Below, in pieces: positions 1 to 64,000 of a stretch of 64,000 bases of DNA. A program made the position numbers and the translations under genes. A model generated the notes under the pieces. That model was not told where the DNA came from and did not search any database. It was given only the letters and a program-made list of their open reading frames with translations. How positions within the stretch are numbered: the first letter of the stretch is position 1; each line of letters starts with the position of its first letter. Source of the DNA: Bradyrhizobium sp. CB82 (GTDB lineage Bacteria; Pseudomonadota; Alphaproteobacteria; Rhizobiales; Xanthobacteraceae); contig NZ_CP121650.1 in assembly GCF_029714405.1 (NCBI RefSeq), positions 8,375,001 to 8,439,000 on the forward strand, written 5' to 3'.

Positions 1-588
1 TATTCCTCGGCCACTTTCAGGAGCCTGTCTCTGGGTCTGCCGGGTACGAGCGCATCCGCCTTGGTCCGCGTTGCTTTCGCTCGATCTCGCCAGAACTGTG
101 GATCATAGATTGGTCTGTATGGCGTCATGTGGAGAGGATGCAATTCGAAGATCAAGATAGTGCGACGGCCGACCTCCGTATCATTACGTAGCTACTCATC
201 AACAAGCTCCCCACAGCGAAGACCAGCGCAGATGCAGGGGCCGCTTCTTTAATGCAGGACGGGCATGAGCCTCGATTTAGATTGCGCGGCATAGACAGTG
301 AGCGACAGCAACCAATCCGCTCGTGAGGCCCCCGCGCGCCTCGTCGCAAGATTTCCTGGCGGAATAAACAGTGCAGGAAATATCACAAATCGACATCTCA
401 CTTTGCAAAGCTGACGTACGAGGTTGTGAGGTTAGCTTTGCCCTCGCTGGAACTTGCATGCTGTTGCAACACATGTTGTTGTCGCGAATGCGACCTTCGT
501 CTGACGTCTGAAATCCGCCAAGGTGTTCCGAATACGACATCTGGCAGATTGCTGTTTCGTCTGCGAATCTTTTGGTGGAGAAGAGCAT
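1..588. other. No supported gene; tts-like half site
   Basis: No convincing coding sequence is seen. On the minus strand at about 403-420 there is a TtsI-box-like stretch, ACGTCAGCTTTGCAAAG, which matches the CGTCAGCTT half of a tts box but has a poor second half. It points left, out of the window. Confidence 0.4.
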
Positions 589-1026
589 ATGCAGTTCAGT
601 GGCAGACGCCTGTCGATCTTATCCTTGCTTTTGGCTGCAGGCGTGAGCACGACCGTCAGGGCCGATGAGACCTCGCCGAAATATACGGAGGTGCTCAATG
701 CCCTGCAGGCCGGCAAGGATGTGAAGGTCATACTAGATCTCAATCGCTGTGCCAGCGCCGATGGGAACAAGACCGGGCCAGCCGTGCAGGGCGGACTGAC
801 TATCAACGCCTTCAGGGTGAGCGCCCAGAACGGCATCAGCTTCGCCAATGCGCATCAAACCTTGGACAGCTCAGGACACCCGGTTACGGAATACATCCGC
901 CACAGCCTCAGTCGTGAAGGCAAGCTCACGGTGAGGGCCTCCAAGCTGGCCGCTGGATCGGCGGAAGTCGTGAATCAAGGTGAATTCGTGTGCGAGCTGC
1001 CGGACGGAGCGAAGTTCGTCTGGTAA
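589..1026 (+). CDS. VirK-family secreted protein
   Basis: A 145-residue protein with an N-terminal signal peptide (basic MQFSGRR followed by a Leu/Ala-rich core, probable cleavage after VRA-D near residue 24). The remainder, with NRCASADG near the middle and a conserved Cys close to the C-terminus (FVCELPDG), resembles the VirK family first named in Agrobacterium Vir regions. The molecular function is unknown; the protein is expected in the periplasm or outside the cell, and the two Cys could form a disulfide. The ATG at 589 is chosen because GGAGAAGAG lies just upstream and the signal peptide begins there. The gene stands alone, with no operon partner. Confidence 0.7.
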   Translation: MQFSGRRLSILSLLLAAGVSTTVRADETSPKYTEVLNALQAGKDVKVILDLNRCASADGNKTGPAVQGGLTINAFRVSAQNGISFANAHQTLDSSGHPVTEYIRHSLSREGKLTVRASKLAAGSAEVVNQGEFVCELPDGAKFVW

Positions 1027-1857
1027 TTGGAAGTAGCACCGCGAGTGGCCGAGCTCCCGGCCGCCGGGTTCAGGGAGCAAACGACTGCCCGAAAAGATCG
1101 CGGTTGGGACCTCATTGTTGACGGCCCCGCACGGATCTTGAGTAAGACCAATTGGCGCTCGGCTGCTACTTCATGTTTGATGGAAAAGCGCTTTTTTTGC
1201 CAGCTACAAGTCTCGAGCGTCAAACGCCAATTGCGTGGCCCTCGAGAGCGGGCATCAGACCACCGCTTTCGGGCCAGGGCTAATGGCACCCAACCACGGC
1301 TTTTCGATTCGCCAGCCTGGTCGCGCTTGCACCGTCTTCGCCAGCGCGACAGGCGCATTTGAGGCTGGGTGAACGAGGCGCCGCCCAGTTGGAGTGTCTT
1401 ACATTGTTGGCAAGGCCAAAAACCTGCTTATAGGCCCATAGATCGCGGCACGAAGAGGCGGGTTGATCGAACAGTTTGCACCGGGGGCGCGCCGCAAGTG
1501 GGTGAGCCAACGATCTCGCCTTGTTCTGAGCTGGGGCAGACTTAACATCGGGCAGATGACAATCGTTATCCCTGCTGTTCCTGACAGACACCAACGCATG
1601 CCGACAGCCTCTGTCAGCTCAGCCGTGACAGATCGATATCGCCGGAAGACATGAAGAGTGATCTATGTTCCTCATCAGTGCGACATCAGAGGAAATGGCC
1701 ATTGCAAATGATGGTGTCGCGCAATTCAACTTGCCGCGTCGGCAGTCACCTGCCGCTACTCGGCGAAATCGGGCTACGCGATTAGCCGCCATCGTTCGCG
1801 GTACTGTAAATTTCTAAACCTTACGTTGTGTTAGATTTGCATTTCACGTTGACACTG
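1027..1857. other. Intergenic, no supported gene
   Basis: Short overlapping frames on both strands show no recognisable protein and no good ribosome binding site. Confidence 0.4.
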
Positions 1858-1887
1858 TTAGGTTGAAAGGGGCTGAGGTCAACCTAA
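1858..1887 (+). promoter_or_regulatory. Inverted repeat overlapping an RBS
   Basis: A perfect 9-bp inverted repeat, TTAGGTTGA (1858-1866) and TCAACCTAA (1879-1887), has a 12-nt loop. The right arm runs into the AAGGA ribosome binding site (1886-1890) of the small exported protein. It could be an operator or an RNA hairpin that masks the RBS. A TTGACA hexamer lies just upstream at about 1850, but no clear -10 box follows. Confidence 0.45.
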
Positions 1888-1903
1888 GGAAGTGACGTTC
1901 GGA

Positions 1904-2119
1904 ATGAAAAAATTATTGCTCATATCGGCGGGCGCGCTCGCGTTCGCTGCGGCGGTGTCCAGTGTCGTCTACGTCGCTAGGCACGCTGCACAATATTTCG
2001 ACATCAATACATTCGCAGCCGAACCACCCGTTCTCTGCACCGGTGACCCGGAGTGTGTAGATCCCAGCCCGGATCCCGCTGGTATCTGCTCACGTTACCC
2101 GGAGGCGTGCCGACGCTAA
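1904..2119 (+). CDS. Small exported protein with four Cys
   Basis: A 71-residue protein if the ATG at 1904 is used; a GTG at 1892 is in frame but abuts the AAGGA site. It begins MKKLLL and continues with a hydrophobic Ala/Val segment, giving a signal peptide or a single membrane anchor. The mature part is about 40 residues, rich in Pro and acidic residues, with four Cys (LCTGDPEC and ICSRYPEAC). The Cys pattern looks like a small disulfide-linked secreted peptide. No family was recognised. The gene is isolated and preceded by the inverted repeat described separately. Confidence 0.5.
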   Translation: MKKLLLISAGALAFAAAVSSVVYVARHAAQYFDINTFAAEPPVLCTGDPECVDPSPDPAGICSRYPEACRR

Positions 2120-3361
2120 GGACCTAGTTTACAGATTGCTCGCGAAAATAGCGGTTGCAGTGCCCCGTTTTCGCAAGAGGGTCCTAATGCCTGATCACGC
2201 AAGGGCGTCATCTTAGGTGTTCTCTAGGACGACGATATCGACCAAGAAGTTCTAGCCGGGCGCACGATATGGGTGAGGGAAGTCCCTCTGCGAGCACGGC
2301 TTGCCGAAGCCCTCCCTCACCCGCTCCAAGTGGCGAAAAGAATTGAGTGGTCAGGGCCAGCCAGTACGTTCTCGGCTGGTTTGATCGCAACAGCACTGAC
2401 TGCACGAATGCAGGTAAAGCGCACGGCAGTCTCCATCGCCTTGGCGCCGCGCGCGTGTGCAGCGCCTTCTTGTGGGGGCCGACATTTGGGCGAGCGAGGC
2501 AGCGCGTTCGCAAGAACAATCTGATTGCAGGGCAAAACCTAATAAAGAAGGAGAAGGATTGGAACAGGCCGGCCGGAAGCAATCGCATTCCAAGGTCATG
2601 TTTCTTCCGAAAGAACGCATTCGGCTCCGAGAAGCGCGGCGGGCGCAGCAGGCTATATAAGCTGAGCCTACCCCGCTCGCCGACGCATCAGCCAGCTCAC
2701 CACTTAAGAGAATCCTTTGATCGAACGACTTGGAGGGACAAGAGCGAGTTTCCAAGAGCCCATTCAACTCCAAGCTTGTTCAATCACGTCGATCGAGCAG
2801 GTGCTCGACGCACCATTCCGTAAGACTCAATCTCGGTTGTCGATCACCGTCGGAGCGCGTGGCCTTGTGACTCGGAGGCGTGAGAGCTCCATCTGAGGGC
2901 GCTAAGGCTTCGTTTAGTTGGCTCGCTAAGACAGCCGCACCTCTTCGCGTTCACGGCGGCCGATAAAGCGGTCGGCCAATAAAACGGCAGATACACTTTT
3001 GGGAATTGATTCGGTTACGCGGGAAAATCGGTCTTCAATCTACCGGCGCCGATGTTGTTATCCGTTCCCCATTCGGAGCCGTAGAAACTACGCGTTTCAG
3101 CATGAGCTCGGCGGATCATTGACCGCTAGATCAGACGCCGCACGATTTGCGCCGTCCGCAAGAACAAACGCCAGAGAAACGTTCACTAGACCCCAATAGT
3201 TTAGTCGAGGCGGACATTCAAATTTGACACAAGCGCGTCAGCGAATGCGGGATGCAGCGGGCCCGGACCGCTCAGCACCCGGATGCAGCAATGAAAATGC
3301 TTGGACATCTATCTTCTTTATGGTGCTGAGACGTCGATTTCAGCGTCAATTAAGACGGCGC
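2120..3361. other. Intergenic, no supported gene
   Basis: No frame here has both a plausible start and recognisable protein character. A frame at about 3004-3117 reads like the end of a protein (GADVVIRSPFGAVETTRFS) but has no start and no identified family, so it may be a remnant. Confidence 0.35.
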
Positions 3362-4300
3362 TCACGCGCCGTCTTCGCTAAACTTCCAGACCGGGATGCC
3401 GAGCTTCTTGGCCTTATCGACGAGGTTGTCCTGGATGCCTGTGCCCGGGAAGTGCATGACTCCGATCGGCATGACCTCCAGCATCGCATCGTTGCGCTTG
3501 AATGGTGCGGCCTTTGCATGTTTCGTCCAGTCCGGCTTGAAGGCGATCTGCGGAACATTGCGATTGCTGGCCCATTTTGAACCGATCAACTCGGCCCCTT
3601 TCGGCGAGCCGCCGTGCAACAGAACCATCTCAGGGTGTTTTGCGTGGACCTTGTCGAGCCGATCCCAGATGAGCTTGACGTTGTTGAAATCCAGCCCTCC
3701 GGTGAGCGCGATCTTGGGCCCACGAGGGAGCATCACTTCGGTTTCGGCCCTGCGCCTGGCAGCGAGAAAGTCTCGGCTGTCGATCATCGCGGCGGTGAGA
3801 GTGCGATGATTGACGACTGAACCAGAGCGCGCCCGCCACGGCGAGCCAGTGTGAACTTCGAAACTTTCGGCAGCCTGGTCGCGAAAGAACTCCATGGCGT
3901 TGCGACGTTCGATCAGCGTAATGCCTTCGGCGGTAAGCCGTTCGAGCTCGACGGATGCCACTTCCGATCCGTTCTGCTCGCGTTGGCTCCTCTGCTGCGC
4001 TTGCTCATTGGTGTCAAGTTCTCGTTCGATGCGTTCGGCAGCGCGATGGAAGAGATTGACGGCAGACCAGAGCAAGTCCTCAAGGTCAGGCTCCAGGCAC
4101 GTATCGTTCAGGGTCGAGACTAGCGCATCGAAGATGTCGGCGATGGCGCCGGTGATTGCATTGGTTTCGGGAAGGGGCCGAGGATCGGGTTCATCTTGCA
4201 AAGGACGAAAGCCAAACAATTGAAGTTCGGCAAGAGTGTGATCGGTCGGGGATGAAGCGTGGTGCGGTTCGAATTGCGGATCGTCGTTTTCGGTCGCCAT
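3362..4300 (-). CDS. DUF2493 (SLOG/YspA-like) protein
   Basis: A 312-residue protein with an acidic, variable N-terminal half and a C-terminal domain starting near residue 190. That domain has the pattern KIALTGGLDFNN, then VLLHGGSPKGAE, then IGVMHFPGTGIQDN, which is the Rossmann-like nucleotide-binding fold of the DUF2493/SLOG family. Such proteins occur on plasmids and integrative elements of alphaproteobacteria close to toprim, strawberry-notch and ArdC genes, all of which also appear in this window. They are thought to bind nucleotide-derived ligands, but the biochemical role is not settled. AAGGAC lies 7 nt before the ATG. It is probably cargo of a degraded conjugative element. Confidence 0.8.
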   Translation of the reverse strand: MATENDDPQFEPHHASSPTDHTLAELQLFGFRPLQDEPDPRPLPETNAITGAIADIFDALVSTLNDTCLEPDLEDLLWSAVNLFHRAAERIERELDTNEQAQQRSQREQNGSEVASVELERLTAEGITLIERRNAMEFFRDQAAESFEVHTGSPWRARSGSVVNHRTLTAAMIDSRDFLAARRRAETEVMLPRGPKIALTGGLDFNNVKLIWDRLDKVHAKHPEMVLLHGGSPKGAELIGSKWASNRNVPQIAFKPDWTKHAKAAPFKRNDAMLEVMPIGVMHFPGTGIQDNLVDKAKKLGIPVWKFSEDGA

Positions 4301-4671
4301 GGGTGAGGTCCTTTTTCGGATCGGCCGCGCCCACCGCGGCCTTCGTGGCGATCATCCGACGGCGAGCGGCACGGACCAGAACCCAAAGCGAAGCGCAGGG
4401 CCGAAGCGAAGCGGAGGATGGCAGAGGTGCGGCTATTTTGTTTCGCGATGCAAAGGCGCGGAACGCGCCGGCGGAAAATAGCCGTGACCTTTGCCATTGC
4501 AGGGCCGTGCCGCCTGCCGTCCGATCGCCTCTAGAAGGCCAAGGGGCGGCTCTATCCGCAAGGGTCGACCTCACAGGGCCGGTCATTAAGCTGCCGGCTG
4601 TGTTCAACCGGCCTCGATCGCGACCGGGCAGCATTGAGCGCAGGAAAAGGCTAAGCAGCGAATTGAGACGG
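4301..4671. other. Intergenic leader of DUF2493 gene
   Basis: About 370 bp with no supported gene between DUF2493 and the LysE remnant. Confidence 0.4.
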
Positions 4672-5297
4672 TCAGATCGGCCGACGCGCGGCGAGCAGTG
4701 CAGCTCCCAATCCGCACATGACGGCGCCGGATGCCTTTCGCGTTTTCGCGATGAATGCCGGCCGTTCGGCGAGACCGGCTCTCGCCTTGGACGCCCAATG
4801 GGTCACGATGAGATCGATGCTGGTATTGAGAGCGACAGAGATCGTCCCGAGTCCAACGAACTGGACGGCCACGCTTCCGGTCGTGTCGACAAACTGGGGA
4901 ATGAAGGCGAGAAAGAAGGCGGCCGTCTTAGGGTTGAGCGCCTCCACGACGATACCCTCTCGCAGTGCGCGGCGTGCTCCGGTGGTGCGAATCTCCGCAG
5001 GCTCGGCGATGCGCGCCTGGCGCCACATCTTGAGACCGAGCCAGATGAGATAGAAGGCACCCACGATTTTCAGCAAAGCGAAGGCTTCGGCACTCGCCAT
5101 GATCAGGGCGGAAATGCCGATCGCCCGGCGAGAACGTGCACAAGGCCACCGAGACCTAAACCGACGCTTGACGCCAGCCCTTCGGTTCTCCCGCCAACGA
5201 GCGTTCGGGCAACGATGTAGAAGATGCCCGGCCCGGGCGTGATCGCCACGATCATGGCAGCCGCGAGGAACAGTAGGAGGGTTTGCAGATCGAACAT
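4672..5297 (-). pseudogene. LysE/RhtB amino-acid exporter, frameshifted
   Basis: The N-terminal part, starting at 5297 (MFDLQTLLLFLAAAMIVAIT then PGPG), carries the first LysE-family segment with the typical TPGPG motif. It runs to GLGGLVHVLAG and then stops in its frame. The rest (AIGISALIMASAEAFALLK to the end) is in another frame, from about 5120 down to 4672. Together they make about 208 residues, the normal LysE length. One missing base near 5120 in a GGG run explains the break, so the gene is a recent pseudogene or contains a sequence error. It lies downstream of the PaiB-like and PdxR-like genes on the same strand; such regulators often control adjacent exporters. Confidence 0.8.
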
Positions 5298-5344
5298 CCG
5301 ATTTCCCGCTTTTCCGGCCGCATCCGGCGCTCCCTCCGTCTCGC

Positions 5345-5971
5345 TTAAGCCGGAACGGGTATCAAGGGGGCCACTTCCCGATCCTGGTTCTCGCTCGCCA
5401 ATAGGCCGGCTGCTACGCCCACGCGGTCGGCCTCCGGACGGTTCTGACTCAGTTTGCGCTTGCCCTCGAACCGCGAGACCGGGATGCGCACGCCGATGAT
5501 TCCGCGTAACTGGGCGGTAATGAAGTCGGCGGGGGCATCGGAGACGGCCCACGGTTTGGCGCGCGACCCTTCGTGCTTGTTCGTCAGCCGCGTCACTATG
5601 TCGAGCAGGCGCTCGGGTTCCTGGAAAAACTCGACTGGACCGTAGGCATGCACAGCGACGTAGTTCCAGGTCGGCACGACTTTTCCGGTCTCCTGCTTGG
5701 TCGCATACCAGGACGGCGTCACGTAGGCCTCGGGACCCATGAAGATCACTAGCGCGTCGCCGACGCGAGGCACGCGCCACTGCGGGTTGGCCTTCGCCAG
5801 GTGTCCGTACAGCACACCAAGCTCGCCCTCGCTTTCGTCGAGAAAGAGCGGCAGGGGCGTCGCCACAGGACCTTCGGCAGTGGCCGTCACCAGGTTCGCC
5901 AACCGGGCACCCCGGATGGTCGCGCGGATGCTGTCGATGTTGTCGTCCTTGAAGGCTGGGGGAATGTACAT
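5345..5971 (-). CDS. PaiB-like FMN-binding protein
   Basis: A 208-residue protein of the PaiB / FMN-binding split-barrel family (FMN_bind_2). Recognisable features are the start MYIPPAFKDDN, the VTATAEGPVATPLPLF segment, the GHLAKANPQW motif, and PSWYATKQETGKVVPTWNY in the middle. Family members are described as negative transcriptional regulators or flavin-dependent enzymes; in Bacillus, PaiB is linked to control of degradative enzymes. The frame is open upstream to 6067, but MYIPPAF is the conserved family start. It sits between the PdxR-like regulator and the broken LysE exporter on the same strand, suggesting a former three-gene unit. Confidence 0.85.
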   Translation of the reverse strand: MYIPPAFKDDNIDSIRATIRGARLANLVTATAEGPVATPLPLFLDESEGELGVLYGHLAKANPQWRVPRVGDALVIFMGPEAYVTPSWYATKQETGKVVPTWNYVAVHAYGPVEFFQEPERLLDIVTRLTNKHEGSRAKPWAVSDAPADFITAQLRGIIGVRIPVSRFEGKRKLSQNRPEADRVGVAAGLLASENQDREVAPLIPVPA

Positions 5972-6014
5972 ACCGTCTCTCCGTTCTTGCGTCCGGAGAT
6001 AAGGCGAATCTGGC

Positions 6015-7580
6015 TCACGTTGAACTGCCAGTTTTCTCATTTTTTGCCAGTCCAGTTCGCCGACCACTGATTTCGTCGATGGCTTGGGCCAGGAGCTTGC
6101 AGCCGCGTTCGATCTGCTTCGTCTCCAAAGCCGAAAAACCCATAACTAGACCAACGGTTTCCGGCCGCGGTCGGCGGCCTGCCCGGCGGTGATCGTAGAG
6201 GACAGAGACGGGATAGACGCCCACGCCCTTCGACCGCGCCGATCGGATCAGTGCCTCTTCGGCTTCCTGCGGCAGATCGTCGAACCACACCACGACGTGA
6301 AGACCGGCGTCGGCGCCGTCGATCCGGATGCGGTCTGCAAACCTGTGGCGCAAGGCGTCGAGTAGGGCCCGCTGGCGCTCAGCGTTGCGTCGGCGGACAC
6401 GCTTGACGTGGCTGTCATAGGCGCCGCTCTCAAGCATTGAAGCGAGGGCACCCTGTCCGGCCAACGGTGTGTGCCTGTCCATGATCTGTTTTGCTGCCCG
6501 GAACATGAATCGCAAGCCCGGAGGAACGACGAGGTAGCCGATTCTCAACGTCGGCGAGAGCGTCTTGGATACGGTCCCGAGATAGACGACATTATCGCTG
6601 CCTTCGAGGGCGTGAAGCGGAGGGACCGGTTTTGTATCGTACCGGTATTCACCGTCGTAGTCGTCATCGATCACGTAGGCGTCGCACTTTCTGGCCCAGG
6701 CGAGCAGCTGGTGCCGGCGCCCGATCGGCAGGACGCCGCCCAGCGGATATTGATGCGAGGGCGTGACGTACGCGAGCCTTGCCTTAACCGTATCGAGCCG
6801 CTCCGTCTCCAGGCCATCTCGATCGACCGGGATCGGGGCCACGGTGGCGCCCGTTGCCGCGAAGGTGTGCCGTGCCATCAGGTAGCCGGGATCCTCCATG
6901 ATAAAGCAGTCGGCGGCGTCGAGCAGGAGCCGCGCGCAGATGTCGAGCCCCTGCTGAGATCCGTTCACGACGACAATCTGATCGACGTCGCATCGCACGC
7001 TTCGCGACCGCCAAAGATATCCCTGGAGCGCCGTTCGGAGCCGCAGCGCGCCGCAGGGATCGTCGTAGGCCAGGCGGTCCGGCTTGCGGGTCATTACCGC
7101 GACCATGGCTTTTTTCCATGCGAGCACCGGGAAGTCCGACGGCGAAAGATCGCCATACCGGAAATTCGCGACGAGGTCGCGCGGCGGTTCGATCCAACGA
7201 GGGAGGTCCTGTCGCAACCGCTCGCCGAACTTCGACAGCCGAGCATTGCGCGTCGCTGCCCGGGACGAGACTCGCTCACGTCCCCGATCGACGATGGCGG
7301 GGGCGACACGCGGCCGGGCGCCATGGCGTATCTCGATGAAGCCCTCCGCGGCGAGTTGTTCATAAGCGACCGTCACGGTGGAGCGCGAGACGCCCAGCTC
7401 GTCGGCAAGTGCGCGGGACGAGGGCAAAAGGCCGTCGGTGCTGTAGACGCTTTCGAGAATCTGATCTCGAAGTGTTTCGTAGATCTGGCGTGAACCGATC
7501 CGCCCATGGCGCTCTGAAGCCAATTCTTCAGCCTCTATATTTTGTTCTCCCAACCGCCAAACTTTGAAGTTGGCGAGCAC
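6015..7580 (-). CDS. PdxR/MocR-type GntR regulator with aminotransferase domain
   Basis: A 521-residue MocR-family protein. Residues about 30-100 form a GntR winged helix (IYETLRDQIL, then LPSSRALADELGVSRSTVTVAYEQL). Residues about 140-500 form a fold-type I aminotransferase-like domain, including NGSQQGLDICARLL, YVTPSHQYPLG, the DDDYDGEYRY segment and SKTLSP, whose Lys is the expected pyridoxal-phosphate ligand. These proteins sense vitamin B6 or amino-acid ligands and activate or repress neighbouring genes. The likely targets here are the PaiB-like and LysE genes directly downstream. The start may be internal, because the first 25 residues precede the conserved domain. Confidence 0.88.
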   Translation of the reverse strand: MLANFKVWRLGEQNIEAEELASERHGRIGSRQIYETLRDQILESVYSTDGLLPSSRALADELGVSRSTVTVAYEQLAAEGFIEIRHGARPRVAPAIVDRGRERVSSRAATRNARLSKFGERLRQDLPRWIEPPRDLVANFRYGDLSPSDFPVLAWKKAMVAVMTRKPDRLAYDDPCGALRLRTALQGYLWRSRSVRCDVDQIVVVNGSQQGLDICARLLLDAADCFIMEDPGYLMARHTFAATGATVAPIPVDRDGLETERLDTVKARLAYVTPSHQYPLGGVLPIGRRHQLLAWARKCDAYVIDDDYDGEYRYDTKPVPPLHALEGSDNVVYLGTVSKTLSPTLRIGYLVVPPGLRFMFRAAKQIMDRHTPLAGQGALASMLESGAYDSHVKRVRRRNAERQRALLDALRHRFADRIRIDGADAGLHVVVWFDDLPQEAEEALIRSARSKGVGVYPVSVLYDHRRAGRRPRPETVGLVMGFSALETKQIERGCKLLAQAIDEISGRRTGLAKNEKTGSST

Positions 7581-7821
7581 TCTTCAATTCAACGAGTTCT
7601 ACTCAGGGTCAAAAGCTACCTTCCGAAATGCGCTAGCGCCACGGTGGCTGTATCTCAGATAGCTGCCGGCTTACTGCACCGCAAGTCGGACAGAGGCGGA
7701 CAAGGCCGCCTATCCGCTCCAGCGTCCAATATCGACTGCAGTCCGCACATAACGGACAACACGACGTAATCTGCCGCCGCAGGCCGATCGTCAAACCGCC
7801 CCGGCCTCAGCGAAGCATTAA
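7581..7821. other. Intergenic region
   Basis: About 240 bp upstream of the PdxR-like gene and downstream of the toprim gene; it probably holds the regulator promoter. No gene is seen. Confidence 0.4.
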
Positions 7822-8844
7822 TCACGCGACATCCTGGGGTGCGAGCTGGCCCCGCAAGGCTGCCCGAAGTGAATCGAGGCCGAGGGCGCGTAGATCCTCG
7901 TTGAAATCGCCACGCCTTGGTGACCAGATGATCGCCTCGATACCGTCCGCGTGGGCGCGCTCGGTCAGAGTCATCGCAGCCGCGTCGCCGGCCGCATCGT
8001 TGTCGCGGGCGATGTAGAGCCGGCGTAGCGTCGGCGGGAGCAGAAGGGCAGCAAGGTGGTTGGCCGAGAGCGCAGCGACCATCGGCATGGCAGGCAGCGC
8101 ATAGCGCAGCGACAGCATCGTCTCGATGCCTTCGCCGGCAGCGAGGACGTCGTCGGCCGCGCCAAAGCGGACGGCGTGGCCGCGGAGACCGCCCATGGCC
8201 CGTCGCGGCGTGTCGACCGGTGCCTTGCCGAAGCCGTCCGGCGCAAGCCAGGTGCGATGCGCGCCGGTAACGCGATCGGCAAGATCGGTGACGGCCGCGA
8301 TCATCGCCGGCCAGGTCTCAGTCGGCGAACTGTCGTCCGGGCGATAGTGGCAGCGCGGATGAAACCGCAGCGCGCCCACATCGTGAACAGCTTTGATGCC
8401 GCGATTGCACAGGTAGGTCTCGACGAGCGTCCTGCGGATCGGCTGCGACACGGCGAAGAGCCGCTGCGCTGCTTCCGGCGATCCGGCGGGGACGGGTGTG
8501 CGAATGATGGTCTTTGGGCTGCGGCGCGGTTCGGTGCGCGGCAGCCTCAGAAAGCGTCGTGCCTCCTCGGCGACATCGCGAAAATCTGTGAAACCGCAGC
8601 TCTCGCGGATCACATCGAGGAGATCGCCATGTTCGGCCGAGGCAGCATCGGTCCAATGTCCGGCGGCGCCGGGACCGGAGTCTGGTCCGCTGAGCCGGAC
8701 GTACATCGACCGGCCAGGCGTATTGCGAACGTCGCCCACCATCCAGTAGCGCCCCTGGCGCCGCCCGTTGGACAGGTAATGGCGGCAGACCGCCTCGGCA
8801 TCACGGGCGAGACGGCGCGCCAGTTCGGAAGCGCCACGGGGCAT
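7822..8844 (-). CDS. Toprim-domain primase-like protein of conjugative elements
   Basis: A 340-residue protein starting at ATG 8844, with GGAGG 7 nt upstream. The N-terminal half has the motif GRYWMVGDVRNTPGRSMYVRL and GAAGHWTDAASAEHGDLLDVI, seen in plasmid and ICE toprim proteins (DUF7146-like). The C-terminal half is a toprim fold: AAGEGIETMLSLRYA supplies the conserved Glu and LYIARDNDAAGDAAAM the DxD-type acidic motif. It is expected to act on DNA, as a primase or nicking-type enzyme, during element replication. It lies directly after the strawberry-notch remnant, the usual gene order on alphaproteobacterial elements. It appears intact even though its partner is destroyed. Confidence 0.85.
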   Translation of the reverse strand: MPRGASELARRLARDAEAVCRHYLSNGRRQGRYWMVGDVRNTPGRSMYVRLSGPDSGPGAAGHWTDAASAEHGDLLDVIRESCGFTDFRDVAEEARRFLRLPRTEPRRSPKTIIRTPVPAGSPEAAQRLFAVSQPIRRTLVETYLCNRGIKAVHDVGALRFHPRCHYRPDDSSPTETWPAMIAAVTDLADRVTGAHRTWLAPDGFGKAPVDTPRRAMGGLRGHAVRFGAADDVLAAGEGIETMLSLRYALPAMPMVAALSANHLAALLLPPTLRRLYIARDNDAAGDAAAMTLTERAHADGIEAIIWSPRRGDFNEDLRALGLDSLRAALRGQLAPQDVA

Positions 8845-9770
8845 CACCTGACCTCCCGAGCGCTGACATTGTGTTGCGTAGAAGCTGCCAAGCGTCCGTG
8901 AGACAGCACCCAAGCCCAGATGCGCGACATAACTCGCGGCGCAACCCGTTTGCCGGCTGGCCCCTTGGGCGAGGCTATCAGTCGCACGAACATCGAGCGC
9001 CCTGGTGTGTTACGGGCGTCAGCTGTCATTGCCGGCACATTGGCAGAGGCATTCCGTATTGCGTAGCCGTCGAAAGCAATCACTCCGTCGAAGTCAGAGC
9101 CTGACCATTCCATAATGAGCCTGACGCGCGACAGCTTCTTGCCTCGTCGATCGGCGCGTAGCGTGGCGTAGGTCGTAAAAAGGACGCCATAAGCAAGCCG
9201 GATCCGGATCGGCGAGCTCGGGCAAAACCGTCGGAGACGCGTGATAAGCAGCCGCTCCACATCGAGCACGGACCACTCAGGCCGTGCATCCTCCGTCAAT
9301 TTGTCCGACTTGTTAATCCAGACGCCGCGCAGCCGTCTCATCGTCCAATCGTGGATCAAGATGCCGCCGATCTGGCGCTGCATCAACAACGGCTCAAGGG
9401 CCCCACTATCTTCCCGGCGCCGTGCTCGGGCCGTGAGAAACCCCGTGATTTTCGAAAGCATCGGCAGCATGGAAATGGGCGATCCTGGCTTGGCACGGAT
9501 AACCGAGCGAACGGACAGGACGGTTGCCGCCTCGCAGGCGTCACAGGCGTTGTTCCAATCCCAGGAGCCGGTCGCGTCGATGAGATCAAACCCAACTTCC
9601 ATGGCGCGACCCAAGATCACTTCGATGCACAGGCGGCGCTCACGGCTTGGGAGTAGACGGCGCGTGACACGAAGAAAAGATGTTGCCGCTGGCGAGAACG
9701 TTGCGGCAGCCGCGGCAGTAGTATCTGATGGCTTGAACATATGGAAAACCTGAGGAGAGCGGTTGCGCAT
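8844..9770 (-). pseudogene. Collapsed strawberry-notch helicase/methyltransferase fused to toprim fragment
   Basis: The frame stays open for 308 codons but is a patchwork. Its first part (DATGSWDWNNACDACEAATV, then PISMLPMLSKI) matches the N-terminus of the large strawberry-notch-like helicase/methyltransferase of plasmids and ICEs. It then jumps to a region around the helicase Walker B part (VWINKSDKLTEDA, GVLFTTYATLRADRRGKKLSRV, EWSGSDFDGVIAFD), skipping the methyltransferase domain and Walker A, a loss of several hundred codons. The end (DARNTPGRSMFVRL) is a copy of the toprim protein motif next door. Intact relatives exceed 1300 residues. A functional product is very unlikely. Confidence 0.75.
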
Positions 9771-9910
9771 CGAGCCGCCGGCGCTCTCTCGTGATCCGAC
9801 GGGCTCAAACCTGCCCGTCGCCCCTCTTCCTCTTCATCACAGGGAGCCGCACAAACGCCCTCGCCTGGACCACAGGCGTGGAGCCGAATCGGCAAAAGCC
9901 AAGAAGAAGT

Positions 9911-9938
9911 GCGAGGGACGGGAGAACCCGTCCCTCGC
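9911..9938. terminator. Strong 12-bp hairpin
   Basis: GCGAGGGACGGG (9911-9922), loop AGAA and CCCGTCCCTCGC (9927-9938) form a perfect stem. No T-run follows on the plus strand, and on the minus strand it is followed by a moderately T-rich stretch. It lies upstream of the strawberry-notch remnant and may be a leader structure or terminator. Confidence 0.45.
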
Positions 9939-10226
9939 CGTCGCTTCATGCGGTGGACTACGACTTCCGGCAAAGTCGCCTTCGCCGCTGTTCTTCATCC
10001 AACGTTTCGACCGCCGATTTGTCGCCTCCTTCAAGTTGAAAGGATCGGGTCCCTGCGCAGCTCGAGCGCCTGCAACTCGGCCTCGTTCCAGAAGAAATAT
10101 CCACCAGCGGCATTACCACGCCGCAACGACACATTGACTTGATTCGGCAGCGCCTACGGCACGCCGAGGCTATCCACGGGACGACAAAGGGAGACTGTCG
10201 AAGAGTAAGAAAAAGCTGCCCGCCCA
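9939..10226. other. Intergenic with possible gene debris
   Basis: On the minus strand near 10035-10105 a short open stretch (GGYFFWNEAELQALELRRDP) reads like real protein but has no proper ends. The family was not recognised. Confidence 0.3.
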
Positions 10227-10229
10227 TAG

Positions 10230-10430
10230 CTGGGGCTAGGCAACATATTCGCCGATCTCGGCCTGCCGAACGCCGAGGAGCACCAACTCAAGGCTGCTGT
10301 AGTTGTTCAGCTAAGACGGTTGAGGGCGGAGCGGGAGATCACCCAGACGGAAGGCGCCAAGCTTGTCAACTTGAAGCAGCCTGACCTGTCCAAGGTGCTT
10401 CGGGACACTTCAAGCTGGTTTCAGTGGAAA
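10230..10430 (+). pseudogene. XRE-family antitoxin-like regulator remnant
   Basis: The frame reads ADLGLPNAEEHQLKAAVVVQ, then LRRLRAEREITQTEGAKLVN and LKQPDLSKVLR. This is the helix-turn-helix of HigA-like XRE proteins with the QxEAAKLxGxxQPxLSxxLxG pattern. At about 10402 the expected continuation GHFKLVSVEK moves into another frame, and the tail is not recognisable. It is the degraded end of a regulator or antitoxin. No toxin partner is seen. Confidence 0.6.
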
Positions 10431-10870
10431 AGCAGCGCCAGCTTCTTGACGACGAGCACCACAAGCCGCTCCCAGCGCTTCTCCAAGTCCAAGTCCTTGA
10501 ACGCATGCATCTGCACGCGCAGCTCCTCCTTCTCAGCGTCAAGCGCGAGCACCATCCGCGGGGCGGAGCGACCGCGGGAAGGTTGCGATTGACCGCACGG
10601 CCGGGCAAGTTCGTGCCGGGCCGCTACGTCGCGTTGAAGATAAGAAAGCCCCACCGACTCCATTCTCGTATCCAGCGTGCGACACAGCGGACTTTCTCGT
10701 TATGGGTGCAACTGGCATCGCCCAAGCTCTATCCGACGGATCAACCGCGATTGGATTCGACCCTCCTGCTGGGCTCAGAGGGAATCCGGCGACGGCACGG
10801 GCCCTTTATCATCGCCGCGTGACACCAAGGCATAATTGCCCTACGTGACCGTTCGATTTAATATAGTTAG
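10431..10870. other. Intergenic, no supported gene
   Basis: Short frames on both strands overlap but none is recognisable. Confidence 0.35.
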
Positions 10871-10906
10871 AACTATACGAAGGTTTGTAACTATACGAAG
10901 GTTTGT
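10871..10906 (+). repeat. Two exact 18-bp tandem repeats upstream of nodV-like gene
   Basis: The unit AACTATACGAAGGTTTGT occurs twice head to tail (10871-10888 and 10889-10906), about 120 bp before the kinase start. The 18-bp period may place two protein sites on nearly the same DNA face, as expected for a regulator binding site. Confidence 0.6.
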
Positions 10907-11026
10907 AGTGCGCCTTCTTCGGCTGTCTGATCAGTAGCGATCTCAAAATCACTCGGGGCGCCTGTCGGCGCCGAATTAAATTGAAGTATTTAACCTCTCC
11001 GCCAGAAGGGCCGGACTGCTATAAGC

Positions 11027-13687
11027 ATGTTTAACCAGCTCACCATTTTGGGACGTTCAGCGACGCAGCTCGTTTTTGGTAGCATTGCGCTAGCGGCGGT
11101 GACGCTAATATCCTTGTATATTCATAGCCCTTTCGCAGCGACGGCGTTCGCCTATCTGGTGGTGATAATGCTGTTTTCGCTGATGGGCAGCTTCATCGCA
11201 ACGTCGGTGCTTTCCATTGTCTCCGTCGCTGCGTCAGTCTACCTGTTTATACCGTCCACGTTCAGTCTCCGGATCGATGACCCAAAGAACCTTTTGGTGG
11301 TTGTCGCCTTCCTAACCGCTTCAATTATCGGAACGCACCTGATCGGAAAGGCCCGCCACGAAAGGGACGCTGCGCGTGAGGTCGCAGCCAAGCTACGGCA
11401 CAGCACGGCCGAACTGCATGACCGCGAAAAACGGTGGCGCGCGATCTTTGAGCATAATCCGGTCATGTACTTCATGGTCGATGAAGCCGGAACGGTCCTC
11501 AACGTCAATACTTTCGGCGCCTCTCAACTCGGCTACGCGCCTGCGGAACTGGTCGGCCTATCCGTGCTGAAGGTCTTTCAGGAAGAAGATCGTGAAGTCG
11601 TTCGCAAATGCATCGAGGAGTGTCTCACAAACATCGGTCAGTCGCACACCTGGGACATCCAGAAGGTCAGGAAGGACGGCTCGGTGCTGTGGGTGCGCGA
11701 AAACGCCAAAGCAATGCTCTGGGCCGACGACAAGCCCATCGTCCTCATTGCCTGCGAAGATATTACTGAGCGAAAGCGGACGGAATTTGCCCTGCAACGG
11801 AGCGAAGCGCATTTGGAGCAGGCGCAGGAATTGAGCCATACTGGCAGTTTTGGCTGGAACACCGCCACGGGCGAGGTCTTTTGGTCCAAGGAGAACTTTC
11901 GGATTTTCGATTACGATCCCGAGAAGACGATACCGACACCGCAACACGTCCTTGACCGCACCCACCCAGAAGATAGGGCTTCCGTCCAAGCGATTCTGGA
12001 TCGAGCGTCTCAAGGCCAGGATTTCGATCATGAATACCGACTGCTGATGCCCGACGGGTCGGTAAAGCACATTCACGCGCTGGCACGGGCCACGAGAACC
12101 GCGTCTGGCGACATCGAGTTTGTCGGGGCGGCGACGGACATCACGGCAGCAAAGCAAACGGAACAGCAGCTGCGCCGTAGTGAAGCCTATCTGGCCGACG
12201 CGCAGCAGCTCAGTCACATGGGCACTTGGTCCTGGGATTGCCACCGTCGTTGTTTTGCGTATCGCTCTGCCGAAGTGAATCGACTGTTTGGCTTGGATCC
12301 AGACGAGCCTGTATCGCTTGAGACCATCAGGTCGCGTATCCATCCAGATGACTTAGCGCTGACGCAGGAAGTGCAACGTCAGGCTATTGAACAGAAGGCA
12401 GGCAACTTCGAATATGATTTCCGAATCCGTCTTCCCGATGGCGCGATAAGGCACATACACTCAGTTGCGCACGCTGTGTTGGGAAGCGATGGCGTCACCG
12501 TCGAACTCATCGGAACGCATATGGACGTCACCGAGCAACACGCGGCCAGGGAACGTCTGGAAAACACCCTTGCTGCGCTGCGCGAGAGCGAGCAGCGCTT
12601 TCGGGACTACGCCGAAACCGCTTCCGACTGGCTCTGGGAGACCGGACCAGACCACTTGGTCACCCACTTATCGGAGCACGCCAGCGCAGTAGGCATCTTG
12701 GCCTCAGGGGTCATCGGCCTGCCTCGCTGGGAAATTGCGTGCGATGTTGATGAAGAACCCGAGAAGTGGCGGCAGCATCGGGCGACGCTAGAGGCACATC
12801 TACCATTTCGCGATCTGATCTATCGCGCCGTCAACAAGACCGGGTCTGCGTTCTACGTCCGGACCAGCGGTAAACCCTTTTTTGATCTAGCCGGCAACTT
12901 TCTCGGCTACCGTGGCGTCAGCACTGACATCACCGCGAGAATTCGCGCAGATCAGGCCGAACAAGAGCTGCGGAAGGCACAGGCGGACCTTGCGCACGTG
13001 ACACGCGTGACGACGCTGGGGGAACTAACGGCCTCCATCGCCCACGAAGTAAACCAGCCGCTCGCCGCCATCATCAGCAACGCCGACGCATGCCTCGGCT
13101 GGATGGGTCGCGAAACTCCCGACCTTCCCGCTGCGCGCAGATCGGTGGACTGGATCATCGAAGACGCGATCCGGGCAAGCGAGGTGGTCCGCAGGGTCCG
13201 CGCACTTGCGAAGAAAGGTGAGATCGAGATGGTACCGCTCGATATCAATGACGTCGCTAAGGAGGTCATCGGGCTGGTGACACGTGAGCTGGTTAATCAC
13301 CAAGTGACCTTGCGAACTAAGTTTGCGCCAACGCTTCCCACCGTCCTCGGTGACAGGGTTCAGCTGCAACAGGTGATCATCAATCTGGTGATGAACGGCA
13401 TCGAGGCCATGCATACGATTGGCGACCGGAAGCGCGAATTGACGATCCAGTCATCCATGGACGATAAGGGGCGTGTGCAGCTCTCCGTGACCGATTGCGG
13501 CGCCGGAATCGCTGACGAAGACATTGATCGCATCTTAGACCCGTTTTTTACTACCAAATCGAGCGGCCTTGGAATGGGTCTATCGATCTGTCGTTCGATC
13601 GTGCAAGCTCACGGAGGGCGCCTGTCCATCGTCCGCAAGCAAGAGCCGGGCGCGACCTTTCAATTTGTGCTGCCAGTCGTCTCTTAA
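11027..13687 (+). CDS. nodV: NodV-like PAS sensor histidine kinase
   Basis: An 886-residue membrane kinase. The N-terminal ~110 residues hold four hydrophobic segments (DUF4118-like). Four PAS/PAC units follow at about 134-250, 265-380, 385-505 and 517-640. The dimerisation/phosphoacceptor domain ([17 protein letters not shown], His about 673) and the ATPase domain ([28 protein letters not shown]) come next. It has no receiver domain. Length and layout match Bradyrhizobium NodV, which with NodW lets isoflavones induce nod genes. The usual partner gene is not adjacent here; a NodW/FixJ-like regulator lies about 48 kb away. The flavonoid role is inferred from family resemblance, and other PAS kinases look similar. 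Confidence 0.7.
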
Positions 13688-13689
13688 CG

Positions 13690-13850
13690 TCTTCCCCTCC
13701 CTGAACGGAGGGGATTTTCCGAGGAGCCTTAATTTGAGCGGCTCTACGAGATTTGCGGCGAACGGGGACATCCACCGCGGGCCGCATTCCGGCCGTGAGA
13801 ATGTTGCGGGCTGCGTTCACGTCGGCATGCGCCTCGTGTCCGCAAATCGT
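13690..13850 (-). pseudogene. IS605-type TnpB C-terminal fragment
   Basis: The minus strand reads ICGHEAHADVNAARNIL followed later by [11 protein letters not shown], the zinc-ribbon end and terminal residues of TnpB/OrfB proteins of IS200/IS605 elements. Only about 50 residues remain. They abut the end of the nodV-like gene and a P450 remnant. Confidence 0.75.
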
Positions 13851-13869
13851 CGCAGGCGAAACGTGCGTG

Positions 13870-14530
13870 CGTCGATAGAAATGCGTGTCAGCGCGCCGCC
13901 GATTAAACCCGGGAAGATCACCTGCGAGGCGTCGCCGCGCCTGCGTGCGATGGACGTCTGCCAACGCATAATCTCGGACACAGCGCTCGACAGCAGCATA
14001 GGATTGTCTCGTAGCTTTCGTAGCTCGGACGGGTTCTGGTTCGTGAACAAGAGGCCACCGCTAATCGAATTGCGCTTGGTGTCGTTTCCGCCCACAATCA
14101 GGAGGATAAGATTGCCAAGGAACTCTCGTGAGTCCATATTTCGGGTCGCGGGTGAATGCGCCATCATCGAAATCAAGTCGAGCCGAGGCTCGGCATCTGC
14201 GTCGTCAACCCAGTTGAAGGTCTCATTGCACGGCAAGCCGTGAAAAATCGCTCTACCGCGACTTAAGGCCCGGAGGAAGATGTTCCGCTGGCACATCGAC
14301 AGTGGTGACGCCTTGCTCTGACGAGAACACTTTATGATTTGTATCGACCGCTATGATGTCGCGGTATTTGGTTATCGACCAATATGGGCCGTACGGACTG
14401 TCTTGACAGTAGTGCACGTGATCTTCCCTTCGCAGCCGCTCGAAGTAAGGCCATATGCTATCGTCTTGAAAGCGTTTAGACTCGCTTATGTCCAAACCAC
14501 TCAGCTGGATGTTCCACGGATCATCGCGTC
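13870..14530 (-). pseudogene. CYP153-like cytochrome P450 remnant
   Basis: Two parts in different frames. The upstream part ([20 protein letters not shown], then [20 protein letters not shown]) is a P450 N-terminal region very like CYP153 alkane hydroxylases. The downstream part (EFLGNLILLIVGGNDTKRNS, then NPSELRKLRDNP and VSEIMRWQT) is the I-helix and K-helix region. About 100 codons between them are missing, and the heme-binding Cys region is absent because the TnpB fragment replaces it. The I-helix has GGNDTK where GGNDTT is usual. It is clearly non-functional. The exact 5' end is not resolved. Confidence 0.75.
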
Positions 14531-15360
14531 CGTGATCTGCTTGTAACGTATCTATGAGTTTCTCCCGGCGCTGGTCGCCCGACTCTTGGTTCGCCCCCGC
14601 TCTTGCTCCTGAGTGTAGGCAGCGGAAGATATCCGAAAGTAGAGCGCACGCTCCCTACCATTTCCCGGAGGAGCGCAAGGTTGCTTTCACTAGTATATTT
14701 AGTGACACGGCCTCGCCTAATCGCAGCTTGCATCGCTGACCGACTGGCGAAGAGGACATGGCTGGCCATAAGCGGCCATGGACTTAAGATCGCTGAGTGC
14801 GATGTCTTCACATACGCCTGCGTTTTGTTGGTCGGCAGCACGACCTTCGAGAGTGAAATGTGGAAGGGTTGATTGTGATCGCCAAGGGAGATGAGTTCTC
14901 ACGAACTATGCAGCGGTAGGCCAGCCTGTAGCGGGCCAGCAATGCGGGACGTTCTGGGGAGTTGCCGAATCGAGGCGGAAGCAGGCCTATCGAGGTCCGC
15001 TCTACGGGAGCTTAAACGTTGATGCAACGATCCGCTTTAGGGATTCGATTGACCGCATTGTATGCCGTTACGTTTGAGACGCCTTGTCCGATTGCAGTTC
15101 CCTCATATGCGCGTGGCAAGCTCAAGCTTACGGTCGGGGCGGGAAACGTCGCTGAGATTGCCGTCGTCTTCGCCGACGCACACCCCACCGGAGGCGGAAC
15201 TGGTCCACAGCCGAATACTTGCAGAGCAGAATTTGTTCGTTGTTGTGAAATCCCGGCCTGCTCCGGGGCGATGCTAGTTGACACCCTAAACTTGCCGAAC
15301 GACCTGCTTCGGAAGAGCCTGGAGTAGCTAGAGAGGACACTCGGGTGCGAGAGGAAAGCC
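14531..15360. other. Intergenic, no supported gene
   Basis: A plus-strand frame at 15019-15327 (102 codons) was considered, but it has no family resemblance and no good RBS. Confidence 0.35.
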
Positions 15361-15780
15361 GTGACGCCTCACTGGGAATACCAGCTTAGATTTGATGTAA
15401 GCGATTCGGCTGCGGCGGAAGCGATACGACTAAGACGCCAAGAGCCGAAGTTGGGGCCATTGTTCGATATCCTCGTATCCCATCGTGCCGCGCCAAAATG
15501 TCTGTTCGATGCCTTTGCCGAGTATGTGGCCGCCGGCGAAAAATACGGCGTCGAGCGGTATCCGCTCTACGAATGGACAAAGGCGACGATCGAGAATCCG
15601 GCGAAGCGAGAGAAGTACTTGAAGAACTTCGCAGTCTACGTGGACGACCGCGAAGTCTATGCCAAGGCAACTGCCGATGCATTGGAGAGAGCCCTGCAGC
15701 CGCTGGTCAGCTGCGGACTGATTGCGCGGATAATCAAGTACGACACCAATCCCGTCAACAATCCGCAGCCGCCAGAGTGA
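15361..15780 (+). CDS. Conserved hypothetical protein
   Basis: A 139-residue soluble, acidic protein starting at GTG, with AGAGGA 6 nt upstream. It has no signal peptide or membrane segment. Notable stretches are RYPLYEWTKATIENPAKREK in the middle, FAVYVDDREVYAKATADALE, and the Pro/Asn-rich tail KYDTNPVNNPQPPE. It resembles hypothetical proteins I associate with rhizobial accessory regions, but no function is known and none is proposed. Codon use is regular throughout, unlike the debris on both sides, which supports it being a live gene. Confidence 0.6.
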   Translation: MTPHWEYQLRFDVSDSAAAEAIRLRRQEPKLGPLFDILVSHRAAPKCLFDAFAEYVAAGEKYGVERYPLYEWTKATIENPAKREKYLKNFAVYVDDREVYAKATADALERALQPLVSCGLIARIIKYDTNPVNNPQPPE

Positions 15781-15839
15781 TGAAAACTGCCTGTCCGGAA
15801 GCAGTGCTCTCTTTCGGCCACAGTTGAATGGTGAGCCGT

Positions 15840-16008
15840 CGTTCGCGCGCTCACACCGAAGCGGTTTGCGCAATGCGTGCTGGTCAACCCGACAACGTCA
15901 GCAATACGGCTCTCGCGCAATCGGCCTCCCCGTGACCGTGCGAGGCTGCAAGGTCCGCAGTGCCGCCAGCTGCTGTTCACTCGCCACGACTGGTGATTTA
16001 CCTGACAT
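15840..16008 (-). pseudogene. IS630-family transposase N-terminal fragment
   Basis: It begins MSGKSPVVASEQQLAALRTL at 16008, the usual start of rhizobial IS630-type transposases. The continuation is split over three frames: AVLLTLSG in one, then LTSTHCANRFGVSARTT in another, in place of the family helix-turn-helix region. Only the first ~55 residues survive, with at least two indels. Confidence 0.6.
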
Positions 16009-16235
16009 GCCCTACCTCCGCGAGTCAGCGTGAAGACGGAATCACGCCCGGCATCCGTTGGCTAATATGATGAAACCTGCTTCGTTCAACACTGATCGGG
16101 ACAACCCGCGGCTTCAGCTTCGCCCCTTATGGCTACGATGAACTGGAAATCATCCCTTCGAAAAAGTCTCTCAATTTCTCTCAAGGGCGCTGACGGCGAA
16201 GAGACTGAGGGCAATAGTCTAAGCGGTTTCGCAGT
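16009..16235. other. Intergenic, no supported gene
   Basis: No gene is seen between the IS630 remnant and the sigma-54-like element. Confidence 0.35.
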
Positions 16236-16251
16236 TGGCACGTGTTTTGAA
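16236..16251 (+). promoter_or_regulatory. Imperfect sigma-54-like element
   Basis: TGGCACGTGTTTTGAA has a perfect -24 part and correct spacing, but its -12 dinucleotide is GA instead of the nearly invariant GC. No TGT-N10-ACA site was seen upstream. It is 460 bp from the GNAT start. Probably weak or inactive. Confidence 0.2.
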
Positions 16252-16708
16252 TAAGAAGCCTTACTCAGAATAGCTCAATGGGAGACGAGGTGATACCTCA
16301 TAAACGATGTTGCCTAATCTCGACTTCGACGCGCGACGCTTGCTAACGTGCTCGGCTGTGCCGGGAGCCCGGTTCAAGCGCCGCCATCGCACGATGTTCG
16401 CATCGATCGCGTGCCGTGACTTCTTCGCACTTGCAATCTCAAAGCATTCTTGTCGTTTCTTTCGAGCGGGCTGCCGAACGTTGTCGACGCCAAGAAAGTC
16501 GACGCTTCCTTTAGGAAGGGCAGGATCCAGATGACCACCGCGGAGCCTTCGTCCGAAGCGGCCGTCGAAGGCGGCCTTCTGAGGCAGGAGGCAAGCCCGG
16601 AACGCGAACCAAAAGCGTCCGAAAAAACCTCCGTGGTGCATCCAGTCTGCTCTCGTTCAGAGGTATCGGTACTGTGCTCTACCCTTGCAACTCCCCGAAA
16701 ACGACATC
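16252..16708. other. Intergenic, no supported gene
   Basis: The 5' region of the GNAT gene. Overlapping short frames show nothing recognisable. Confidence 0.35.
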
Positions 16709-17296
16709 ATGACAGTGGAGTCGGACGTCACCTCTGCGAACGCAAGCATTCGGGCGAGCACCGTCTGGACAATTGTGCTCGGCTTTGCCGCCGATCCGTT
16801 GATGCGTTGGAGTTGGCCTGACCCAGGGCAATATCTTAGGAGCATGCCTCAATTCATCAACGCCTGTGGCGGAGGAGCATTCGAGCATGGCACCGCGTAC
16901 GTCACGGGCGAGAGTCGCGCCGCGGCCCTGTGGCTGCCTCCCGACGTGCAGCAAGATGAGGATGCGCTGGACGCAATCATGGCGCTGTCCCTGCGCCCGG
17001 AGATCACCGAAGATATGGCACACCTACGGCAGGGAATGGCCGAACATCACCCCCCCGAGCCACATTGGTATCTGCCGCTCATTGCCGTTGATCCAAACTG
17101 GGTCGGACAAGGGCTTGGCACATTGCTGATGAAATACGCTCTTCAACGATGTGATGAGCAGGGCATCGCTGCCTACCTCGAAAGTTCGAATCCGGACAAC
17201 ATTCCCTTCTACCAACGTCACGGCTTCAAGGTTATTGGAGAGATACAGCACGGTTCTTCGCCACCACTCACGCCGATGTTGCGAACGGCTTATTGA
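16709..17296 (+). CDS. GNAT-family N-acetyltransferase
   Basis: A 195-residue protein. The acetyl-CoA loop is LIAVDPNWVGQGLGTLLMKY, with the QGLGT pyrophosphate-binding turn, followed by AYLESSNPDNIPFYQRHGF, the typical end of the GNAT fold. An N-terminal region with LWLPPDVQQDEDAL resembles the GNAT group found near antibiotic and toxin genes. It should acetylate an amine on a small molecule or peptide; the substrate is unknown. The frame opens upstream at 16685, but the ATG at 16709 is the likelier start. It lies 1 kb before the NRPS on the same strand, so a tailoring or self-protection role is possible but unproven. Confidence 0.75.
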   Translation: MTVESDVTSANASIRASTVWTIVLGFAADPLMRWSWPDPGQYLRSMPQFINACGGGAFEHGTAYVTGESRAAALWLPPDVQQDEDALDAIMALSLRPEITEDMAHLRQGMAEHHPPEPHWYLPLIAVDPNWVGQGLGTLLMKYALQRCDEQGIAAYLESSNPDNIPFYQRHGFKVIGEIQHGSSPPLTPMLRTAY

Positions 17297-18095
17297 GCGA
17301 AATTCGGAAGACCCTTCGCATGCTCCAGATGCCGAAGCTTCCCTGCGGACACGGCCGGTCTAGCCAGAGTTGCGCCAGCAATAAAGGTCGATGCCAGCTT
17401 TGAGGCAACTCCCCCAACGACGTGACGTTCCGTGCGGTTGCGGCCTCTAAGGCGCTACAGCGCGAGTGGCTGCAGTCCTCAATCAGCACGCTGCTTGCTC
17501 TATTCAAATCATTATCACCACGTCCCGTCCGGCGAACTGGAAGGATTCGGCTTTATTGGCTCATGGCGTCCGGTCCGGACCGTCCTACTCGCCGCGCGCA
17601 ATCGGGAGGGAGCGCTATGAAACCGCACGTTCGTCCGGCTGCGGTGGCGCGATTGCAAGGACAAGGTCGAGGCGGGGCCGTTCGCAAGCTGCTGATGTCA
17701 GCGCTCGGCGAGATCGGCATAAGTGAACGTGGCCTCCATCCAGATGCCACCAGCGCGCATCGCCTCCGGGCAGATCGGCACGTCCGATCGGTTGGGGGTC
17801 AGCCGTTTTTGAGCTCGAAGGGAGCGTGGAACCAGTGACAGCTCAAAATGGCGGCGAAGGTGAGCGACAACTTTATCGGTGTGAACACAGCGCGTTAGCG
17901 TCGAGGATATATTTTTCAAGAGACGAGATCGAAGCGGTATGGTCGAGTGGTCATAGCGCGGAGGGTGGCTGGCACCATCTGGCTCGGCCATATTCGCTTT
18001 TGGGCGCAAACGACGAGGTGTTCATACCGTCGCCCTATCCAGTCAAGAATGATTGGCAATGACCTAACATGACCGCGTTCGATGGAAGACGGTTT
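17297..18095. other. Intergenic region before the NRPS
   Basis: About 800 bp. A short frame from 17617 (73 codons, with GGAGGGA upstream) is open but unrecognised. The rest looks like decayed sequence. The NifA and sigma-54 sites lie at its right edge. Confidence 0.35.
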
Positions 18096-18111
18096 TGTTC
18101 GGGGCCAGACA
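18096..18111. promoter_or_regulatory. NifA upstream activator site
   Basis: TGTTCGGGGCCAGACA is a perfect TGT-N10-ACA NifA site. Its centre is about 95 bp upstream of the transcription start expected from the sigma-54 element at 18174-18189, the normal working distance for NifA. Confidence 0.75.
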
Positions 18112-18173
18112 ATGAACACACGAGGCCCTGCCCCGGTCGACGCAAAGCATACGCATCCGTCCTTTGGCACAGT

Positions 18174-18189
18174 TGGCACGTCTGATGCT
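18174..18189 (+). promoter_or_regulatory. Sigma-54 (RpoN) promoter of the NRPS cluster
   Basis: TGGCACGTCTGATGCT matches the -24/-12 consensus TGGCACG-N4-TTGCW at all fixed positions but one, with GG and GC correctly spaced. The expected start near 18200 gives a leader of about 90 nt before the NRPS ATG. Confidence 0.75.
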
Positions 18190-18291
18190 GAGAGCTGGTA
18201 GGGTTCAGTTCACCGAGCGTCGATCACTGCCGGCGGGCCGTTGCATCGATGGGCTCCCAACAATTTTCTGATTTAAGGGCCGCACAAAGCG

Positions 18292-21200
18292 ATGGATGGC
18301 GTGACACGTACGGCTACCGACGATCGATCCAGCAAGAATCAGTTTGTGGAATGTCTGCCGATCGACGCGATCATGGCGATCGACCGCATTGCAGGATCGG
18401 ATCCAGAGAGGGTTGCGCTGAGGGTCGGCGCGGGCGAACTCACCTACAAGGAGCTGCGATCAAGATCGGATGCCCTCGCAAGGACGTTACAAGAGCATGG
18501 CGCTCAGGGCGCGGTCGTCGGCTATTTGGGTGAGCGAGACCTCGACTGGGCGACGGCGGTCGTCGCAATTTTGAAGGCGGCATCAACGTACCTGCCGCTC
18601 GATCCATCGTTACCGGCTTCGCGTACATCATTCATGATCGAGCAGAGCCGCTGCGCTTTGATTATTGGCCCACACCAGCTGGATTCGCTCAACCTGTTAC
18701 AGGCGAATAGCAAAGTCGCCGCGCAATTCATATCCATAGAGGCCGCGTTACGACATGGCCAGATTTCGTCTGTCGTGCCGTCATCGAACGAGGATGGACT
18801 CGCCTACATTCTGTTTACGTCTGGTTCGACGGGCCAGCCTAAGGGCGCAATGATCGAGCGCGCAGCCCTAAACAATCATCTGGCGGAGAAAACTAATGCC
18901 CTAGCCCTCACTCGGACGGATTGCATCGCGCAGACGGCATCGCATTGTTTTGACATCTCGTTGTGGCAGCTTCTGGCAGGGCTTTGCGTCGGAGGCTGCA
19001 TCGCGATCCTTGATGATGCGACATTGAAATCGCCAGCATCCCTTCTCAAAGCAATTCAAGGGTACGGCGTGACGGTTGTTCAATTCGTTCCGTCGATGCT
19101 TGCAATATTTATTGAATATCTGCAGTCGCTTGCGGCGCCTGAGCGAGCTCTGGACGGTTTGCGGATTATCTCTACGGTCGGAGAGCCTCTAACACCCGGA
19201 CTGGCGCGCGCGTGGCTTGCCTTGTATCCCCGGGTTCCCATTCTCAACCACTACGGACCGACCGAGTGCGCGGACGGCGTTACACATCATCTGGTTTCGG
19301 TGCCGCCTGCGCCGGCTGACCTTTATGTGCCGATCGGCAAGCCGATTTCTAACCTTGAGGTTTATGTCGTCGACGGATCGCGGCTGTGCAACACGGGAGA
19401 GGTCGGCGAAATCTGTGTTAGCGGTGTTGGCGTCGCTGCTGGTTACGTCAATGACGATGTCCGCACCAATGAAGCCTTTGTGCCAAATCTGTTCTCAAAC
19501 GACCCGTCATTCCGGCGTCTATACAGGACAGGTGATCTCGGGCGCATTCGTTCCGATGGCCTTTTGGAATGTCTCGGTCGAAGGGACCGTCAGGTCAAAA
19601 TCCGCGGGCACAGAATTGAGCTCGGAGAAATCGAGGCCCGTCTCTCCGCTCATCATTCGGTACGTGGCGCCGTCGCGGTCGCCTCCGCCTGCGCAGGCGT
19701 AAAGCTAATGGCGAGGGACATAACCGGGGTCGCGGGGGACACCGGATCGAGACGACTCATCGCGTATGTATCAGCTCCCGCTGAACTGGCGGAAGGCGAG
19801 CTTCGGAACTTTCTTGCCGAAGCGCTTCCCACCTACATGCTGCCAGAGAGGATCATCCACGTCGACCGTATTCCGCTGACCAAAAACGGAAAGGTCGATT
19901 TTGGAGCATTGCCGGACCCGACCAGTGTTCGCCCTCCATTGCCGACGCCATTCGAGGAACCGCAAACAGGACTCGAAGCCCAGCTGCGTCGAATTTGGTC
20001 CGCCGTTCTGCGTATTGAGAACATTGGCGTGAACGATCAATTCATAAGCCTCGGCGGAGATTCGCTCCGGGCAATGCTCATATTGGGCCAGTTACAGACC
20101 CAACTCGGAGTGAGAACGGATTTCAGGATGGTGCTGAATGGAACGATCCGATCTCTCGCGGCTTCGATCTCGGGCCGAATCGACTCCAAACCGTGCACAG
20201 CCCCGACCTACGGAAAGCTTACGCGCTCGCCTCTGACGCGAGTTCAGGAGCACCTATGGTTTCTCTCGCAGCTCGATCCGTCTGCCAGGAACTACGTCAT
20301 TCAAGGCGGCCTGCGAATAAGGGGAACCATCGATCTGGCCGCGTTCAATCGCGCCTGGACCGATGTCGTTCATTCCCATCAGGCACTTTCGGCCCGCTTT
20401 GTCGACGAGGACGGTCCGGTTCAGCTTTTTGATGCTCCGCAATGCGCACGTCTTGAATTGATTGACGCGTCTCATCTCACGGCGCAGCAAGGTGAGGAGC
20501 TGATCGCAGAGTTGCGGCGCACAGAGCTGAACGGAAACTTTGATCTCAGCCAAGGCCGTCTGTTTCGCGCGCGCATGATCCGTTTTGGCTCTGACAACCA
20601 TCTCATACTGATCACCGCTCACGAAATTATCATCGACGCCTGGTCGATCTCTGTTCTCATCAGGGACCTTCGACAACGGTACGTAGATGCGGCTGCGTTT
20701 TTGCCAGAGAACCGCGCATCACTCTCGACCTACGCTCTCTGGGAGAAGCAACACGTTACGCCGGAGACGCTGTCCAACCAACGTAGCTATTGGCGTCGCC
20801 AGATTGGTGATTATCCGCCAGTGCTTTCGCTTGGAACGGGCAAAGCTCGGCCGCAGACAAATTCCTACCGCGGCGCCTCGCATGCGGTACTGCTTGGCAG
20901 CGACCTCTCCAATCAGGTACGGGAATTTGCGCGCCGACATAGGTGCACCACGTCGACAACACTCCTCGCATGCTTCAAGCTGCTACTGAAGATGTATAGC
21001 GGTCAGAACGACATTATCGTTGGCACACCGCACGTCGTACGAGATCAACCTGGCAGCACTGAAATTGTTGGCTTCTTCCTCAATATGCTGCCAATCCGCA
21101 CCGCGATCGATGTCGACCAGTCGTTTGCGGTTCATGCCTTACGCATCCAGGACTTGGTCAGCGATGCCATCGCAAATTCAGCATATCCATTCGGCTGGAT

Positions 21201-24200
21201 GGTAAGGGATATCCGGCTACATCGCGAGGCCGGACGCTCACCGATCTTCCAGGTCATGTTCAACATGTATTCCGAGGCCGCGGAGCCACTTGGCCAACAT
21301 GAGTTGGATCTGACATTCCGCGAATTTGACACCGGCTATGTAAAATTCGATCTGACATTGTACGCGCAAGATCAGAACGACGAAATTGCCCTCCAGTTGG
21401 CGTATGCCGAGGACATGTTTTCCAGCGATCTGATTGTCCGGATGGTCGACAATCTGCGCTGTCTGATTGCAGCCTGCGTGGAGAAGCCGCTTGCGCCCAT
21501 TAAAGACCTGAGCTGCCTTAGCGCGTCAGACGTCACTATGCTGGACTCGCTGGAAGGCTCGGCGCAGCCATATGAGGTTGAATGTCCGCTTGTCGAAGCG
21601 TTCGATCAGATCAGCGTCTCTAGTTGCAGCCGGGTGGCATATTTTGGTGATTTCGGAGAGATCACATTCGGCCATTTGCGCCAGCGCGTAACAGCTATCA
21701 GGTCGTTGCTGCAGGCTTCCGACGTCGGGGCTGGCGATATGGTCGCTATCCTGGTTGATCGGTCGCCTGACGTGGCCGCTGCTTTTCTTGCGGCGCGAGC
21801 CTTGCAGTCCATTGTTGTCCCAATATCGCCGGATTATCCGCGTCATCGGATCGAACATATCCTGCGAGATACTCAGGCAAAGCTGTTGGTCCACGCAAAT
21901 GCCGCTGACCTTGGTTTTGACATGCCGTCGATTTGTCTATTGAACCTAGAAGAGTGCGACGCGCCCGCGTACGATTTTGAGCGCAGCGACAAATCATCCG
22001 ATCAGGGAATTGCGAGCCTTATATACACGTCGTCCTCGACCGGGAACGCCAAGGGGGTTCTGATACCGGAATCGGCAATTCTCAATCGACTGAACTGGAT
22101 GTGGCGAAGCTTTCGCTTCAACAGTACCGACGTGATGGTTATCCAGAAGTCCGCATCACTTGTTGCGTCCGCTTGGGAGTACTTTGGGGGGCTTCTAAGA
22201 GGTGTGCCCGCGCTGATCCTGACCCAAGAGCAGTTGCTGGATCCAGATCTATTATTGTGCATGTTGGTAAGACATCGCGTGACACACTTATTTGCCTCGC
22301 CCCCACTCCTTTCCGGCCTCATTGCTTCCCAGGAACGACACCCGCGACCGACTGCCTTGCGGTTGGTCACAAGCAGCGCCGAACCGATGCCTGCCTCGCT
22401 CCCCGTTCGCTGGCGTACGCATTTCCCGGACGTGCCGTTGTGGAACTTCTATGGTGCTACAGAATGTGCGTCGAATGCCGCAATCTACGAAACATCGGAT
22501 GCCGACAACGGCTCGTCGCTCGTCCCCGTGGGGCGCGCAATCGATAACGTCAAACTCTACGTGCTCGATGCCCAGTTGAAGAGAGTCCCTGTTGGAGCCG
22601 CCGGCGAACTCTGCATCGCGGGGCGCTGCGTGAGTGCTGGGTACTGGCGGGATCAAGATCGGACCTGCCGCTGTTTTGTGCCCAATCCGTATGATGACGG
22701 ACAATACAGCATTCTTTATCGAAGTGGCGATATCGCACGCATCTCAACTGGCGGCCTTCTCGAGATTTGCGGCCGATCGGACAACCAGGTCAAGGTGCGG
22801 GGCTTTCGCATCGAGCTAGAGGAGGTCGAAGCGGCCCTTGAGTCTCATCCGGCAATCGCGAAGGCCGCGGTCGTCGCGGACGGCATGGAGGATCATCGTC
22901 GCTTGACCGCTAGCGTGGTTCCGGCTCGCGACAGTCTGAGCTCTGGAGATATTGTTACCTACCTGCGCCAAACATTGCCCTCCTATATGATTCCCGCCGC
23001 CTTCCGTTTGGTTGACAGTATCCCCGTTACAGCGAACGGAAAGATAGATCGTGCTCGCCTGTCGTCCGTTCCTTACCGCGAGGTCGGGCCCGGCCCATCT
23101 GCTGAGCCCCGCACGAGGGAGGAGCATATTCTTGCTGCGATCTGGCAGGATCTATTGGGCGCCAAGCGGGTCGGAATCGATCAAAACTTCTTTGATATCG
23201 GCGGAAACTCTCTTCTGAGCGTGCGCTGCGTCACGCTGGCGCGCAAAGCCGGGCTGGCCCTCACTGTCGACCAACTTTATCGAACACCGACCATCAGGGA
23301 ATTAGCGGCAAACGGCGCGGCGGTTACACCCGATACCTTCCCTACGGGGGGCAGCTCATTGCCAGTCACCCCTGCCATCTCGTCTTGGAACCGTCTCGCC
23401 GGCTTCGGTGAGCATTTCAACATCGGCGATCTCTTCTTCTTGCCCCGGGGACTACTGAATATTCAAATTCTCGAGCGTGCCCTTGCCCATGTCATGGATA
23501 GGCACGAAGGCCTCAGACTCCGCATTGCCCGAACCGACGATGGTCTACGGCTGACAATTGGACCTTCCGTGGCTGAGCGCCTCGTGGAGCAGATCGATCT
23601 TGTCGGAATGACCGGTCTAGAGCAGCGTAAGGCAATCGAGAGCATCTCAGCCAGGCGTCAACATATGTTTCGGTTTGACGGCCAGACGCCTCTTGTTAAC
23701 GTCACGGCGTTCCGCACCTCGGAAAGCGGCGATTACCATCTGCTCTTCCTTTTGCATCATTTTGTAGCGGACGGGATAGGCTATCGACTGTTCCTGGAAG
23801 CAATGGATGCGGCGTATAGCGCCCTTGCCTCGGGCCACGCCGTGACTGGTCCCGAGAACATACAAATGCTCTTCCCATGGTTGAAGCGCCTTGAGCACTA
23901 CGCGAACAGCGAAGCGCCAGCTGAACTCTCATACTGGGAGGGGATTGACTACCATCAGTTCGATTTACATATCAGCGATACTTCATCGGGGGCTGCGAGC
24001 TTTTCGGAAGTGACCGCAAGAGAGCTTCACTATGCGGGCCTTGAGGGTCGCTTGAATGAAGCAGCTTGCCGGTCCCTTTGGGAAGATCAGGCCAAGTACT
24101 ATCTGGAGATTGACAAGGAAGCGACAGCGCGTCTCCTCAATATTGCGGCCAGATCGGCGCAGTGTCAGGACTTTGATGTGTTCCTTGCCGCCCTATCTGG

Positions 24201-24747
24201 CGCCATTGGACGCGTTTTCGGCAGCTATTCGCTCTGGATTGATAGCCTCACCTCCACCCGAGGTCGGCTGTTTGATGATCTCGATCCATCTCAGATTATC
24301 GGCGTTATCAGCGAGATCGTTCCGCTTCCCTTGGTTCTCACGGGCACGGAGCCCCGGCCCGATCGTGCTCGTTCAATTTACCGCCAGCGCAGTGCCCTGC
24401 CGCGCAGCGCAATAGGCTTTCGCGCCATGAAATTCCTGAACCGAGATCCTGCCGTGCGGAGCCGGATCGATCGCCTGCCCTTACCCCGAATTGGATTGAA
24501 TTATCGAGTGGGTTTGCAGCGCCATTTTCCACGGCACTTCCTAGCCAAGGACCCTTCTCCACTCTGGATCGGCAAAGACATGGATGAAGCAGGCGTGAAC
24601 TACCTCTTCTGGTTCAGTGTCGGCTATGAAGCCGGCCAGCTACAGATCGAAACGAGATATAATCCAACCCAAGTGGGTTATGAGGCGACCCGCAATCTTT
24701 GCACGGTGTTGCGACAGGAGCTGTTACAGACGATCAGCGAATTCTAA
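18292..24747 (+). CDS. Two-module non-ribosomal peptide synthetase (A-T-C-A-T-C)
   Basis: A 2151-residue synthetase. A1 (about 30-540) has FTSGSTGQPKG, NHYGPTE, YRTGDLGRI and NGKVDF. T1 has LGGDSL near 590. C1 has AHEIIIDAW at 776-784. A2 (about 1115-1600) has YTSSSTGNAKG, NFYGATE, YRSGDIARI and NGKIDR. T2 has IGGNSL near 1637. A final C domain has the canonical LHHFVADG (His 1822-1823). There is no thioesterase or reductase. Aligned by eye to GrsA, the A1 pocket reads D-I-W-Q-S-V-H-D-G. In A2 the Asp that binds the alpha-amino group is Val (V-A-W-F-T-S-F-S-N), suggesting a beta-amino or non-amino-acid substrate. C1 has Glu where the catalytic second His is expected. The product is probably a dipeptide or a coupled amide. 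Confidence 0.93.
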   Translation: MDGVTRTATDDRSSKNQFVECLPIDAIMAIDRIAGSDPERVALRVGAGELTYKELRSRSDALARTLQEHGAQGAVVGYLGERDLDWATAVVAILKAASTYLPLDPSLPASRTSFMIEQSRCALIIGPHQLDSLNLLQANSKVAAQFISIEAALRHGQISSVVPSSNEDGLAYILFTSGSTGQPKGAMIERAALNNHLAEKTNALALTRTDCIAQTASHCFDISLWQLLAGLCVGGCIAILDDATLKSPASLLKAIQGYGVTVVQFVPSMLAIFIEYLQSLAAPERALDGLRIISTVGEPLTPGLARAWLALYPRVPILNHYGPTECADGVTHHLVSVPPAPADLYVPIGKPISNLEVYVVDGSRLCNTGEVGEICVSGVGVAAGYVNDDVRTNEAFVPNLFSNDPSFRRLYRTGDLGRIRSDGLLECLGRRDRQVKIRGHRIELGEIEARLSAHHSVRGAVAVASACAGVKLMARDITGVAGDTGSRRLIAYVSAPAELAEGELRNFLAEALPTYMLPERIIHVDRIPLTKNGKVDFGALPDPTSVRPPLPTPFEEPQTGLEAQLRRIWSAVLRIENIGVNDQFISLGGDSLRAMLILGQLQTQLGVRTDFRMVLNGTIRSLAASISGRIDSKPCTAPTYGKLTRSPLTRVQEHLWFLSQLDPSARNYVIQGGLRIRGTIDLAAFNRAWTDVVHSHQALSARFVDEDGPVQLFDAPQCARLELIDASHLTAQQGEELIAELRRTELNGNFDLSQGRLFRARMIRFGSDNHLILITAHEIIIDAWSISVLIRDLRQRYVDAAAFLPENRASLSTYALWEKQHVTPETLSNQRSYWRRQIGDYPPVLSLGTGKARPQTNSYRGASHAVLLGSDLSNQVREFARRHRCTTSTTLLACFKLLLKMYSGQNDIIVGTPHVVRDQPGSTEIVGFFLNMLPIRTAIDVDQSFAVHALRIQDLVSDAIANSAYPFGWMVRDIRLHREAGRSPIFQVMFNMYSEAAEPLGQHELDLTFREFDTGYVKFDLTLYAQDQNDEIALQLAYAEDMFSSDLIVRMVDNLRCLIAACVEKPLAPIKDLSCLSASDVTMLDSLEGSAQPYEVECPLVEAFDQISVSSCSRVAYFGDFGEITFGHLRQRVTAIRSLLQASDVGAGDMVAILVDRSPDVAAAFLAARALQSIVVPISPDYPRHRIEHILRDTQAKLLVHANAADLGFDMPSICLLNLEECDAPAYDFERSDKSSDQGIASLIYTSSSTGNAKGVLIPESAILNRLNWMWRSFRFNSTDVMVIQKSASLVASAWEYFGGLLRGVPALILTQEQLLDPDLLLCMLVRHRVTHLFASPPLLSGLIASQERHPRPTALRLVTSSAEPMPASLPVRWRTHFPDVPLWNFYGATECASNAAIYETSDADNGSSLVPVGRAIDNVKLYVLDAQLKRVPVGAAGELCIAGRCVSAGYWRDQDRTCRCFVPNPYDDGQYSILYRSGDIARISTGGLLEICGRSDNQVKVRGFRIELEEVEAALESHPAIAKAAVVADGMEDHRRLTASVVPARDSLSSGDIVTYLRQTLPSYMIPAAFRLVDSIPVTANGKIDRARLSSVPYREVGPGPSAEPRTREEHILAAIWQDLLGAKRVGIDQNFFDIGGNSLLSVRCVTLARKAGLALTVDQLYRTPTIRELAANGAAVTPDTFPTGGSSLPVTPAISSWNRLAGFGEHFNIGDLFFLPRGLLNIQILERALAHVMDRHEGLRLRIARTDDGLRLTIGPSVAERLVEQIDLVGMTGLEQRKAIESISARRQHMFRFDGQTPLVNVTAFRTSESGDYHLLFLLHHFVADGIGYRLFLEAMDAAYSALASGHAVTGPENIQMLFPWLKRLEHYANSEAPAELSYWEGIDYHQFDLHISDTSSGAASFSEVTARELHYAGLEGRLNEAACRSLWEDQAKYYLEIDKEATARLLNIAARSAQCQDFDVFLAALSGAIGRVFGSYSLWIDSLTSTRGRLFDDLDPSQIIGVISEIVPLPLVLTGTEPRPDRARSIYRQRSALPRSAIGFRAMKFLNRDPAVRSRIDRLPLPRIGLNYRVGLQRHFPRHFLAKDPSPLWIGKDMDEAGVNYLFWFSVGYEAGQLQIETRYNPTQVGYEATRNLCTVLRQELLQTISEF

Positions 24748-24759
24748 AATCATCCATGA

Positions 24760-26154
24760 ATGAGCCGCAAACGGAAGTTGCCGTTGAGGGCGATCGCGAT
24801 GCCAAAGAACATCGATCTATCGGACCCCAATCTCTCGAGCCTTATCCTGCGGCTCGCCATTCCATCTATTGTTGGCTTATCGATCAACGCGTTACACCAG
24901 GTCGTCAACGCGATCTTTGTTGGCGCACTTGGCACGCAGGCGATCGCAGCCGTCAGCATGACCTTTCCGATCGTGGTCCTGCTCACGGCAGTCGGACAAG
25001 GGATTGGCGTTGGAACAGCCTCGTTCATATCTCGTCATCTTGGCGCTGGTGAGTACCTTGAGGCGAGTCGTGGCGCCAGTACTGCACTGGCGTTCACCGC
25101 TCCGATCGGCATCATGTTTACCGCCGCTCTGCTTTTAAATCTGCGAGGGATCTTCGTAACGCTGGGAGCCACGCCAACCATCATGCCCCTGGCGCTCGAC
25201 TATGCGGCGACGATTTTGTTCGGGTATACCCTGATGCTTCTGAACATCGTCAACGGCTTCATCGTCCGAGCCGAAGGCAACACACGATTCAGCATGTGGA
25301 CGATGATGACCGCCTTCATACTGAACGCCGCGCTTGATCCTGTCCTCATATTCCTGCTGGACCTCGGCGTGCGAGGCGCAGCTTTGGCAACGCTGGTATC
25401 TCAGATCGCTGCTATTAGCCTCTATATCGCGTATTTTACAAAGCTCCGCGGGATGGTCCTCGTCAGGATCTCTCACATCTCGTTGCGAGCGGCTCGCATC
25501 AGACAGCTCGCGCTCATAGGAGCGCCAGCGACCATGACCAGTATTTTATCCGCCATTGCCTCTATGCTCTTGTACGGAGCTGCTGCCCCGTTCGGCGACG
25601 ATTCCATCGCGGCAGTGGGAATAGCTGTGCGATTGCTGGTGATCGGCGCACTGCCTATCACCGGCTTCTGCATAGGTTCTCAAGCTGTCCTGGGGTTCGG
25701 TTGGGGCGCACGCGACTTTGCTCGGGTATTGAAGGCTGCGAAGTTCATGCTCTCCGTGGCTTTTGCTCTTTCCGTTGCATATTCTGCGGCCGTTGTGATT
25801 TTGGCCCGACCTTTGGTCAGGTTGTTCAGCGATAGTGAGAAGGTCACGGAAATCGCCGTCTCAAGCTGCATCGTCTTTCATCTCTTTTTTTGGCTTTTTG
25901 GTATTCAGAGCTTCGTGACGACCATGCTTCAGTCGTTCGGGAGGGCACGCCTCAGCGCGGTTGTGTCCTTGGCGAGGCAGAGCTATCTCTTCATACCGGC
26001 CGTACTGTTATTCCCGGTCATCTGGGGTTTCAACGGGCTGTTGGCCAGTCAAGCATTCGCTGAGCTGGGCGCCGGAATGATCGCGCTGTTTGTCATGTTC
26101 AACCAGTTCGCCGAGCTACGACGGCACCCGACTTCAAGAGCGATGACGAGTTGA
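24760..26154 (+). CDS. MATE-family exporter of the NRPS cluster
   Basis: A 464-residue membrane protein with about twelve hydrophobic helices arranged as two similar halves, as in MATE/DinF-type exporters. Characteristic stretches are LAIPSIVGLSINALHQVVNA near the N-terminus, FVGALGTQAIAAVSMTFP, and in the second half GIAVRLLVIGALPITGFCIG. These pumps expel drugs or metabolites using Na+ or H+ gradients. It starts 13 bp after the NRPS stop, so it is co-transcribed and is the natural exporter of the peptide product. ATG 24799 (MPKNIDLSDPN) is an alternative start that gives a more typical N-terminus. Confidence 0.92.
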   Translation: MSRKRKLPLRAIAMPKNIDLSDPNLSSLILRLAIPSIVGLSINALHQVVNAIFVGALGTQAIAAVSMTFPIVVLLTAVGQGIGVGTASFISRHLGAGEYLEASRGASTALAFTAPIGIMFTAALLLNLRGIFVTLGATPTIMPLALDYAATILFGYTLMLLNIVNGFIVRAEGNTRFSMWTMMTAFILNAALDPVLIFLLDLGVRGAALATLVSQIAAISLYIAYFTKLRGMVLVRISHISLRAARIRQLALIGAPATMTSILSAIASMLLYGAAAPFGDDSIAAVGIAVRLLVIGALPITGFCIGSQAVLGFGWGARDFARVLKAAKFMLSVAFALSVAYSAAVVILARPLVRLFSDSEKVTEIAVSSCIVFHLFFWLFGIQSFVTTMLQSFGRARLSAVVSLARQSYLFIPAVLLFPVIWGFNGLLASQAFAELGAGMIALFVMFNQFAELRRHPTSRAMTS

Positions 26155-26238
26155 CCTGACAACGGACATCATCGCGGCCAGAGCATTGAGCCCACATGGT
26201 CGGCAGGTGTTGCGATCCAAGAAAGTGAAGAGCGTAAC

Positions 26239-26952
26239 GTGCAAGAGTCATGGAGCTATAGCGGTCTTGAGCGGCTGTGCTTGCGATCGAGCCGTCAGCT
26301 GCTGCCGTCGAACGTTGTTTTGCGAACCTGTGCCGGTACTTGGAGCGGCGGAGCTGAACTCCTGCCCTCGGAGGAAGCAGCCGTGGCCATGGCCGTCGAC
26401 AGAAGAAGGCATGAGTTTGCGGTCGGACGTGCCTGTGCAAGAGCAGCGTTGTCCGAGTTAGGCGTTCCTCCTTGCCCGATCCCCAGCGGCCCACATCGTG
26501 AACCCCTTTGGCCGCCAGCTGTGGTTGGGAGCATAACGCATTGTCCGGGATTCTGCGCAGCAGCTGTCGCCTTCCGCGCGAGCTATCATTCAATTGGAAT
26601 TGACGCAGAGATCGACGAGGCGCTGCCACCGGGTCTGTTGGCATACATCGCAGTCGACGAAGAGCAATCGTGGCTCACCGGCGCCCCCGGGGACATCCAT
26701 TGGGATCGGCTGCTCTTCAGCGCCAAGGAGAGCATCTTCAAGGCGTGGTTTCCGCTCACCGGGGCGTGGCTGGGGTTCCAGGACGCTATGGTGACCTTTA
26801 GTGCAAATGATCATGCATTCCGGGCTCGCCTTTCTCGTCCCCTACCACATACTTGCGGCGGTACGCGTGAGCTTCGCGGTCGCTTTATGTTCGCGGACGG
26901 GCTGATTTTCACTGCCGTCTTGGTTCAAGTCGAGGATAAGACAACGCCCTGA
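26239..26952 (+). CDS. 4'-phosphopantetheinyl transferase (EntD/Sfp type)
   Basis: A 237-residue enzyme starting at GTG. It should transfer phosphopantetheine from CoA to the Ser of the two carrier domains of the NRPS, making it active. Motifs: FAVGRACARAALSELG, GSITHCPGFCAAAVA, the Mg-binding SIGIDAEIDEALP, and LLFSAKESIFKAWFPLT with the KExxxK signature near residue 160. The order and length match EntD-like members. It is the third gene of the cluster, 84 bp after the MATE stop. Having a dedicated transferase means the cluster can act without the host's own enzyme, as expected for transferred DNA. Confidence 0.9.
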   Translation: MQESWSYSGLERLCLRSSRQLLPSNVVLRTCAGTWSGGAELLPSEEAAVAMAVDRRRHEFAVGRACARAALSELGVPPCPIPSGPHREPLWPPAVVGSITHCPGFCAAAVAFRASYHSIGIDAEIDEALPPGLLAYIAVDEEQSWLTGAPGDIHWDRLLFSAKESIFKAWFPLTGAWLGFQDAMVTFSANDHAFRARLSRPLPHTCGGTRELRGRFMFADGLIFTAVLVQVEDKTTP

Positions 26953-27510
26953 AACGTGACAATGGTTCTGGAACCTGGCGCGGCGAACAACACCTCATAT
27001 TGGCTCTGAAGAGAGCCGTTGGGGGCGGGAGCGCGGCCGGTCCTTGATGATCGGCTTTTGGGTGGACTCGCACTCATGGCGATGAATATGCGACTTGACA
27101 ATAATTGGAGAGAGCGAAAGAACGAGACTTGTTGGATCGTCTCACCCGCGAGGTGCAACGCTGGATGCGTGCGAGTGGGGGCGGTGACGCAAGTCCGAGC
27201 AGCAATTGTTCGCTCCATAACGCCCAGGGTAAGCCAAAGTCGTCTACTTGCCGATCTTCTAGTTTCTTGACAACCGCTGCGGCCGTCGCTCATGAACCGC
27301 GAAGGTCCGCTCGTAGTCCTTCGCGAAATATAGCGCCGCCGCATGGTCTCGGTCACTTTGTAAGCGAAGCCAACATCATATAGGAGCACGGCCTAACTGC
27401 TCGACTCCGCGTCGAGAACAATCTGGATGAGAGGCGCCTTTCGCAGTCCTGACTTGATGTCTGCCTCCCCCATCGGCTAGATGAACTGGCTGCAATTCGG
27501 AGATACTGCA
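26953..27510. other. Intergenic, no supported gene
   Basis: Several short frames on both strands, none recognisable. No terminator is evident directly after the transferase gene. Confidence 0.35.
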
Positions 27511-27717
27511 TTGGCAATAGGTACTGTGAAGTGGTTTAACCCGACCAAAGGATACGGCTTTATCAAACCAGACGATGGAGGCCCGGACATCTTCGTGCAC
27601 ATTAGTGCCGTCGAGAAAGCCGGTTACAATGCCCTCGCGGAGGGCGCCCGAATTAGCTATGAGCCCAAGACCGGCCGCTCCGGGAAACCCTCCGCCGAAA
27701 ATCTCCGAGTTGGATAG
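27511..27717 (+). CDS. cspA: Cold-shock protein (CspA family)
   Basis: A 68-residue single cold-shock domain. RNP1-type KGYGFI and RNP2-type DIFVHI are both present in IGTVKWFNPTKGYGFIKPDD. It binds single-stranded RNA or DNA and helps translation under stress. A TTG start at 27511 is chosen because the family begins M-A-x-G-T-V-K-W and GGAG lies 8 nt upstream. The ATG at 27481 would add ten odd residues and has no RBS. Confidence 0.9.
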   Translation: MAIGTVKWFNPTKGYGFIKPDDGGPDIFVHISAVEKAGYNALAEGARISYEPKTGRSGKPSAENLRVG

Positions 27718-27744
27718 GCTCGTCGGTAACGACTAGAAATGAAG

Positions 27745-27775
27745 AGCCCCGCCCCGGGAGAAAAGGGGCGGGGCT
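27745..27775. terminator. GC-rich 11-bp hairpin after cspA
   Basis: AGCCCCGCCCC (27745-27755), a 9-nt loop and GGGGCGGGGCT (27765-27775). No U-run follows on the plus strand. Probably a terminator or 3' stabiliser for cspA, and possibly also the 3' end for the facing reductase gene. Confidence 0.55.
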
Positions 27776-28128
27776 GCTCCCCTGTGCAGACAGGGAGCCA
27801 CGCTGCCGAGAAACACCGCACTTCTCGTGCAACGCGCAACGCTTGTTTTTCGCCGGGTCACAATTCTCGCTGTGACATCGGGGTGCTCTGATTTTCGACC
27901 TTTGGTGCTCTTACGTTGTTGCGGACATTGCCCAAGGCGAATTCAGAAAGCGGCGCAGCCAGCTGGTCTTCTTGGACCCTGCAAGCGGGCAAGCATCGAA
28001 ACAAGCACCTCGATTATCACCCTCGGCAGTTCATGATAATTTCTCTTCGTCTCGGTGATTCTTGCCTGCAGCGCTCCAGGTTGCGCTGTACGAGCGTCAT
28101 TTCCGATGGTTCATGGCACTACTTGCTG
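27776..28128. other. Intergenic between converging genes
   Basis: About 350 bp with no supported gene, lying between cspA and the oppositely oriented reductase. Confidence 0.35.
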
Positions 28129-28941
28129 TCATGATTCATGCAGAACCCTTCTCCGAGGCTCAGACCATTTGCGTTCGGCAAACGCCTTTTCGACCACGAA
28201 TTGCGCGGGCTCACCGTCATTGCCTTCAACAAAGCCCTTCGCGATCAGCAGTTCGCGGGCATCGCGCACCAGCGCAGGGCTGCCGCAAATCATGACACGG
28301 TCATGCTGCGGATCGAGCTCCGGCAGCTCGATCTCTGTACACAGCTTGCCTGACGCAATCAGATCGGTGATCCGGCCACGGTTGTGGAAGGGATCGCGCG
28401 TCACGGTTGGGTAATAGATCAGCTGGTAGCGCACGAAGTCGCCGAGCAATTCGTCGCTCGGCAGTTTGTCGGTGATCATCTCGCCATAGGCGAACTCGGC
28501 GACGCATCGGCAGCCATGCAGCAGCACGACATTCTCGAACCGCAAATAGGTCTCAGGGTCCTTAATCACGCTCAGGAACGGCGCAAGTCCTGTGCCTGTG
28601 CCGATCAGATAGAGGTTGCGCCCGTGCTCGAGATTGTCGATGACCAATGTTCCGGTTGTCTCGCAGCTGACGAGGATCTCGTCCCCCGCCTTCAGATGCT
28701 GCAGACGCGAGGTTAAGGGACCGTCCGGCACCTTGACCGCGAAGAATTCCAGCCGGTCCTCGTACTGGCCGCTGGCCAGGCTGCAGGCACGTAGCAGCGG
28801 CTTCTCATCAACCTTGAGTCCGATCTCGGTGAATTCGCCGCTACGGAAGCGAAACGACGGATCCCGCGTAGTGGTGAAGCTAAAGAGATTGTCGGTCCAG
28901 TGATGAACGCTCAGCACGCTCTCCCGGTTAAAAGTGCTCAT
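28129..28941 (-). CDS. fpr: Ferredoxin-NADP+ reductase (Fpr type)
   Basis: A 270-residue flavoprotein that moves electrons between NADPH and ferredoxin or flavodoxin. The FAD-binding barrel includes LLRACSLASGQYEDRLEFF, where RACSLAS is the RxYS-type FAD motif with Cys in place of Tyr. The NADP domain has YLIGTGTGLAPFLSVIKDPE and the MICGSPALVRDAR segment. The C-terminus continues about 15 residues past the usual VEKAF end (AERKWSEPRRRVLHES). In a nodule setting it could feed ferredoxin for nitrogenase. It could also reduce the radical-SAM enzyme QueE, encoded by the next operon upstream on the same strand. No good sigma-54 site was found in front of it. Confidence 0.9.
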   Translation of the reverse strand: MSTFNRESVLSVHHWTDNLFSFTTTRDPSFRFRSGEFTEIGLKVDEKPLLRACSLASGQYEDRLEFFAVKVPDGPLTSRLQHLKAGDEILVSCETTGTLVIDNLEHGRNLYLIGTGTGLAPFLSVIKDPETYLRFENVVLLHGCRCVAEFAYGEMITDKLPSDELLGDFVRYQLIYYPTVTRDPFHNRGRITDLIASGKLCTEIELPELDPQHDRVMICGSPALVRDARELLIAKGFVEGNDGEPAQFVVEKAFAERKWSEPRRRVLHES

Positions 28942-29649
28942 CTCACTGCTCCGGCGAAGATTAGAGCATTGACGCGTACCGGCGCTTGCGCAGTTTGCCG
29001 GCTCACTCTGGGGCGATTAAGTGGTCCTGAAGGAAGAACTGGATGTGAGAGCCAATGGCGCAAATGCAGCCCATAGTGAACGAACAATTTATCGTTTCTC
29101 ACCTGAATGGGCTTTCTCGGCCTCAGATTGGTGCGCTTCGTACAAACAACCTGCAATCTCAATTTGAACTTGCGGCTCCGTTGCAATGCTGTTGGTACGC
29201 GCACTCAACGAGGATCTGGCTGTCGGAAGGCCCCGGCGTGAAAACAGACGCTGATTATGCGCTATGATCCAATGTGATTGGTGCAATGAGCAGGGTGTTC
29301 TCGCTTAAATTCTGTGTTTAGCTGCGTTTTTCGACGAATTTCAGCGCCAGAGCGGATTGACCTACTCCTGACCGGTCCCGACTAGCGATGGCCGGCGAGC
29401 GTTGTCACGACGCGGCATACTCGGTCCGGCCAGACCGCATCATCCTTCAGCGAGCCAAGGAAACGAATACCAGCCAGGTTTCCTCATGGCATGACGCGCG
29501 CCAACTTCTCTCTTTCCAGATAACGGCCATGGCATCCGACAGCAGTCCCTGACAAATCACGAAGTGCTGGAACAGGGTTTTTGCGCGGTCCACCATTGTG
29601 CTGCGGGAGATGCCGTTCCGACTATGTCAATAGACCGCCTGGACCAGGT
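28942..29649. other. Intergenic with a possible protein remnant
   Basis: On the minus strand at about 29445-29605 an open stretch (STMVDRAKTLFQHFVICQGL and onward) reads like a protein but lacks a start and a recognised family. The rest is featureless. Confidence 0.35.
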
Positions 29650-30354
29650 CTAACAGGAAAACTCCCGCCAGCCCTTTGCACGCACCGCACAGGCGGGACA
29701 TTCACCGCAGCCAAACCCCCAGTCGTGCCGGGCACCGCGTTCGCCGAGATAACAGGTGTGTGAGTGCTCGCGGATCAGGTCGACCAGTTCCGCTCCGCCG
29801 AGCTCGGAGGCAAGCCGCCAAATCGCCGCCTTGTCCAGCCACATCAGCGGCGTGTGTAGATGAAAGTCCCTCAACATGCCATGGTTGAGCGCACTGTTCA
29901 GCGCGCGGATGGTCACGTCCCGGCAATCGGGGGCGCAGGAATGATCTTTCTCGCACATGCCGCCAACGATATGAGAAATCCGGCGCGGGTAGGCGAGCGC
30001 CGCGGCAAAGGTCAAAAAGATCAGATTGCGGCCTGGCACGAACGTGTTGGGCATCCCGTCCGCGCCTATCTCGATCGCCATCTCGCGGGTCAGTGCGGTC
30101 TTTGATATCGCAGCCAGTGTGGGGATCTCAAGCGTATGCTTGTCGCCGAGCTTGCTCGCCCAGTCTACGCGCAGCTTCTTCAGTCCGTTCAGCAACTGAT
30201 CGCAGCAGGTCAGCTCGATCGCATGGCGTTGGCCATAGGCAAAGCCGACGGTCTCAACCCGGGCAAAGCGCGACAGCGCCCAAGCGAGGCAGGTAGCGGA
30301 ATCCTGTCCGCCAGAAAACAAAACCAGCGCGGCTCCGGATGTGAAATCGGTCAT
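29650..30354 (-). CDS. queC: QueC, 7-cyano-7-deazaguanine synthase
   Basis: A 234-residue ATP-dependent enzyme that turns 7-carboxy-7-deazaguanine into preQ0. The PP-loop [13 protein letters not shown] is near residue 13. The zinc site is the C-terminal Cys cluster [17 protein letters not shown], with CYLGERG before it. [19 protein letters not shown] is also typical. The frame opens to 30453, but [16 protein letters not shown] at 30354 fits the family start. It is the last gene of a minus-strand folE-queD-queE-queC set, 176 bp after queE. In Sinorhizobium a queC gene has been tied to normal symbiosis (established knowledge), which gives this copy added interest. Confidence 0.93.
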
Positions 30355-30530
30355 TGGGAGGATTCGCTTAGAATGTGAAGAGTTCAGATCAGGCGCGCTT
30401 GGCAATGGCGAACAACGGCAAGAAGCCTGCGATGAATGCCGCTTTCCCTTCATTGAATTCAGACTTAGAGGACGCGATTCATGATCGTCTCAAAGGTGAA
30501 GCCGCAGAACGCTTGAACGCGCACGGGTTC

Positions 30531-31187
30531 TTACCGCACGCCGAGAAACTTATGTGTCTGAATGCTGACACGCCAGTCGCGCGCGGTCGCCTCCTGAATG
30601 CAAAGCTTCGTCGCCTTCCGGCTTTGGCTCAAGGGCTGCAGCCATATCATCGGCATGAACTCGCGCGGGATGTTGAGGGCCAGGAGCTTCTCGATATCAG
30701 CAGGCTTGCCCACGCAATGTTTGATCTCGTTGCCACGCCGCAGCGCTTCATCCAAAACAACAAGCCCGCCGGGCATGCCAATTTTCGGGCTGATGGTTAC
30801 CCACGTGCAGGGGTGCACCTGAATGGCATGGGTGCCCGATGTCTCCACCTGCACCGAGTAGCCAGACTTGATAAGTAGCGTCGTCAATGGCTGAAGGTCG
30901 TACGCTGCGGGCTCGCCACCCGTGATCACGACATGCCGAGCCCGAAACCCCTCTACGGCGAGCAGCATTTCCTCCGGCGACATCATAGCCCAGGTGTTGG
31001 CGTCCTCGACCTTGGCCGTGATCTCGGCTATCGATACTTGGTGTGCTGGATCTGCGACCCATGTATGCTTGCTGTCGCACCAAGGGCAACCAACTGGGCA
31101 GGCCTGTAGCCGCAGGAACACGGTCGGCGTGCCGCTCTTGCAGGCTTCGCCTTGAATAGTTTCAAAGATCTCGTTGACCGGCAGCAC
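30531..31187 (-). CDS. queE: QueE, 7-carboxy-7-deazaguanine synthase
   Basis: A 218-residue radical-SAM enzyme. NEIFETIQGEACKSGTPTVF precedes the cluster motif LQACPVGCPWCDSKHTW, whose CxxxCxxC binds the 4Fe-4S centre. VVITGGEPAAYDL is the SAM-binding GGE motif. It converts 6-carboxytetrahydropterin, the QueD product, into carboxy-deazaguanine. GTG 31187 is chosen because family proteins begin just before NEIFETIQGE; this overlaps the end of queD by 26 nt, suggesting coupled translation. The enzyme needs reduced flavodoxin or ferredoxin, which the nearby reductase could supply. Confidence 0.93.
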   Translation of the reverse strand: MLPVNEIFETIQGEACKSGTPTVFLRLQACPVGCPWCDSKHTWVADPAHQVSIAEITAKVEDANTWAMMSPEEMLLAVEGFRARHVVITGGEPAAYDLQPLTTLLIKSGYSVQVETSGTHAIQVHPCTWVTISPKIGMPGGLVVLDEALRRGNEIKHCVGKPADIEKLLALNIPREFMPMIWLQPLSQSRKATKLCIQEATARDWRVSIQTHKFLGVR

Positions 31188-31638
31188 GGCTCGTTCCCCG
31201 ATAGATCGCGCTGTTCGCACCGTGCTCTTTGACTTCGACAGATGCAAGCCGGCAACGCGGAGCAAGTCGCTCCGTCAGCAGCCACTTGCTCGCGATGCCG
31301 TAGACGTGCTCGGCAAACTTTTCGCAGCCGACAGCAGGTAGCACAACGATATCCGCCACGCCGCGTCGCGCCGCTTCGTGGAACCATTCAAGCTCCGGAT
31401 CGTCCGCAGCTACGACGGTCTTATGGTCAAACGTGTCTTCGAGGATCGCTTTCAGCTCTTTGAGGCCGCCAAAATCGACGACCCAATTCTTGTCGTCTAG
31501 GGTGTCGGCCTCGAACTCGAAGCGAAATGATAACGAGTAACCGTGCAGCAGACGACAGTGTGACAGCGCGCGCCACTGGCGAAACGTAGCGGATAGTCCG
31601 ATTTCATGACCGTATGTCTTCGTCGATAGGTACGTCAC
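31162..31638 (-). CDS. queD: QueD, 6-carboxy-tetrahydropterin synthase
   Basis: A 158-residue member of the 6-pyruvoyl-tetrahydropterin synthase family. It belongs to the subgroup with LSATFRQWRALSHCRLLHGYSLSF (as written in two overlapping stretches), where SHCRLLHGYS supplies the catalytic Cys and zinc His residues. NWVVDFGGLKELK, TFDHKTVV and EVKEHGANSAIY complete the active site. It uses dihydroneopterin triphosphate made by FolE. The GTG start overlaps the folE stop (GTGA), so the two are translationally coupled. Confidence 0.92.
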   Translation of the reverse strand: MTYLSTKTYGHEIGLSATFRQWRALSHCRLLHGYSLSFRFEFEADTLDDKNWVVDFGGLKELKAILEDTFDHKTVVAADDPELEWFHEAARRGVADIVVLPAVGCEKFAEHVYGIASKWLLTERLAPRCRLASVEVKEHGANSAIYRGTSRAAGQRDL

Positions 31639-32303
31639 GGTTGATCCTTGATCAGTGCCATAAATTCGCTGCGCAATGTCCTGTCGTCGCGGAAAGCACC
31701 GCGCATGATGCTGGTTATCATGATGGTGTCAGCCTCGCGAACACCACGCCAGATCATGCATTGGTGCTGCGCCCTAACGATGACGGCCAATCCCTTCGGC
31801 AGGATACGGCGTTCCAGTTCGTCCGCCAGCATAACAGCGGCCTCCTCCTGGATGTGCGGGCGCGACATGATCCAGTTGGCAAGGCGCACAAATTTGCTGA
31901 TACCGATCACTTTTTCGCCGGGCACCACGCCGACCCACATGCGGCCAATCATGGGTACGAGGTGATGCGAGCACGTCGAGCGCACGGCAATGGGACCCAA
32001 CGTGTAGAGTTCGTTCAGGCCGCTCGCGTTCGGGAAGTCCGTAATCTCTGGCGCGGGCTCAAAGCGCCCGGCAAAAACCTCGCGCACGTACATCCTGGCA
32101 ATGCGCTTCGCGGTCGCTTTGGTGTTGTGGTCGCGGCTGGTGTCGATAACCAGGGCTTCAAGCACAGCCTGCACGTGCTGCTCGACCTCGGCTTGGATCA
32201 CCTCAATATCACCAGGCAGCAGGTATTCTGCGATATTGTCGTTTGCCGCAAACGACGCGCCCGCGTCGCGCAGGCGTTCACGAATTGCTTGCGTTGAGCT
32301 CAT
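31635..32303 (-). CDS. folE: FolE, GTP cyclohydrolase I
   Basis: A 222-residue enzyme that opens GTP to give dihydroneopterin triphosphate, the first step towards preQ0 (and folate). Typical motifs: TKATAKRIARMYVREVFAGR, VRSTCSHHLVPMIGRMWVG (zinc Cys and His residues), GISKFVRLANWIMSRPHIQE and AQHQCMIWRGVRE. ATG 32303 is preferred, with AGGAA 5 nt upstream; ATG 32351 lacks an RBS. Being first in a que operon and additional to any housekeeping folE, it is probably devoted to 7-deazaguanine synthesis. The operon is preceded by NifA and sigma-54 sites. Confidence 0.93.
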   Translation of the reverse strand: MSSTQAIRERLRDAGASFAANDNIAEYLLPGDIEVIQAEVEQHVQAVLEALVIDTSRDHNTKATAKRIARMYVREVFAGRFEPAPEITDFPNASGLNELYTLGPIAVRSTCSHHLVPMIGRMWVGVVPGEKVIGISKFVRLANWIMSRPHIQEEAAVMLADELERRILPKGLAVIVRAQHQCMIWRGVREADTIMITSIMRGAFRDDRTLRSEFMALIKDQP

Positions 32304-32522
32304 CAGAATTCCTGTGCCGGGAGCTTCGCTTTTAGTTTGCGTGAACGACATGGTCTGCGATCGTCGTGAAGAACGATGGAGGGACCCGCGATGGACAAAG
32401 CAGGGGAAGTGCCTTACCGGGGCAGTGTTTGGTATCAATTTGCATAGGATCGAGAACTTTCATCTTTCCTGCGTCGTTGACCGAGAGACCACGATTGCCG
32501 AAACGGTCCTTTATAGTCTCCC

Positions 32523-32538
32523 TGCAATCAGCATGCCG
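32523..32538 (-). promoter_or_regulatory. Sigma-54 promoter of folE-que operon
   Basis: On the minus strand CGGCATGCTGATTGCA fits the -24/-12 pattern with a perfect TTGCA -12 part and correctly spaced GG and GC. It differs from consensus at two -24 positions. The expected start near 32511 gives a leader of about 210 nt before folE. Confidence 0.7.
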
Positions 32539-32549
32539 CAAAAGTATCT

Positions 32550-32747
32550 GTGCGAGACTTGCTTGAGGAAGAGAAAATCAATGCACTGTGCCGCGCCTGC
32601 CGATCATTTACGCCTTCGTGTCGGGATTCAGACATACACGCCGACAAGCGGACACGATTGAAGCGCCAGCAAAAACAGCAAAATCTTACCCGCCCCGAAG
32701 CCATCAGACAGTTAATCGACCCCGTGATTGGCGCGAAGAACCGATGA
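32550..32747 (+). other. Possible ribbon-helix-helix-like gene fragment
   Basis: The tail of this frame, from about 32650 (RTRLKRQQKQQNLTRPEAIR then QLIDPVIG), resembles the end of plasmid ribbon-helix-helix proteins with the SRPEAIRRLV pattern. The first part overlaps the NifA site and is not recognisable. Probably a degraded 3' fragment. Confidence 0.35.
32619..32634. promoter_or_regulatory. NifA upstream activator site of folE-que operon
   Basis: TGTCGGGATTCAGACA is a perfect TGT-N10-ACA site, centred about 115 bp upstream of the start expected from the sigma-54 element at 32523-32538. Confidence 0.7.
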
Positions 32748-32759
32748 ACGGGACGCCCA

Positions 32760-32961
32760 AATGCCATCAAGGTAGAAGATGTCGCCCGAATAACAGGCGA
32801 GAACAAGAGAACTATACAGGCAGCGGCAGCTCGGGGCGAAATTCCTGGCCAGGGAAAGCTATTCAAGGCTTGGACATTTTGACGAGGTCAAATTGCGCAC
32901 GTGGATCGCCACCAAGGAACGCGAAGCGTTGACGTGGCTCGCGAAACTCATGGCAGCATGA
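32760..32961 (+). pseudogene. Excisionase-like helix-turn-helix protein, frameshifted
   Basis: The frame reads AIKVEDVARITGENKRTIQA then AAARGEIPGQGKLFKAWTF, a MerR/excisionase-type DNA-binding domain, and stops. A one-base shift in the TTTT run near 32880 restores FDEVKLRTWIATKEREALTW and a stop at 32961. No start codon is present at the 5' end. The stop overlaps the start of the FixK remnant. Confidence 0.65.
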
Positions 32962-33714
32962 AGCCGCGGCAAGCAACGCGCTCATCGCCTGACAGGCCAA
33001 GCGACGTGGTCTCCCGGGTTCGGGCTCCGGTGAACCAGACGCCTCGCTCAGATTCGCTCAGAGATTTTGGCCTGTCGAGCGATTCCACCCCAATGATCGG
33101 CCTAGGTGAATTCACTTACAGAAAGGGATGGGAAATCTACGGCGAGAAGGAAGCCGCCGAGTATATCTATCAGGTCAAACGCGGAGCGGTGCGGAGCTAT
33201 AAATTGCTCTCTGACGGTCGCCGCCAGATCGGCGCATTTCATTTGGACGTCGACATCTTTGGGCTCGAGAACGGTGAGACACATCGATTTACCGCAGAAG
33301 CGGTGGTCAAAACCACTGTTCGCGTGATGGAGACGGGCAAGCCTTGAAGTGGCTGCCGACAGTGATGTCGTTGTCTGGCGTAACCTGCTCGGTCTGACAA
33401 CCGACAACCTGCAGCACGCCAAAAACAATATGCTGTTGCTGGGACGCAAAACCTCACTTGAGAGGGTTGCCGCGATCTTGCTTGAGATGGATGGGCGGCT
33501 ATCCGCCGCCGGCGTAATTTCGCTACCGATGTCCCGCCGCGATATCGCCGATTACCTTGGCCTGACGCTCGAGACTGTATCGCGTGCGGTGTCGCAACTG
33601 CACAAGGCGGGCATCCTTGATTTCATGGGCAATTCTCAACGCGAGATCGTGATCCTGGATCGACAATCCCTTGCGCTTTCTCGACCTGCAAAATTAGCCA
33701 CGATCAATGAATAG
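32958..33714 (+). pseudogene. fixK: FixK/FnrN-like Crp-family regulator, frameshifted
   Basis: The first part (ATG 32958 to 33347) has the cyclic-nucleotide-binding-like barrel: EIYGEKEAAEYIYQVKRGAV, then YKLLSDGRRQIGAFHLDVDIFG. It ends early. The second part, one frame on, continues with SLEVAADSD, the long dimer helix and the helix-turn-helix LPMSRRDIADYLGLTLETVS, then REIVILDRQSLALS. Joined, they give about 250 residues, as for FixK. One extra base near 33338 explains the split. There is no N-terminal Cys cluster, so it would be of FixK rather than Fnr type. FixK proteins activate genes for low-oxygen respiration; this copy is dead unless the indel is an error. Confidence 0.8.
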
Positions 33715-34106
33715 GCATGCGGGGGCAGAACCGATTTTGGCGAGAGCAGATCACGCAGGTACCAGATGCGATCGGCGCAAAAGCTCACTCTGCTCAGAGA
33801 GCGGGCAATGTTCTCGCACGCCCCGAGGTGGGCGGCTCCCAAGCTGCTCGGTTCGTCTGTAGCGCTCAGATAGCTATCGGCAAGCCGCGGCGAGGCGATT
33901 TTCGGCCTTCGCATAATACGCGCGGGAGCCAAACACTTCGCGCGCATGCTCGTCGGCCGACCTGATCAGATGACTGAGCAAATGAAAAGTCATACTAATC
34001 GCTGCGGCAAACCTAAGTATGATTTTAGAAATTCGTCATCCAGCCTACTTGTCGTCCAGGATGCTAATGCTTCGGCAAGCTCTTTTCAGCGTCAGGAGGG
34101 CGCATA
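33715..34106. other. Intergenic, no supported gene
   Basis: The region between the FixK remnant and the receiver gene. No clear promoter was identified. Confidence 0.35.
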
Positions 34107-34493
34107 TTGTCTACGCCTATGATTTCCGTCGTCGATGACGACACGTCGGTCCGTTTTGCGATAGAGAACCTTTTAAAATCGCGCGACTACATCGTCCATA
34201 CATTTGCGTCGGCTGAAAAGTTCCTGCGCTCGCCCCAGTTGAGCGAAACATCCTGTGTGATTACGGATGTGCAGATGGCGGTGATGAGCGGCTTGGACTT
34301 ACTGAGAGAGATGCGGGCCCAGCGATACGACGCACCATTCATTTTCATGACTGCCTTCGGTAGTGACCGCATTCGCGCCTCTGCGCTGAATCGGGGAGCA
34401 GTTGGGTTCCTGCCAAAACCCTTCGCCGGCCATACGTTGTTCAAGCACCTCGATGCCGCACTGGAGCAACACCGCGACGACGCCGATGCCTGA
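34107..34493 (+). CDS. Stand-alone FixJ-type receiver protein
   Basis: A 128-residue response-regulator receiver with no output domain. Acidic pocket: SVVDDDTSVR. Phospho-acceptor: CVITDVQMAVMSGLDLL. Conserved Thr and Lys: FIFMTAFGSD and GFLPKPFAG. The start is TTG 34107, or ATG 34119 if shorter. It is closely related to a second lone receiver at 62906, including the TFASAEKFLRSPQL segment. Lone receivers can act as phosphate sinks or bind other proteins. The position just after a FixK remnant, and family membership, suggest a link to oxygen or nod signalling. Confidence 0.85.
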   Translation: MSTPMISVVDDDTSVRFAIENLLKSRDYIVHTFASAEKFLRSPQLSETSCVITDVQMAVMSGLDLLREMRAQRYDAPFIFMTAFGSDRIRASALNRGAVGFLPKPFAGHTLFKHLDAALEQHRDDADA

Positions 34494-34932
34494 GACAACG
34501 AGCCATCCGCTCAACTTTAACTCTACGCTGATCGCCCGATGCCACGTCATGCGGGTTTCGCATTGCGGACCGACGAAGCTCACCTGAAATGGGTAAGGCA
34601 GTGCGCAATGATAAGATCGTCAAGAGGACGGAATAGAAGAACTCGTCCCCGGTGTATGCTCTCGATCATCGCGAAAAGATAGCTATCTGGCCTCAACCGT
34701 AGATGCGGCTGAGGCCAGCGTCTTGTCCAAATACGCAGTTGAGATAGCGGTTGAGCTTGCGCTTCTGGCTTTGCCGGTTCAACCTTCGCGCTACAAGTCT
34801 CAGTTGGAAACCAAGCGGGGCCTCGACTTTCTTTCGTCCCTATGCAGCCGCGCAGGCTGGCTTTCGAACACTTCCATTCGGCGTTGACCGTTGCGGCGTG
34901 CAGGTAGTGAGACTCGTCAGCTCTACGCAAGT

Positions 34933-35363
34933 TTAGCGATCGGACGTGGGGTGTATCGCACGCTTTGCAACGAGAACCCGGTACTCTGGACGTTGAGCAA
35001 ACTGCACAAGGGGCCATACGGCGGCTACGCCAACACTGCTGCATAGATGGATCGCCCGATCATTGCCAACGCAGACGGCGACATGGGCACCCCCGACGCT
35101 AGTCCTGTTAAATAGCAGGAGGTCTAGCGGCTGATAATCGACAACAGGAACCGTATCTAGCGTATCCTCCCAAAGATTGCTTGATCGCAGGTTGGGAACG
35201 TGTCGCCCGAAGTGCCGCAGCAGTTCGTAGGCGAAGTTCTGGCAGTTTGCCCCGCTCTCGATGCCCTGTAGAGTCGGCGAATTCGGATCGTGGGCGGTGT
35301 CATAGTGCACTGCCAGAATCGTTCGGGAATGTCAGGGACAATATCGACGGTGCTCTTGCTCAT
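34933..35363 (-). CDS. Putative NlpC/P60-like cysteine peptidase
   Basis: The longest single frame (GTG 35310 to 34933, 125 residues) has the pattern ESGANCQNFAYELLRHFG, with Cys followed by a helix, and later GAHVAVCVGNDRAIH, whose His could complete a Cys-His pair as in NlpC/P60 amidases. A better start, MSKSTVDIVPDIPERF at 35363, lies in another frame; joining it to VHYDTAHDPNSP needs a one-base indel near 35312. So the gene is either truncated or frameshifted. A tts-like sequence lies about 90 bp upstream, making it a possible type III effector. The family assignment is tentative. Confidence 0.5.
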
Positions 35364-35450
35364 AACCCACCTTAACGGGGAAAGCAGATTCCGCTACGTG
35401 ATGTTCAATCGGCCGTCGGCTCTGACCATCCGCTGACTCCTGCTCGCCAC

Positions 35451-35469
35451 CCGAAAGCTGACTTCGCAG
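35451..35469 (-). promoter_or_regulatory. Degenerate tts box
   Basis: The minus strand reads AAGTCAGCTTTCGGG, which has the GTCAGCTT half of the TtsI box, but the second half is one base closer and imperfect. It is about 90 bp before the possible start of the NlpC/P60-like gene. Confidence 0.3.
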
Positions 35470-35604
35470 GTGGAGGAATGATCCCCATTTGATAACGCTA
35501 ACGTTGGGATAAATTGCATTCAGCCTCGGTATTTGTGATTTCGAAAGATTGAATGCTCGGGAATGTAGATGCTACAAGTTAAGCTGACGCAAGGATAGCT
35601 CCGA

Positions 35605-35871
35605 ATGGCAGAACCGGTACGGCCCGTGCCGCCACAGGTCATAGGCGATCCGCTGGCCCGCGCAAAGCTGCTGGCTGAGAAGCTGGCAACCACGCTTATC
35701 GACGAGGATGTTTCAGACGCAACATTGGCCATTGCGTTTCTCACGGGCGGCGTCATCAATCATCACGCCCGCGATGCCGTCGAGGCCCATGAGCTGTTGG
35801 ACAAAATCCGGCAGCTTGAAGACCGGCTGCTGGCAAGAACGATGGAGGCTGCCCCGCGTACGCTGCAATAA
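35605..35871 (+). CDS. Small hypothetical protein
   Basis: An 88-residue soluble protein, probably helical, with no membrane segment. It begins MAEPVRPVPPQVIGDPLARA, followed by a long predicted helix and a C-terminal coiled stretch (LLDKIRQLEDRLLARTMEA). AAGGA lies 9 nt before the ATG. Function unknown. Confidence 0.5.
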   Translation: MAEPVRPVPPQVIGDPLARAKLLAEKLATTLIDEDVSDATLAIAFLTGGVINHHARDAVEAHELLDKIRQLEDRLLARTMEAAPRTLQ

Positions 35872-35968
35872 TGCTTGCTCGATATGCGGAGCAATTCGCG
35901 AGGAGGCAAAAAGGCGCGCCCCTACCTACGCGTAGACTGCAGAGGGGGCCACATGCTCTTGGTGTCTT

Positions 35969-36163
35969 ATGAACGAGGATTTCTATCGGGCGCGAGCGTC
36001 CCTAGTCCGCGAGATTGCTGAGCGAGCTGATCCGTTTACGAAGCAACGTCTCTTGAAGCTTGCCGATCAGTATGAAGTTTGGGCAGGTAACCCATCACGC
36101 CCTTCAAGCACCATAGCGCGACCTATTCCGCTTCCGTCGCCGCACAGTCGTGGTAAGGCGTGA
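35969..36163 (+). CDS. Small conserved rhizobial protein
   Basis: A 64-residue protein starting MNEDFYRARASLVREIAERA and continuing DPFTKQRLLKLADQYEVW. The FYRARAxLVRE...ADPFxKxRLLxLAxxYE pattern is familiar from short proteins scattered through Bradyrhizobium genomes. Basic and helical; function unknown. The C-terminal third is Pro/Ser-rich and may be altered. No strong RBS is seen. Confidence 0.5.
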   Translation: MNEDFYRARASLVREIAERADPFTKQRLLKLADQYEVWAGNPSRPSSTIARPIPLPSPHSRGKA

Positions 36164-36571
36164 GCGGTATTCCACGACTGACGGGCACACATCAAGACGT
36201 GCGTCCGACACAATCGCAGTCATACCAAAGTTACATCCGGTTGGATTTCCCCTCGTTCTTGACACGATGCCGAGGCGATCGCCCGTTGACTTCTGGGTAC
36301 CTTTTTAATGAGACAGTTTTCCATAATCGCAAAGCGCGAAAGGACCCGTGGTTAACCTGTTCGAAGGCCTCTTTGCAAGCGGAGGCAGTGCGCTGCATTG
36401 CCTCAGGTTCTTCCACCCGCGCGAACAATGCGTTGCCTTCCCCGTAGATACTTCGGAAGCACCGGATCAGGAGCGTGAGAGACCTGAAGCGCGTGGGCTA
36501 CGATTTGCTACGATCGCACCAGGCATGTTGGCCATGCACCAATTGCAACAATCCAGAGACCGCCGGCCTGG
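36164..36571. other. Intergenic, no supported gene
   Basis: No recognisable gene downstream of HU (minus strand) and the small plus-strand protein. Confidence 0.35.
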
Positions 36572-36874
36572 TCATACCGCTACTGCGTCTTTGGCAGCCT
36601 TGAGAGGTGATGCCCTAACTGATTTGCTGGCCGGCTTCGCCGCGAATTCCATCGGCTCCTTCGTAAAGGGATTAATTCCGGTGCGGGCTTCAGTAGCGGG
36701 CTTGTTCACGACCGACATTTTGACGAACCCCGGAATGACGAACTCACCTGACTTATTCAGCTCATTATAGCCTACAGCCGCCATCTGCTCGATGACGGCC
36801 TTTACGTCAGCCTTGGAAATGTTCGCTCCTTCAGCAATCGCGTAAATAAGCTGATTCTTGGTCATCTTAGCCAT
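36572..36874 (-). CDS. HU-family DNA-binding protein
   Basis: A 100-residue HU/IHF-like protein. TKNQLIYAIAEGANISKADV is the helical N-terminal body, followed by GEFVIPGFVKMSVVNKPATE leading into the beta arm and RTGINPFTKEPMEFAAKPAS. The arm reads EARTGINPFTKEP, close to the usual ARxGRNPxTGE pattern. It binds and bends DNA without strong sequence preference. The ATG at 36874 fits the family start; the longer frame adds only unrelated residues. It may be a spare nucleoid protein brought in with the island. Confidence 0.88.
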   Translation of the reverse strand: MAKMTKNQLIYAIAEGANISKADVKAVIEQMAAVGYNELNKSGEFVIPGFVKMSVVNKPATEARTGINPFTKEPMEFAAKPASKSVRASPLKAAKDAVAV

Positions 36875-37700
36875 GATGCATTCCTTTGAGAGGCGCAGAA
36901 GCTTCAAATGGTGAGCTATGCCGACTCGGTTACCTTTGTTTGAGCAGGGCAAACCCGCAAAGATCGGTTTCCGTTGACGTCGAGTTCAATGAACTTACAG
37001 GCTTAAAACCTATCGGAAGGCAAAACACAAGGATGAGTTCGAGTGAGTTTCCGCCATCGTGATCGCTTCTTAACATCAGGGCGGATTCCACCGGCAGCTT
37101 TTTCTGCGTCAACTGATCGACACTGGGGCGAGCGGCCTTGCGAGCCGCATCAATCTGGCGGTCGACAGTTCGTGCACCGCGTGACCATTGAGTCATCGGC
37201 GCGCATACGGCGACCCGATAGGTCTTATCGTTGGCGGTTGCGCTCGCCGGCTTGGCGGCGGCTCAAGCAAGCCCTACACCGCCATAACGAACGGAGCCAG
37301 GTCCCACGACAGGGAATGATCGTCGACCGCCGATTTTGCCGCGCAACCACGTCGGCGCAGCCAGCTCGACAACGTGATAGAGGCGCAAAACTCTAGATCT
37401 GGGTGGTCCAAACTTCGGTCTCGCTGCACGAACCCCGAGACTCTAACTGCCGCTGATGAAAGCTCAGTAGCAGGTCATATGGGCTCGAGCAGCTTCGGCC
37501 GCTACAGTGATCAAGTGACCCGCACGCTCACACTAGCCAGCCTTCTGTCTGCAAAGCAGTGCCTCCGAAACACCTGGCGGTGTGTCGCCGGCACCGAGGA
37601 GAGAGTTGCTGTCAAGGCCAACTCCTAAACCATGCAACATGGTCTCGCCGCGTTCTTGTAACTTCCTCATCGCGGGGTGAAAGGGTCCAAGTTTTCGTCC
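36875..37700. other. Intergenic, no supported gene
   Basis: About 825 bp with overlapping short frames and no recognisable product. Probably decayed sequence downstream of the effector. Confidence 0.35.
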
Positions 37701-40700
37701 TTACATTGCGAATTGGGAGCACCCATTGGCCGTGCCGCGGTCAGCTCTGAGACGGTATTGGAGTGCCCGCCGATCCGCGACGAGATTGTCGAGGTTTAGC
37801 AGCTCTGGCCGTTGCCCTTGCGACAATTGGCTAACCAGCTCTCGCGTGCCATCCACCACGTAGACGCCGCAATCGCAACTGTTCTGCTGCTGAGCCATTC
37901 GGGATTGCTCCAGGCGAGCATGACTTCTGCGAGCTTTGCTGCATAGGTGTGATTGCGTCCTCCGGCGGAGTCGTAGTGATAGGCAACCGGCCCTTCCGGC
38001 GCGCCGCGATCAAGGAGCAGCAAGGACCAATGGCGGCCGCCATTCTCCTCATCGTCATTTACTGGCATAAACAAGAAGCGGGCGGTATCGTTGCCATCCT
38101 GGTCGTTGACGATCCCCTGCAGGTTTTCCAGGACGACGTCCTCGTTCGGGGTCCTTCGCAGCAGATGGGCTGTCGCGGGCTCCACTAATCGAGTCCGGGC
38201 CGCCAGATCTGGATTGTCCCTCTGCAACTCCTGCAACAGGAGTGCGTAATCCGCCCCGATATGCTCATCGCCCAACCATTCCAAGTCCTCGAGCACCCGC
38301 CCGCTGGAGCCGGGAATCGAGGCTGTCGGATCCCAAGTTCCGGCCGGAGCACCGGAGGGCGGCGTGCGCGGAAACGCATAGTGAGCATCGTCACGCAGCT
38401 CGTGCGGTATGGACAGCGATTGAGCCGCGATAGGCAATGATGGCGTGGTTTCCCAAGCCGGCCAAAGACTCCAATCAAGGTCAAACGGCATCTGTGGCGA
38501 CCAGGTTGAGCTGGACCTGGATACCGACCGTCGAACTTGTTCTACCTCCTGTGTCTGCTCAAAGGTGGTCCTCTCGTACGGCCGGCTTTCTTCCTCTATC
38601 TCCCCAAGCAGATCCTGATCGTCACCTTCCGGGGGAAGCTCCTCTGGCCAATTGTGCTCCGGAGCGACGCTCTCAACGTCTCTCGAGCGGACTGTGATCC
38701 ATGCTATTCCGCCCTCGGACTGGGAGTTCCGGAGACGATCTAGAGCGGCAGGAAGGACCCGCTTCTTCCGACCTTTTTCGAATTCCGCTGCATCGTTGTC
38801 TATCGACTCTTCGTTGAGCCGAGCAGCGAGTCCCGACTTGTTGTTTGCAAATAGCCACTGGCTGAATCTGCGAAGAGGACGAACATATTGGGTCTTGGCC
38901 GTGTTCGCCTCATACCCCGCGTCGATGAGCACGGGCTCGAGTCCTGCAATAAGAGACGCGTCCGCAACGTAAAAAGGAGCGGGAATGCGTTTGCTCGCTC
39001 CGTTCCGGAGATGAGCCAGCGCTGCGCTGATAGCTCTGTAACCTCCGGCCCCTTTATATAGCGTGGCATCTTGATCCAGTTCATTGAGCGACGGGTCGTT
39101 AAGTTGGGCATCAATGCCGTGCTTGTTGTTTCGGCGAAGGTAGCGACTGAACTCGCTGAGCATGGACGCATAGATGTTAGCCGTACCTGAAGTACCCTCA
39201 GTCGCAGCTTTCATTTTGTACTTCTTGATGAGATCCGCGTCGCCGGGATAGAGAGAATCGTCAACCGCTCCTGCGTTGGGCATAACTGCCCCGGCCGACT
39301 GCCAGATCGTGTCGAGACGTTGCGGACTTAATGTCCTCTGCCTCTTCGCTGCTGTGAACTCTACCGTTCTCTGCTCATAATTGATGAGCACCTCCTCACC
39401 TGGTGGGAGATTGTTGATCTCAAGTCCATGCAGCAGCTCATCTGACGCCTGCTGGTGCTCACGGTCCCAGTTCAAGGCGTGAAAAGCCCCGCTGGGATCG
39501 GGCGCGCGACGCTCGTGCGCCGATGGCTCGAGAGACATCTGATGATTACTCTCCCAAGCGAGCTCCTCTGGCCAGCTTAAGGCTCCCTCGGGAACATCCT
39601 GATCATCCTCCCCCGGGGGGAGCTCCTCGGGCCAACTGAAAGGCCCCTGCGAGGCGATGGGCTGCGCTGCGGACTCCCCCGCCCCCTTAACTCGCCGTGC
39701 GATTGGAGCAATTCCGCGGGGCGACTTGAACTCCCGAAGATGAGCTAGTGCTATACCGATGAAGCGATCACCGGACTTTTCGGCATCCTGATCCAGCGAT
39801 TTGTCCTCAAGCCGAACGTTGATGGCCGGCTTCTCGCTGAGCAAGAGCCAATGGCTCAGCCTGCGAAGAGCACGTACATTGGCATCTGCGGTAGTCTCCC
39901 GGTAATTTGCCAGAACCATTGCTTCCTTAAGCCCTGAGATGAAAGACGCATCCTCAGGATGAATGGGGCGCGTGCTAGGCCCCAAGCCAGCAAGGGATCC
40001 GCGACGAGAACGTCCCTTCGACCCGGTGGGGAATTTGATCCGCTCGCCTGCAGCATGCGACGGGGTGGAGTATTCGTGCGCGCTTGCATGCATCGTGGGT
40101 CGCACCTCAGGCAATGCTGCATCCACGTCGTGTGCGGAGGCCTGCGGCACACGACCGTCTAAGTTGTCGCTCTCGCTGAGCTGGTGCTCACTGGGAAGGC
40201 CTTGCGAATTCTTCAAAGCACCCAGTCTCTCCGCTGGTCTCACCTCCGGGGTGTCTTGCTCATTGTTGATGAGGACTTCCTCGCTTGGAGAGAGATCGCT
40301 CCAACCCATCAGCTCGTCCAGAAAGTGATTGTGGTCGCGGGGCCCATTGAAAGGACCCAAGGACTCGTCATCGTCAGCCGCGTCGCCAGGTTGATCAGCC
40401 GGCTCCTCGAGTTCGATTCCTCGGGCGCCTGCCGCCGATTCTCGTAAGTGAGACAGTGCAGCACGGATCTTCCGATTACTGCCGGGCTCGTTCCTATAGC
40501 TCGTGACATCTTCATCCAACGACTTATTGAAAAGCCGAGCAGCAAATCCCGGTTTGTTGCCCTTGCGAAGGTACTCACTGAAGCTGCTAAGAGCAGTTGC
40601 GTATTTGTTCGCAGTTTTGCGGTTCGTGGTGACGGTTGCTTTGTATTCTTTAATGAGGGCCGCATCATCATCATAGGGATTCCAGTCAGCGCGGCTTGCG

Positions 40701-43120
40701 ATCGGCTTGCTTCCGCTTTCCAACTTGGATGCCCGGAGATGACCTAATGCCGTAAGGATGGACCGGTTCCGAGTCTTGTCGAATGCCCTGGTATCTTCAT
40801 CCAGCGACTCGTGGTCAAGCCGAGCAGCAATTTCCGGCTTGTTGTTTTTAAGGAGCCAACGCCCCAATCTGAGAAGAGCATTGACATTGTCCCTGATGCT
40901 GCGGGGTTTGAAGCCGCGTTTGATGAGCGCTGGTCTTAGTTCTTCGATAAGGGACGCGTCCCGGGAATAAAGAGGATCTCCGATCAGACCTGCAAAAGCC
41001 CAAGGCGACTGGCCCGGCTGCGGCGCGGAAGCCCCAGGCATCGTCCCACGGCGTTCCTGCGACGCGCGGGTGTATTCATGCGCGCTCGCCTGCATGATGG
41101 GCTGGGTCGCCGGTGGTGACGCAGTGGGCCGCGCGGTTGGCTCAAGCGTCGACGACGCTTCGTCCATCATCTCCCAAGTCAAATTCCCATCGTGCCCCTC
41201 CGTAGGGAGGACCTCCGCGCCGCTGACAGCTCCCAGCGATGCGCTATGCTGCGTAGCATCATCTCCAACGAATCTCGGCTCCGTCACGACCGCACGTTCA
41301 GGTCGGGAGGGAAGCTGGCGCTCAAGCCCCATCGCTCGGGCGACCGCCGGCGATTTTAGGAAATGAGAGAGTGCGGTACGGATCTTCCGTTTACCACCGG
41401 AGTCCTTATAGGCCTCGACATCCTTATCTAGTTCATGCAGCGACCGGTTGGCAAGCCGAGCAGCAATGCCCGCCTTGATTTTATTCCGCAGATAGTTACT
41501 CAAGTCGGCAAGAAGAGTTGCGTAGCTCTTGGCGGTATCTTGAGTGATCCCTTGCGCGGGCGCTGCTTTGTATTGGTTGATGAGCGCTGCATCATCGGGA
41601 TAAGGATTCAGAACAGCGCGTTTCACGCGCGGCGACACTACTTCCGTCGACCGAGGAGCCCTAAGAAGAGCTAAGGCCGTAACGACGGACGATGAACCAT
41701 AGCTCCTTTCGAACTCTTCGACATCCTGGCTAAGTGAATCGTCGTGCAACCGAGCAGCAATGCCGGGCCTGCTGTTTGCAAAGAGCCAACGAGCCAAGTT
41801 GAGAAGATGCTCTCCATTGGACCCAACGATGGTTTCCTCAAGCCCTACGATAAGGGATGCGTCATCGGAATAAAGAGGGCGCATGCTGCCATCGACGTAA
41901 ACCCCAGTTGACTCGCGCGGCTGCAGCACCGAGGCGCCCAACATCGCTCCACCGTCTCCACGATGAGACGCTGGCATGTCTTCTGGCGCACTCCCTTGTA
42001 TGATGAGCGGCGTCTGCTCTGGCGATGCTCCGTCCTGCGCGGTTCTCTCGGGAGACGACGAGGGGCTGGCTTCGTCCATCGTGCCCGAAGCCAGATCCCC
42101 ATCATGCCCTTCCGCACGAAGCACCTCTGGCCACTGGATGGCGAGCTCCGATGCGCTGTGCTGCGCAGCGGCGTCCCGAACGCATGGCGACTCCATCAGG
42201 ATCGCGTCTTTCAAAGGAGCTGGGAGCACCTGACGCTCGAGTTCTATCGCTTGGGCGCCCGCTCGAGACTTTCGGAGACGCGCCAGTGCGGACCCGATCT
42301 GCGGGTCACGAACGGGCCCTTTCTTGTAGGCGCGGATATCTTCGTCCAGCGATTTATCGGAAAGCCGACCCGTAATGCCGCGTTTTTTCTTTTCACGCAG
42401 GTAGTCACTGAACCCGCTAAGAGCAGTTGAATAGTTCCGGGCGGTAGATGTCCGTTCTTCGTTTTTGTACTCCTTGATGAGAGCCGCGTCCTCGGGATAA
42501 GGAGTCAACTCGGCAAGGCCAGTGATCGGCACGATTCCGCCCGATAACTCGGCGGTGCGGAGATGGTCTAGCGCCTTGCGAACCTTTTTGGTACCACCCT
42601 TTCCTATGAACTCGGCGACATCAGCAGCCAGTGACTCATCATCAAGCCGGGAAGCAATAGCCTCCTTCTTATTTTCAAAGAGCCAACGGTCCAAAGTAAG
42701 AAGGTTACTTACATTGTTCCCTGCGGTGCGTTTCGCAGCCCCCCCTTTTATGAGAGCTGGCTCAAGTCTCAAAATAATAAAGGCATCCTGGGGATAAACA
42801 GGGCGCTTGCTACCACCCGCCAAAACCCCAGTTGACTGAGTCCGCTGCAGCGCCGAGGCGGCCTCCATCGCTCCACCGCCACCACTCTGCGATGCTGGCG
42901 CGTCTTCTGGCCCGCTCCCTTGCATGATGGGCTGAGCCTCCGATGGCGATGCGCCCAGTTGATGAATGGGCGACGGCATCATCACCCGGCTGCCTGAATT
43001 GCCGATCTCGCTCAGCTGCTGCTCAAAGGCCGCCGCATCTGCGGACGGAGCCGGGGAGTTCTCTTGCGGGTCCGCACTGCCCGATTGTTGGCGCACCCAG
43101 TTGGTTGATGGGAACTCCAC
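37701..43120 (-). pseudogene. nopD: NopD/Bel2-5-like giant effector with SUMO-protease domain, frameshifted at the active site
   Basis: From GTG 43120 the frame runs 1774 codons to 37796. Nine ~90-residue repeats alternate between two types. Type A is like SRDASLIEELRPALIKRG with GRWLLKNNKPEIAARL; type B is like DDAALIKEYKATVTTNRKTA with FSEYLRKGNKPGFAARL. They resemble the core-binding domain of tyrosine recombinases. A C48 (Ulp1-like) domain follows: GRHWSLLLLDRG holds His 1697 and AYHYDSAGG holds Asp 1717. The catalytic Cys (QQNSCDCGVYVVDGTRELV, codon 37869-37871) lies in another frame, from 37898 to 37701. A missing base in the run at 37901-37903 explains this. AAKRQR may be a nuclear signal. 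A tts box lies 203 bp upstream. As read, the protease is inactive while the repeats remain. Confidence 0.85.
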
Positions 43121-43323
43121 TCGTTCTCACTTTCGGATTATAGGCCAATTTGAAGCCTGGGGTCGGTTGTGATTTGCCACGGAATGAGCCGACTGCATCG
43201 GAGCCGAGCAAAAATTAGCGTGAACACCCCAACATGCCGCGTCCTAGTATCCCGACCACGAGCTCCAGCGTTCTTGCATTGCGATCGCAGCAATGATTTC
43301 GTCCTGGAGACTGCTATGATCGA

Positions 43324-43344
43324 TAGCTGTCGAGAACCTGACGA
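43324..43344 (-). promoter_or_regulatory. tts box of the NopD-like gene
   Basis: The minus strand reads TCGTCAGGTTCTCGACAGCT, which differs from the TtsI-box core TCGTCAGCTTNTCGAAAGCT at two positions. It is about 203 bp upstream of the GTG start. Confidence 0.75.
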
Positions 43345-44050
43345 CGACGCTCCTCCGAGTTCTGCGCAGGATAACGTGCGTGCGCCGGACATGGGTGGCG
43401 AGCGGTCAGGTCGCGCCCGGCCTGTGCCGTAGGTGCGGTCGCCGAGCTTCGGAACCATTTGCTTGAGCCGATCATAGACCGTCGCTCGTGAATTGCTTGA
43501 AGAGCACAGAAACGCAGCGGCAGCACCGGACATGTTATCAGCCCCTCTTGTTGAAGAACCGATGTCCCGGACCCATTACAGGCGAATATATTTGACCGCC
43601 GGCACTTGAAGACGTGGCTCCCCCTGTCGTTAAGCAAGCGCCGTTCCGGTCCTTAGACGAATTGGGACGCGAAGAGCGACGGCATGTGGAAATCTCTAGC
43701 CGTTTGGTTTGCCAACGATGATCTCGTCTGGTTCAATTCCCGACACCTTGTCTGAAGCGCAACGCGCGAGCACGAAAAGCCGAACTCTGACGCTTGGTCC
43801 CCGTGGTCCGGTCCCACCGATACCTTCGTACTCGGCTCGCTTGCGGCGCAGTCCCCTCACAGAGCGAGCATGACGAGACGGTCCTGATCCGCCGACCGAG
43901 CCCCGATCGAGCAGTTGCTTCAGGCTTACAGACGGGCAGGGTCGGGGTCAGATGGTCCTGGCGGATAGCACGCAATTCTGGACGCGGATCGGCCCGAGTG
44001 GAGAGCCACACGACACCGCTCTGCGCGGCGGCGATCAGGGTGAGACTCCA
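43345..44050. other. Intergenic, no supported gene
   Basis: About 700 bp between the tts box and the IS21 left end, with no recognisable gene. Confidence 0.35.
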
Positions 44051-44104
44051 GCGACAATCAGGATGAGACTGCGCCGATGGGGACGGACCGAAGGGAGGGC
44101 GTAG

Positions 44105-46091
<1,987 letters not shown>

Positions 46092-46126
46092 CGAGTCAGA
46101 TTCATACTGCCCATCTCGCTACCCCC

Positions 46127-48196
46127 TTAGAGTTGAAGTTCTTTTTGACCCGGATCGCCAGACGATGGCCGCCGGAACCGCCGCGCATGCGCGGCGCGCT
46201 TGACATTGGGATGTTCCAGATCAACCGCTTTGATCATCCACGGTGCGCCTTTGCATAGCTGCTGCGCAGGCAAGCTCTGTTCTTCGATCAGACGGCGAAC
46301 CGTCGAAGGACTGACTTTCAACGCAGTTGCAGCTTCGTCCAAAGTGACCTCTCCACGCTCGGCGCGCTCGCCCTCTCGGTAGGCCGCGATGGCGTGTTGG
46401 TTGCGCAGGCTGCGAACGCGGACACGGGTCCAACTGTTGCCCCGCCCCGTCGACTTACTGGCGCGGTTGAGAACCGCGGCGATGGTGCTGTCGGGCATCT
46501 GACGCGCGAGGACACGAACGAGATCGACCACATCTGCCGCGGTGCTCCAGCGGTGCTCGCCGGTGCGGTTCTTCCTCACCTGCAATGCCGTGTGATCGCC
46601 GCCATGCCAGTGGACAATCAAGTCCAGCACCTCGTCGCGGATGCGCACAACGATCTCATGGATCAAGCATCGGATGATCCTCTTGCGCGTCGCAGCTGTT
46701 GCACCCGGACTTTCCCAAGCTCTCTCGAGATCGGCACCAAGCGCAAGTAACCGATCGCGATCGATGTCGCTCAACGTCATCTCCGGCGTAGCCAACAACG
46801 TCTCGCGCTCGCCCTCAAGCTCGCGGACAGCGACCAGGCGTTCGTTCCAGCGCCGCTCCAGCTCGCCGGCAACAAGGCGATTGTCCGGATCGACAGCCTC
46901 GTATCGCCGACGAGCGCGAGTTGCCTCGTAGCGTGCCTGCTCCAGAGTCAACTCGAGCTGACGCAGCTTGTCGGCGTGTTCGCGCCCGCGCGCTTCCATG
47001 GCCGCCAGCGCCGCCTGTACACCCAGCGGCTGCAGCCGCGCGATGACCTCCGCGCTGATCGCGCGATCCGCGCGCAGACCGCCGAATGAGATGCACGGAT
47101 CTCCACCATGGTTGATCTGGCTACCGCGGCAATGATAGCGCCCGACAGTACTGTGCGTGCCGCTGTAGGCAACGTGAAGTTTGCGGCCGCAGTGGCCGCA
47201 ACGAAGAAGCCCCGCGAGAAGGCCTTCGCCGCGGCGGACCGAGCCACGACTCATGAAGCTTTTTCCGTTGGCGTTGTCGGTGATCAGGCGCTGATTCCTC
47301 TCGAACTCCGCCCACGTAATGTAGCCCTCATGGTGGTCCTTGATCAAAACCTCCCAGTCGTTGCGCTCGCGCCGGAAGCCCCGCACGATCCTCTTGCGGC
47401 CGGCCTCGATCGTCACCCGACTGCCCGAGCGCCCGAAGGCATAGGCGCCAGCATAGGCGGGGTTGGTCAGGATGTGGTAGATCGTATTGTACACTGGTAA
47501 CTTCCATTCGACGTGGCGGCCCTCGGGGCCACGGCCGACCGCGGGCAAAGTGATTCGCTCCTGCCGTAACCAGAGGTGGACCTGGCGCAGTGTCTGCATC
47601 TCGGCAAACTTAGTGAACACGAGTGCGAGCGCCTCCTGAATGCGCCGATCAGGGTCCTTCTCGATCCGATCGTGGGAAACCTTGAGATAGCCGATAGCGA
47701 CGTTGAGGAAGAGCTCACCCCTGCGTGCCTTCTGCTTCAAGGCTTCAAGCGAGCGTTGCCGAAAGATAGACAGCTCCATCTCGCTCATCGTGCCCTTCAT
47801 GCCGAGCAGAAGGCGGTCGTTGGGGTGGCGCGGATCGTAGACGCCATCCTCATCGACGATCAGTGTTCCAACGAGCCCGCAGAACTCCAGGAGCGTATGC
47901 CAATCCCTGCCGTTGCGGGCCAGCCGAGAGGCCTCAATCGAGACCACAGCGCCAACTCGCCCTTCGCAAATGGCGGCGAGCAGCTTCTCGAACCCGGGAC
48001 GCGCGGTGCCGCCACCAGAGCGACCGAGATCGTCGTCGATTACGACCACCTCGCTCCAGCCCAGCTGCCGCGCACGGTCGGCCAAGCCGTACTGGCGGCG
48101 CTGGCTCTCGCGGTTGTTGATAACCTGGTCGGCCGTCGACTGACGAATGTAGACGACGGCCTGGCGAGCAAGGTGCTCAGGCGTGATCTTGCTCAC
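46127..48196 (-). CDS. Large serine recombinase
   Basis: A 689-residue site-specific recombinase. The resolvase domain starts VVYIRQSTADQVINNRESQR, where the Ser of RQST is the nucleophile, and continues with DDDLGRSGGGTARPGFEKLL and SIEASRLARNGRDWH. A recombinase domain follows, then a zinc ribbon (LRCGHCGRKLHV with YHCRG further on), a coiled region (about 435-490) and a C-terminal helix-turn-helix (LDEAATALKVSPSTVRRLIE). It cuts and joins DNA through a phosphoserine link and presumably moves this small element. Its 3' end lies about 35 bp from the element boundary. It is the last gene of the three-gene element. Confidence 0.93.
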   Translation of the reverse strand: MSKITPEHLARQAVVYIRQSTADQVINNRESQRRQYGLADRARQLGWSEVVVIDDDLGRSGGGTARPGFEKLLAAICEGRVGAVVSIEASRLARNGRDWHTLLEFCGLVGTLIVDEDGVYDPRHPNDRLLLGMKGTMSEMELSIFRQRSLEALKQKARRGELFLNVAIGYLKVSHDRIEKDPDRRIQEALALVFTKFAEMQTLRQVHLWLRQERITLPAVGRGPEGRHVEWKLPVYNTIYHILTNPAYAGAYAFGRSGSRVTIEAGRKRIVRGFRRERNDWEVLIKDHHEGYITWAEFERNQRLITDNANGKSFMSRGSVRRGEGLLAGLLRCGHCGRKLHVAYSGTHSTVGRYHCRGSQINHGGDPCISFGGLRADRAISAEVIARLQPLGVQAALAAMEARGREHADKLRQLELTLEQARYEATRARRRYEAVDPDNRLVAGELERRWNERLVAVRELEGERETLLATPEMTLSDIDRDRLLALGADLERAWESPGATAATRKRIIRCLIHEIVVRIRDEVLDLIVHWHGGDHTALQVRKNRTGEHRWSTAADVVDLVRVLARQMPDSTIAAVLNRASKSTGRGNSWTRVRVRSLRNQHAIAAYREGERAERGEVTLDEAATALKVSPSTVRRLIEEQSLPAQQLCKGAPWMIKAVDLEHPNVKRAAHARRFRRPSSGDPGQKELQL

Positions 48197-48365
48197 CGCT
48201 GTCCTCCCGGTTCACGTCGTGTGCCTCGACTGCGCTGTCGGTGAGCGCTTCGGTCAGAAGCTCCTTTAAGAGCTCCAGCATTTGCTGATGGGCTTCGATT
48301 GGAATGCTGCTGTATGTCGGAGGGCTCTCGAACAGATCCCCCTGACGACGTGATGCGTCCGCCAT
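48177..48365 (-). CDS. Small protein of the recombinase element
   Basis: A 62-residue acidic protein (DLFESPPTYSSIPIEAHQQM then LELLKELLTEALTD) that overlaps the recombinase start by 20 nt, suggesting coupled expression. No known domain. The short LLKELLTEAL helix could dimerise. It may be an accessory or directionality factor, but there is no direct evidence. Confidence 0.6.
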   Translation of the reverse strand: MADASRRQGDLFESPPTYSSIPIEAHQQMLELLKELLTEALTDSAVEAHDVNREDSGEQDHA

Positions 48366-48639
48366 GACCGCCTCCTCGCGAATGGGACGATTCCCTGGAA
48401 GAGGAGGCTAAGAGCGCGTCAACAAGAAGACGCGCCTCCAGTAGACGATCCACCGGAAGCCGCGGATCAGCTTTGAGATGGAAGGAAGCGGCGGCGGGAG
48501 CCGCCATCCATGCCGGCAGCAGCGTTAGCGTGGCGTCAGGTTGTCTGATAACAAAATGCGTCTCACCACCAAGCCGCTTGCAGGCGACAACGACGACTGA
48601 CGCTCCGCATTGCGGATGGAACGGGTAAAGGATCTCCAC
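48193..48639 (-). CDS. DUF5372-like protein of the recombinase element
   Basis: A 148-residue frame beginning MEILYPFHPQCGASVVVVAC. The YPFHP...V...R..GG..H.VIRQPDxTLxLLPxWM pattern, seen here as ETHFVIRQPDATLTLLPAWM, matches short proteins encoded beside serine recombinases and transposases (DUF5372). Function unknown. The C-terminal ~55 residues overlap the 62-residue gene in another frame and are Ser/Arg-rich, so the true end may be uncertain. Confidence 0.6.
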   Translation of the reverse strand: MEILYPFHPQCGASVVVVACKRLGGETHFVIRQPDATLTLLPAWMAAPAAASFHLKADPRLPVDRLLEARLLVDALLASSSRESSHSRGGGHGGRITSSGGSVREPSDIQQHSNRSPSANAGALKGASDRSAHRQRSRGTRREPGGQR

Positions 48640-48674
48640 CTCAGATCCCAGACACCCGGCATTATGACGCTGGT

Positions 48675-49175
48675 CCGCCGGGCGGCGGCAAGACCCATCT
48701 CGGCGCAGCGATCGGCCTGGCTCTCGTCGAGAACGGTTGGCGCGTTCTCTTCGCGCGCACCACTGATCTGGTGCAACGGCTGCAGGTCGCGCGGCGCGAG
48801 TTGGCGCTGGAGTCCGCGATCGCCAAACTCGATCGCTATGACCTCCTGATCCTCGACGACATCACATATGTGAGCAAGGATCAGGCAGAGACCAGTGTGC
48901 TGTTCGAGCTGATCGCGGCCCGTTACGAACGACGCTCACTGCTGATCACCGCCAATCAGCCATTTGGCGAATGGGGACGTATCTTCCCGGATCAGGCAAT
49001 GACGCTGGCAGCCATCGATCGTTTGGTCCACCACGCCACGATCCTCGAGATGAACGTCGAGAGCTACCGCCGAAAAGTTGCCCTCGATCGCAAGCGCGGC
49101 CCAGGCCGGCCGCCCGTTCACACCACCCCCAACGAGCTCGACAAGGCTGTGATTGACGCTGGCAGCGCCGCTTGA
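48675..49175 (+). pseudogene. istB: IstB 3' part, disrupted
   Basis: It resumes as PPGGGKTHLGAAIGLALVEN, followed by Walker B (RYDLLILDDITYVSKDQ) and sensor regions (RSLLITANQPFGEWGRIFPD). The C-terminal HHATILEMNVESYRRKVA is the typical IstB end. It has no start of its own. Confidence 0.9.
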
Positions 49176-49728
49176 TCGTTGCGCAGCGTCAATCAACGCT
49201 TGCCAAGCCGACAGCCAGCGTCAATTATCTCCTGACTCGGCCGCCTCGTCTCATCTTGATTGACGCGCCGCTCTCATCCTGATTGTCGCGCTATACCGCT
49301 CCTAACGATCTCCTCGCAATCGGGTTCACAAGCACTCGCTCTGACATTATCGCGATTCGAAAGCGCTACGGCAGCAACGGCGGTACACTGACCTCGGCCG
49401 TACAAGCCGGCCTGGGCTGGTTGTACGATTGCCACTGCCGATATCGCGGACGAGCTCGCGCAGCGAGCGGCGCATTCGCCAAGCTTCCATCAAGCCAATG
49501 CCACGCGGCCTTTTGCCCTACAGCTCCACATGAAGCTGCTCGACACAGCCGGGCCGAGGCCGCAGCCCCCGCCATTCTCGGTAGGAACAGAACAAATGAT
49601 ATTGCTGTCCGTCGTCGAAATGTCCTAGCTTTTCCGCACCGGACATCTGGTTTGCATCGTTATCTGTTTTACCCGGGGCTGTTTTTTGGACGTGATCGTT
49701 TGACCTAGCGCGAAGTCTGACTTTCTTG

Positions 49729-49753
49729 GGCCGCCATTTGGCGGCCTTTCTTT
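49729..49753 (+). terminator. Rho-independent terminator-like hairpin
   Basis: GGCCGCC (49729-49735), loop, GGCGGCC (49740-49746), then TTTCTTT. No gene directly upstream was recognised, so it may mark the end of a lost gene. Confidence 0.5.
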
Positions 49754-50288
49754 CGGGCATACGTAAGTCGGCCGCATTTGCTTGTGGCACATACCGCGCA
49801 TTACGCTTGAACTCATTCTTGCGAGCTCCGGCAAGCCGACGATCGGGTGCGGACTGATTTTGCGTCGCCCCAAAAGAAAGCGAGGAGAACGGCACGCAGT
49901 GCCCAATGCACTCAATTCTGCGAACGGGCTAGTTGTGCGCCGCCGTCGACATAAAGAAACTTTGTGGGGGCGGACACGCTGGGTCGGACAGCCGCACTCC
50001 GTTTTGTGTCACGGTTCGACGCTTTTCAGGGAATGTATGAATCGCTTAGCTCCGACCATACCTACGTATAGGTCAGCATACTCTCGTATGTGCGCGCGGT
50101 TCGAACGATGATTCCTGGGTATCATTGATGTCCGCTTGTCGAGCCGCCCGAGCAACAGATAGGTCTTGTATCGACGCGCAGACTGCGGAAAACGAAGTAC
50201 TTATTCTTGGCTGAACGTCGATTTGATCGCATTCCAAGCGTTTTCGTGTCCTCGACTTTGTCAGCATGCCGCCCCGACAGGCCGGTTT

Positions 50289-50307
50289 CTCTCTGAAAGA
50301 GAGTTTT
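50289..50307 (+). terminator. Small hairpin with T-run
   Basis: CTCTCT, loop GAA, AGAGAG, then TTTT. It lies 55 bp upstream of the chemotaxis receptor and could terminate upstream transcription or act in its leader. Confidence 0.4.
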
Positions 50308-50361
50308 AATCGAGAATCGATATAGCCACTTGCATTAGGGTCATTCGCAGTTGGGGCGCCG

Positions 50362-51750
50362 ATGTGGCACAATCGAATATCTAATCTCGCGCTGGTGTTG
50401 TCTGTTCCGGCTGCAACCGTGGCTGCCAATACAGACGTGTTGTCAATTCACTTCTGGAGCGGGCTGCTCGTTGGTGGATTGATGCTGGTTCTTTCGTTCG
50501 CGACATCGACGCGAACGAAGGCTGCAGAAGCAACTCTGGACGACCGGATGGCCGTCAATGCGTTTGAGTCGCTTAAAGACGGTATCGTGGTTTTCGACGC
50601 CGACAGCTGCGTCCTGAGCAACGATGCAGCAGCTTACATACTTGGCTTTGCTAACAGACATGAAATGAGAGGGCTGGCACTTGCCTCGCTTTCGCTTGAT
50701 CCGCAGCCGAACGGCAAGAGCGTTGCGCAGATGTTCGAAGAGACCAATAAAGCGGTAATGGAAGCAGGCCATGTCGCAATCGAGTGGTGGCTTCGCCGCA
50801 AAGATCAGACTTCCATTCCGGTCAGAACAAGTCTTGTCGTTTCGAACTTCGAAGGCCGCCCGATAGTCGTGAGTGGTTGGCAGGACATAACTGATCTGGT
50901 CCGGATGCGCGAGGAGCGGTTGTGCCTTGCGAACAATTTCGAAAACGATGTGTCGCGGGTTGTCGATGTTGTGGCGAGCTCCATAAGGAACATGCAAACA
51001 GTCTCGTTGACAATTAGGTCATCCACAGACGATGTTTGCCTTCGCACTGAGGGCATGACCGGGATCGTGAAAAAGACGGAGGAAAACTCGAGCGCCGTTG
51101 CCTCAGCTGCCCAAGAATTCTCCGCTTCAATCTCTGAGATCAGGAGGCAGGTCTCGACAGCGGCGAACATTTCGCAATCTGCACGGGATAAGACGGCGCA
51201 CGCTGAAGCAACACTCAACGAGCTCGTTGCGTCGGTTACGAAGATCAGCAGCGTCGTCCAACTCATCGAGGGAATAGCATCACAGACCAATTTGCTGGCG
51301 CTCAACGCGACGATTGAGGCCGCGCGAGCTGGGGAAGCGGGCAGAGGTTTTGCAGTGGTGGCAAGCGAAGTAAAGAATCTTGCGGCCCAGGCCGCAAAGG
51401 CGACGAGCGAGGTTGATGCTCAGATTCTTGCAATTCGGGAAAGGACGGGATTGACGACTGCGGCGATGGCTGACATCGCTGGGATCATAGACAAGATGCG
51501 CGAAATATCGAGCAGCATATCGGCTGCGATAGAAGCGCAATCAATTGTCACAAATGACATCTCGAAGAGCATCACACTCATTAGTTCGGATATGGGCGAG
51601 GCATCCCGAGATATTGACCGACTGAATGATGCATCGCGCGCCTCTGGCTCATCGGCGGGCCAGGTCGTTGATAACGTCCAAGAGCTGAGCACGAATCTTG
51701 GTTCGTTGGAGGGACAGGTCAACGACTTCTTGATCAAAATACGGGCGTAG
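50362..51750 (+). CDS. Methyl-accepting chemotaxis protein with PAS domain
   Basis: A 462-residue receptor. A short N-terminal hydrophobic segment (residues about 29-46, [16 protein letters not shown]) is followed by a PAS sensor domain (about 65-180, with [20 protein letters not shown] and [14 protein letters not shown]). The coiled signalling domain contains the conserved hairpin tip [20 protein letters not shown] then [20 protein letters not shown]. No periplasmic ligand domain and no C-terminal CheR-docking pentapeptide are present, so it senses a cytoplasmic cue such as redox state or oxygen. It would signal through CheA/CheW. It stands alone between mobile DNA and the nopM gene. Confidence 0.9.
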
Positions 51751-52396
51751 TGCCGTGGCGGGACGCATGACGCCGCCACGATCGGAAAGCAGTTTGCTGT
51801 TAGGCGGCAATGTTCTGATCCCGCGAATCGGCCGCAATCCAAAAGGGTTGTGGCGCGCGCATCTGGTTAGCTTTCAGGCCGGCGAAGAAAATCGGCGTCC
51901 ATTGGCAATGGGCTGAGAAGATTTCGCTCGTTGTCAATGCCGACAAGATCATCCGCAGCGCGACGGGCTAACGAAATTTTGGAGAGTGGATAAAGCCGAT
52001 GCTCCAGCCCATTCATCGTCAAAGATATCAGGTGCGTATTCGAAGGTCGATATTCGTAAGCGGGGAAGCCGACCGGGTCACCAACGCACAACGGCTGATG
52101 GGCTGTCCGCCGGCGTCTGACAACACAAGACCAAGTTCGTGATCGTGATGGCGTCAGATGGGTCTCTACCTTCGCTGCCGCGTGTACGTCTGGCCGCCGC
52201 CCGAGTGATACCGAGGCGCTGCCGCTGGCGGCAAGGGTGCCCGCCTCTGCCGCGGCTTTTTCCGCCCCTTCGCACATCGTCGCAATGAAAGCGACTTCCT
52301 CGATCTTCTCGAAGAAGGCGCATCTCACGTTTAAGGGCGGATCGAATCGTGAGAGTTTGAGGGAAAGGCAAAAATTGCGACCTTGCAATCGGGGCT
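51751..52396. other. Intergenic, decayed sequence
   Basis: A minus-strand frame at 51867-52388 (173 codons) was considered but looks like joined fragments without a recognisable domain. Confidence 0.35.
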
Positions 52397-54268
52397 TTAT
52401 AAACTAAGGCCGCGATCCCTGAGCACCCGGTGCATTACCTCGGTTTTGATCTCGCGGGCAATCTCATTGCGGATCTCGGCTCCGAGCTGCCGCTCGGCAT
52501 CGTGCAGCCAGGGCGTGGATGAGGATGCTGGGTTGTCGCCGCTCAGCTGATAGTCGGCGAGCCGTTGCTGCAAGCGAGTTCGAAACTCATCGTCCATCGC
52601 ATCGACGAGCCGCTCCTGCATCGCTGCTTCCTCTTGGGGTGCGATGCGCCTCACCGCGCTCTCCCAAGGTTGCCAGCGCGTAGCCAGATAGTCCGCGAAG
52701 CCCGTCGCCTCCTGCCTGCGGACCGACATCTCGGCCCTGGCAACGTCGTCCTCGGTGACGTGGGAGACGTTCAAGAAGCGCATATCCGGAGCGATGTGCC
52801 GCAGTTCCAGCGGCTCTCGCAGCTGGGTCTGGTATGCAAGATAGACTTCTATCTCGTCGATGTCGGCCTCCGGGTCGGCGCGGCGGAGCGAATTGACCGT
52901 CTCGCGCGCGATCTCGTTCAGCGCCTCCAAGCGGAACATGACACGGCCGTGTTGGAGCAGTTCGTCAAGGCGTCCGTCGTAGGCGCCGTCCTGAACGTCA
53001 GCGTTCAGGCGCGCAGTCCGCATGCCGTTCCAGGTCAAAGTAATGCGGTCCTCGCAACTCTCGCTCGCTGCAAAAGCCAGCTGGAAAAACTGCTCGCGCA
53101 ATTGCGGCCTGACCGCCACTCGCTGCAGATCGTCGACCACTGCTTGTCGGAAGGCGTCGTTTCTAGAGTTCACAGTGCCCCGTAGCCTGTCGAGAAAACG
53201 AGCATAATCCTGGGCACCCGGCTCTTGGGCGAAGCCCTGCCAGGCAACCACCGCGTCCGGCTGCCCCTCAAGCCAATCCGCGACGACCTCATGTAGGGGC
53301 CGCGGCTCAACCTCCAGCACTCCTTCGGCCATCGAGAAAAAGATCTGCGGGCCAGCATAGTCCCCCGAATGCATGGCTGTCGCCAGGTTGGTCTGCACCA
53401 CCCCGGGCAGCGGATTATTCTCGAGATCAACGCTGGAGTCGCGGCCTAGCTGAGTCATCAAGGTCGCGGGCACGCTGGTAATCTGGTTATTGCTGGCGCC
53501 GAGCCATAGGAGGTCTGGCGGCACCGACGCGGGCAGACTGCTCAGCTGGTTGTTGTTGGCACTGAGCCATTCGAGCCCGGCCGGGAGCTCGGGCAGATTG
53601 GCCAGTTGATTGTAGTCGACGTTCAGACGCTCGAGCTCGGCTGGAAGGTCGGGCAGGCTGGTTAGCCGATTGCCGCTGGCGTCCAGCTCTCGAAGGTTTG
53701 CCGGAAGGACTGGCAGACTCGTCAGCTGGTTGTTGGTGACATTCAAGCGCCGGAGCCCACGTGGTAAATTTGCAGGCATGCTGGTCAGTCCGTTGCTGAT
53801 CGCGTAGAGCCGCCGTAGCGCGGCTGGAAGCTCGGGCAGACTGGTCAGCCGATTGTTGCTAGCGTAGAGCCGCTGGAGACCGGCCGGAAGGTTATGGGTC
53901 ACGCTCGTCAGCTGATTATCGTCTACGTTCAGGCGACGCAGCCCGGCCGGCAGGGAAGCGGGCAATGCGGTCAGGGACAGGGACGACAGATCCAGCGTCT
54001 CGTTGAGATCACCTTCCTGCTGCCAAGCCATCGTCCGACTGACCGCCTGTTGCCGATCCTCATCCGCGTGCCGCCCCTCTTCGGCAGCCCAGCTCGCCAG
54101 GACCTGATCCTGCGATGAGGCCGGATTCGTCGCGCCCGCCCGCGCATCCGTCAAGGCTTCACCCCACTGCGCCGCAGCCGGGGACCCTGGTTCGTAATTT
54201 TCAGAATCGGAAGTTTCGGAAGAAGTGCCAGCGCCAAGCTGGGCCCGCTCTGCATTCATCGATTCCAT
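52397..54268 (-). CDS. nopM: NopM, LRR E3 ubiquitin ligase effector
   Basis: A 623-residue type III effector of the IpaH/SspH/NopM family. The N-terminal ~90 residues are Ser/Ala-rich and lack a signal peptide, as expected for a secreted effector. About ten 20-21-residue leucine-rich repeats follow (about 93-290; for example LRRLNVTNNQLTSLPVLPAN). The novel E3 ligase (NEL) domain occupies about 310-610; its catalytic Cys is Cys 405 in ASESCEDRITLTWN, with the family CxDR motif. It transfers ubiquitin to host proteins, which NopM is known to do in legumes. No frameshift is seen. A tts box lies about 180 bp upstream. MNAERAQ at 54259 is an alternative start. Confidence 0.93.
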   Translation of the reverse strand: MESMNAERAQLGAGTSSETSDSENYEPGSPAAAQWGEALTDARAGATNPASSQDQVLASWAAEEGRHADEDRQQAVSRTMAWQQEGDLNETLDLSSLSLTALPASLPAGLRRLNVDDNQLTSVTHNLPAGLQRLYASNNRLTSLPELPAALRRLYAISNGLTSMPANLPRGLRRLNVTNNQLTSLPVLPANLRELDASGNRLTSLPDLPAELERLNVDYNQLANLPELPAGLEWLSANNNQLSSLPASVPPDLLWLGASNNQITSVPATLMTQLGRDSSVDLENNPLPGVVQTNLATAMHSGDYAGPQIFFSMAEGVLEVEPRPLHEVVADWLEGQPDAVVAWQGFAQEPGAQDYARFLDRLRGTVNSRNDAFRQAVVDDLQRVAVRPQLREQFFQLAFAASESCEDRITLTWNGMRTARLNADVQDGAYDGRLDELLQHGRVMFRLEALNEIARETVNSLRRADPEADIDEIEVYLAYQTQLREPLELRHIAPDMRFLNVSHVTEDDVARAEMSVRRQEATGFADYLATRWQPWESAVRRIAPQEEAAMQERLVDAMDDEFRTRLQQRLADYQLSGDNPASSSTPWLHDAERQLGAEIRNEIAREIKTEVMHRVLRDRGLSL

Positions 54269-54449
54269 TCTTCGATAGCTAAATCAGGGAATACGCCGGA
54301 GCGGTGAATCTTGAAGCCCCTTCACCGGCCGAGCACTTGCAGCAGGACGCAAGCAGGTCCACACAAATCCGGGCTTTCGAATGGGTTGATTGATCCGAGC
54401 CGACCAAGCCGGACCTCAGTTCGATATGTTCTCCTCCTAAAAGGCATAC

Positions 54450-54468
54450 CTGTCGACAAGCTGACGAG
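54450..54468 (-). promoter_or_regulatory. tts box of nopM
   Basis: The minus strand reads TCGTCAGCTTGTCGACAGG, nearly identical to the TtsI-box core TCGTCAGCTTNTCGAAAG. It is about 183 bp upstream of the nopM start. Confidence 0.85.
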
Positions 54469-54625
54469 CCTTGTTCATTGTCGAACAGCCGGGTCTGCAT
54501 AACCCTGTTGGGGTACGGGCGCTCCAGCCACAAAGAGAGCGTCAGGCCGAAGGCCGATCTGACGAGCCGCAGGCGCCAGGCGGCGGCCGCAACGCCGAGC
54601 TGGGCGGCGGCGATCAAAGTGAGAC

Positions 54626-54755
54626 CGACAATCAGGATGAGACTGCGCCGATGGGGACGGACCGAAGGGATGGCGTAGGCCGACCGGAGGACCGTCCCCA
54701 TCGGCGTCGCGCTTTTCGGACCCGTCTGGCGGCAGGGTGCGGGTGGTGCAGCCGC
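54626..54755 (+). mobile_element. IS21 left end without transposase genes
   Basis: CGACAATCAGGATGAGA and about 110 bp more are nearly the same as the left end of the IS21 element at 44.05 kb. The match includes the 13-bp inverted repeat (54648-54660 with 54692-54704). Similarity fades just before istA would begin. The orientation matches a left end facing the effector gene. Confidence 0.8.
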
Positions 54756-54816
54756 GCCGAAGACGGGTCCTGAACACGAGAAGCCGCGCGACGATTGAGA
54801 GCCGCGGGCGACGGCC

Positions 54817-54835
54817 TCGTCAGCTTCTCGAAAGA
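54817..54835 (+). promoter_or_regulatory. tts box of the repeat effector
   Basis: TCGTCAGCTTCTCGAAAGA is a near-perfect TtsI box. It ends only 32 bp before the first ATG (54868), unusually close. The next in-frame ATG, at 55078, would restore a normal distance. Confidence 0.85.
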
Positions 54836-54867
54836 TTGTTCATAGTAGGACTAGTTCAATTGATTTC

Positions 54868-56472
54868 ATGACTGAGGCTAATGTGGACCCGCACAATTTT
54901 GACGCATTCAATGTAACTGCTGGGCCCCGGGTACAGGTCTCGCAAGAGCATCAACCCGACCGGTCCGGGCAAGAGCACTTCGAGCAGCAATTAAACCAGG
55001 TGCGCGAAGCCGATAACGCGATACCTGACGGTGGGCCACGCGGTAGCCCCTCTACCAATGTGTCTACGGCCGAGCCGATGAGTGCACTTGCCAGGAGCAA
55101 CCTCTTGCCAAGCGAGGTCCTCATCAACGATGGGCATAACACAGCTGAGTTGAGAGCAGCGAAGAGGCCGAGGGTCCTAAACAATCCGCAAGGCGTTGCC
55201 ATTGAGCAGCAGCTGAGCGAGATCGCCAATTCAGGTGGTGGTGGAGCAATGCTAGCAGCCCCCGCGGTGCAGCCGGCTGGGATTGTGGTGCGGGGGCATC
55301 AGTTGGACAAGCGGCCGGTTTATTCCGAGGATGCTTCCGAAATCTTGAGGCTTGAGGAGGCTCTCATCAAGGGCGGTATGGTCGCTGGTGGGGCGAAGCA
55401 AAATGCAGGCGCTCTTCTTAGCTTTAGCCGTTGGCTCTTCGCAAAACGCAGACCGAGCATTGTTGCTCGGCTGGACAGTAAGTCGCTGAGCAATAGCGAT
55501 GACGTATACGAGTTCGTCGGAAAGGGGAATTCCCGAAATCTCCTTGTAGCATTAGACCATCTCCGCACCTTTCGGTCGACGGGCGAAGTCATCGTACGCC
55601 AACGGAGCGGTCGCGTCCGCCCCCCGAACGTGGCTCCCAACCATCCCGAAAGCGCGGCAGTGATGGAACCGATGCTCATCGGCGACGCCGCTGCACAGCA
55701 CAGGGCGTCGCACGAAGCTAGCAGCCGGCCAGAGGAGCTTCGGGACAGGCATGAGGATCAAGCCGCCCCGTCGGCTTTCGTCCAAGGGCACGTCGCGATC
55801 AATCAAGAGCAGTTTCATCAGTGGGAGCTTCGGGAAGTGCTGGATCATCTGGATCATCAACCCATCCCATCGCCAGTCTCCGTCCCTTCAGAGGAGCTTC
55901 AGCGACTGGAAAAGGACTTGCAGGACGAGTTGCACCGACACCCTGCCCTGTCGTTCTCCGCCGATCCAGAAGAGTTTAGTTTCGATCTAGAGCAATTCTC
56001 TCCAGGGGAGCTCCGGCGATTGCTTGATGATCAATCCATACCGTCGCCAGTCTCCGTCCCCTCAGAGGAGCTTGAGCGACTAGAAAAGGACTTGCAGGAC
56101 GATTTGCACCAACCCCCTGCCCCGTCGTTCTCCGCCGGTCCAGAAGGGTTTAGTTTCGATCGAGAGCAATTCTCTCCAGAGGAGCTTCGGCGATTGCTTG
56201 ATGATCAATCCATACCGTCGCCAGTCTCCGTCGCCTCAGGGGAGCTTCAGCGACTGGAAAAGGACTTGCATGACGAGCTGCACGGACACCCTGGCCCGTC
56301 GCTCTCCGCCGATCCAGACGAGTTTAATTTCGATCTAGAGCAATTTTCTCCAGGGGAGCTTTGGCGATTGCTTGATGATCAATCCATACCTTCGCCAGTC
56401 TCCGTCGATCCAGGGGACTCGGCTCTAGATCTAGGGCCGTCTGATCTTCCCCGAAAAAGTGGAGGGGTTTAA
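54868..56472 (+). CDS. NopD-related type III effector without protease domain
   Basis: A 534-residue protein. The N-terminal 90 residues share short modules with the giant NopD-like protein (FEQQLNQVREADN, and SEVLINDGHNTAELRAAKRP; AAKRPR may be a nuclear signal). Residues about 150-245 are one type A repeat (SEDASEILRLEEALIKGG, FSRWLFAKRRPSIVARL, ALDHLR). From about 335 come three tandem 58-residue units (174 bp each at 55871, 56045 and 56219) carrying EELERLEKDLQDDLH and EQFSPGELRRLLDDQSIPSP, then a partial unit. There is no catalytic domain, so it probably acts by binding. The tts box supports type III secretion. The gene lies between IS21 left and right ends. Confidence 0.82.
   Translation: MTEANVDPHNFDAFNVTAGPRVQVSQEHQPDRSGQEHFEQQLNQVREADNAIPDGGPRGSPSTNVSTAEPMSALARSNLLPSEVLINDGHNTAELRAAKRPRVLNNPQGVAIEQQLSEIANSGGGGAMLAAPAVQPAGIVVRGHQLDKRPVYSEDASEILRLEEALIKGGMVAGGAKQNAGALLSFSRWLFAKRRPSIVARLDSKSLSNSDDVYEFVGKGNSRNLLVALDHLRTFRSTGEVIVRQRSGRVRPPNVAPNHPESAAVMEPMLIGDAAAQHRASHEASSRPEELRDRHEDQAAPSAFVQGHVAINQEQFHQWELREVLDHLDHQPIPSPVSVPSEELQRLEKDLQDELHRHPALSFSADPEEFSFDLEQFSPGELRRLLDDQSIPSPVSVPSEELERLEKDLQDDLHQPPAPSFSAGPEGFSFDREQFSPEELRRLLDDQSIPSPVSVASGELQRLEKDLHDELHGHPGPSLSADPDEFNFDLEQFSPGELWRLLDDQSIPSPVSVDPGDSALDLGPSDLPRKSGGV
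55871..56400 (+). repeat. Three 174-bp tandem repeats plus a partial copy
   Basis: The phrase CGCCAGTCTCCGTC recurs at 55871, 56045, 56219 and 56393, exactly 174 bp (58 codons) apart. Units differ by few substitutions and keep the frame, so the array can expand or shrink by recombination. Confidence 0.9.
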
Positions 56473-56695
56473 GCGGCTTTTAGCTCCATCTCGATCGGGC
56501 GATATATCGCTTGCGCAATGGAGCCGGGTTCGGGTTGTAGAAGCCCTCGATGAAAGTTAATGCGCTGGGCATCGGCGCGGGTCTTATGGTTGCGACGACG
56601 AACGAGCTCGGTCAGTGTACGGAAGAGGCTCTCCATCGAGGCCTTGTCGTAGCAAACGGCCTTGCGGCTCATCGACGCGGTGATGCCGGCGCCCG
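56472..56695 (-). pseudogene. IS3-family transposase C-terminal fragment
   Basis: The minus strand reads MSRKAVCYDKASMESLFRTL then TELVRRRNHKTRADAQ, the end of an IS3 OrfB integrase core (the usual pattern is SMSRKGxCxDNAxMESFF, whose Glu is the last catalytic residue). It ends PIEMELKAA. Asp-Asn has become Asp-Lys, and the region after RINF is out of frame. Its end overlaps the effector stop. Confidence 0.75.
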
Positions 56696-56699
56696 CGAG

Positions 56700-56752
56700 A
56701 CCGCCTCGTCTCATCTTGCTTGATTGACGCGCCGCTCTCATCCTGATTGATC
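56700..56752 (+). mobile_element. IS21 right end without transposase genes
   Basis: CCGCCTCGTCTCATCTTG, then TTGATTGACGCGCCGCTCTC and ATCCTGATTG, repeat the right end of the intact IS21 (49241-49285) apart from a 4-bp duplication. The orientation is that of a right end, so with the left end at 54626 it brackets the effector gene. Confidence 0.8.
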
Positions 56753-57037
56753 GCCATAGAAGCGAGCTTCCTTGGCCAGAAGCGGCTCAAACGGCAACGA
56801 AGCAGGGCACGTTGGGCAATGCCCTCTTCGAGTTGCTCGAACGCAGCCGCCTTGGCAGGCGGCCTTTGGCCGGCTCAACACACCAGCCTGAAGGGCCTTT
56901 CACACGAGGGTGACAGGGTCATATTGCAAATATTTGATTTCACAACTGCCGGCCGAGAACCTCTTTCTCGGCTGCCAGCCGTCGCAGATAATCCGCCCAG
57001 CTCTTCTTAAACTCCTTGAGAAGCCTGAAACGATTAT
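56753..57037. other. Intergenic, no supported gene
   Basis: About 285 bp between the IS21 right end and the ArdC gene. Confidence 0.35.
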
Positions 57038-57994
57038 TCACGCGGCCTCACTTTCCACGTTCTCCGCTGTCGCGCCGACAACCGCACCAGGCAAAAAGCC
57101 CAGGATGTAGTCCGCTGCCTTACTGGCCTGGCTTGCAGCGCGGACAATCGCCCGATTGTCCTCTCGCAGAACCTCTAACCACGAGGCAATGTAATCGGCG
57201 TGCCGCACTGTCGGAACGATGCCAAGCGAGGCACAGGAGAATGCGGCTGACAGCTCCGCTATCAATTCCTCAAAGGCGTACTTCTTGGTGCCAAAAGAGC
57301 CGCTAAGATCGCGGTTGAGCCGTGAAGAATGACCGCTTGCGTGGCCAAGCTCGTGGAGGGCGGTGCGATGCCAATTGATCGGCTCGAAGTAGGCTTGCGG
57401 CGGCGGTACCTGCACATAGTCTTCTGCCGGTGCATAGAAAGCGCGATCACCGCTAATGCGGAAGTCAATGCCGGTCGCCTTGATCAAGGCTTCGACAGCT
57501 GGCTCGATCAGTCCTTGCGGCGGAGGAGGCGCAGTGGTCGCGATTTCCGCAGGCAAGCCATCGCACTGATCGGCATTGAACACTGTAAAGCGCTTCAGGA
57601 ACGGAATCGCCAGTGCTTCCTCGCCAGTCTCTGTAGCGCGCTGCTTTTCATCATTTGGCACGAAGCGGTCAGCATAGACCACTGTCGTACCACGCTCGCC
57701 CTTGCGCACATGGCCGCCGAGCGATAGCGCCTGGCGGAAGGTGAGCCAGCTCTGACCGGCGAAGCCGCGCTCGATGACCGCGCCCCAAAGTATCAGGATG
57801 TTGATGCCGCTGTAACGCCGTTTGGTCGCGGCGTTGTTTGGCATCGCGAGCGGCGCCTCTGCCGCCGCCGTCCCCCACGGCTGCACCCATGGCACACGGC
57901 CGGCTTCGAGCTCGGCAATGATGTTATCGGTAATTTCGGCATAAAGGCCTGCCCGGTTCTGGCCCGGCGCGTTGCGAGGATGTCGTTTACACAT
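57038..57994 (-). CDS. ardC: ArdC-type antirestriction/ssDNA-binding zinc peptidase
   Basis: A 318-residue protein. The N-terminal ssDNA-binding region has ITDNIIAELEAGRVPWVQPW, the SGINILILWGAV turn and FRQALSLGGHVRKGERGTTV. The C-terminal zincin domain has ALHELGHASGHSSRLNRD with HExxH at His 214-His 218, and FEELIAELSAAFSC with a further Glu. ArdC proteins travel with conjugative DNA and shield it from restriction in the recipient. Together with DUF2493, toprim and strawberry-notch remnants 50 kb away, it suggests one dismembered conjugative element. It appears intact, and its ATG has GGAGAGA upstream. Confidence 0.9.
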   Translation of the reverse strand: MCKRHPRNAPGQNRAGLYAEITDNIIAELEAGRVPWVQPWGTAAAEAPLAMPNNAATKRRYSGINILILWGAVIERGFAGQSWLTFRQALSLGGHVRKGERGTTVVYADRFVPNDEKQRATETGEEALAIPFLKRFTVFNADQCDGLPAEIATTAPPPPQGLIEPAVEALIKATGIDFRISGDRAFYAPAEDYVQVPPPQAYFEPINWHRTALHELGHASGHSSRLNRDLSGSFGTKKYAFEELIAELSAAFSCASLGIVPTVRHADYIASWLEVLREDNRAIVRAASQASKAADYILGFLPGAVVGATAENVESEAA

Positions 57995-58075
57995 CGCGTC
58001 TCTCCGAGAACGGGCGCCGGCGAGACTCTCTCGCGGCTATAAACCCGTCACGGCAAAGGGATCCCCCCTCTCGCT

Positions 58076-58420
58076 CTAGGAAGCTCTGCCGAGCAAAACG
58101 CAGATATGGTCGGGCTGCGACGGCAGCCCCACAGAGCGAAGCTGACAAGCCAGCTCGAGAATAATTTCGGCATCCTGCAAACGATGGCGCTGGAGTTCGC
58201 GGCGGGCGTACCAAAGAAGGTCGCGGCAGGAGTCAACATAGCGCCTCGCCTTCGGCGACGCCGGATCTGCTTCGGTCCAAAACGGACTAACAGGGCACCC
58301 GCTGGAGTGACTAGATCCGGAACAAAGCAATTCGGGCAAGTATTGATCGCCAGGGATCAAAGCCCCGCGAGCCGCCAGGCGACAACTCTCGGTTGGAGAA
58401 CCTGATGCCCGACTGCGCAA
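58076..58420 (-). CDS. Hypothetical protein next to ArdC
   Basis: The C-terminal two thirds (ASPKARRYVDSCRDLLWYAR, then RHRLQDAEIILELACQLRSV and PDHICVLLGRA) looks like a real conserved helical protein, of a kind I associate with the gene before ardC on integrative elements. The N-terminal ~45 residues are low in character and the TTG start at 58420 is doubtful; the true start may be near 58270 or lost. Function unknown. Confidence 0.5.
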   Translation of the reverse strand: MRSRASGSPTESCRLAARGALIPGDQYLPELLCSGSSHSSGCPVSPFWTEADPASPKARRYVDSCRDLLWYARRELQRHRLQDAEIILELACQLRSVGLPSQPDHICVLLGRAS

Positions 58421-58629
58421 ACTGATCTCGGCGGAGGGAAGGGTTTGGTGTCTCGATGTGCCACTGCGGTATGTCGATCTCAGCTCAAATAACGACTATT
58501 CCGTGTGAACGACGCCAGCCCAAATGGACAAGATTGTCCGACAGCAAAATCATCTTTTGACTGGAGGGCTCGCCCAAAGGCATCAGCCAAAACGGGTTGG
58601 TGGAGTTCCGGTAGACCAATAAGTTTGAC

Positions 58630-60063
58630 TTAAGAGCTTGCGGGACACCTCTGGGGAGCAAACTTGCTCGCGAGCAGCAGGAAACGCACGACGAGAAGAC
58701 CCGCGTAGATGCCCGTGCCAATTGACAAGCCGATCCAGATACCAATTGCACCAAGCCCGATCTTCAAGCCAAGCACGTAGCTAAGGGTGAAACCGATCGG
58801 CCAATTAGCTATGCAGGCGAACAGAAGCGGGACGCGGGTGTCCTTAAGTCCACGCAAACCGCCGGCCGCAATGTGCTGCGCGGCATCAGTGATAAAGAAG
58901 CTCGCGCCGATTAAAAGGAGGTTTGCGGCCAAATCTGTCGTCGCGCCGACACCATCAGTCGTCCCGTCCAGAAACAGGCGGGCAATTTCAAAACGCACGA
59001 CGACAACCGCGATAGTCAGTATCGCAGCAGCGATAGTGCCAAGGAGTATAGCAATCAGCCCTGCTCTTTTGACGCCTGGACCGTCGCTGCGACCGACGGC
59101 GTGACCGACGCGCACGGCCGCCGCCGTGCTGATGCCTAGTGGAACCACGAATAGGACCAAGTCGACCTGAAGGGCGATCTGATGGGCAGTAAGCGCTCTG
59201 ATGCTGACCAGGCCCGCGAGCAGCCCCGCGGCCGAAAAAAGTCCGTATTCCAGCAAAACAATGAGTGAGATCGGAATCCCCATCGCAATCAATCGCCGCA
59301 TGAACGGCCAATCGAATTGCCACAGACGCGCGAGCACGTGATAGTCACGGAAGGGGAGGCGCATTGTAGCGAACCACAATACGGCCAAGAACATCGTCAA
59401 GTTCACGAAGCTGCTCGCAAGGCCGGCTCCGAAAAGCCCAAGCGACGGCAGACCCAGCTTCCCATAGATCAGCACATAAGCCACGAGCGCGTTGAGAGGG
59501 ATGGCCCCAATCGCAATCCACAAGACTGGCTGCGGCCGGTGGACCGCAGCCATGAAGTTGCGAAAACCGTGAAACCACAGTGCCGGCACCGCGCCCCAAA
59601 CTAGTCCGAACAGGTATTGCTGCGCGAGGCGCGCCATCTCGGGCGCTTGGCCCAAAGCAAGCAGTATTTGCTCTCCGTGTAGCCCGAAGGCCATGATGGG
59701 GATCGATAGCAGCAATGCCGCCCAGAGTCCCATGCGCAGCGTACGTCGCACAGCGGCACGGTTTTTCGCCCCAAGCGCCTGCGCTGCCAGCGGCGCGATC
59801 GGGGTCAGCAAACCAATGCCGAGGGTGAACCCTATGAGGTAGATCGTGATGGCTAACGCCGCCGCAGCAAGCGCCTCCGGGCCGATGCGCCCGATCAAGG
59901 CAAGATCGGTGGCCATCATTACGACTTGCCCAAGCTGCGTCAGCACCATCGGCCATGCGAGCTTCGCAAGTTCGGCAAGCTCGATGGCGACCTGAAGATA
60001 AGCGCTAGGTGTCGTCCGTTTGAACTGGATGGCCAGGACCATTTTTTCCGCTCGTTGGTTCAT
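58630..60063 (-). CDS. MATE-family exporter (NorM type)
   Basis: A 477-residue twelve-helix membrane pump. LAWPMVLTQLGQVVMMATDL and IGRIGPEALAAAALAITIYL in helices 1-2, and GIPISLIVLLEYGLFSAAGL with RALTAHQIALQVDLVLFVVP in the second half, are typical of NorM proteins. It exports cationic drugs or metabolites against Na+ or H+. It is unlike the MATE protein of the NRPS cluster, which is of the DinF/MepA-like type. ATG 60063 is chosen; 60042 is possible. It has no operon partner. In root-associated bacteria such pumps often remove plant isoflavonoids, which would fit but is not shown. Confidence 0.92.
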   Translation of the reverse strand: MNQRAEKMVLAIQFKRTTPSAYLQVAIELAELAKLAWPMVLTQLGQVVMMATDLALIGRIGPEALAAAALAITIYLIGFTLGIGLLTPIAPLAAQALGAKNRAAVRRTLRMGLWAALLLSIPIMAFGLHGEQILLALGQAPEMARLAQQYLFGLVWGAVPALWFHGFRNFMAAVHRPQPVLWIAIGAIPLNALVAYVLIYGKLGLPSLGLFGAGLASSFVNLTMFLAVLWFATMRLPFRDYHVLARLWQFDWPFMRRLIAMGIPISLIVLLEYGLFSAAGLLAGLVSIRALTAHQIALQVDLVLFVVPLGISTAAAVRVGHAVGRSDGPGVKRAGLIAILLGTIAAAILTIAVVVVRFEIARLFLDGTTDGVGATTDLAANLLLIGASFFITDAAQHIAAGGLRGLKDTRVPLLFACIANWPIGFTLSYVLGLKIGLGAIGIWIGLSIGTGIYAGLLVVRFLLLASKFAPQRCPASS

Positions 60064-61514
60064 ACGACACCGCTGTCCGGTTTGTTTCCTCGGGCCCATC
60101 ATCGCTGCTTTGTGAAGAAGAATATCCGCTTGTCTCGGCCTCGGACCTAGCGAAACGATGCCACGTCAGATCTTGCTCAGGTCAGTTCGAGACGACCCGC
60201 ATCAGCGCGATGGATTTGCAAGCTTGGTTTCTATCCGCTGCTCTCGCTGTGACGAGAGCAGCTCAGCCACCTCTACTAGCGCTCCATCTCTGTTGAAAGA
60301 AGATGCAGTTGCTGGTCATTACGCAGCGATCGCCGATCATTGGTGCCGCATGGTGCGAACTGGATTGCGGCGTTTTCCATCGCATTGTCAAAATCGCACA
60401 CGGACCCACAGCCGGGCTGCGTGACCTTGAGGATCCCAAAGTTGCGACCCACGCATACTGGTAGCTGGTATCACACAACGTGATCCTCGAGCGGCTGTTC
60501 TGAATAGGTCAAGCTATTCAAAGCTCATGCCAATGCGAGCGCCTTGAATTAGAAGCCGATCTGCCGGATTTGTCGTGTCGTGGCCATGACAGCAGGTCGC
60601 AAATCTGACAACAGCATCAGCGACGCTTGTCTCGATCTCGAAAGTGGTTGGGGCAAAACGTTCATGCGTGACCGCGAACGCTTGCTTCCCTTCGGGATCG
60701 ATCGCTCAGATTCTTAGGTCTTCAAAGGGCGCTGCACGATGCTCGATGGTTGATGCGTTAGTCCTCATGCGTGGATCTTGGACTGGCTCAGTACTCAAGC
60801 GTGATAAGATTGGGATGGATCATCGTCGCCCTTTAAGTCATGCTCGAGTTGATCTCCGCTGCAAAACGCCGCGTTTTTCCAGAGGGAAACCCGCATCACA
60901 CCCTGCGCTCACGCGACCCCACATGGTCCGGTCCATGTTCTATTTCGCGCGCTGCCAAGACAATATCGCCGACTGAGAATAGGAGATCGACAACTATGTC
61001 GTTCGGTTCTCGGCGCTGACCAGCTGGAGCCTTAACTTACGCCCACCTTTCTCCCCTTCGCCGAAAATCCCACCACCGGTCTCATTGTGCTCTTGAAGCC
61101 ACGAAGGAGACTTCACGTAAGATCGCGGGTGCATACCCTTCCGCGGCTCGGTGCGGGCACCCAGCAAAAAGCGGAGAATTTGATCTGCGACGTTACTGGC
61201 CTGGCTTGACGCGTGGCGCTGCCACGCAGCCGGGAGAATGTATAGTGCGGCCCGAGAAGACGCGCGGCAGCTCACAAAGTAGCACCGCATTGCATGCCCC
61301 CGCGTCGACGGCAATCCTTAAAGCGCAAAGATGCCCCTGGAAGGGAATGTCCGAACCCGGTTCGCGGAACGCAATGGGGCTCTGGATCAGAACCCCTTCG
61401 GCGAGGAGCACATCTTGGCGCGTGGGTTGTTGAAGCCGGATGGCAGAGGCGCTAACGCGGCTCGGTTCGAGGGCGGTGCGGCGCGAGTCGCGCGCGCAGG
61501 AAAACGCGAAGACG
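60064..61514. other. Long region of decayed sequence
   Basis: No intact gene over about 1.45 kb. On the minus strand near 61130-61230 the words AAWQRHASSQASNVADQILR resemble the C-terminus of ArdC (RAASQASKAADYILGFL), so a second ardC may have been lost here. Other frames are unrecognisable. Confidence 0.4.
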
Positions 61515-61706
61515 TTAAGCGCCCGAAAGGTGGACTTCCTCTCTGGCCATTGTCCGAGCATCATAAATTCTGACCTGAAGCATTGGAAAACGCTGCTTCA
61601 GCTCCCGCGCTCCTGCCAAAGCCCCGTCTTTGGTCGCAAATTCGGCTTTGAATCGGCCATCTACTTCGAGAGCATAACCGGAAGCGGGAAGTTTTGGAGC
61701 AACCAT
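61515..61706 (-). CDS. Small conserved hypothetical protein
   Basis: A 63-residue protein: GYALEVDGRFKAEFATKDGA, then LAGARELKQRFPMLQVRIYD. The VDGxxKxEFATKDGA...A.ELK.RFP.LQV.IYDA pattern recalls small proteins that I think are common in Bradyrhizobium. AAAGGA lies 5 nt before the ATG. It is soluble, mixed alpha/beta, of unknown function. Confidence 0.65.
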   Translation of the reverse strand: MVAPKLPASGYALEVDGRFKAEFATKDGALAGARELKQRFPMLQVRIYDARTMAREEVHLSGA

Positions 61707-62161
61707 TTCATTCCTTTAGCATGTTGGTCTCATCGACGACGGTTGCTTAACCTGAGTCGCTTGGACCGGGCTAGCAGTTGCATCAGCAACCGGCATTTCC
61801 TGCAAAAATCCGTGTGTAGGCGCCACCGGGAACCTTAGGGTTCCACCCGGGGAACGGAATTGGCGCGCCCCTCCAAACCGCCGACGCAACGAGGGCTTCG
61901 GCACGCTTACGGCAGAGGCAGTCAGGCCTTCGATCGCCCACAATACGGGCCCGGGCCGGGGTCCCTAGTCCTTTTGCTGCGAACGAATCGCCCATATATT
62001 CGCAAAATGGGCAGTTTTGCGATCAATACTGACCCAGATAAGGGAAATTGTAGGATTCGGCCGCACAAGCCCTCTTGGCGGCCTTTCAGTGTTTTCGCAT
62101 TTAAAAGGGGATGCGGCGTGACATTTCACATGAACCTGCGCGTGCAACAGGAGGATGCATC
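61707..62161. other. Intergenic upstream of nodW-like gene
   Basis: No supported gene. It probably contains the promoter of the nodW-like gene. Confidence 0.35.
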
Positions 62162-62833
62162 ATGAGCGAGCTGTCGCAAGCGTCGCAGCCGCGCACAGAT
62201 GCCGATGAGCCGATCGTCTTGATCGTCGACGACGACGCTTCGATGCGCAAGGCTCTCACAAATCTGTTTGAATCGGTGGGGCTCAAGGTCAAGGCTTTTG
62301 GCTCAGCGGCGGAGATTTTGCAGGCGAAGCCGCCCGAGGTGCCGAGCTGCCTCGTGCTCGACATCCGCCTACCAGGATCGAGCGGCCTCGATCTGCAGTC
62401 CGATCTCGCCGAGGCCAAGATCGACACGCCTATTATCTTTATCACAGGTCATGGCGATATTCCCATGACCGTCCAGGCCATGAAGAGCGGTGCGGTCGAC
62501 TTCCTGACCAAGCCGGTACGCGAGCAGGACCTCCTCGACGCGGTCCGGGCCGCGATCGAACGAGACCGCAAGCGGCGCGACCTCGACAAAACAGTCGTTG
62601 ACCTGCGATCCCGGTTCGAAAATCTGACCCCACGCGAGCGCGATGTTCTCGCCCTGGTCACTTCCGGGCTGCTGAACAAGCAGGTGGCGGGCGAGCTTGG
62701 ACTGGCAGAAATTACCGTCAAAATCTACCGCGGGCAGGTCATGCGCAAAATGGGCGCGAAGTCGCTGGCCGATCTCATTAGAATGAGTGAAGCTCTCGGA
62801 ATTTCCCGCCCAAAAGGGAACTTACAAACCTAA
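62162..62833 (+). CDS. nodW: NodW/FixJ-type response regulator
   Basis: A 223-residue two-domain regulator. Receiver: VLIVDDDASMRKAL (acidic pair), CLVLDIRLPGSSGLDL (phospho-Asp), FITGHGDIPMTVQAMKSGAV (Thr/Ser switch) and DFLTKPV (Lys). Output: a LuxR-type helix-turn-helix, LTPRERDVLALVTSGLLNKQ then VAGELGLAEITVKIYRGQVM. NodW in Bradyrhizobium is phosphorylated by NodV and activates nod genes. The length and LAEITVKIYRGQVM helix fit NodW/NwsB/FixJ. It is not next to the nodV-like gene in this window, so partnership is an inference. AGGAGG lies 7 nt before the ATG at 62162; an upstream start at 62111 is unlikely. Confidence 0.8.
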   Translation: MSELSQASQPRTDADEPIVLIVDDDASMRKALTNLFESVGLKVKAFGSAAEILQAKPPEVPSCLVLDIRLPGSSGLDLQSDLAEAKIDTPIIFITGHGDIPMTVQAMKSGAVDFLTKPVREQDLLDAVRAAIERDRKRRDLDKTVVDLRSRFENLTPRERDVLALVTSGLLNKQVAGELGLAEITVKIYRGQVMRKMGAKSLADLIRMSEALGISRPKGNLQT

Positions 62834-62905
62834 GTATACTTTCCAATCCTGCATCCCGCCTCCACTTTCCAACGTACGGCCGCAACCGCGGCGAGCAGTT
62901 TGTCA

Positions 62906-63286
62906 ATGCCCTCTGTCATTTCCCTCATCGACGATGATCCATCCGTTCGTACCGCAACGAACAACCTTCTGGCAGCGTATGGATACTTGGTCCATACTTT
63001 TGCCTCCGCCGAGGAGTTCCTCCGCGCGCCCCAATTGGGTGAAACATCCTGCGTGATTACTGACGTCCAAATGTCGGCCATGAGCGGAATTGACCTGCTC
63101 ACGCATATGCGCAGCCTCGGTCATCGTATGCCTTTCATCTTCATCACGGCCTTTCCAGATGATGCCGTGCGCTCGCGAGCGATCAAGGCTGGAGGAATTT
63201 GCTTTCTTGCCAAACCTTTTGCCACGGCCGCGTTGATCAAGTGTTTGACGATTGCGCTATCTGGGTCAGGTGGAACTAGCGCGTGA
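62906..63286 (+). CDS. Second stand-alone FixJ-type receiver
   Basis: A 126-residue lone receiver following the nodW-like gene after about 70 bp, likely in one operon. SLIDDDPSVRTATNNLL, CVITDVQMSAMSGIDLLTHM, FIFITAFPDD and CFLAKPF supply the acidic pair, phospho-Asp, Thr and Lys. It has no DNA-binding part. It is a paralogue of the receiver at 34107, with a long shared stretch around VHTFASAEEFLRAPQL. The start is ATG 62906, or the alternative at 62900. It may compete with NodW for phosphate from the kinase. Confidence 0.87.
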   Translation: MPSVISLIDDDPSVRTATNNLLAAYGYLVHTFASAEEFLRAPQLGETSCVITDVQMSAMSGIDLLTHMRSLGHRMPFIFITAFPDDAVRSRAIKAGGICFLAKPFATAALIKCLTIALSGSGGTSA

Positions 63287-63429
63287 AGATCTTAGGCGTT
63301 CCTTCCCAAACAAGGGATGTTGCGAGTTTCCCGCCAATCCTTTGAACGCAAGCCAAGAAAACGATCTGTCCAACATCTGATCGGCCTCGCTCATTGCTCC
63401 TGCTCCGCGCAAAGACGGTCAATTCCCAC
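63287..63429. other. Intergenic
   Basis: No gene between the receiver and the small minus-strand frame. Confidence 0.3.
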
Positions 63430-63684
63430 TCAAACCATACATCCAGCGCAGAGGCGCCTTCCTCGCCCTGCCGTCAGGGGGCTAGGCGAGGTCAGCGGTA
63501 CTGAGCTTTCCGCCCTGCTTGCCGGCAGTAGTGCGCCCGATTTGCCAGAGACCTTCGCTGTTTCGGCCACCGCTTTCGTGTCTTGCGGCATGGACCCAGA
63601 ACCGCCGCGCTTCGAAGAGTCACGAATTTGGCTTGGCATCGGCGCATTCTCTCCGTCGGCCCGAGATCTCGTCGTGCTGCTCAT
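63430..63684 (-). CDS. Possible small Ser/Gly-rich protein
   Basis: An 84-residue frame starting MSSTTRSRADGENAPMPSQI, with GAAGGAG 6 nt before the ATG. It is rich in Ser, Gly and Ala with no hydrophobic segment, resembling a disordered or secreted tail. No family was recognised. The good RBS is the main support; a plus-strand frame overlaps it and is less convincing. Confidence 0.4.
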   Translation of the reverse strand: MSSTTRSRADGENAPMPSQIRDSSKRGGSGSMPQDTKAVAETAKVSGKSGALLPASRAESSVPLTSPSPLTAGRGRRLCAGCMV

Positions 63685-64000
63685 GTTAGCTCCTTCAACC
63701 TGGCTCGATTGGCCTACTGTGAGACGGGGCAAGGGCTATGCCAGCGCCAATCGCGAGCTCTAAGCACTGATCGCGCTTCGCAAGAGTTCGGGAAGGTGCA
63801 ATGGCAGGCGTGCTTTGACTCTCATACCGTGCGCCGCTCTCAGCTCGAATAAAGATCGAGGGACTGACGCAGCCGGGCCCCTTCCCTACAGACAAAGATC
63901 AATACCGAATTCCCTTCGGCGTGAAATTTGCCCCGACCCAAGAGCAGGGGTCCAAGAGTACGGGTTCAAGAACTCTGGCTGAAAACGAGGATGCTGGTAT
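63685..64000. other. Intergenic to window edge
   Basis: Nothing recognisable in the last 300 bp. Confidence 0.3.

Follow-up and report, generated by a model that had tools for sequence, protein, structure and literature searches.

The window, a 64,000-nucleotide stretch of the Bradyrhizobium sp. CB82 genome, carries a nonribosomal peptide synthetase (NRPS) operon that, on the whole of the evidence, is probably a rhizobial symbiosis operon switched on together with nitrogenase. A synthetase and exporter pair that shares the switch of nitrogenase in several genera, and that within the genus sampled (Bradyrhizobium) occurs in nodulating strains only, would offer a concrete pathway for gene deletion and metabolomics. 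We know of few small molecules that are specific to the fixing bacteroid. The genome that we take to be USDA110 holds just a 69-residue remnant of this NRPS, which hints at how the pathway could have escaped notice. Inside legume root nodules, bacteria of four genera may be producing a compound that has been overlooked.

Operon layout and promoter elements

The three genes lie on the forward strand. The NRPS gene (18292-24747) encodes 2,151 aa in the order A-PCP-C-A-PCP, ending in an epimerization (E)-like C domain. A MATE-family exporter gene (24760-26154) starts 12 bp past the NRPS stop and is followed by a 4'-phosphopantetheinyl transferase (PPTase) gene with a GTG start (26239-26952). The ORFs were as given in the earlier note, and their families were confirmed with Pfam. 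The PPTase matched both the Npt and the PptT models of NCBIfam at 192 bits, below both curated cut-offs (370 and 365).

Orthologous loci were compared in a first set of 38 (3 Mesorhizobium, the rest Bradyrhizobium) and in 13 further plasmid loci. The tight linkage claimed for the trio was seen in the window, and the MATE gene followed the NRPS gene in 38 of 38 loci of the first set (L036 is a fragment), but a PPTase of at least 60% identity adjoined the NRPS in just three of them. In the further set, a PPTase was annotated at 12 of the 13 plasmid loci. A wider conserved cluster was considered and rejected, as among 21 neighbor-gene queries the PPTase alone held its position across genera. Within Bradyrhizobium, genes for an outer-membrane protein (22 loci), an MFS transporter (12 loci), and a TauD-like protein (11 loci) recurred around the NRPS, though their position was not constant.

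About 100 bp before the NRPS start, two promoter elements were read directly from the forward strand, a TGT-N10-ACA upstream activator site (UAS) for NifA (TGTTCGGGGCCAGACA, 18096-18111) and a sigma-54 -24/-12 element (TGGCACGTCTGATGCT, 18174-18189), both at the positions and spacing previously described. The latter matched the consensus TGGCACG-N4-TTGCW (PMC3538637) at 11 of 12 specified positions, or 15 of 16 counting N, with correct GG-N10-GC spacing and a sole mismatch in the -12 box (ATGC in place of TTGC). The gap between the two elements is 62 bp, compared to 60-86 bp at the nifH and nifB sites of the same genome. From the -24/-12 geometry, the predicted transcription start is 18200 on the forward strand, approximately 12 bp past the -12 GC.

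Genome-wide, a looser pattern (CGTGCCA with a UAS at 45-75 bp) gave 7 matches versus 8 for the reversed control, and only the stricter element was therefore informative. There were 20 strict -24/-12 sites in the genome, 19 of which were read. A UAS within 250 bp accompanied five of these 19, namely, two nifH genes, nifB, one ORF without assigned identity, and the window NRPS. In favor of control by NifA and sigma-54, nif promoters make up three of the other four strict sites accompanied by a UAS. The genome encodes nifA (C1:7584977-7586638, 757.7 bits, over the cut-off). Counting against the reading, the NRPS lies approximately 0.8 Mb from both nifA and nodA.

Promoter conservation and distribution in nodulating strains

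Orthologues of the NRPS were found in four genera, Bradyrhizobium, Mesorhizobium, Sinorhizobium, and Rhizobium. The full pair of UAS and -24/-12 element was present at 9 of the 38 loci of the first set (6 Bradyrhizobium and 3 Mesorhizobium) and at 9 of the 13 further plasmid loci (2 Mesorhizobium and 7 Sinorhizobium); the remaining four, from Rhizobium, had a -24/-12 element matching at 10 of 12 positions and a UAS with a single mismatch. Outside Bradyrhizobium, the promoter was thus complete at 12 of 16 loci and degenerate at 4. An identical or close UAS stood at the equal position in L009, L010, L024, L025, L031, and L045, and the -24/-12 element matched at 12 of 12 positions in L024, L025, L031, and Mesorhizobium L040-L042, L049, and L136. 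In alignments, both boxes stood out as conserved while much other intergenic sequence had changed, and even the degraded NRPS copies L047 and L048 retained the pair.

Within Bradyrhizobium, the pair was found at 7 of 36 loci, the window included, with B. yuanmingense and B. jicamae among the species that have it, and no pair lay within 600 bp at the other 29. B. valentinum is one of the species without it, and transcription there is predicted to be independent of NifA. Among those 29, a pair with an element of at least 11/12 occurred within 3 kb only at L038, 1.1 kb upstream. In a sample of 195 Bradyrhizobium genomes, 7 of the 48 NRPS genomes whose upstream region was read had the pair. The NifA/sigma-54 control proposed in the earlier note is better supported than it was from one sequence, because the pair persists in three other genera; in the search of Bradyrhizobium orthologues that the note had suggested, those 7 loci have the sites, and their absence at the other 29 is, for those lineages, one of the outcomes that the note had named as refuting.

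Other regulatory sites were considered as controllers of the orthologues without the pair and rejected. A nod box with up to 6 mismatches was found only at L022 (2 mismatches), on the other strand and 1.1 kb upstream, tts-like sites were found only at 5 to 7 mismatches, and no FixK box was found within 3 kb. A degenerate sigma-54-like sequence, GGGCGCGTTGRTTGCG, near -250 at several of these loci matched at 9 of 12 positions, had broken spacing in others, and was not counted.

The NRPS was present in 49 of the 195 Bradyrhizobium genomes, all 49 of which carried nifA and nodA, and in none of the 86 nodA-negative genomes or the 19 genomes with nifA that lacked nodA, in counts that treat related genomes as independent and include five copies with interrupted frames (G142, G144, G162, G178, and G182). 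An order-wide sample of 397 genomes yielded it in 2, each a Bradyrhizobium. The restriction to genomes with nodA and nifA in the Bradyrhizobium sample fits the symbiotic metabolite envisaged by the earlier note.

Synthetase domains and alternative readings

Pfam identified the A, carrier, and C domains that define an NRPS. The A1 domain (18385-19911, approximate limits) has the predicted pocket D-I-W-Q-S-V-H-D-G-K and the A2 domain (21649-23064, approximate limits) V-A-W-F-T-S-F-S-N-K, with positions mapped by eye onto the PheA motifs. In the A2 pocket so mapped, Val occupies position 235 and Asp235 is missing. The C1 domain (20227-21528) reads HExxxDA in place of HHxxxDG. In the terminal C/E-superfamily domain (23359-24744), HHFVADG is retained, LTSTRGR stands at the EGHGRE position, and the epimerization model TIGR01720 scored 17.4 bits where its cut-off is 74.2; assignment of the terminal domain as an NRPS epimerization domain was rejected. 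The predicted structure of this domain had a mean pLDDT of 42.9 and was left out of the argument. No thioesterase domain was found in the window NRPS. A GG[DN]SL motif, with the carrier serine, was present at both carrier domains in 36/36 full-length proteins, and HE replaced HH in C1 in the same 36 and in 14/14 further proteins; the predicted A1 pocket and the C1 HE motif were identical in 50/50 full-length proteins, including two at 39% identity. Given such atypical catalytic motifs, the product may be something other than a conventional peptide, unlike the small peptide predicted in the earlier note.

At low oxygen, NifA would bind the UAS at 18096-18111 and activate sigma-54 RNA polymerase at 18174-18189, and the NRPS, MATE, and PPTase genes would be transcribed together from a start near 18200. 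Both carrier domains would be primed by this PPTase or, at loci that lack it, by another from elsewhere in the genome. The NRPS would then join the alpha-amino acid selected by A1 to a second acid selected by A2, probably one lacking a free alpha-amino group, and the E-like terminal domain may take part in joining or release. The MATE protein would export the product to the periplasm and towards the symbiosome space.

That the two sites match by chance and some unrelated promoter drives the operon is highly improbable, even with the one -12 mismatch, the lack of enrichment of the looser genome-wide pattern, and the many orthologues devoid of the pair. When the 700 bp ahead of the NRPS were dinucleotide-shuffled 20,000 times, no shuffle gave an element of at least 11/12 preceded at 40-150 bp by a perfect UAS, and the pair is fully conserved at 18 other loci and partly at 4. 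The window and related loci together, 2.27 Mb of strand-sequence, contained 37 pairs by the same criterion; as we read the list, 16 of them sit at the start of an NRPS gene and the other 21 do not, the latter at about 1 per 108 kb. Sigma-54 control through another enhancer-binding protein, such as NtrC or a sensor of fatty acids or aromatics, with TGT-N10-ACA incidental, is unlikely: in other genera the UAS itself is conserved alongside the -24/-12 box, and its company in the genome is chiefly nif promoters. In favor of such control, the NifA model has 12 additional matches in the genome at more than 200 bits, likely other sigma-54 activators, and 14 strict sites have no UAS within 250 bp. A non-catalytic relic that makes no metabolite is suggested by the altered C1 and terminal motifs and is very unlikely, since 35 of 38 first-set loci read as a single full-length frame, with L043 unbroken too, and the variant motifs are themselves conserved, which points to a function altered rather than lost.

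Quite possibly, the NifA-driven promoter is real and the operon is accessory cargo of symbiosis islands with no role in plant interaction, its product serving, for instance, as an antibiotic or a siderophore-like compound against competitors. Presence is patchy (49 of 109 nodA-positive Bradyrhizobium genomes), copies are broken or remnant in L026, L045, L047, L048, and six genomes, transposase genes lie near several copies, and most Bradyrhizobium loci lack the promoter; the predicted pocket residues kept across four genera and the strict restriction to nodA-positive genomes in the sample argue against mere cargo. Only tentatively do we propose a bolder reading, in which a single, chemically unusual nonribosomal metabolite under NifA control, made and exported by nitrogen-fixing bacteroids in four genera, spread with symbiosis plasmids and islands, acts as a nodule signal from bacterium to plant or from bacterium to bacterium. 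The NifA switch would then be the ancestral state, later replaced across much of Bradyrhizobium.

Relation to known synthetases and regulons

Two-module synthetases of the A-T-C-A-T-C type, without thioesterase, make fungal diketopiperazines and thaxtomin. Domain order and thioesterase absence appear to be common to the window NRPS; in contrast to these enzymes, its C1 domain lacks the second His, and the best PDB matches of its terminal domain are bacitracin synthetase 3, PvdL, and tyrocidine/gramicidin synthetase 1.

The ORF at 2849-12781 of L151 is presumed, from its strand and position relative to nifA, to be blr2108, an NRPS gene of B. diazoefficiens. It is likewise preceded by a UAS (TGTTGGACAGCTGACA) 45 bp before a -24/-12 element (TGGCACGATACATGCG, 10/12). 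The presumed blr2108 protein is larger (3,310 versus 2,151 aa) and shares approximately 32% identity with the window NRPS, and the two were not considered orthologues. With the first 1,000 residues of the presumed ORF as query, no blr2108 orthologue was found in the window genome, the matches being only the window NRPS and one 518-aa frame.

In B. diazoefficiens, blr2108 is listed in the NifA and RpoN regulon; its transcript was 39-fold higher in soybean bacteroids, its protein increased under microoxia (log2 6.5), and in free-living cells under microoxia the transcript was not flagged as changed (PMC6515984, including Table 2). In nifA nodules, blr2108 was lowered (log2 -4.6; PMC4926349, Table 3). 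The window operon sets the blr2108 result into a pattern. In the literature searched, which lay mostly outside subscription journals, no description of this operon was found, nor any expression, mutant, or metabolite report on its family, and the main text of the paper on the NifA-RpoN regulon of Mesorhizobium loti R7A does not contain the term "peptide synthetase" (PMC3538637). The candidate promoters of that regulon likewise consist of a NifA UAS and a -24/-12 element, and the nifH promoters named in that paper have A at -12 (PMC3538637), as do three Sinorhizobium loci in our set.

Predicted promoter and operon in the window

The upstream activator site of NifA (UAS), TGTTCGGGGCCAGACA (18096-18111, +), and the sigma-54 -24/-12 element, TGGCACGTCTGATGCT (18174-18189, +), were read directly in the window, and the coordinates and match counts of the earlier note were correct for both. 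The gap between them is 62 bp, and 102 bp separate the element from the start codon of the nonribosomal peptide synthetase (NRPS) gene (18292-24747, +; 2151 aa). The tight linkage of three genes was likewise found as described, with the MATE exporter (24760-26154, 464 aa) 12 bp past the NRPS and the phosphopantetheinyl transferase (PPTase; 26239-26952, 237 aa, GTG start) a further 84 bp downstream, all on one strand. A GNAT acetyltransferase gene (16685-17296, +) upstream of the operon has matches in the related loci L009, L010, and L025 (opposite strand), and a partial one in L045.

When the 700 bp preceding the NRPS were dinucleotide-shuffled 20000 times, no shuffle contained an element with at least 11/12 matches preceded at 40-150 bp by a perfect UAS. 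At the same threshold, 37 pairs were present in 2.27 Mb of strand-sequence from the window and related loci; 16 of them lie where an NRPS gene starts, and the other 21 at different places, some in front of other operons. In the whole genome, the loose CGTGCCA pattern with a UAS gave 7 matches versus 8 in the reversed control and therefore proves nothing by itself; the strict TGGCACG-N4-WTGCW gave 20 versus 4. Upstream sequence was read at 19 of these 20 sites (C1:8677769, minus strand, was left out), and a UAS lay within 250 bp upstream at five: two nifH and nifB, named from their sequences, a 515-aa frame, and the window NRPS.

Another site, CGGCATGCTGATTGCA (10/12; 32523-32538, -), with TGTCTGAATCCCGACA 80 bp upstream, precedes a GTP cyclohydrolase I frame by about 85 bp. 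Together with the radical-SAM, QueC, and NAD-binding oxidoreductase frames that follow it (all within 28129-32438, -), this frame forms a possible NifA-controlled 7-deazaguanine operon.

Orthologues and a proposed history of the promoter

A search of genome contigs with the terminal domain of the NRPS, its last C/E-superfamily domain, yielded 38 loci, 35 from Bradyrhizobium (two on one B. nanningense contig) and 3 from Mesorhizobium. A MATE match follows the NRPS in all 38, as a fragment in L036. An adjoining PPTase of at least 60% identity was found in three (L009, L010, and L040), and weaker matches in L029 (39% identity) and L045 (fragment). By tblastn, the plasmid collection gave 22 exclusively rhizobial records. 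Of these, 14 (3 Mesorhizobium, 7 Sinorhizobium, and 4 Rhizobium) shared 60-80% identity, and the remaining 8 fell under 60%, at around 30%. AR07, identical to L040, was set aside; the 13 others were read together with two of the distant eight. MATE follows the NRPS in 13/13 of these plasmid loci and PPTase follows MATE in 12/13. Among 7992 candidates scored in the protein search, 59 clusters matched at 59-95% identity, those bearing an organism name being rhizobial, and the next 17 matches reached at most 31%.

The full pair, a perfect UAS with an 11-12/12 element, was present in 9/38 contig loci (L009, L010, L024, L025, L031, L045, and Mesorhizobium L040-L042) and 9/13 plasmid loci. The latter comprise L049 and L136, with 12/12 elements, and seven Sinorhizobium loci at 11/12, three of them with A instead of C at -12. 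In the four Rhizobium loci the element scores 10/12, G or A standing at -12, and the UAS deviates at one position; overall, 12/16 non-Bradyrhizobium loci are full and 4/16 partial. Both distant loci combine a UAS free of mismatches with an element matching at 9/12 positions. In alignments, the UAS and -24/-12 blocks were conspicuous amid diverged sequence. Among Bradyrhizobium loci, window included, 7/36 have the full pair and 29/36 none within 600 bp; in L038 a pair lies 1.1 kb upstream, and in L017-L019 a UAS is followed, after more than 100 bp, by a weak 9/12 element. The NifA/sigma-54 promoter proposed in the earlier note is strongly predicted for the window and three other genera; most Bradyrhizobium orthologues lack it nearby.

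In a quick, midpoint-rooted tree of 50 proteins (without L026, L043, L045, and L136), loci with full or partial promoters were labelled and the two distant proteins were not. The label falls on all 15 non-Bradyrhizobium orthologues in the tree and needs three changes. We read this pattern as an old NifA promoter that would have been replaced in much of Bradyrhizobium; alternatively, the pair may have been gained separately in different lineages.

Remnants were also detected. On the B. elkanii USDA 94 plasmid (L047), the UAS and a 12/12 element survive along with the beginning of the NRPS gene, which breaks off at an IS3-family transposase gene, and a B. barranii plasmid (L048) keeps both sites and about 500 bp of the NRPS gene. 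A 9105828-bp genome, which we take to be USDA110, retains a 69-residue, 87% remnant of the terminal domain.

In M. huakuii 583 (L049, 4207-7210), another 12/12 element with a UAS upstream of the NRPS precedes genes for a DMT transporter, an argininosuccinate-synthase-related protein, and a 2OG-Fe dioxygenase. In M. tamadayense, one 832-aa frame located downstream of NRPS and MATE (L041, 13670-16168) fuses a region resembling ATP-grasp ligases with a cytochrome P450.

Co-occurrence with nodA and nifA

The terminal domain was found in 56/195 Bradyrhizobium genomes, or 49 after six matches of about 70 residues and one of 35% identity (G019) were dropped; five of the 49 copies have interrupted frames (G142, G144, G162, G178, and G182). 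nifA (over the cut-off) occurs in 128 and nodA in 109 of the 195 genomes, and all 49 NRPS genomes carry both. The NRPS was found in 0/86 nodA-negative genomes and in 0/19 with nifA and no nodA. With relatedness ignored, the hypergeometric probability of the NRPS-nodA association was 7.9e-16 overall and 4.0e-5 inside nifA-positive genomes. The full pair was present in 7 of the 48 NRPS genomes with upstream sequence read (G178 excepted). NRPS and nifA are separated, for example, by about 61 kb in genome G017, by 74 kb in G105, and by 111 kb in G114; in the genome of the window the distance is about 0.8 Mb. In an order-wide sample, 2/397 genomes had the NRPS, both Bradyrhizobium.

Enzyme and the blr2108 precedent

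The NRPS has the order A-PCP-C-A-PCP-C, and no thioesterase domain was found in the window protein. Motifs were compared in 36 full-length proteins (window and 35/38 loci), with pocket positions mapped by eye from PheA motifs. The A1 pocket, D-I-W-Q-S-V-H-D-G-K, is identical at all ten positions in 36/36 and A2 reads V-A-W-F-T-S-F-S-N-K with few exceptions; the first C domain has HExxxDA and the terminal domain HHFV[AV]DG. A further 14 proteins, including two with 39% identity, share these A1 residues and the HE motif, and position 235 of A2 is Val in all but one, which has Ile. By analogy with known A domains, Val at 235 suggests that the substrate of A2 has no alpha-amino group.

The best PDB matches of the terminal domain were chains of bacitracin synthetase 3, PvdL, and tyrocidine/gramicidin synthetase 1, presumably E-type domains. 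Where PvdL has EGHGRE, the family has LTSTRGR or close variants. A structure model of the terminal domain was of too low a quality to be used.

NifA-controlled NRPSs have a published precedent, since blr2108 of B. diazoefficiens is listed in Table 2 of PMC6515984 as a NifA and RpoN target whose transcript rises 39-fold in soybean bacteroids (the table footnote credits Hauser et al. 2007), and is reduced in nifA nodules (log2 -4.6; PMC4926349, Table 3). The putative blr2108 frame (3310 aa) has a UAS separated by 45 bp from a 10/12 element; it shares about 32% identity with the window NRPS and 42.5% with part of a second NRPS, encoded downstream of the operon in the Rhizobium locus L128. The literature search turned up no account of the NRPS family of the window, of the conservation of its promoter, or of the exporter that accompanies it. 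The second NRPS gene of the Rhizobium loci L128, L131, and L132 (from 14140 onward in L128) has its own UAS-element pair at a distance of about 390 bp, near 13750 (+), and the two NRPSs might cooperate there.

Elsewhere in the window, a 1774-aa frame (37796-43120, -) had no Pfam family above the cut-off, and 52397-54268 (-) encodes LRR and NEL E3-ligase domains like those of rhizobial type III effectors.
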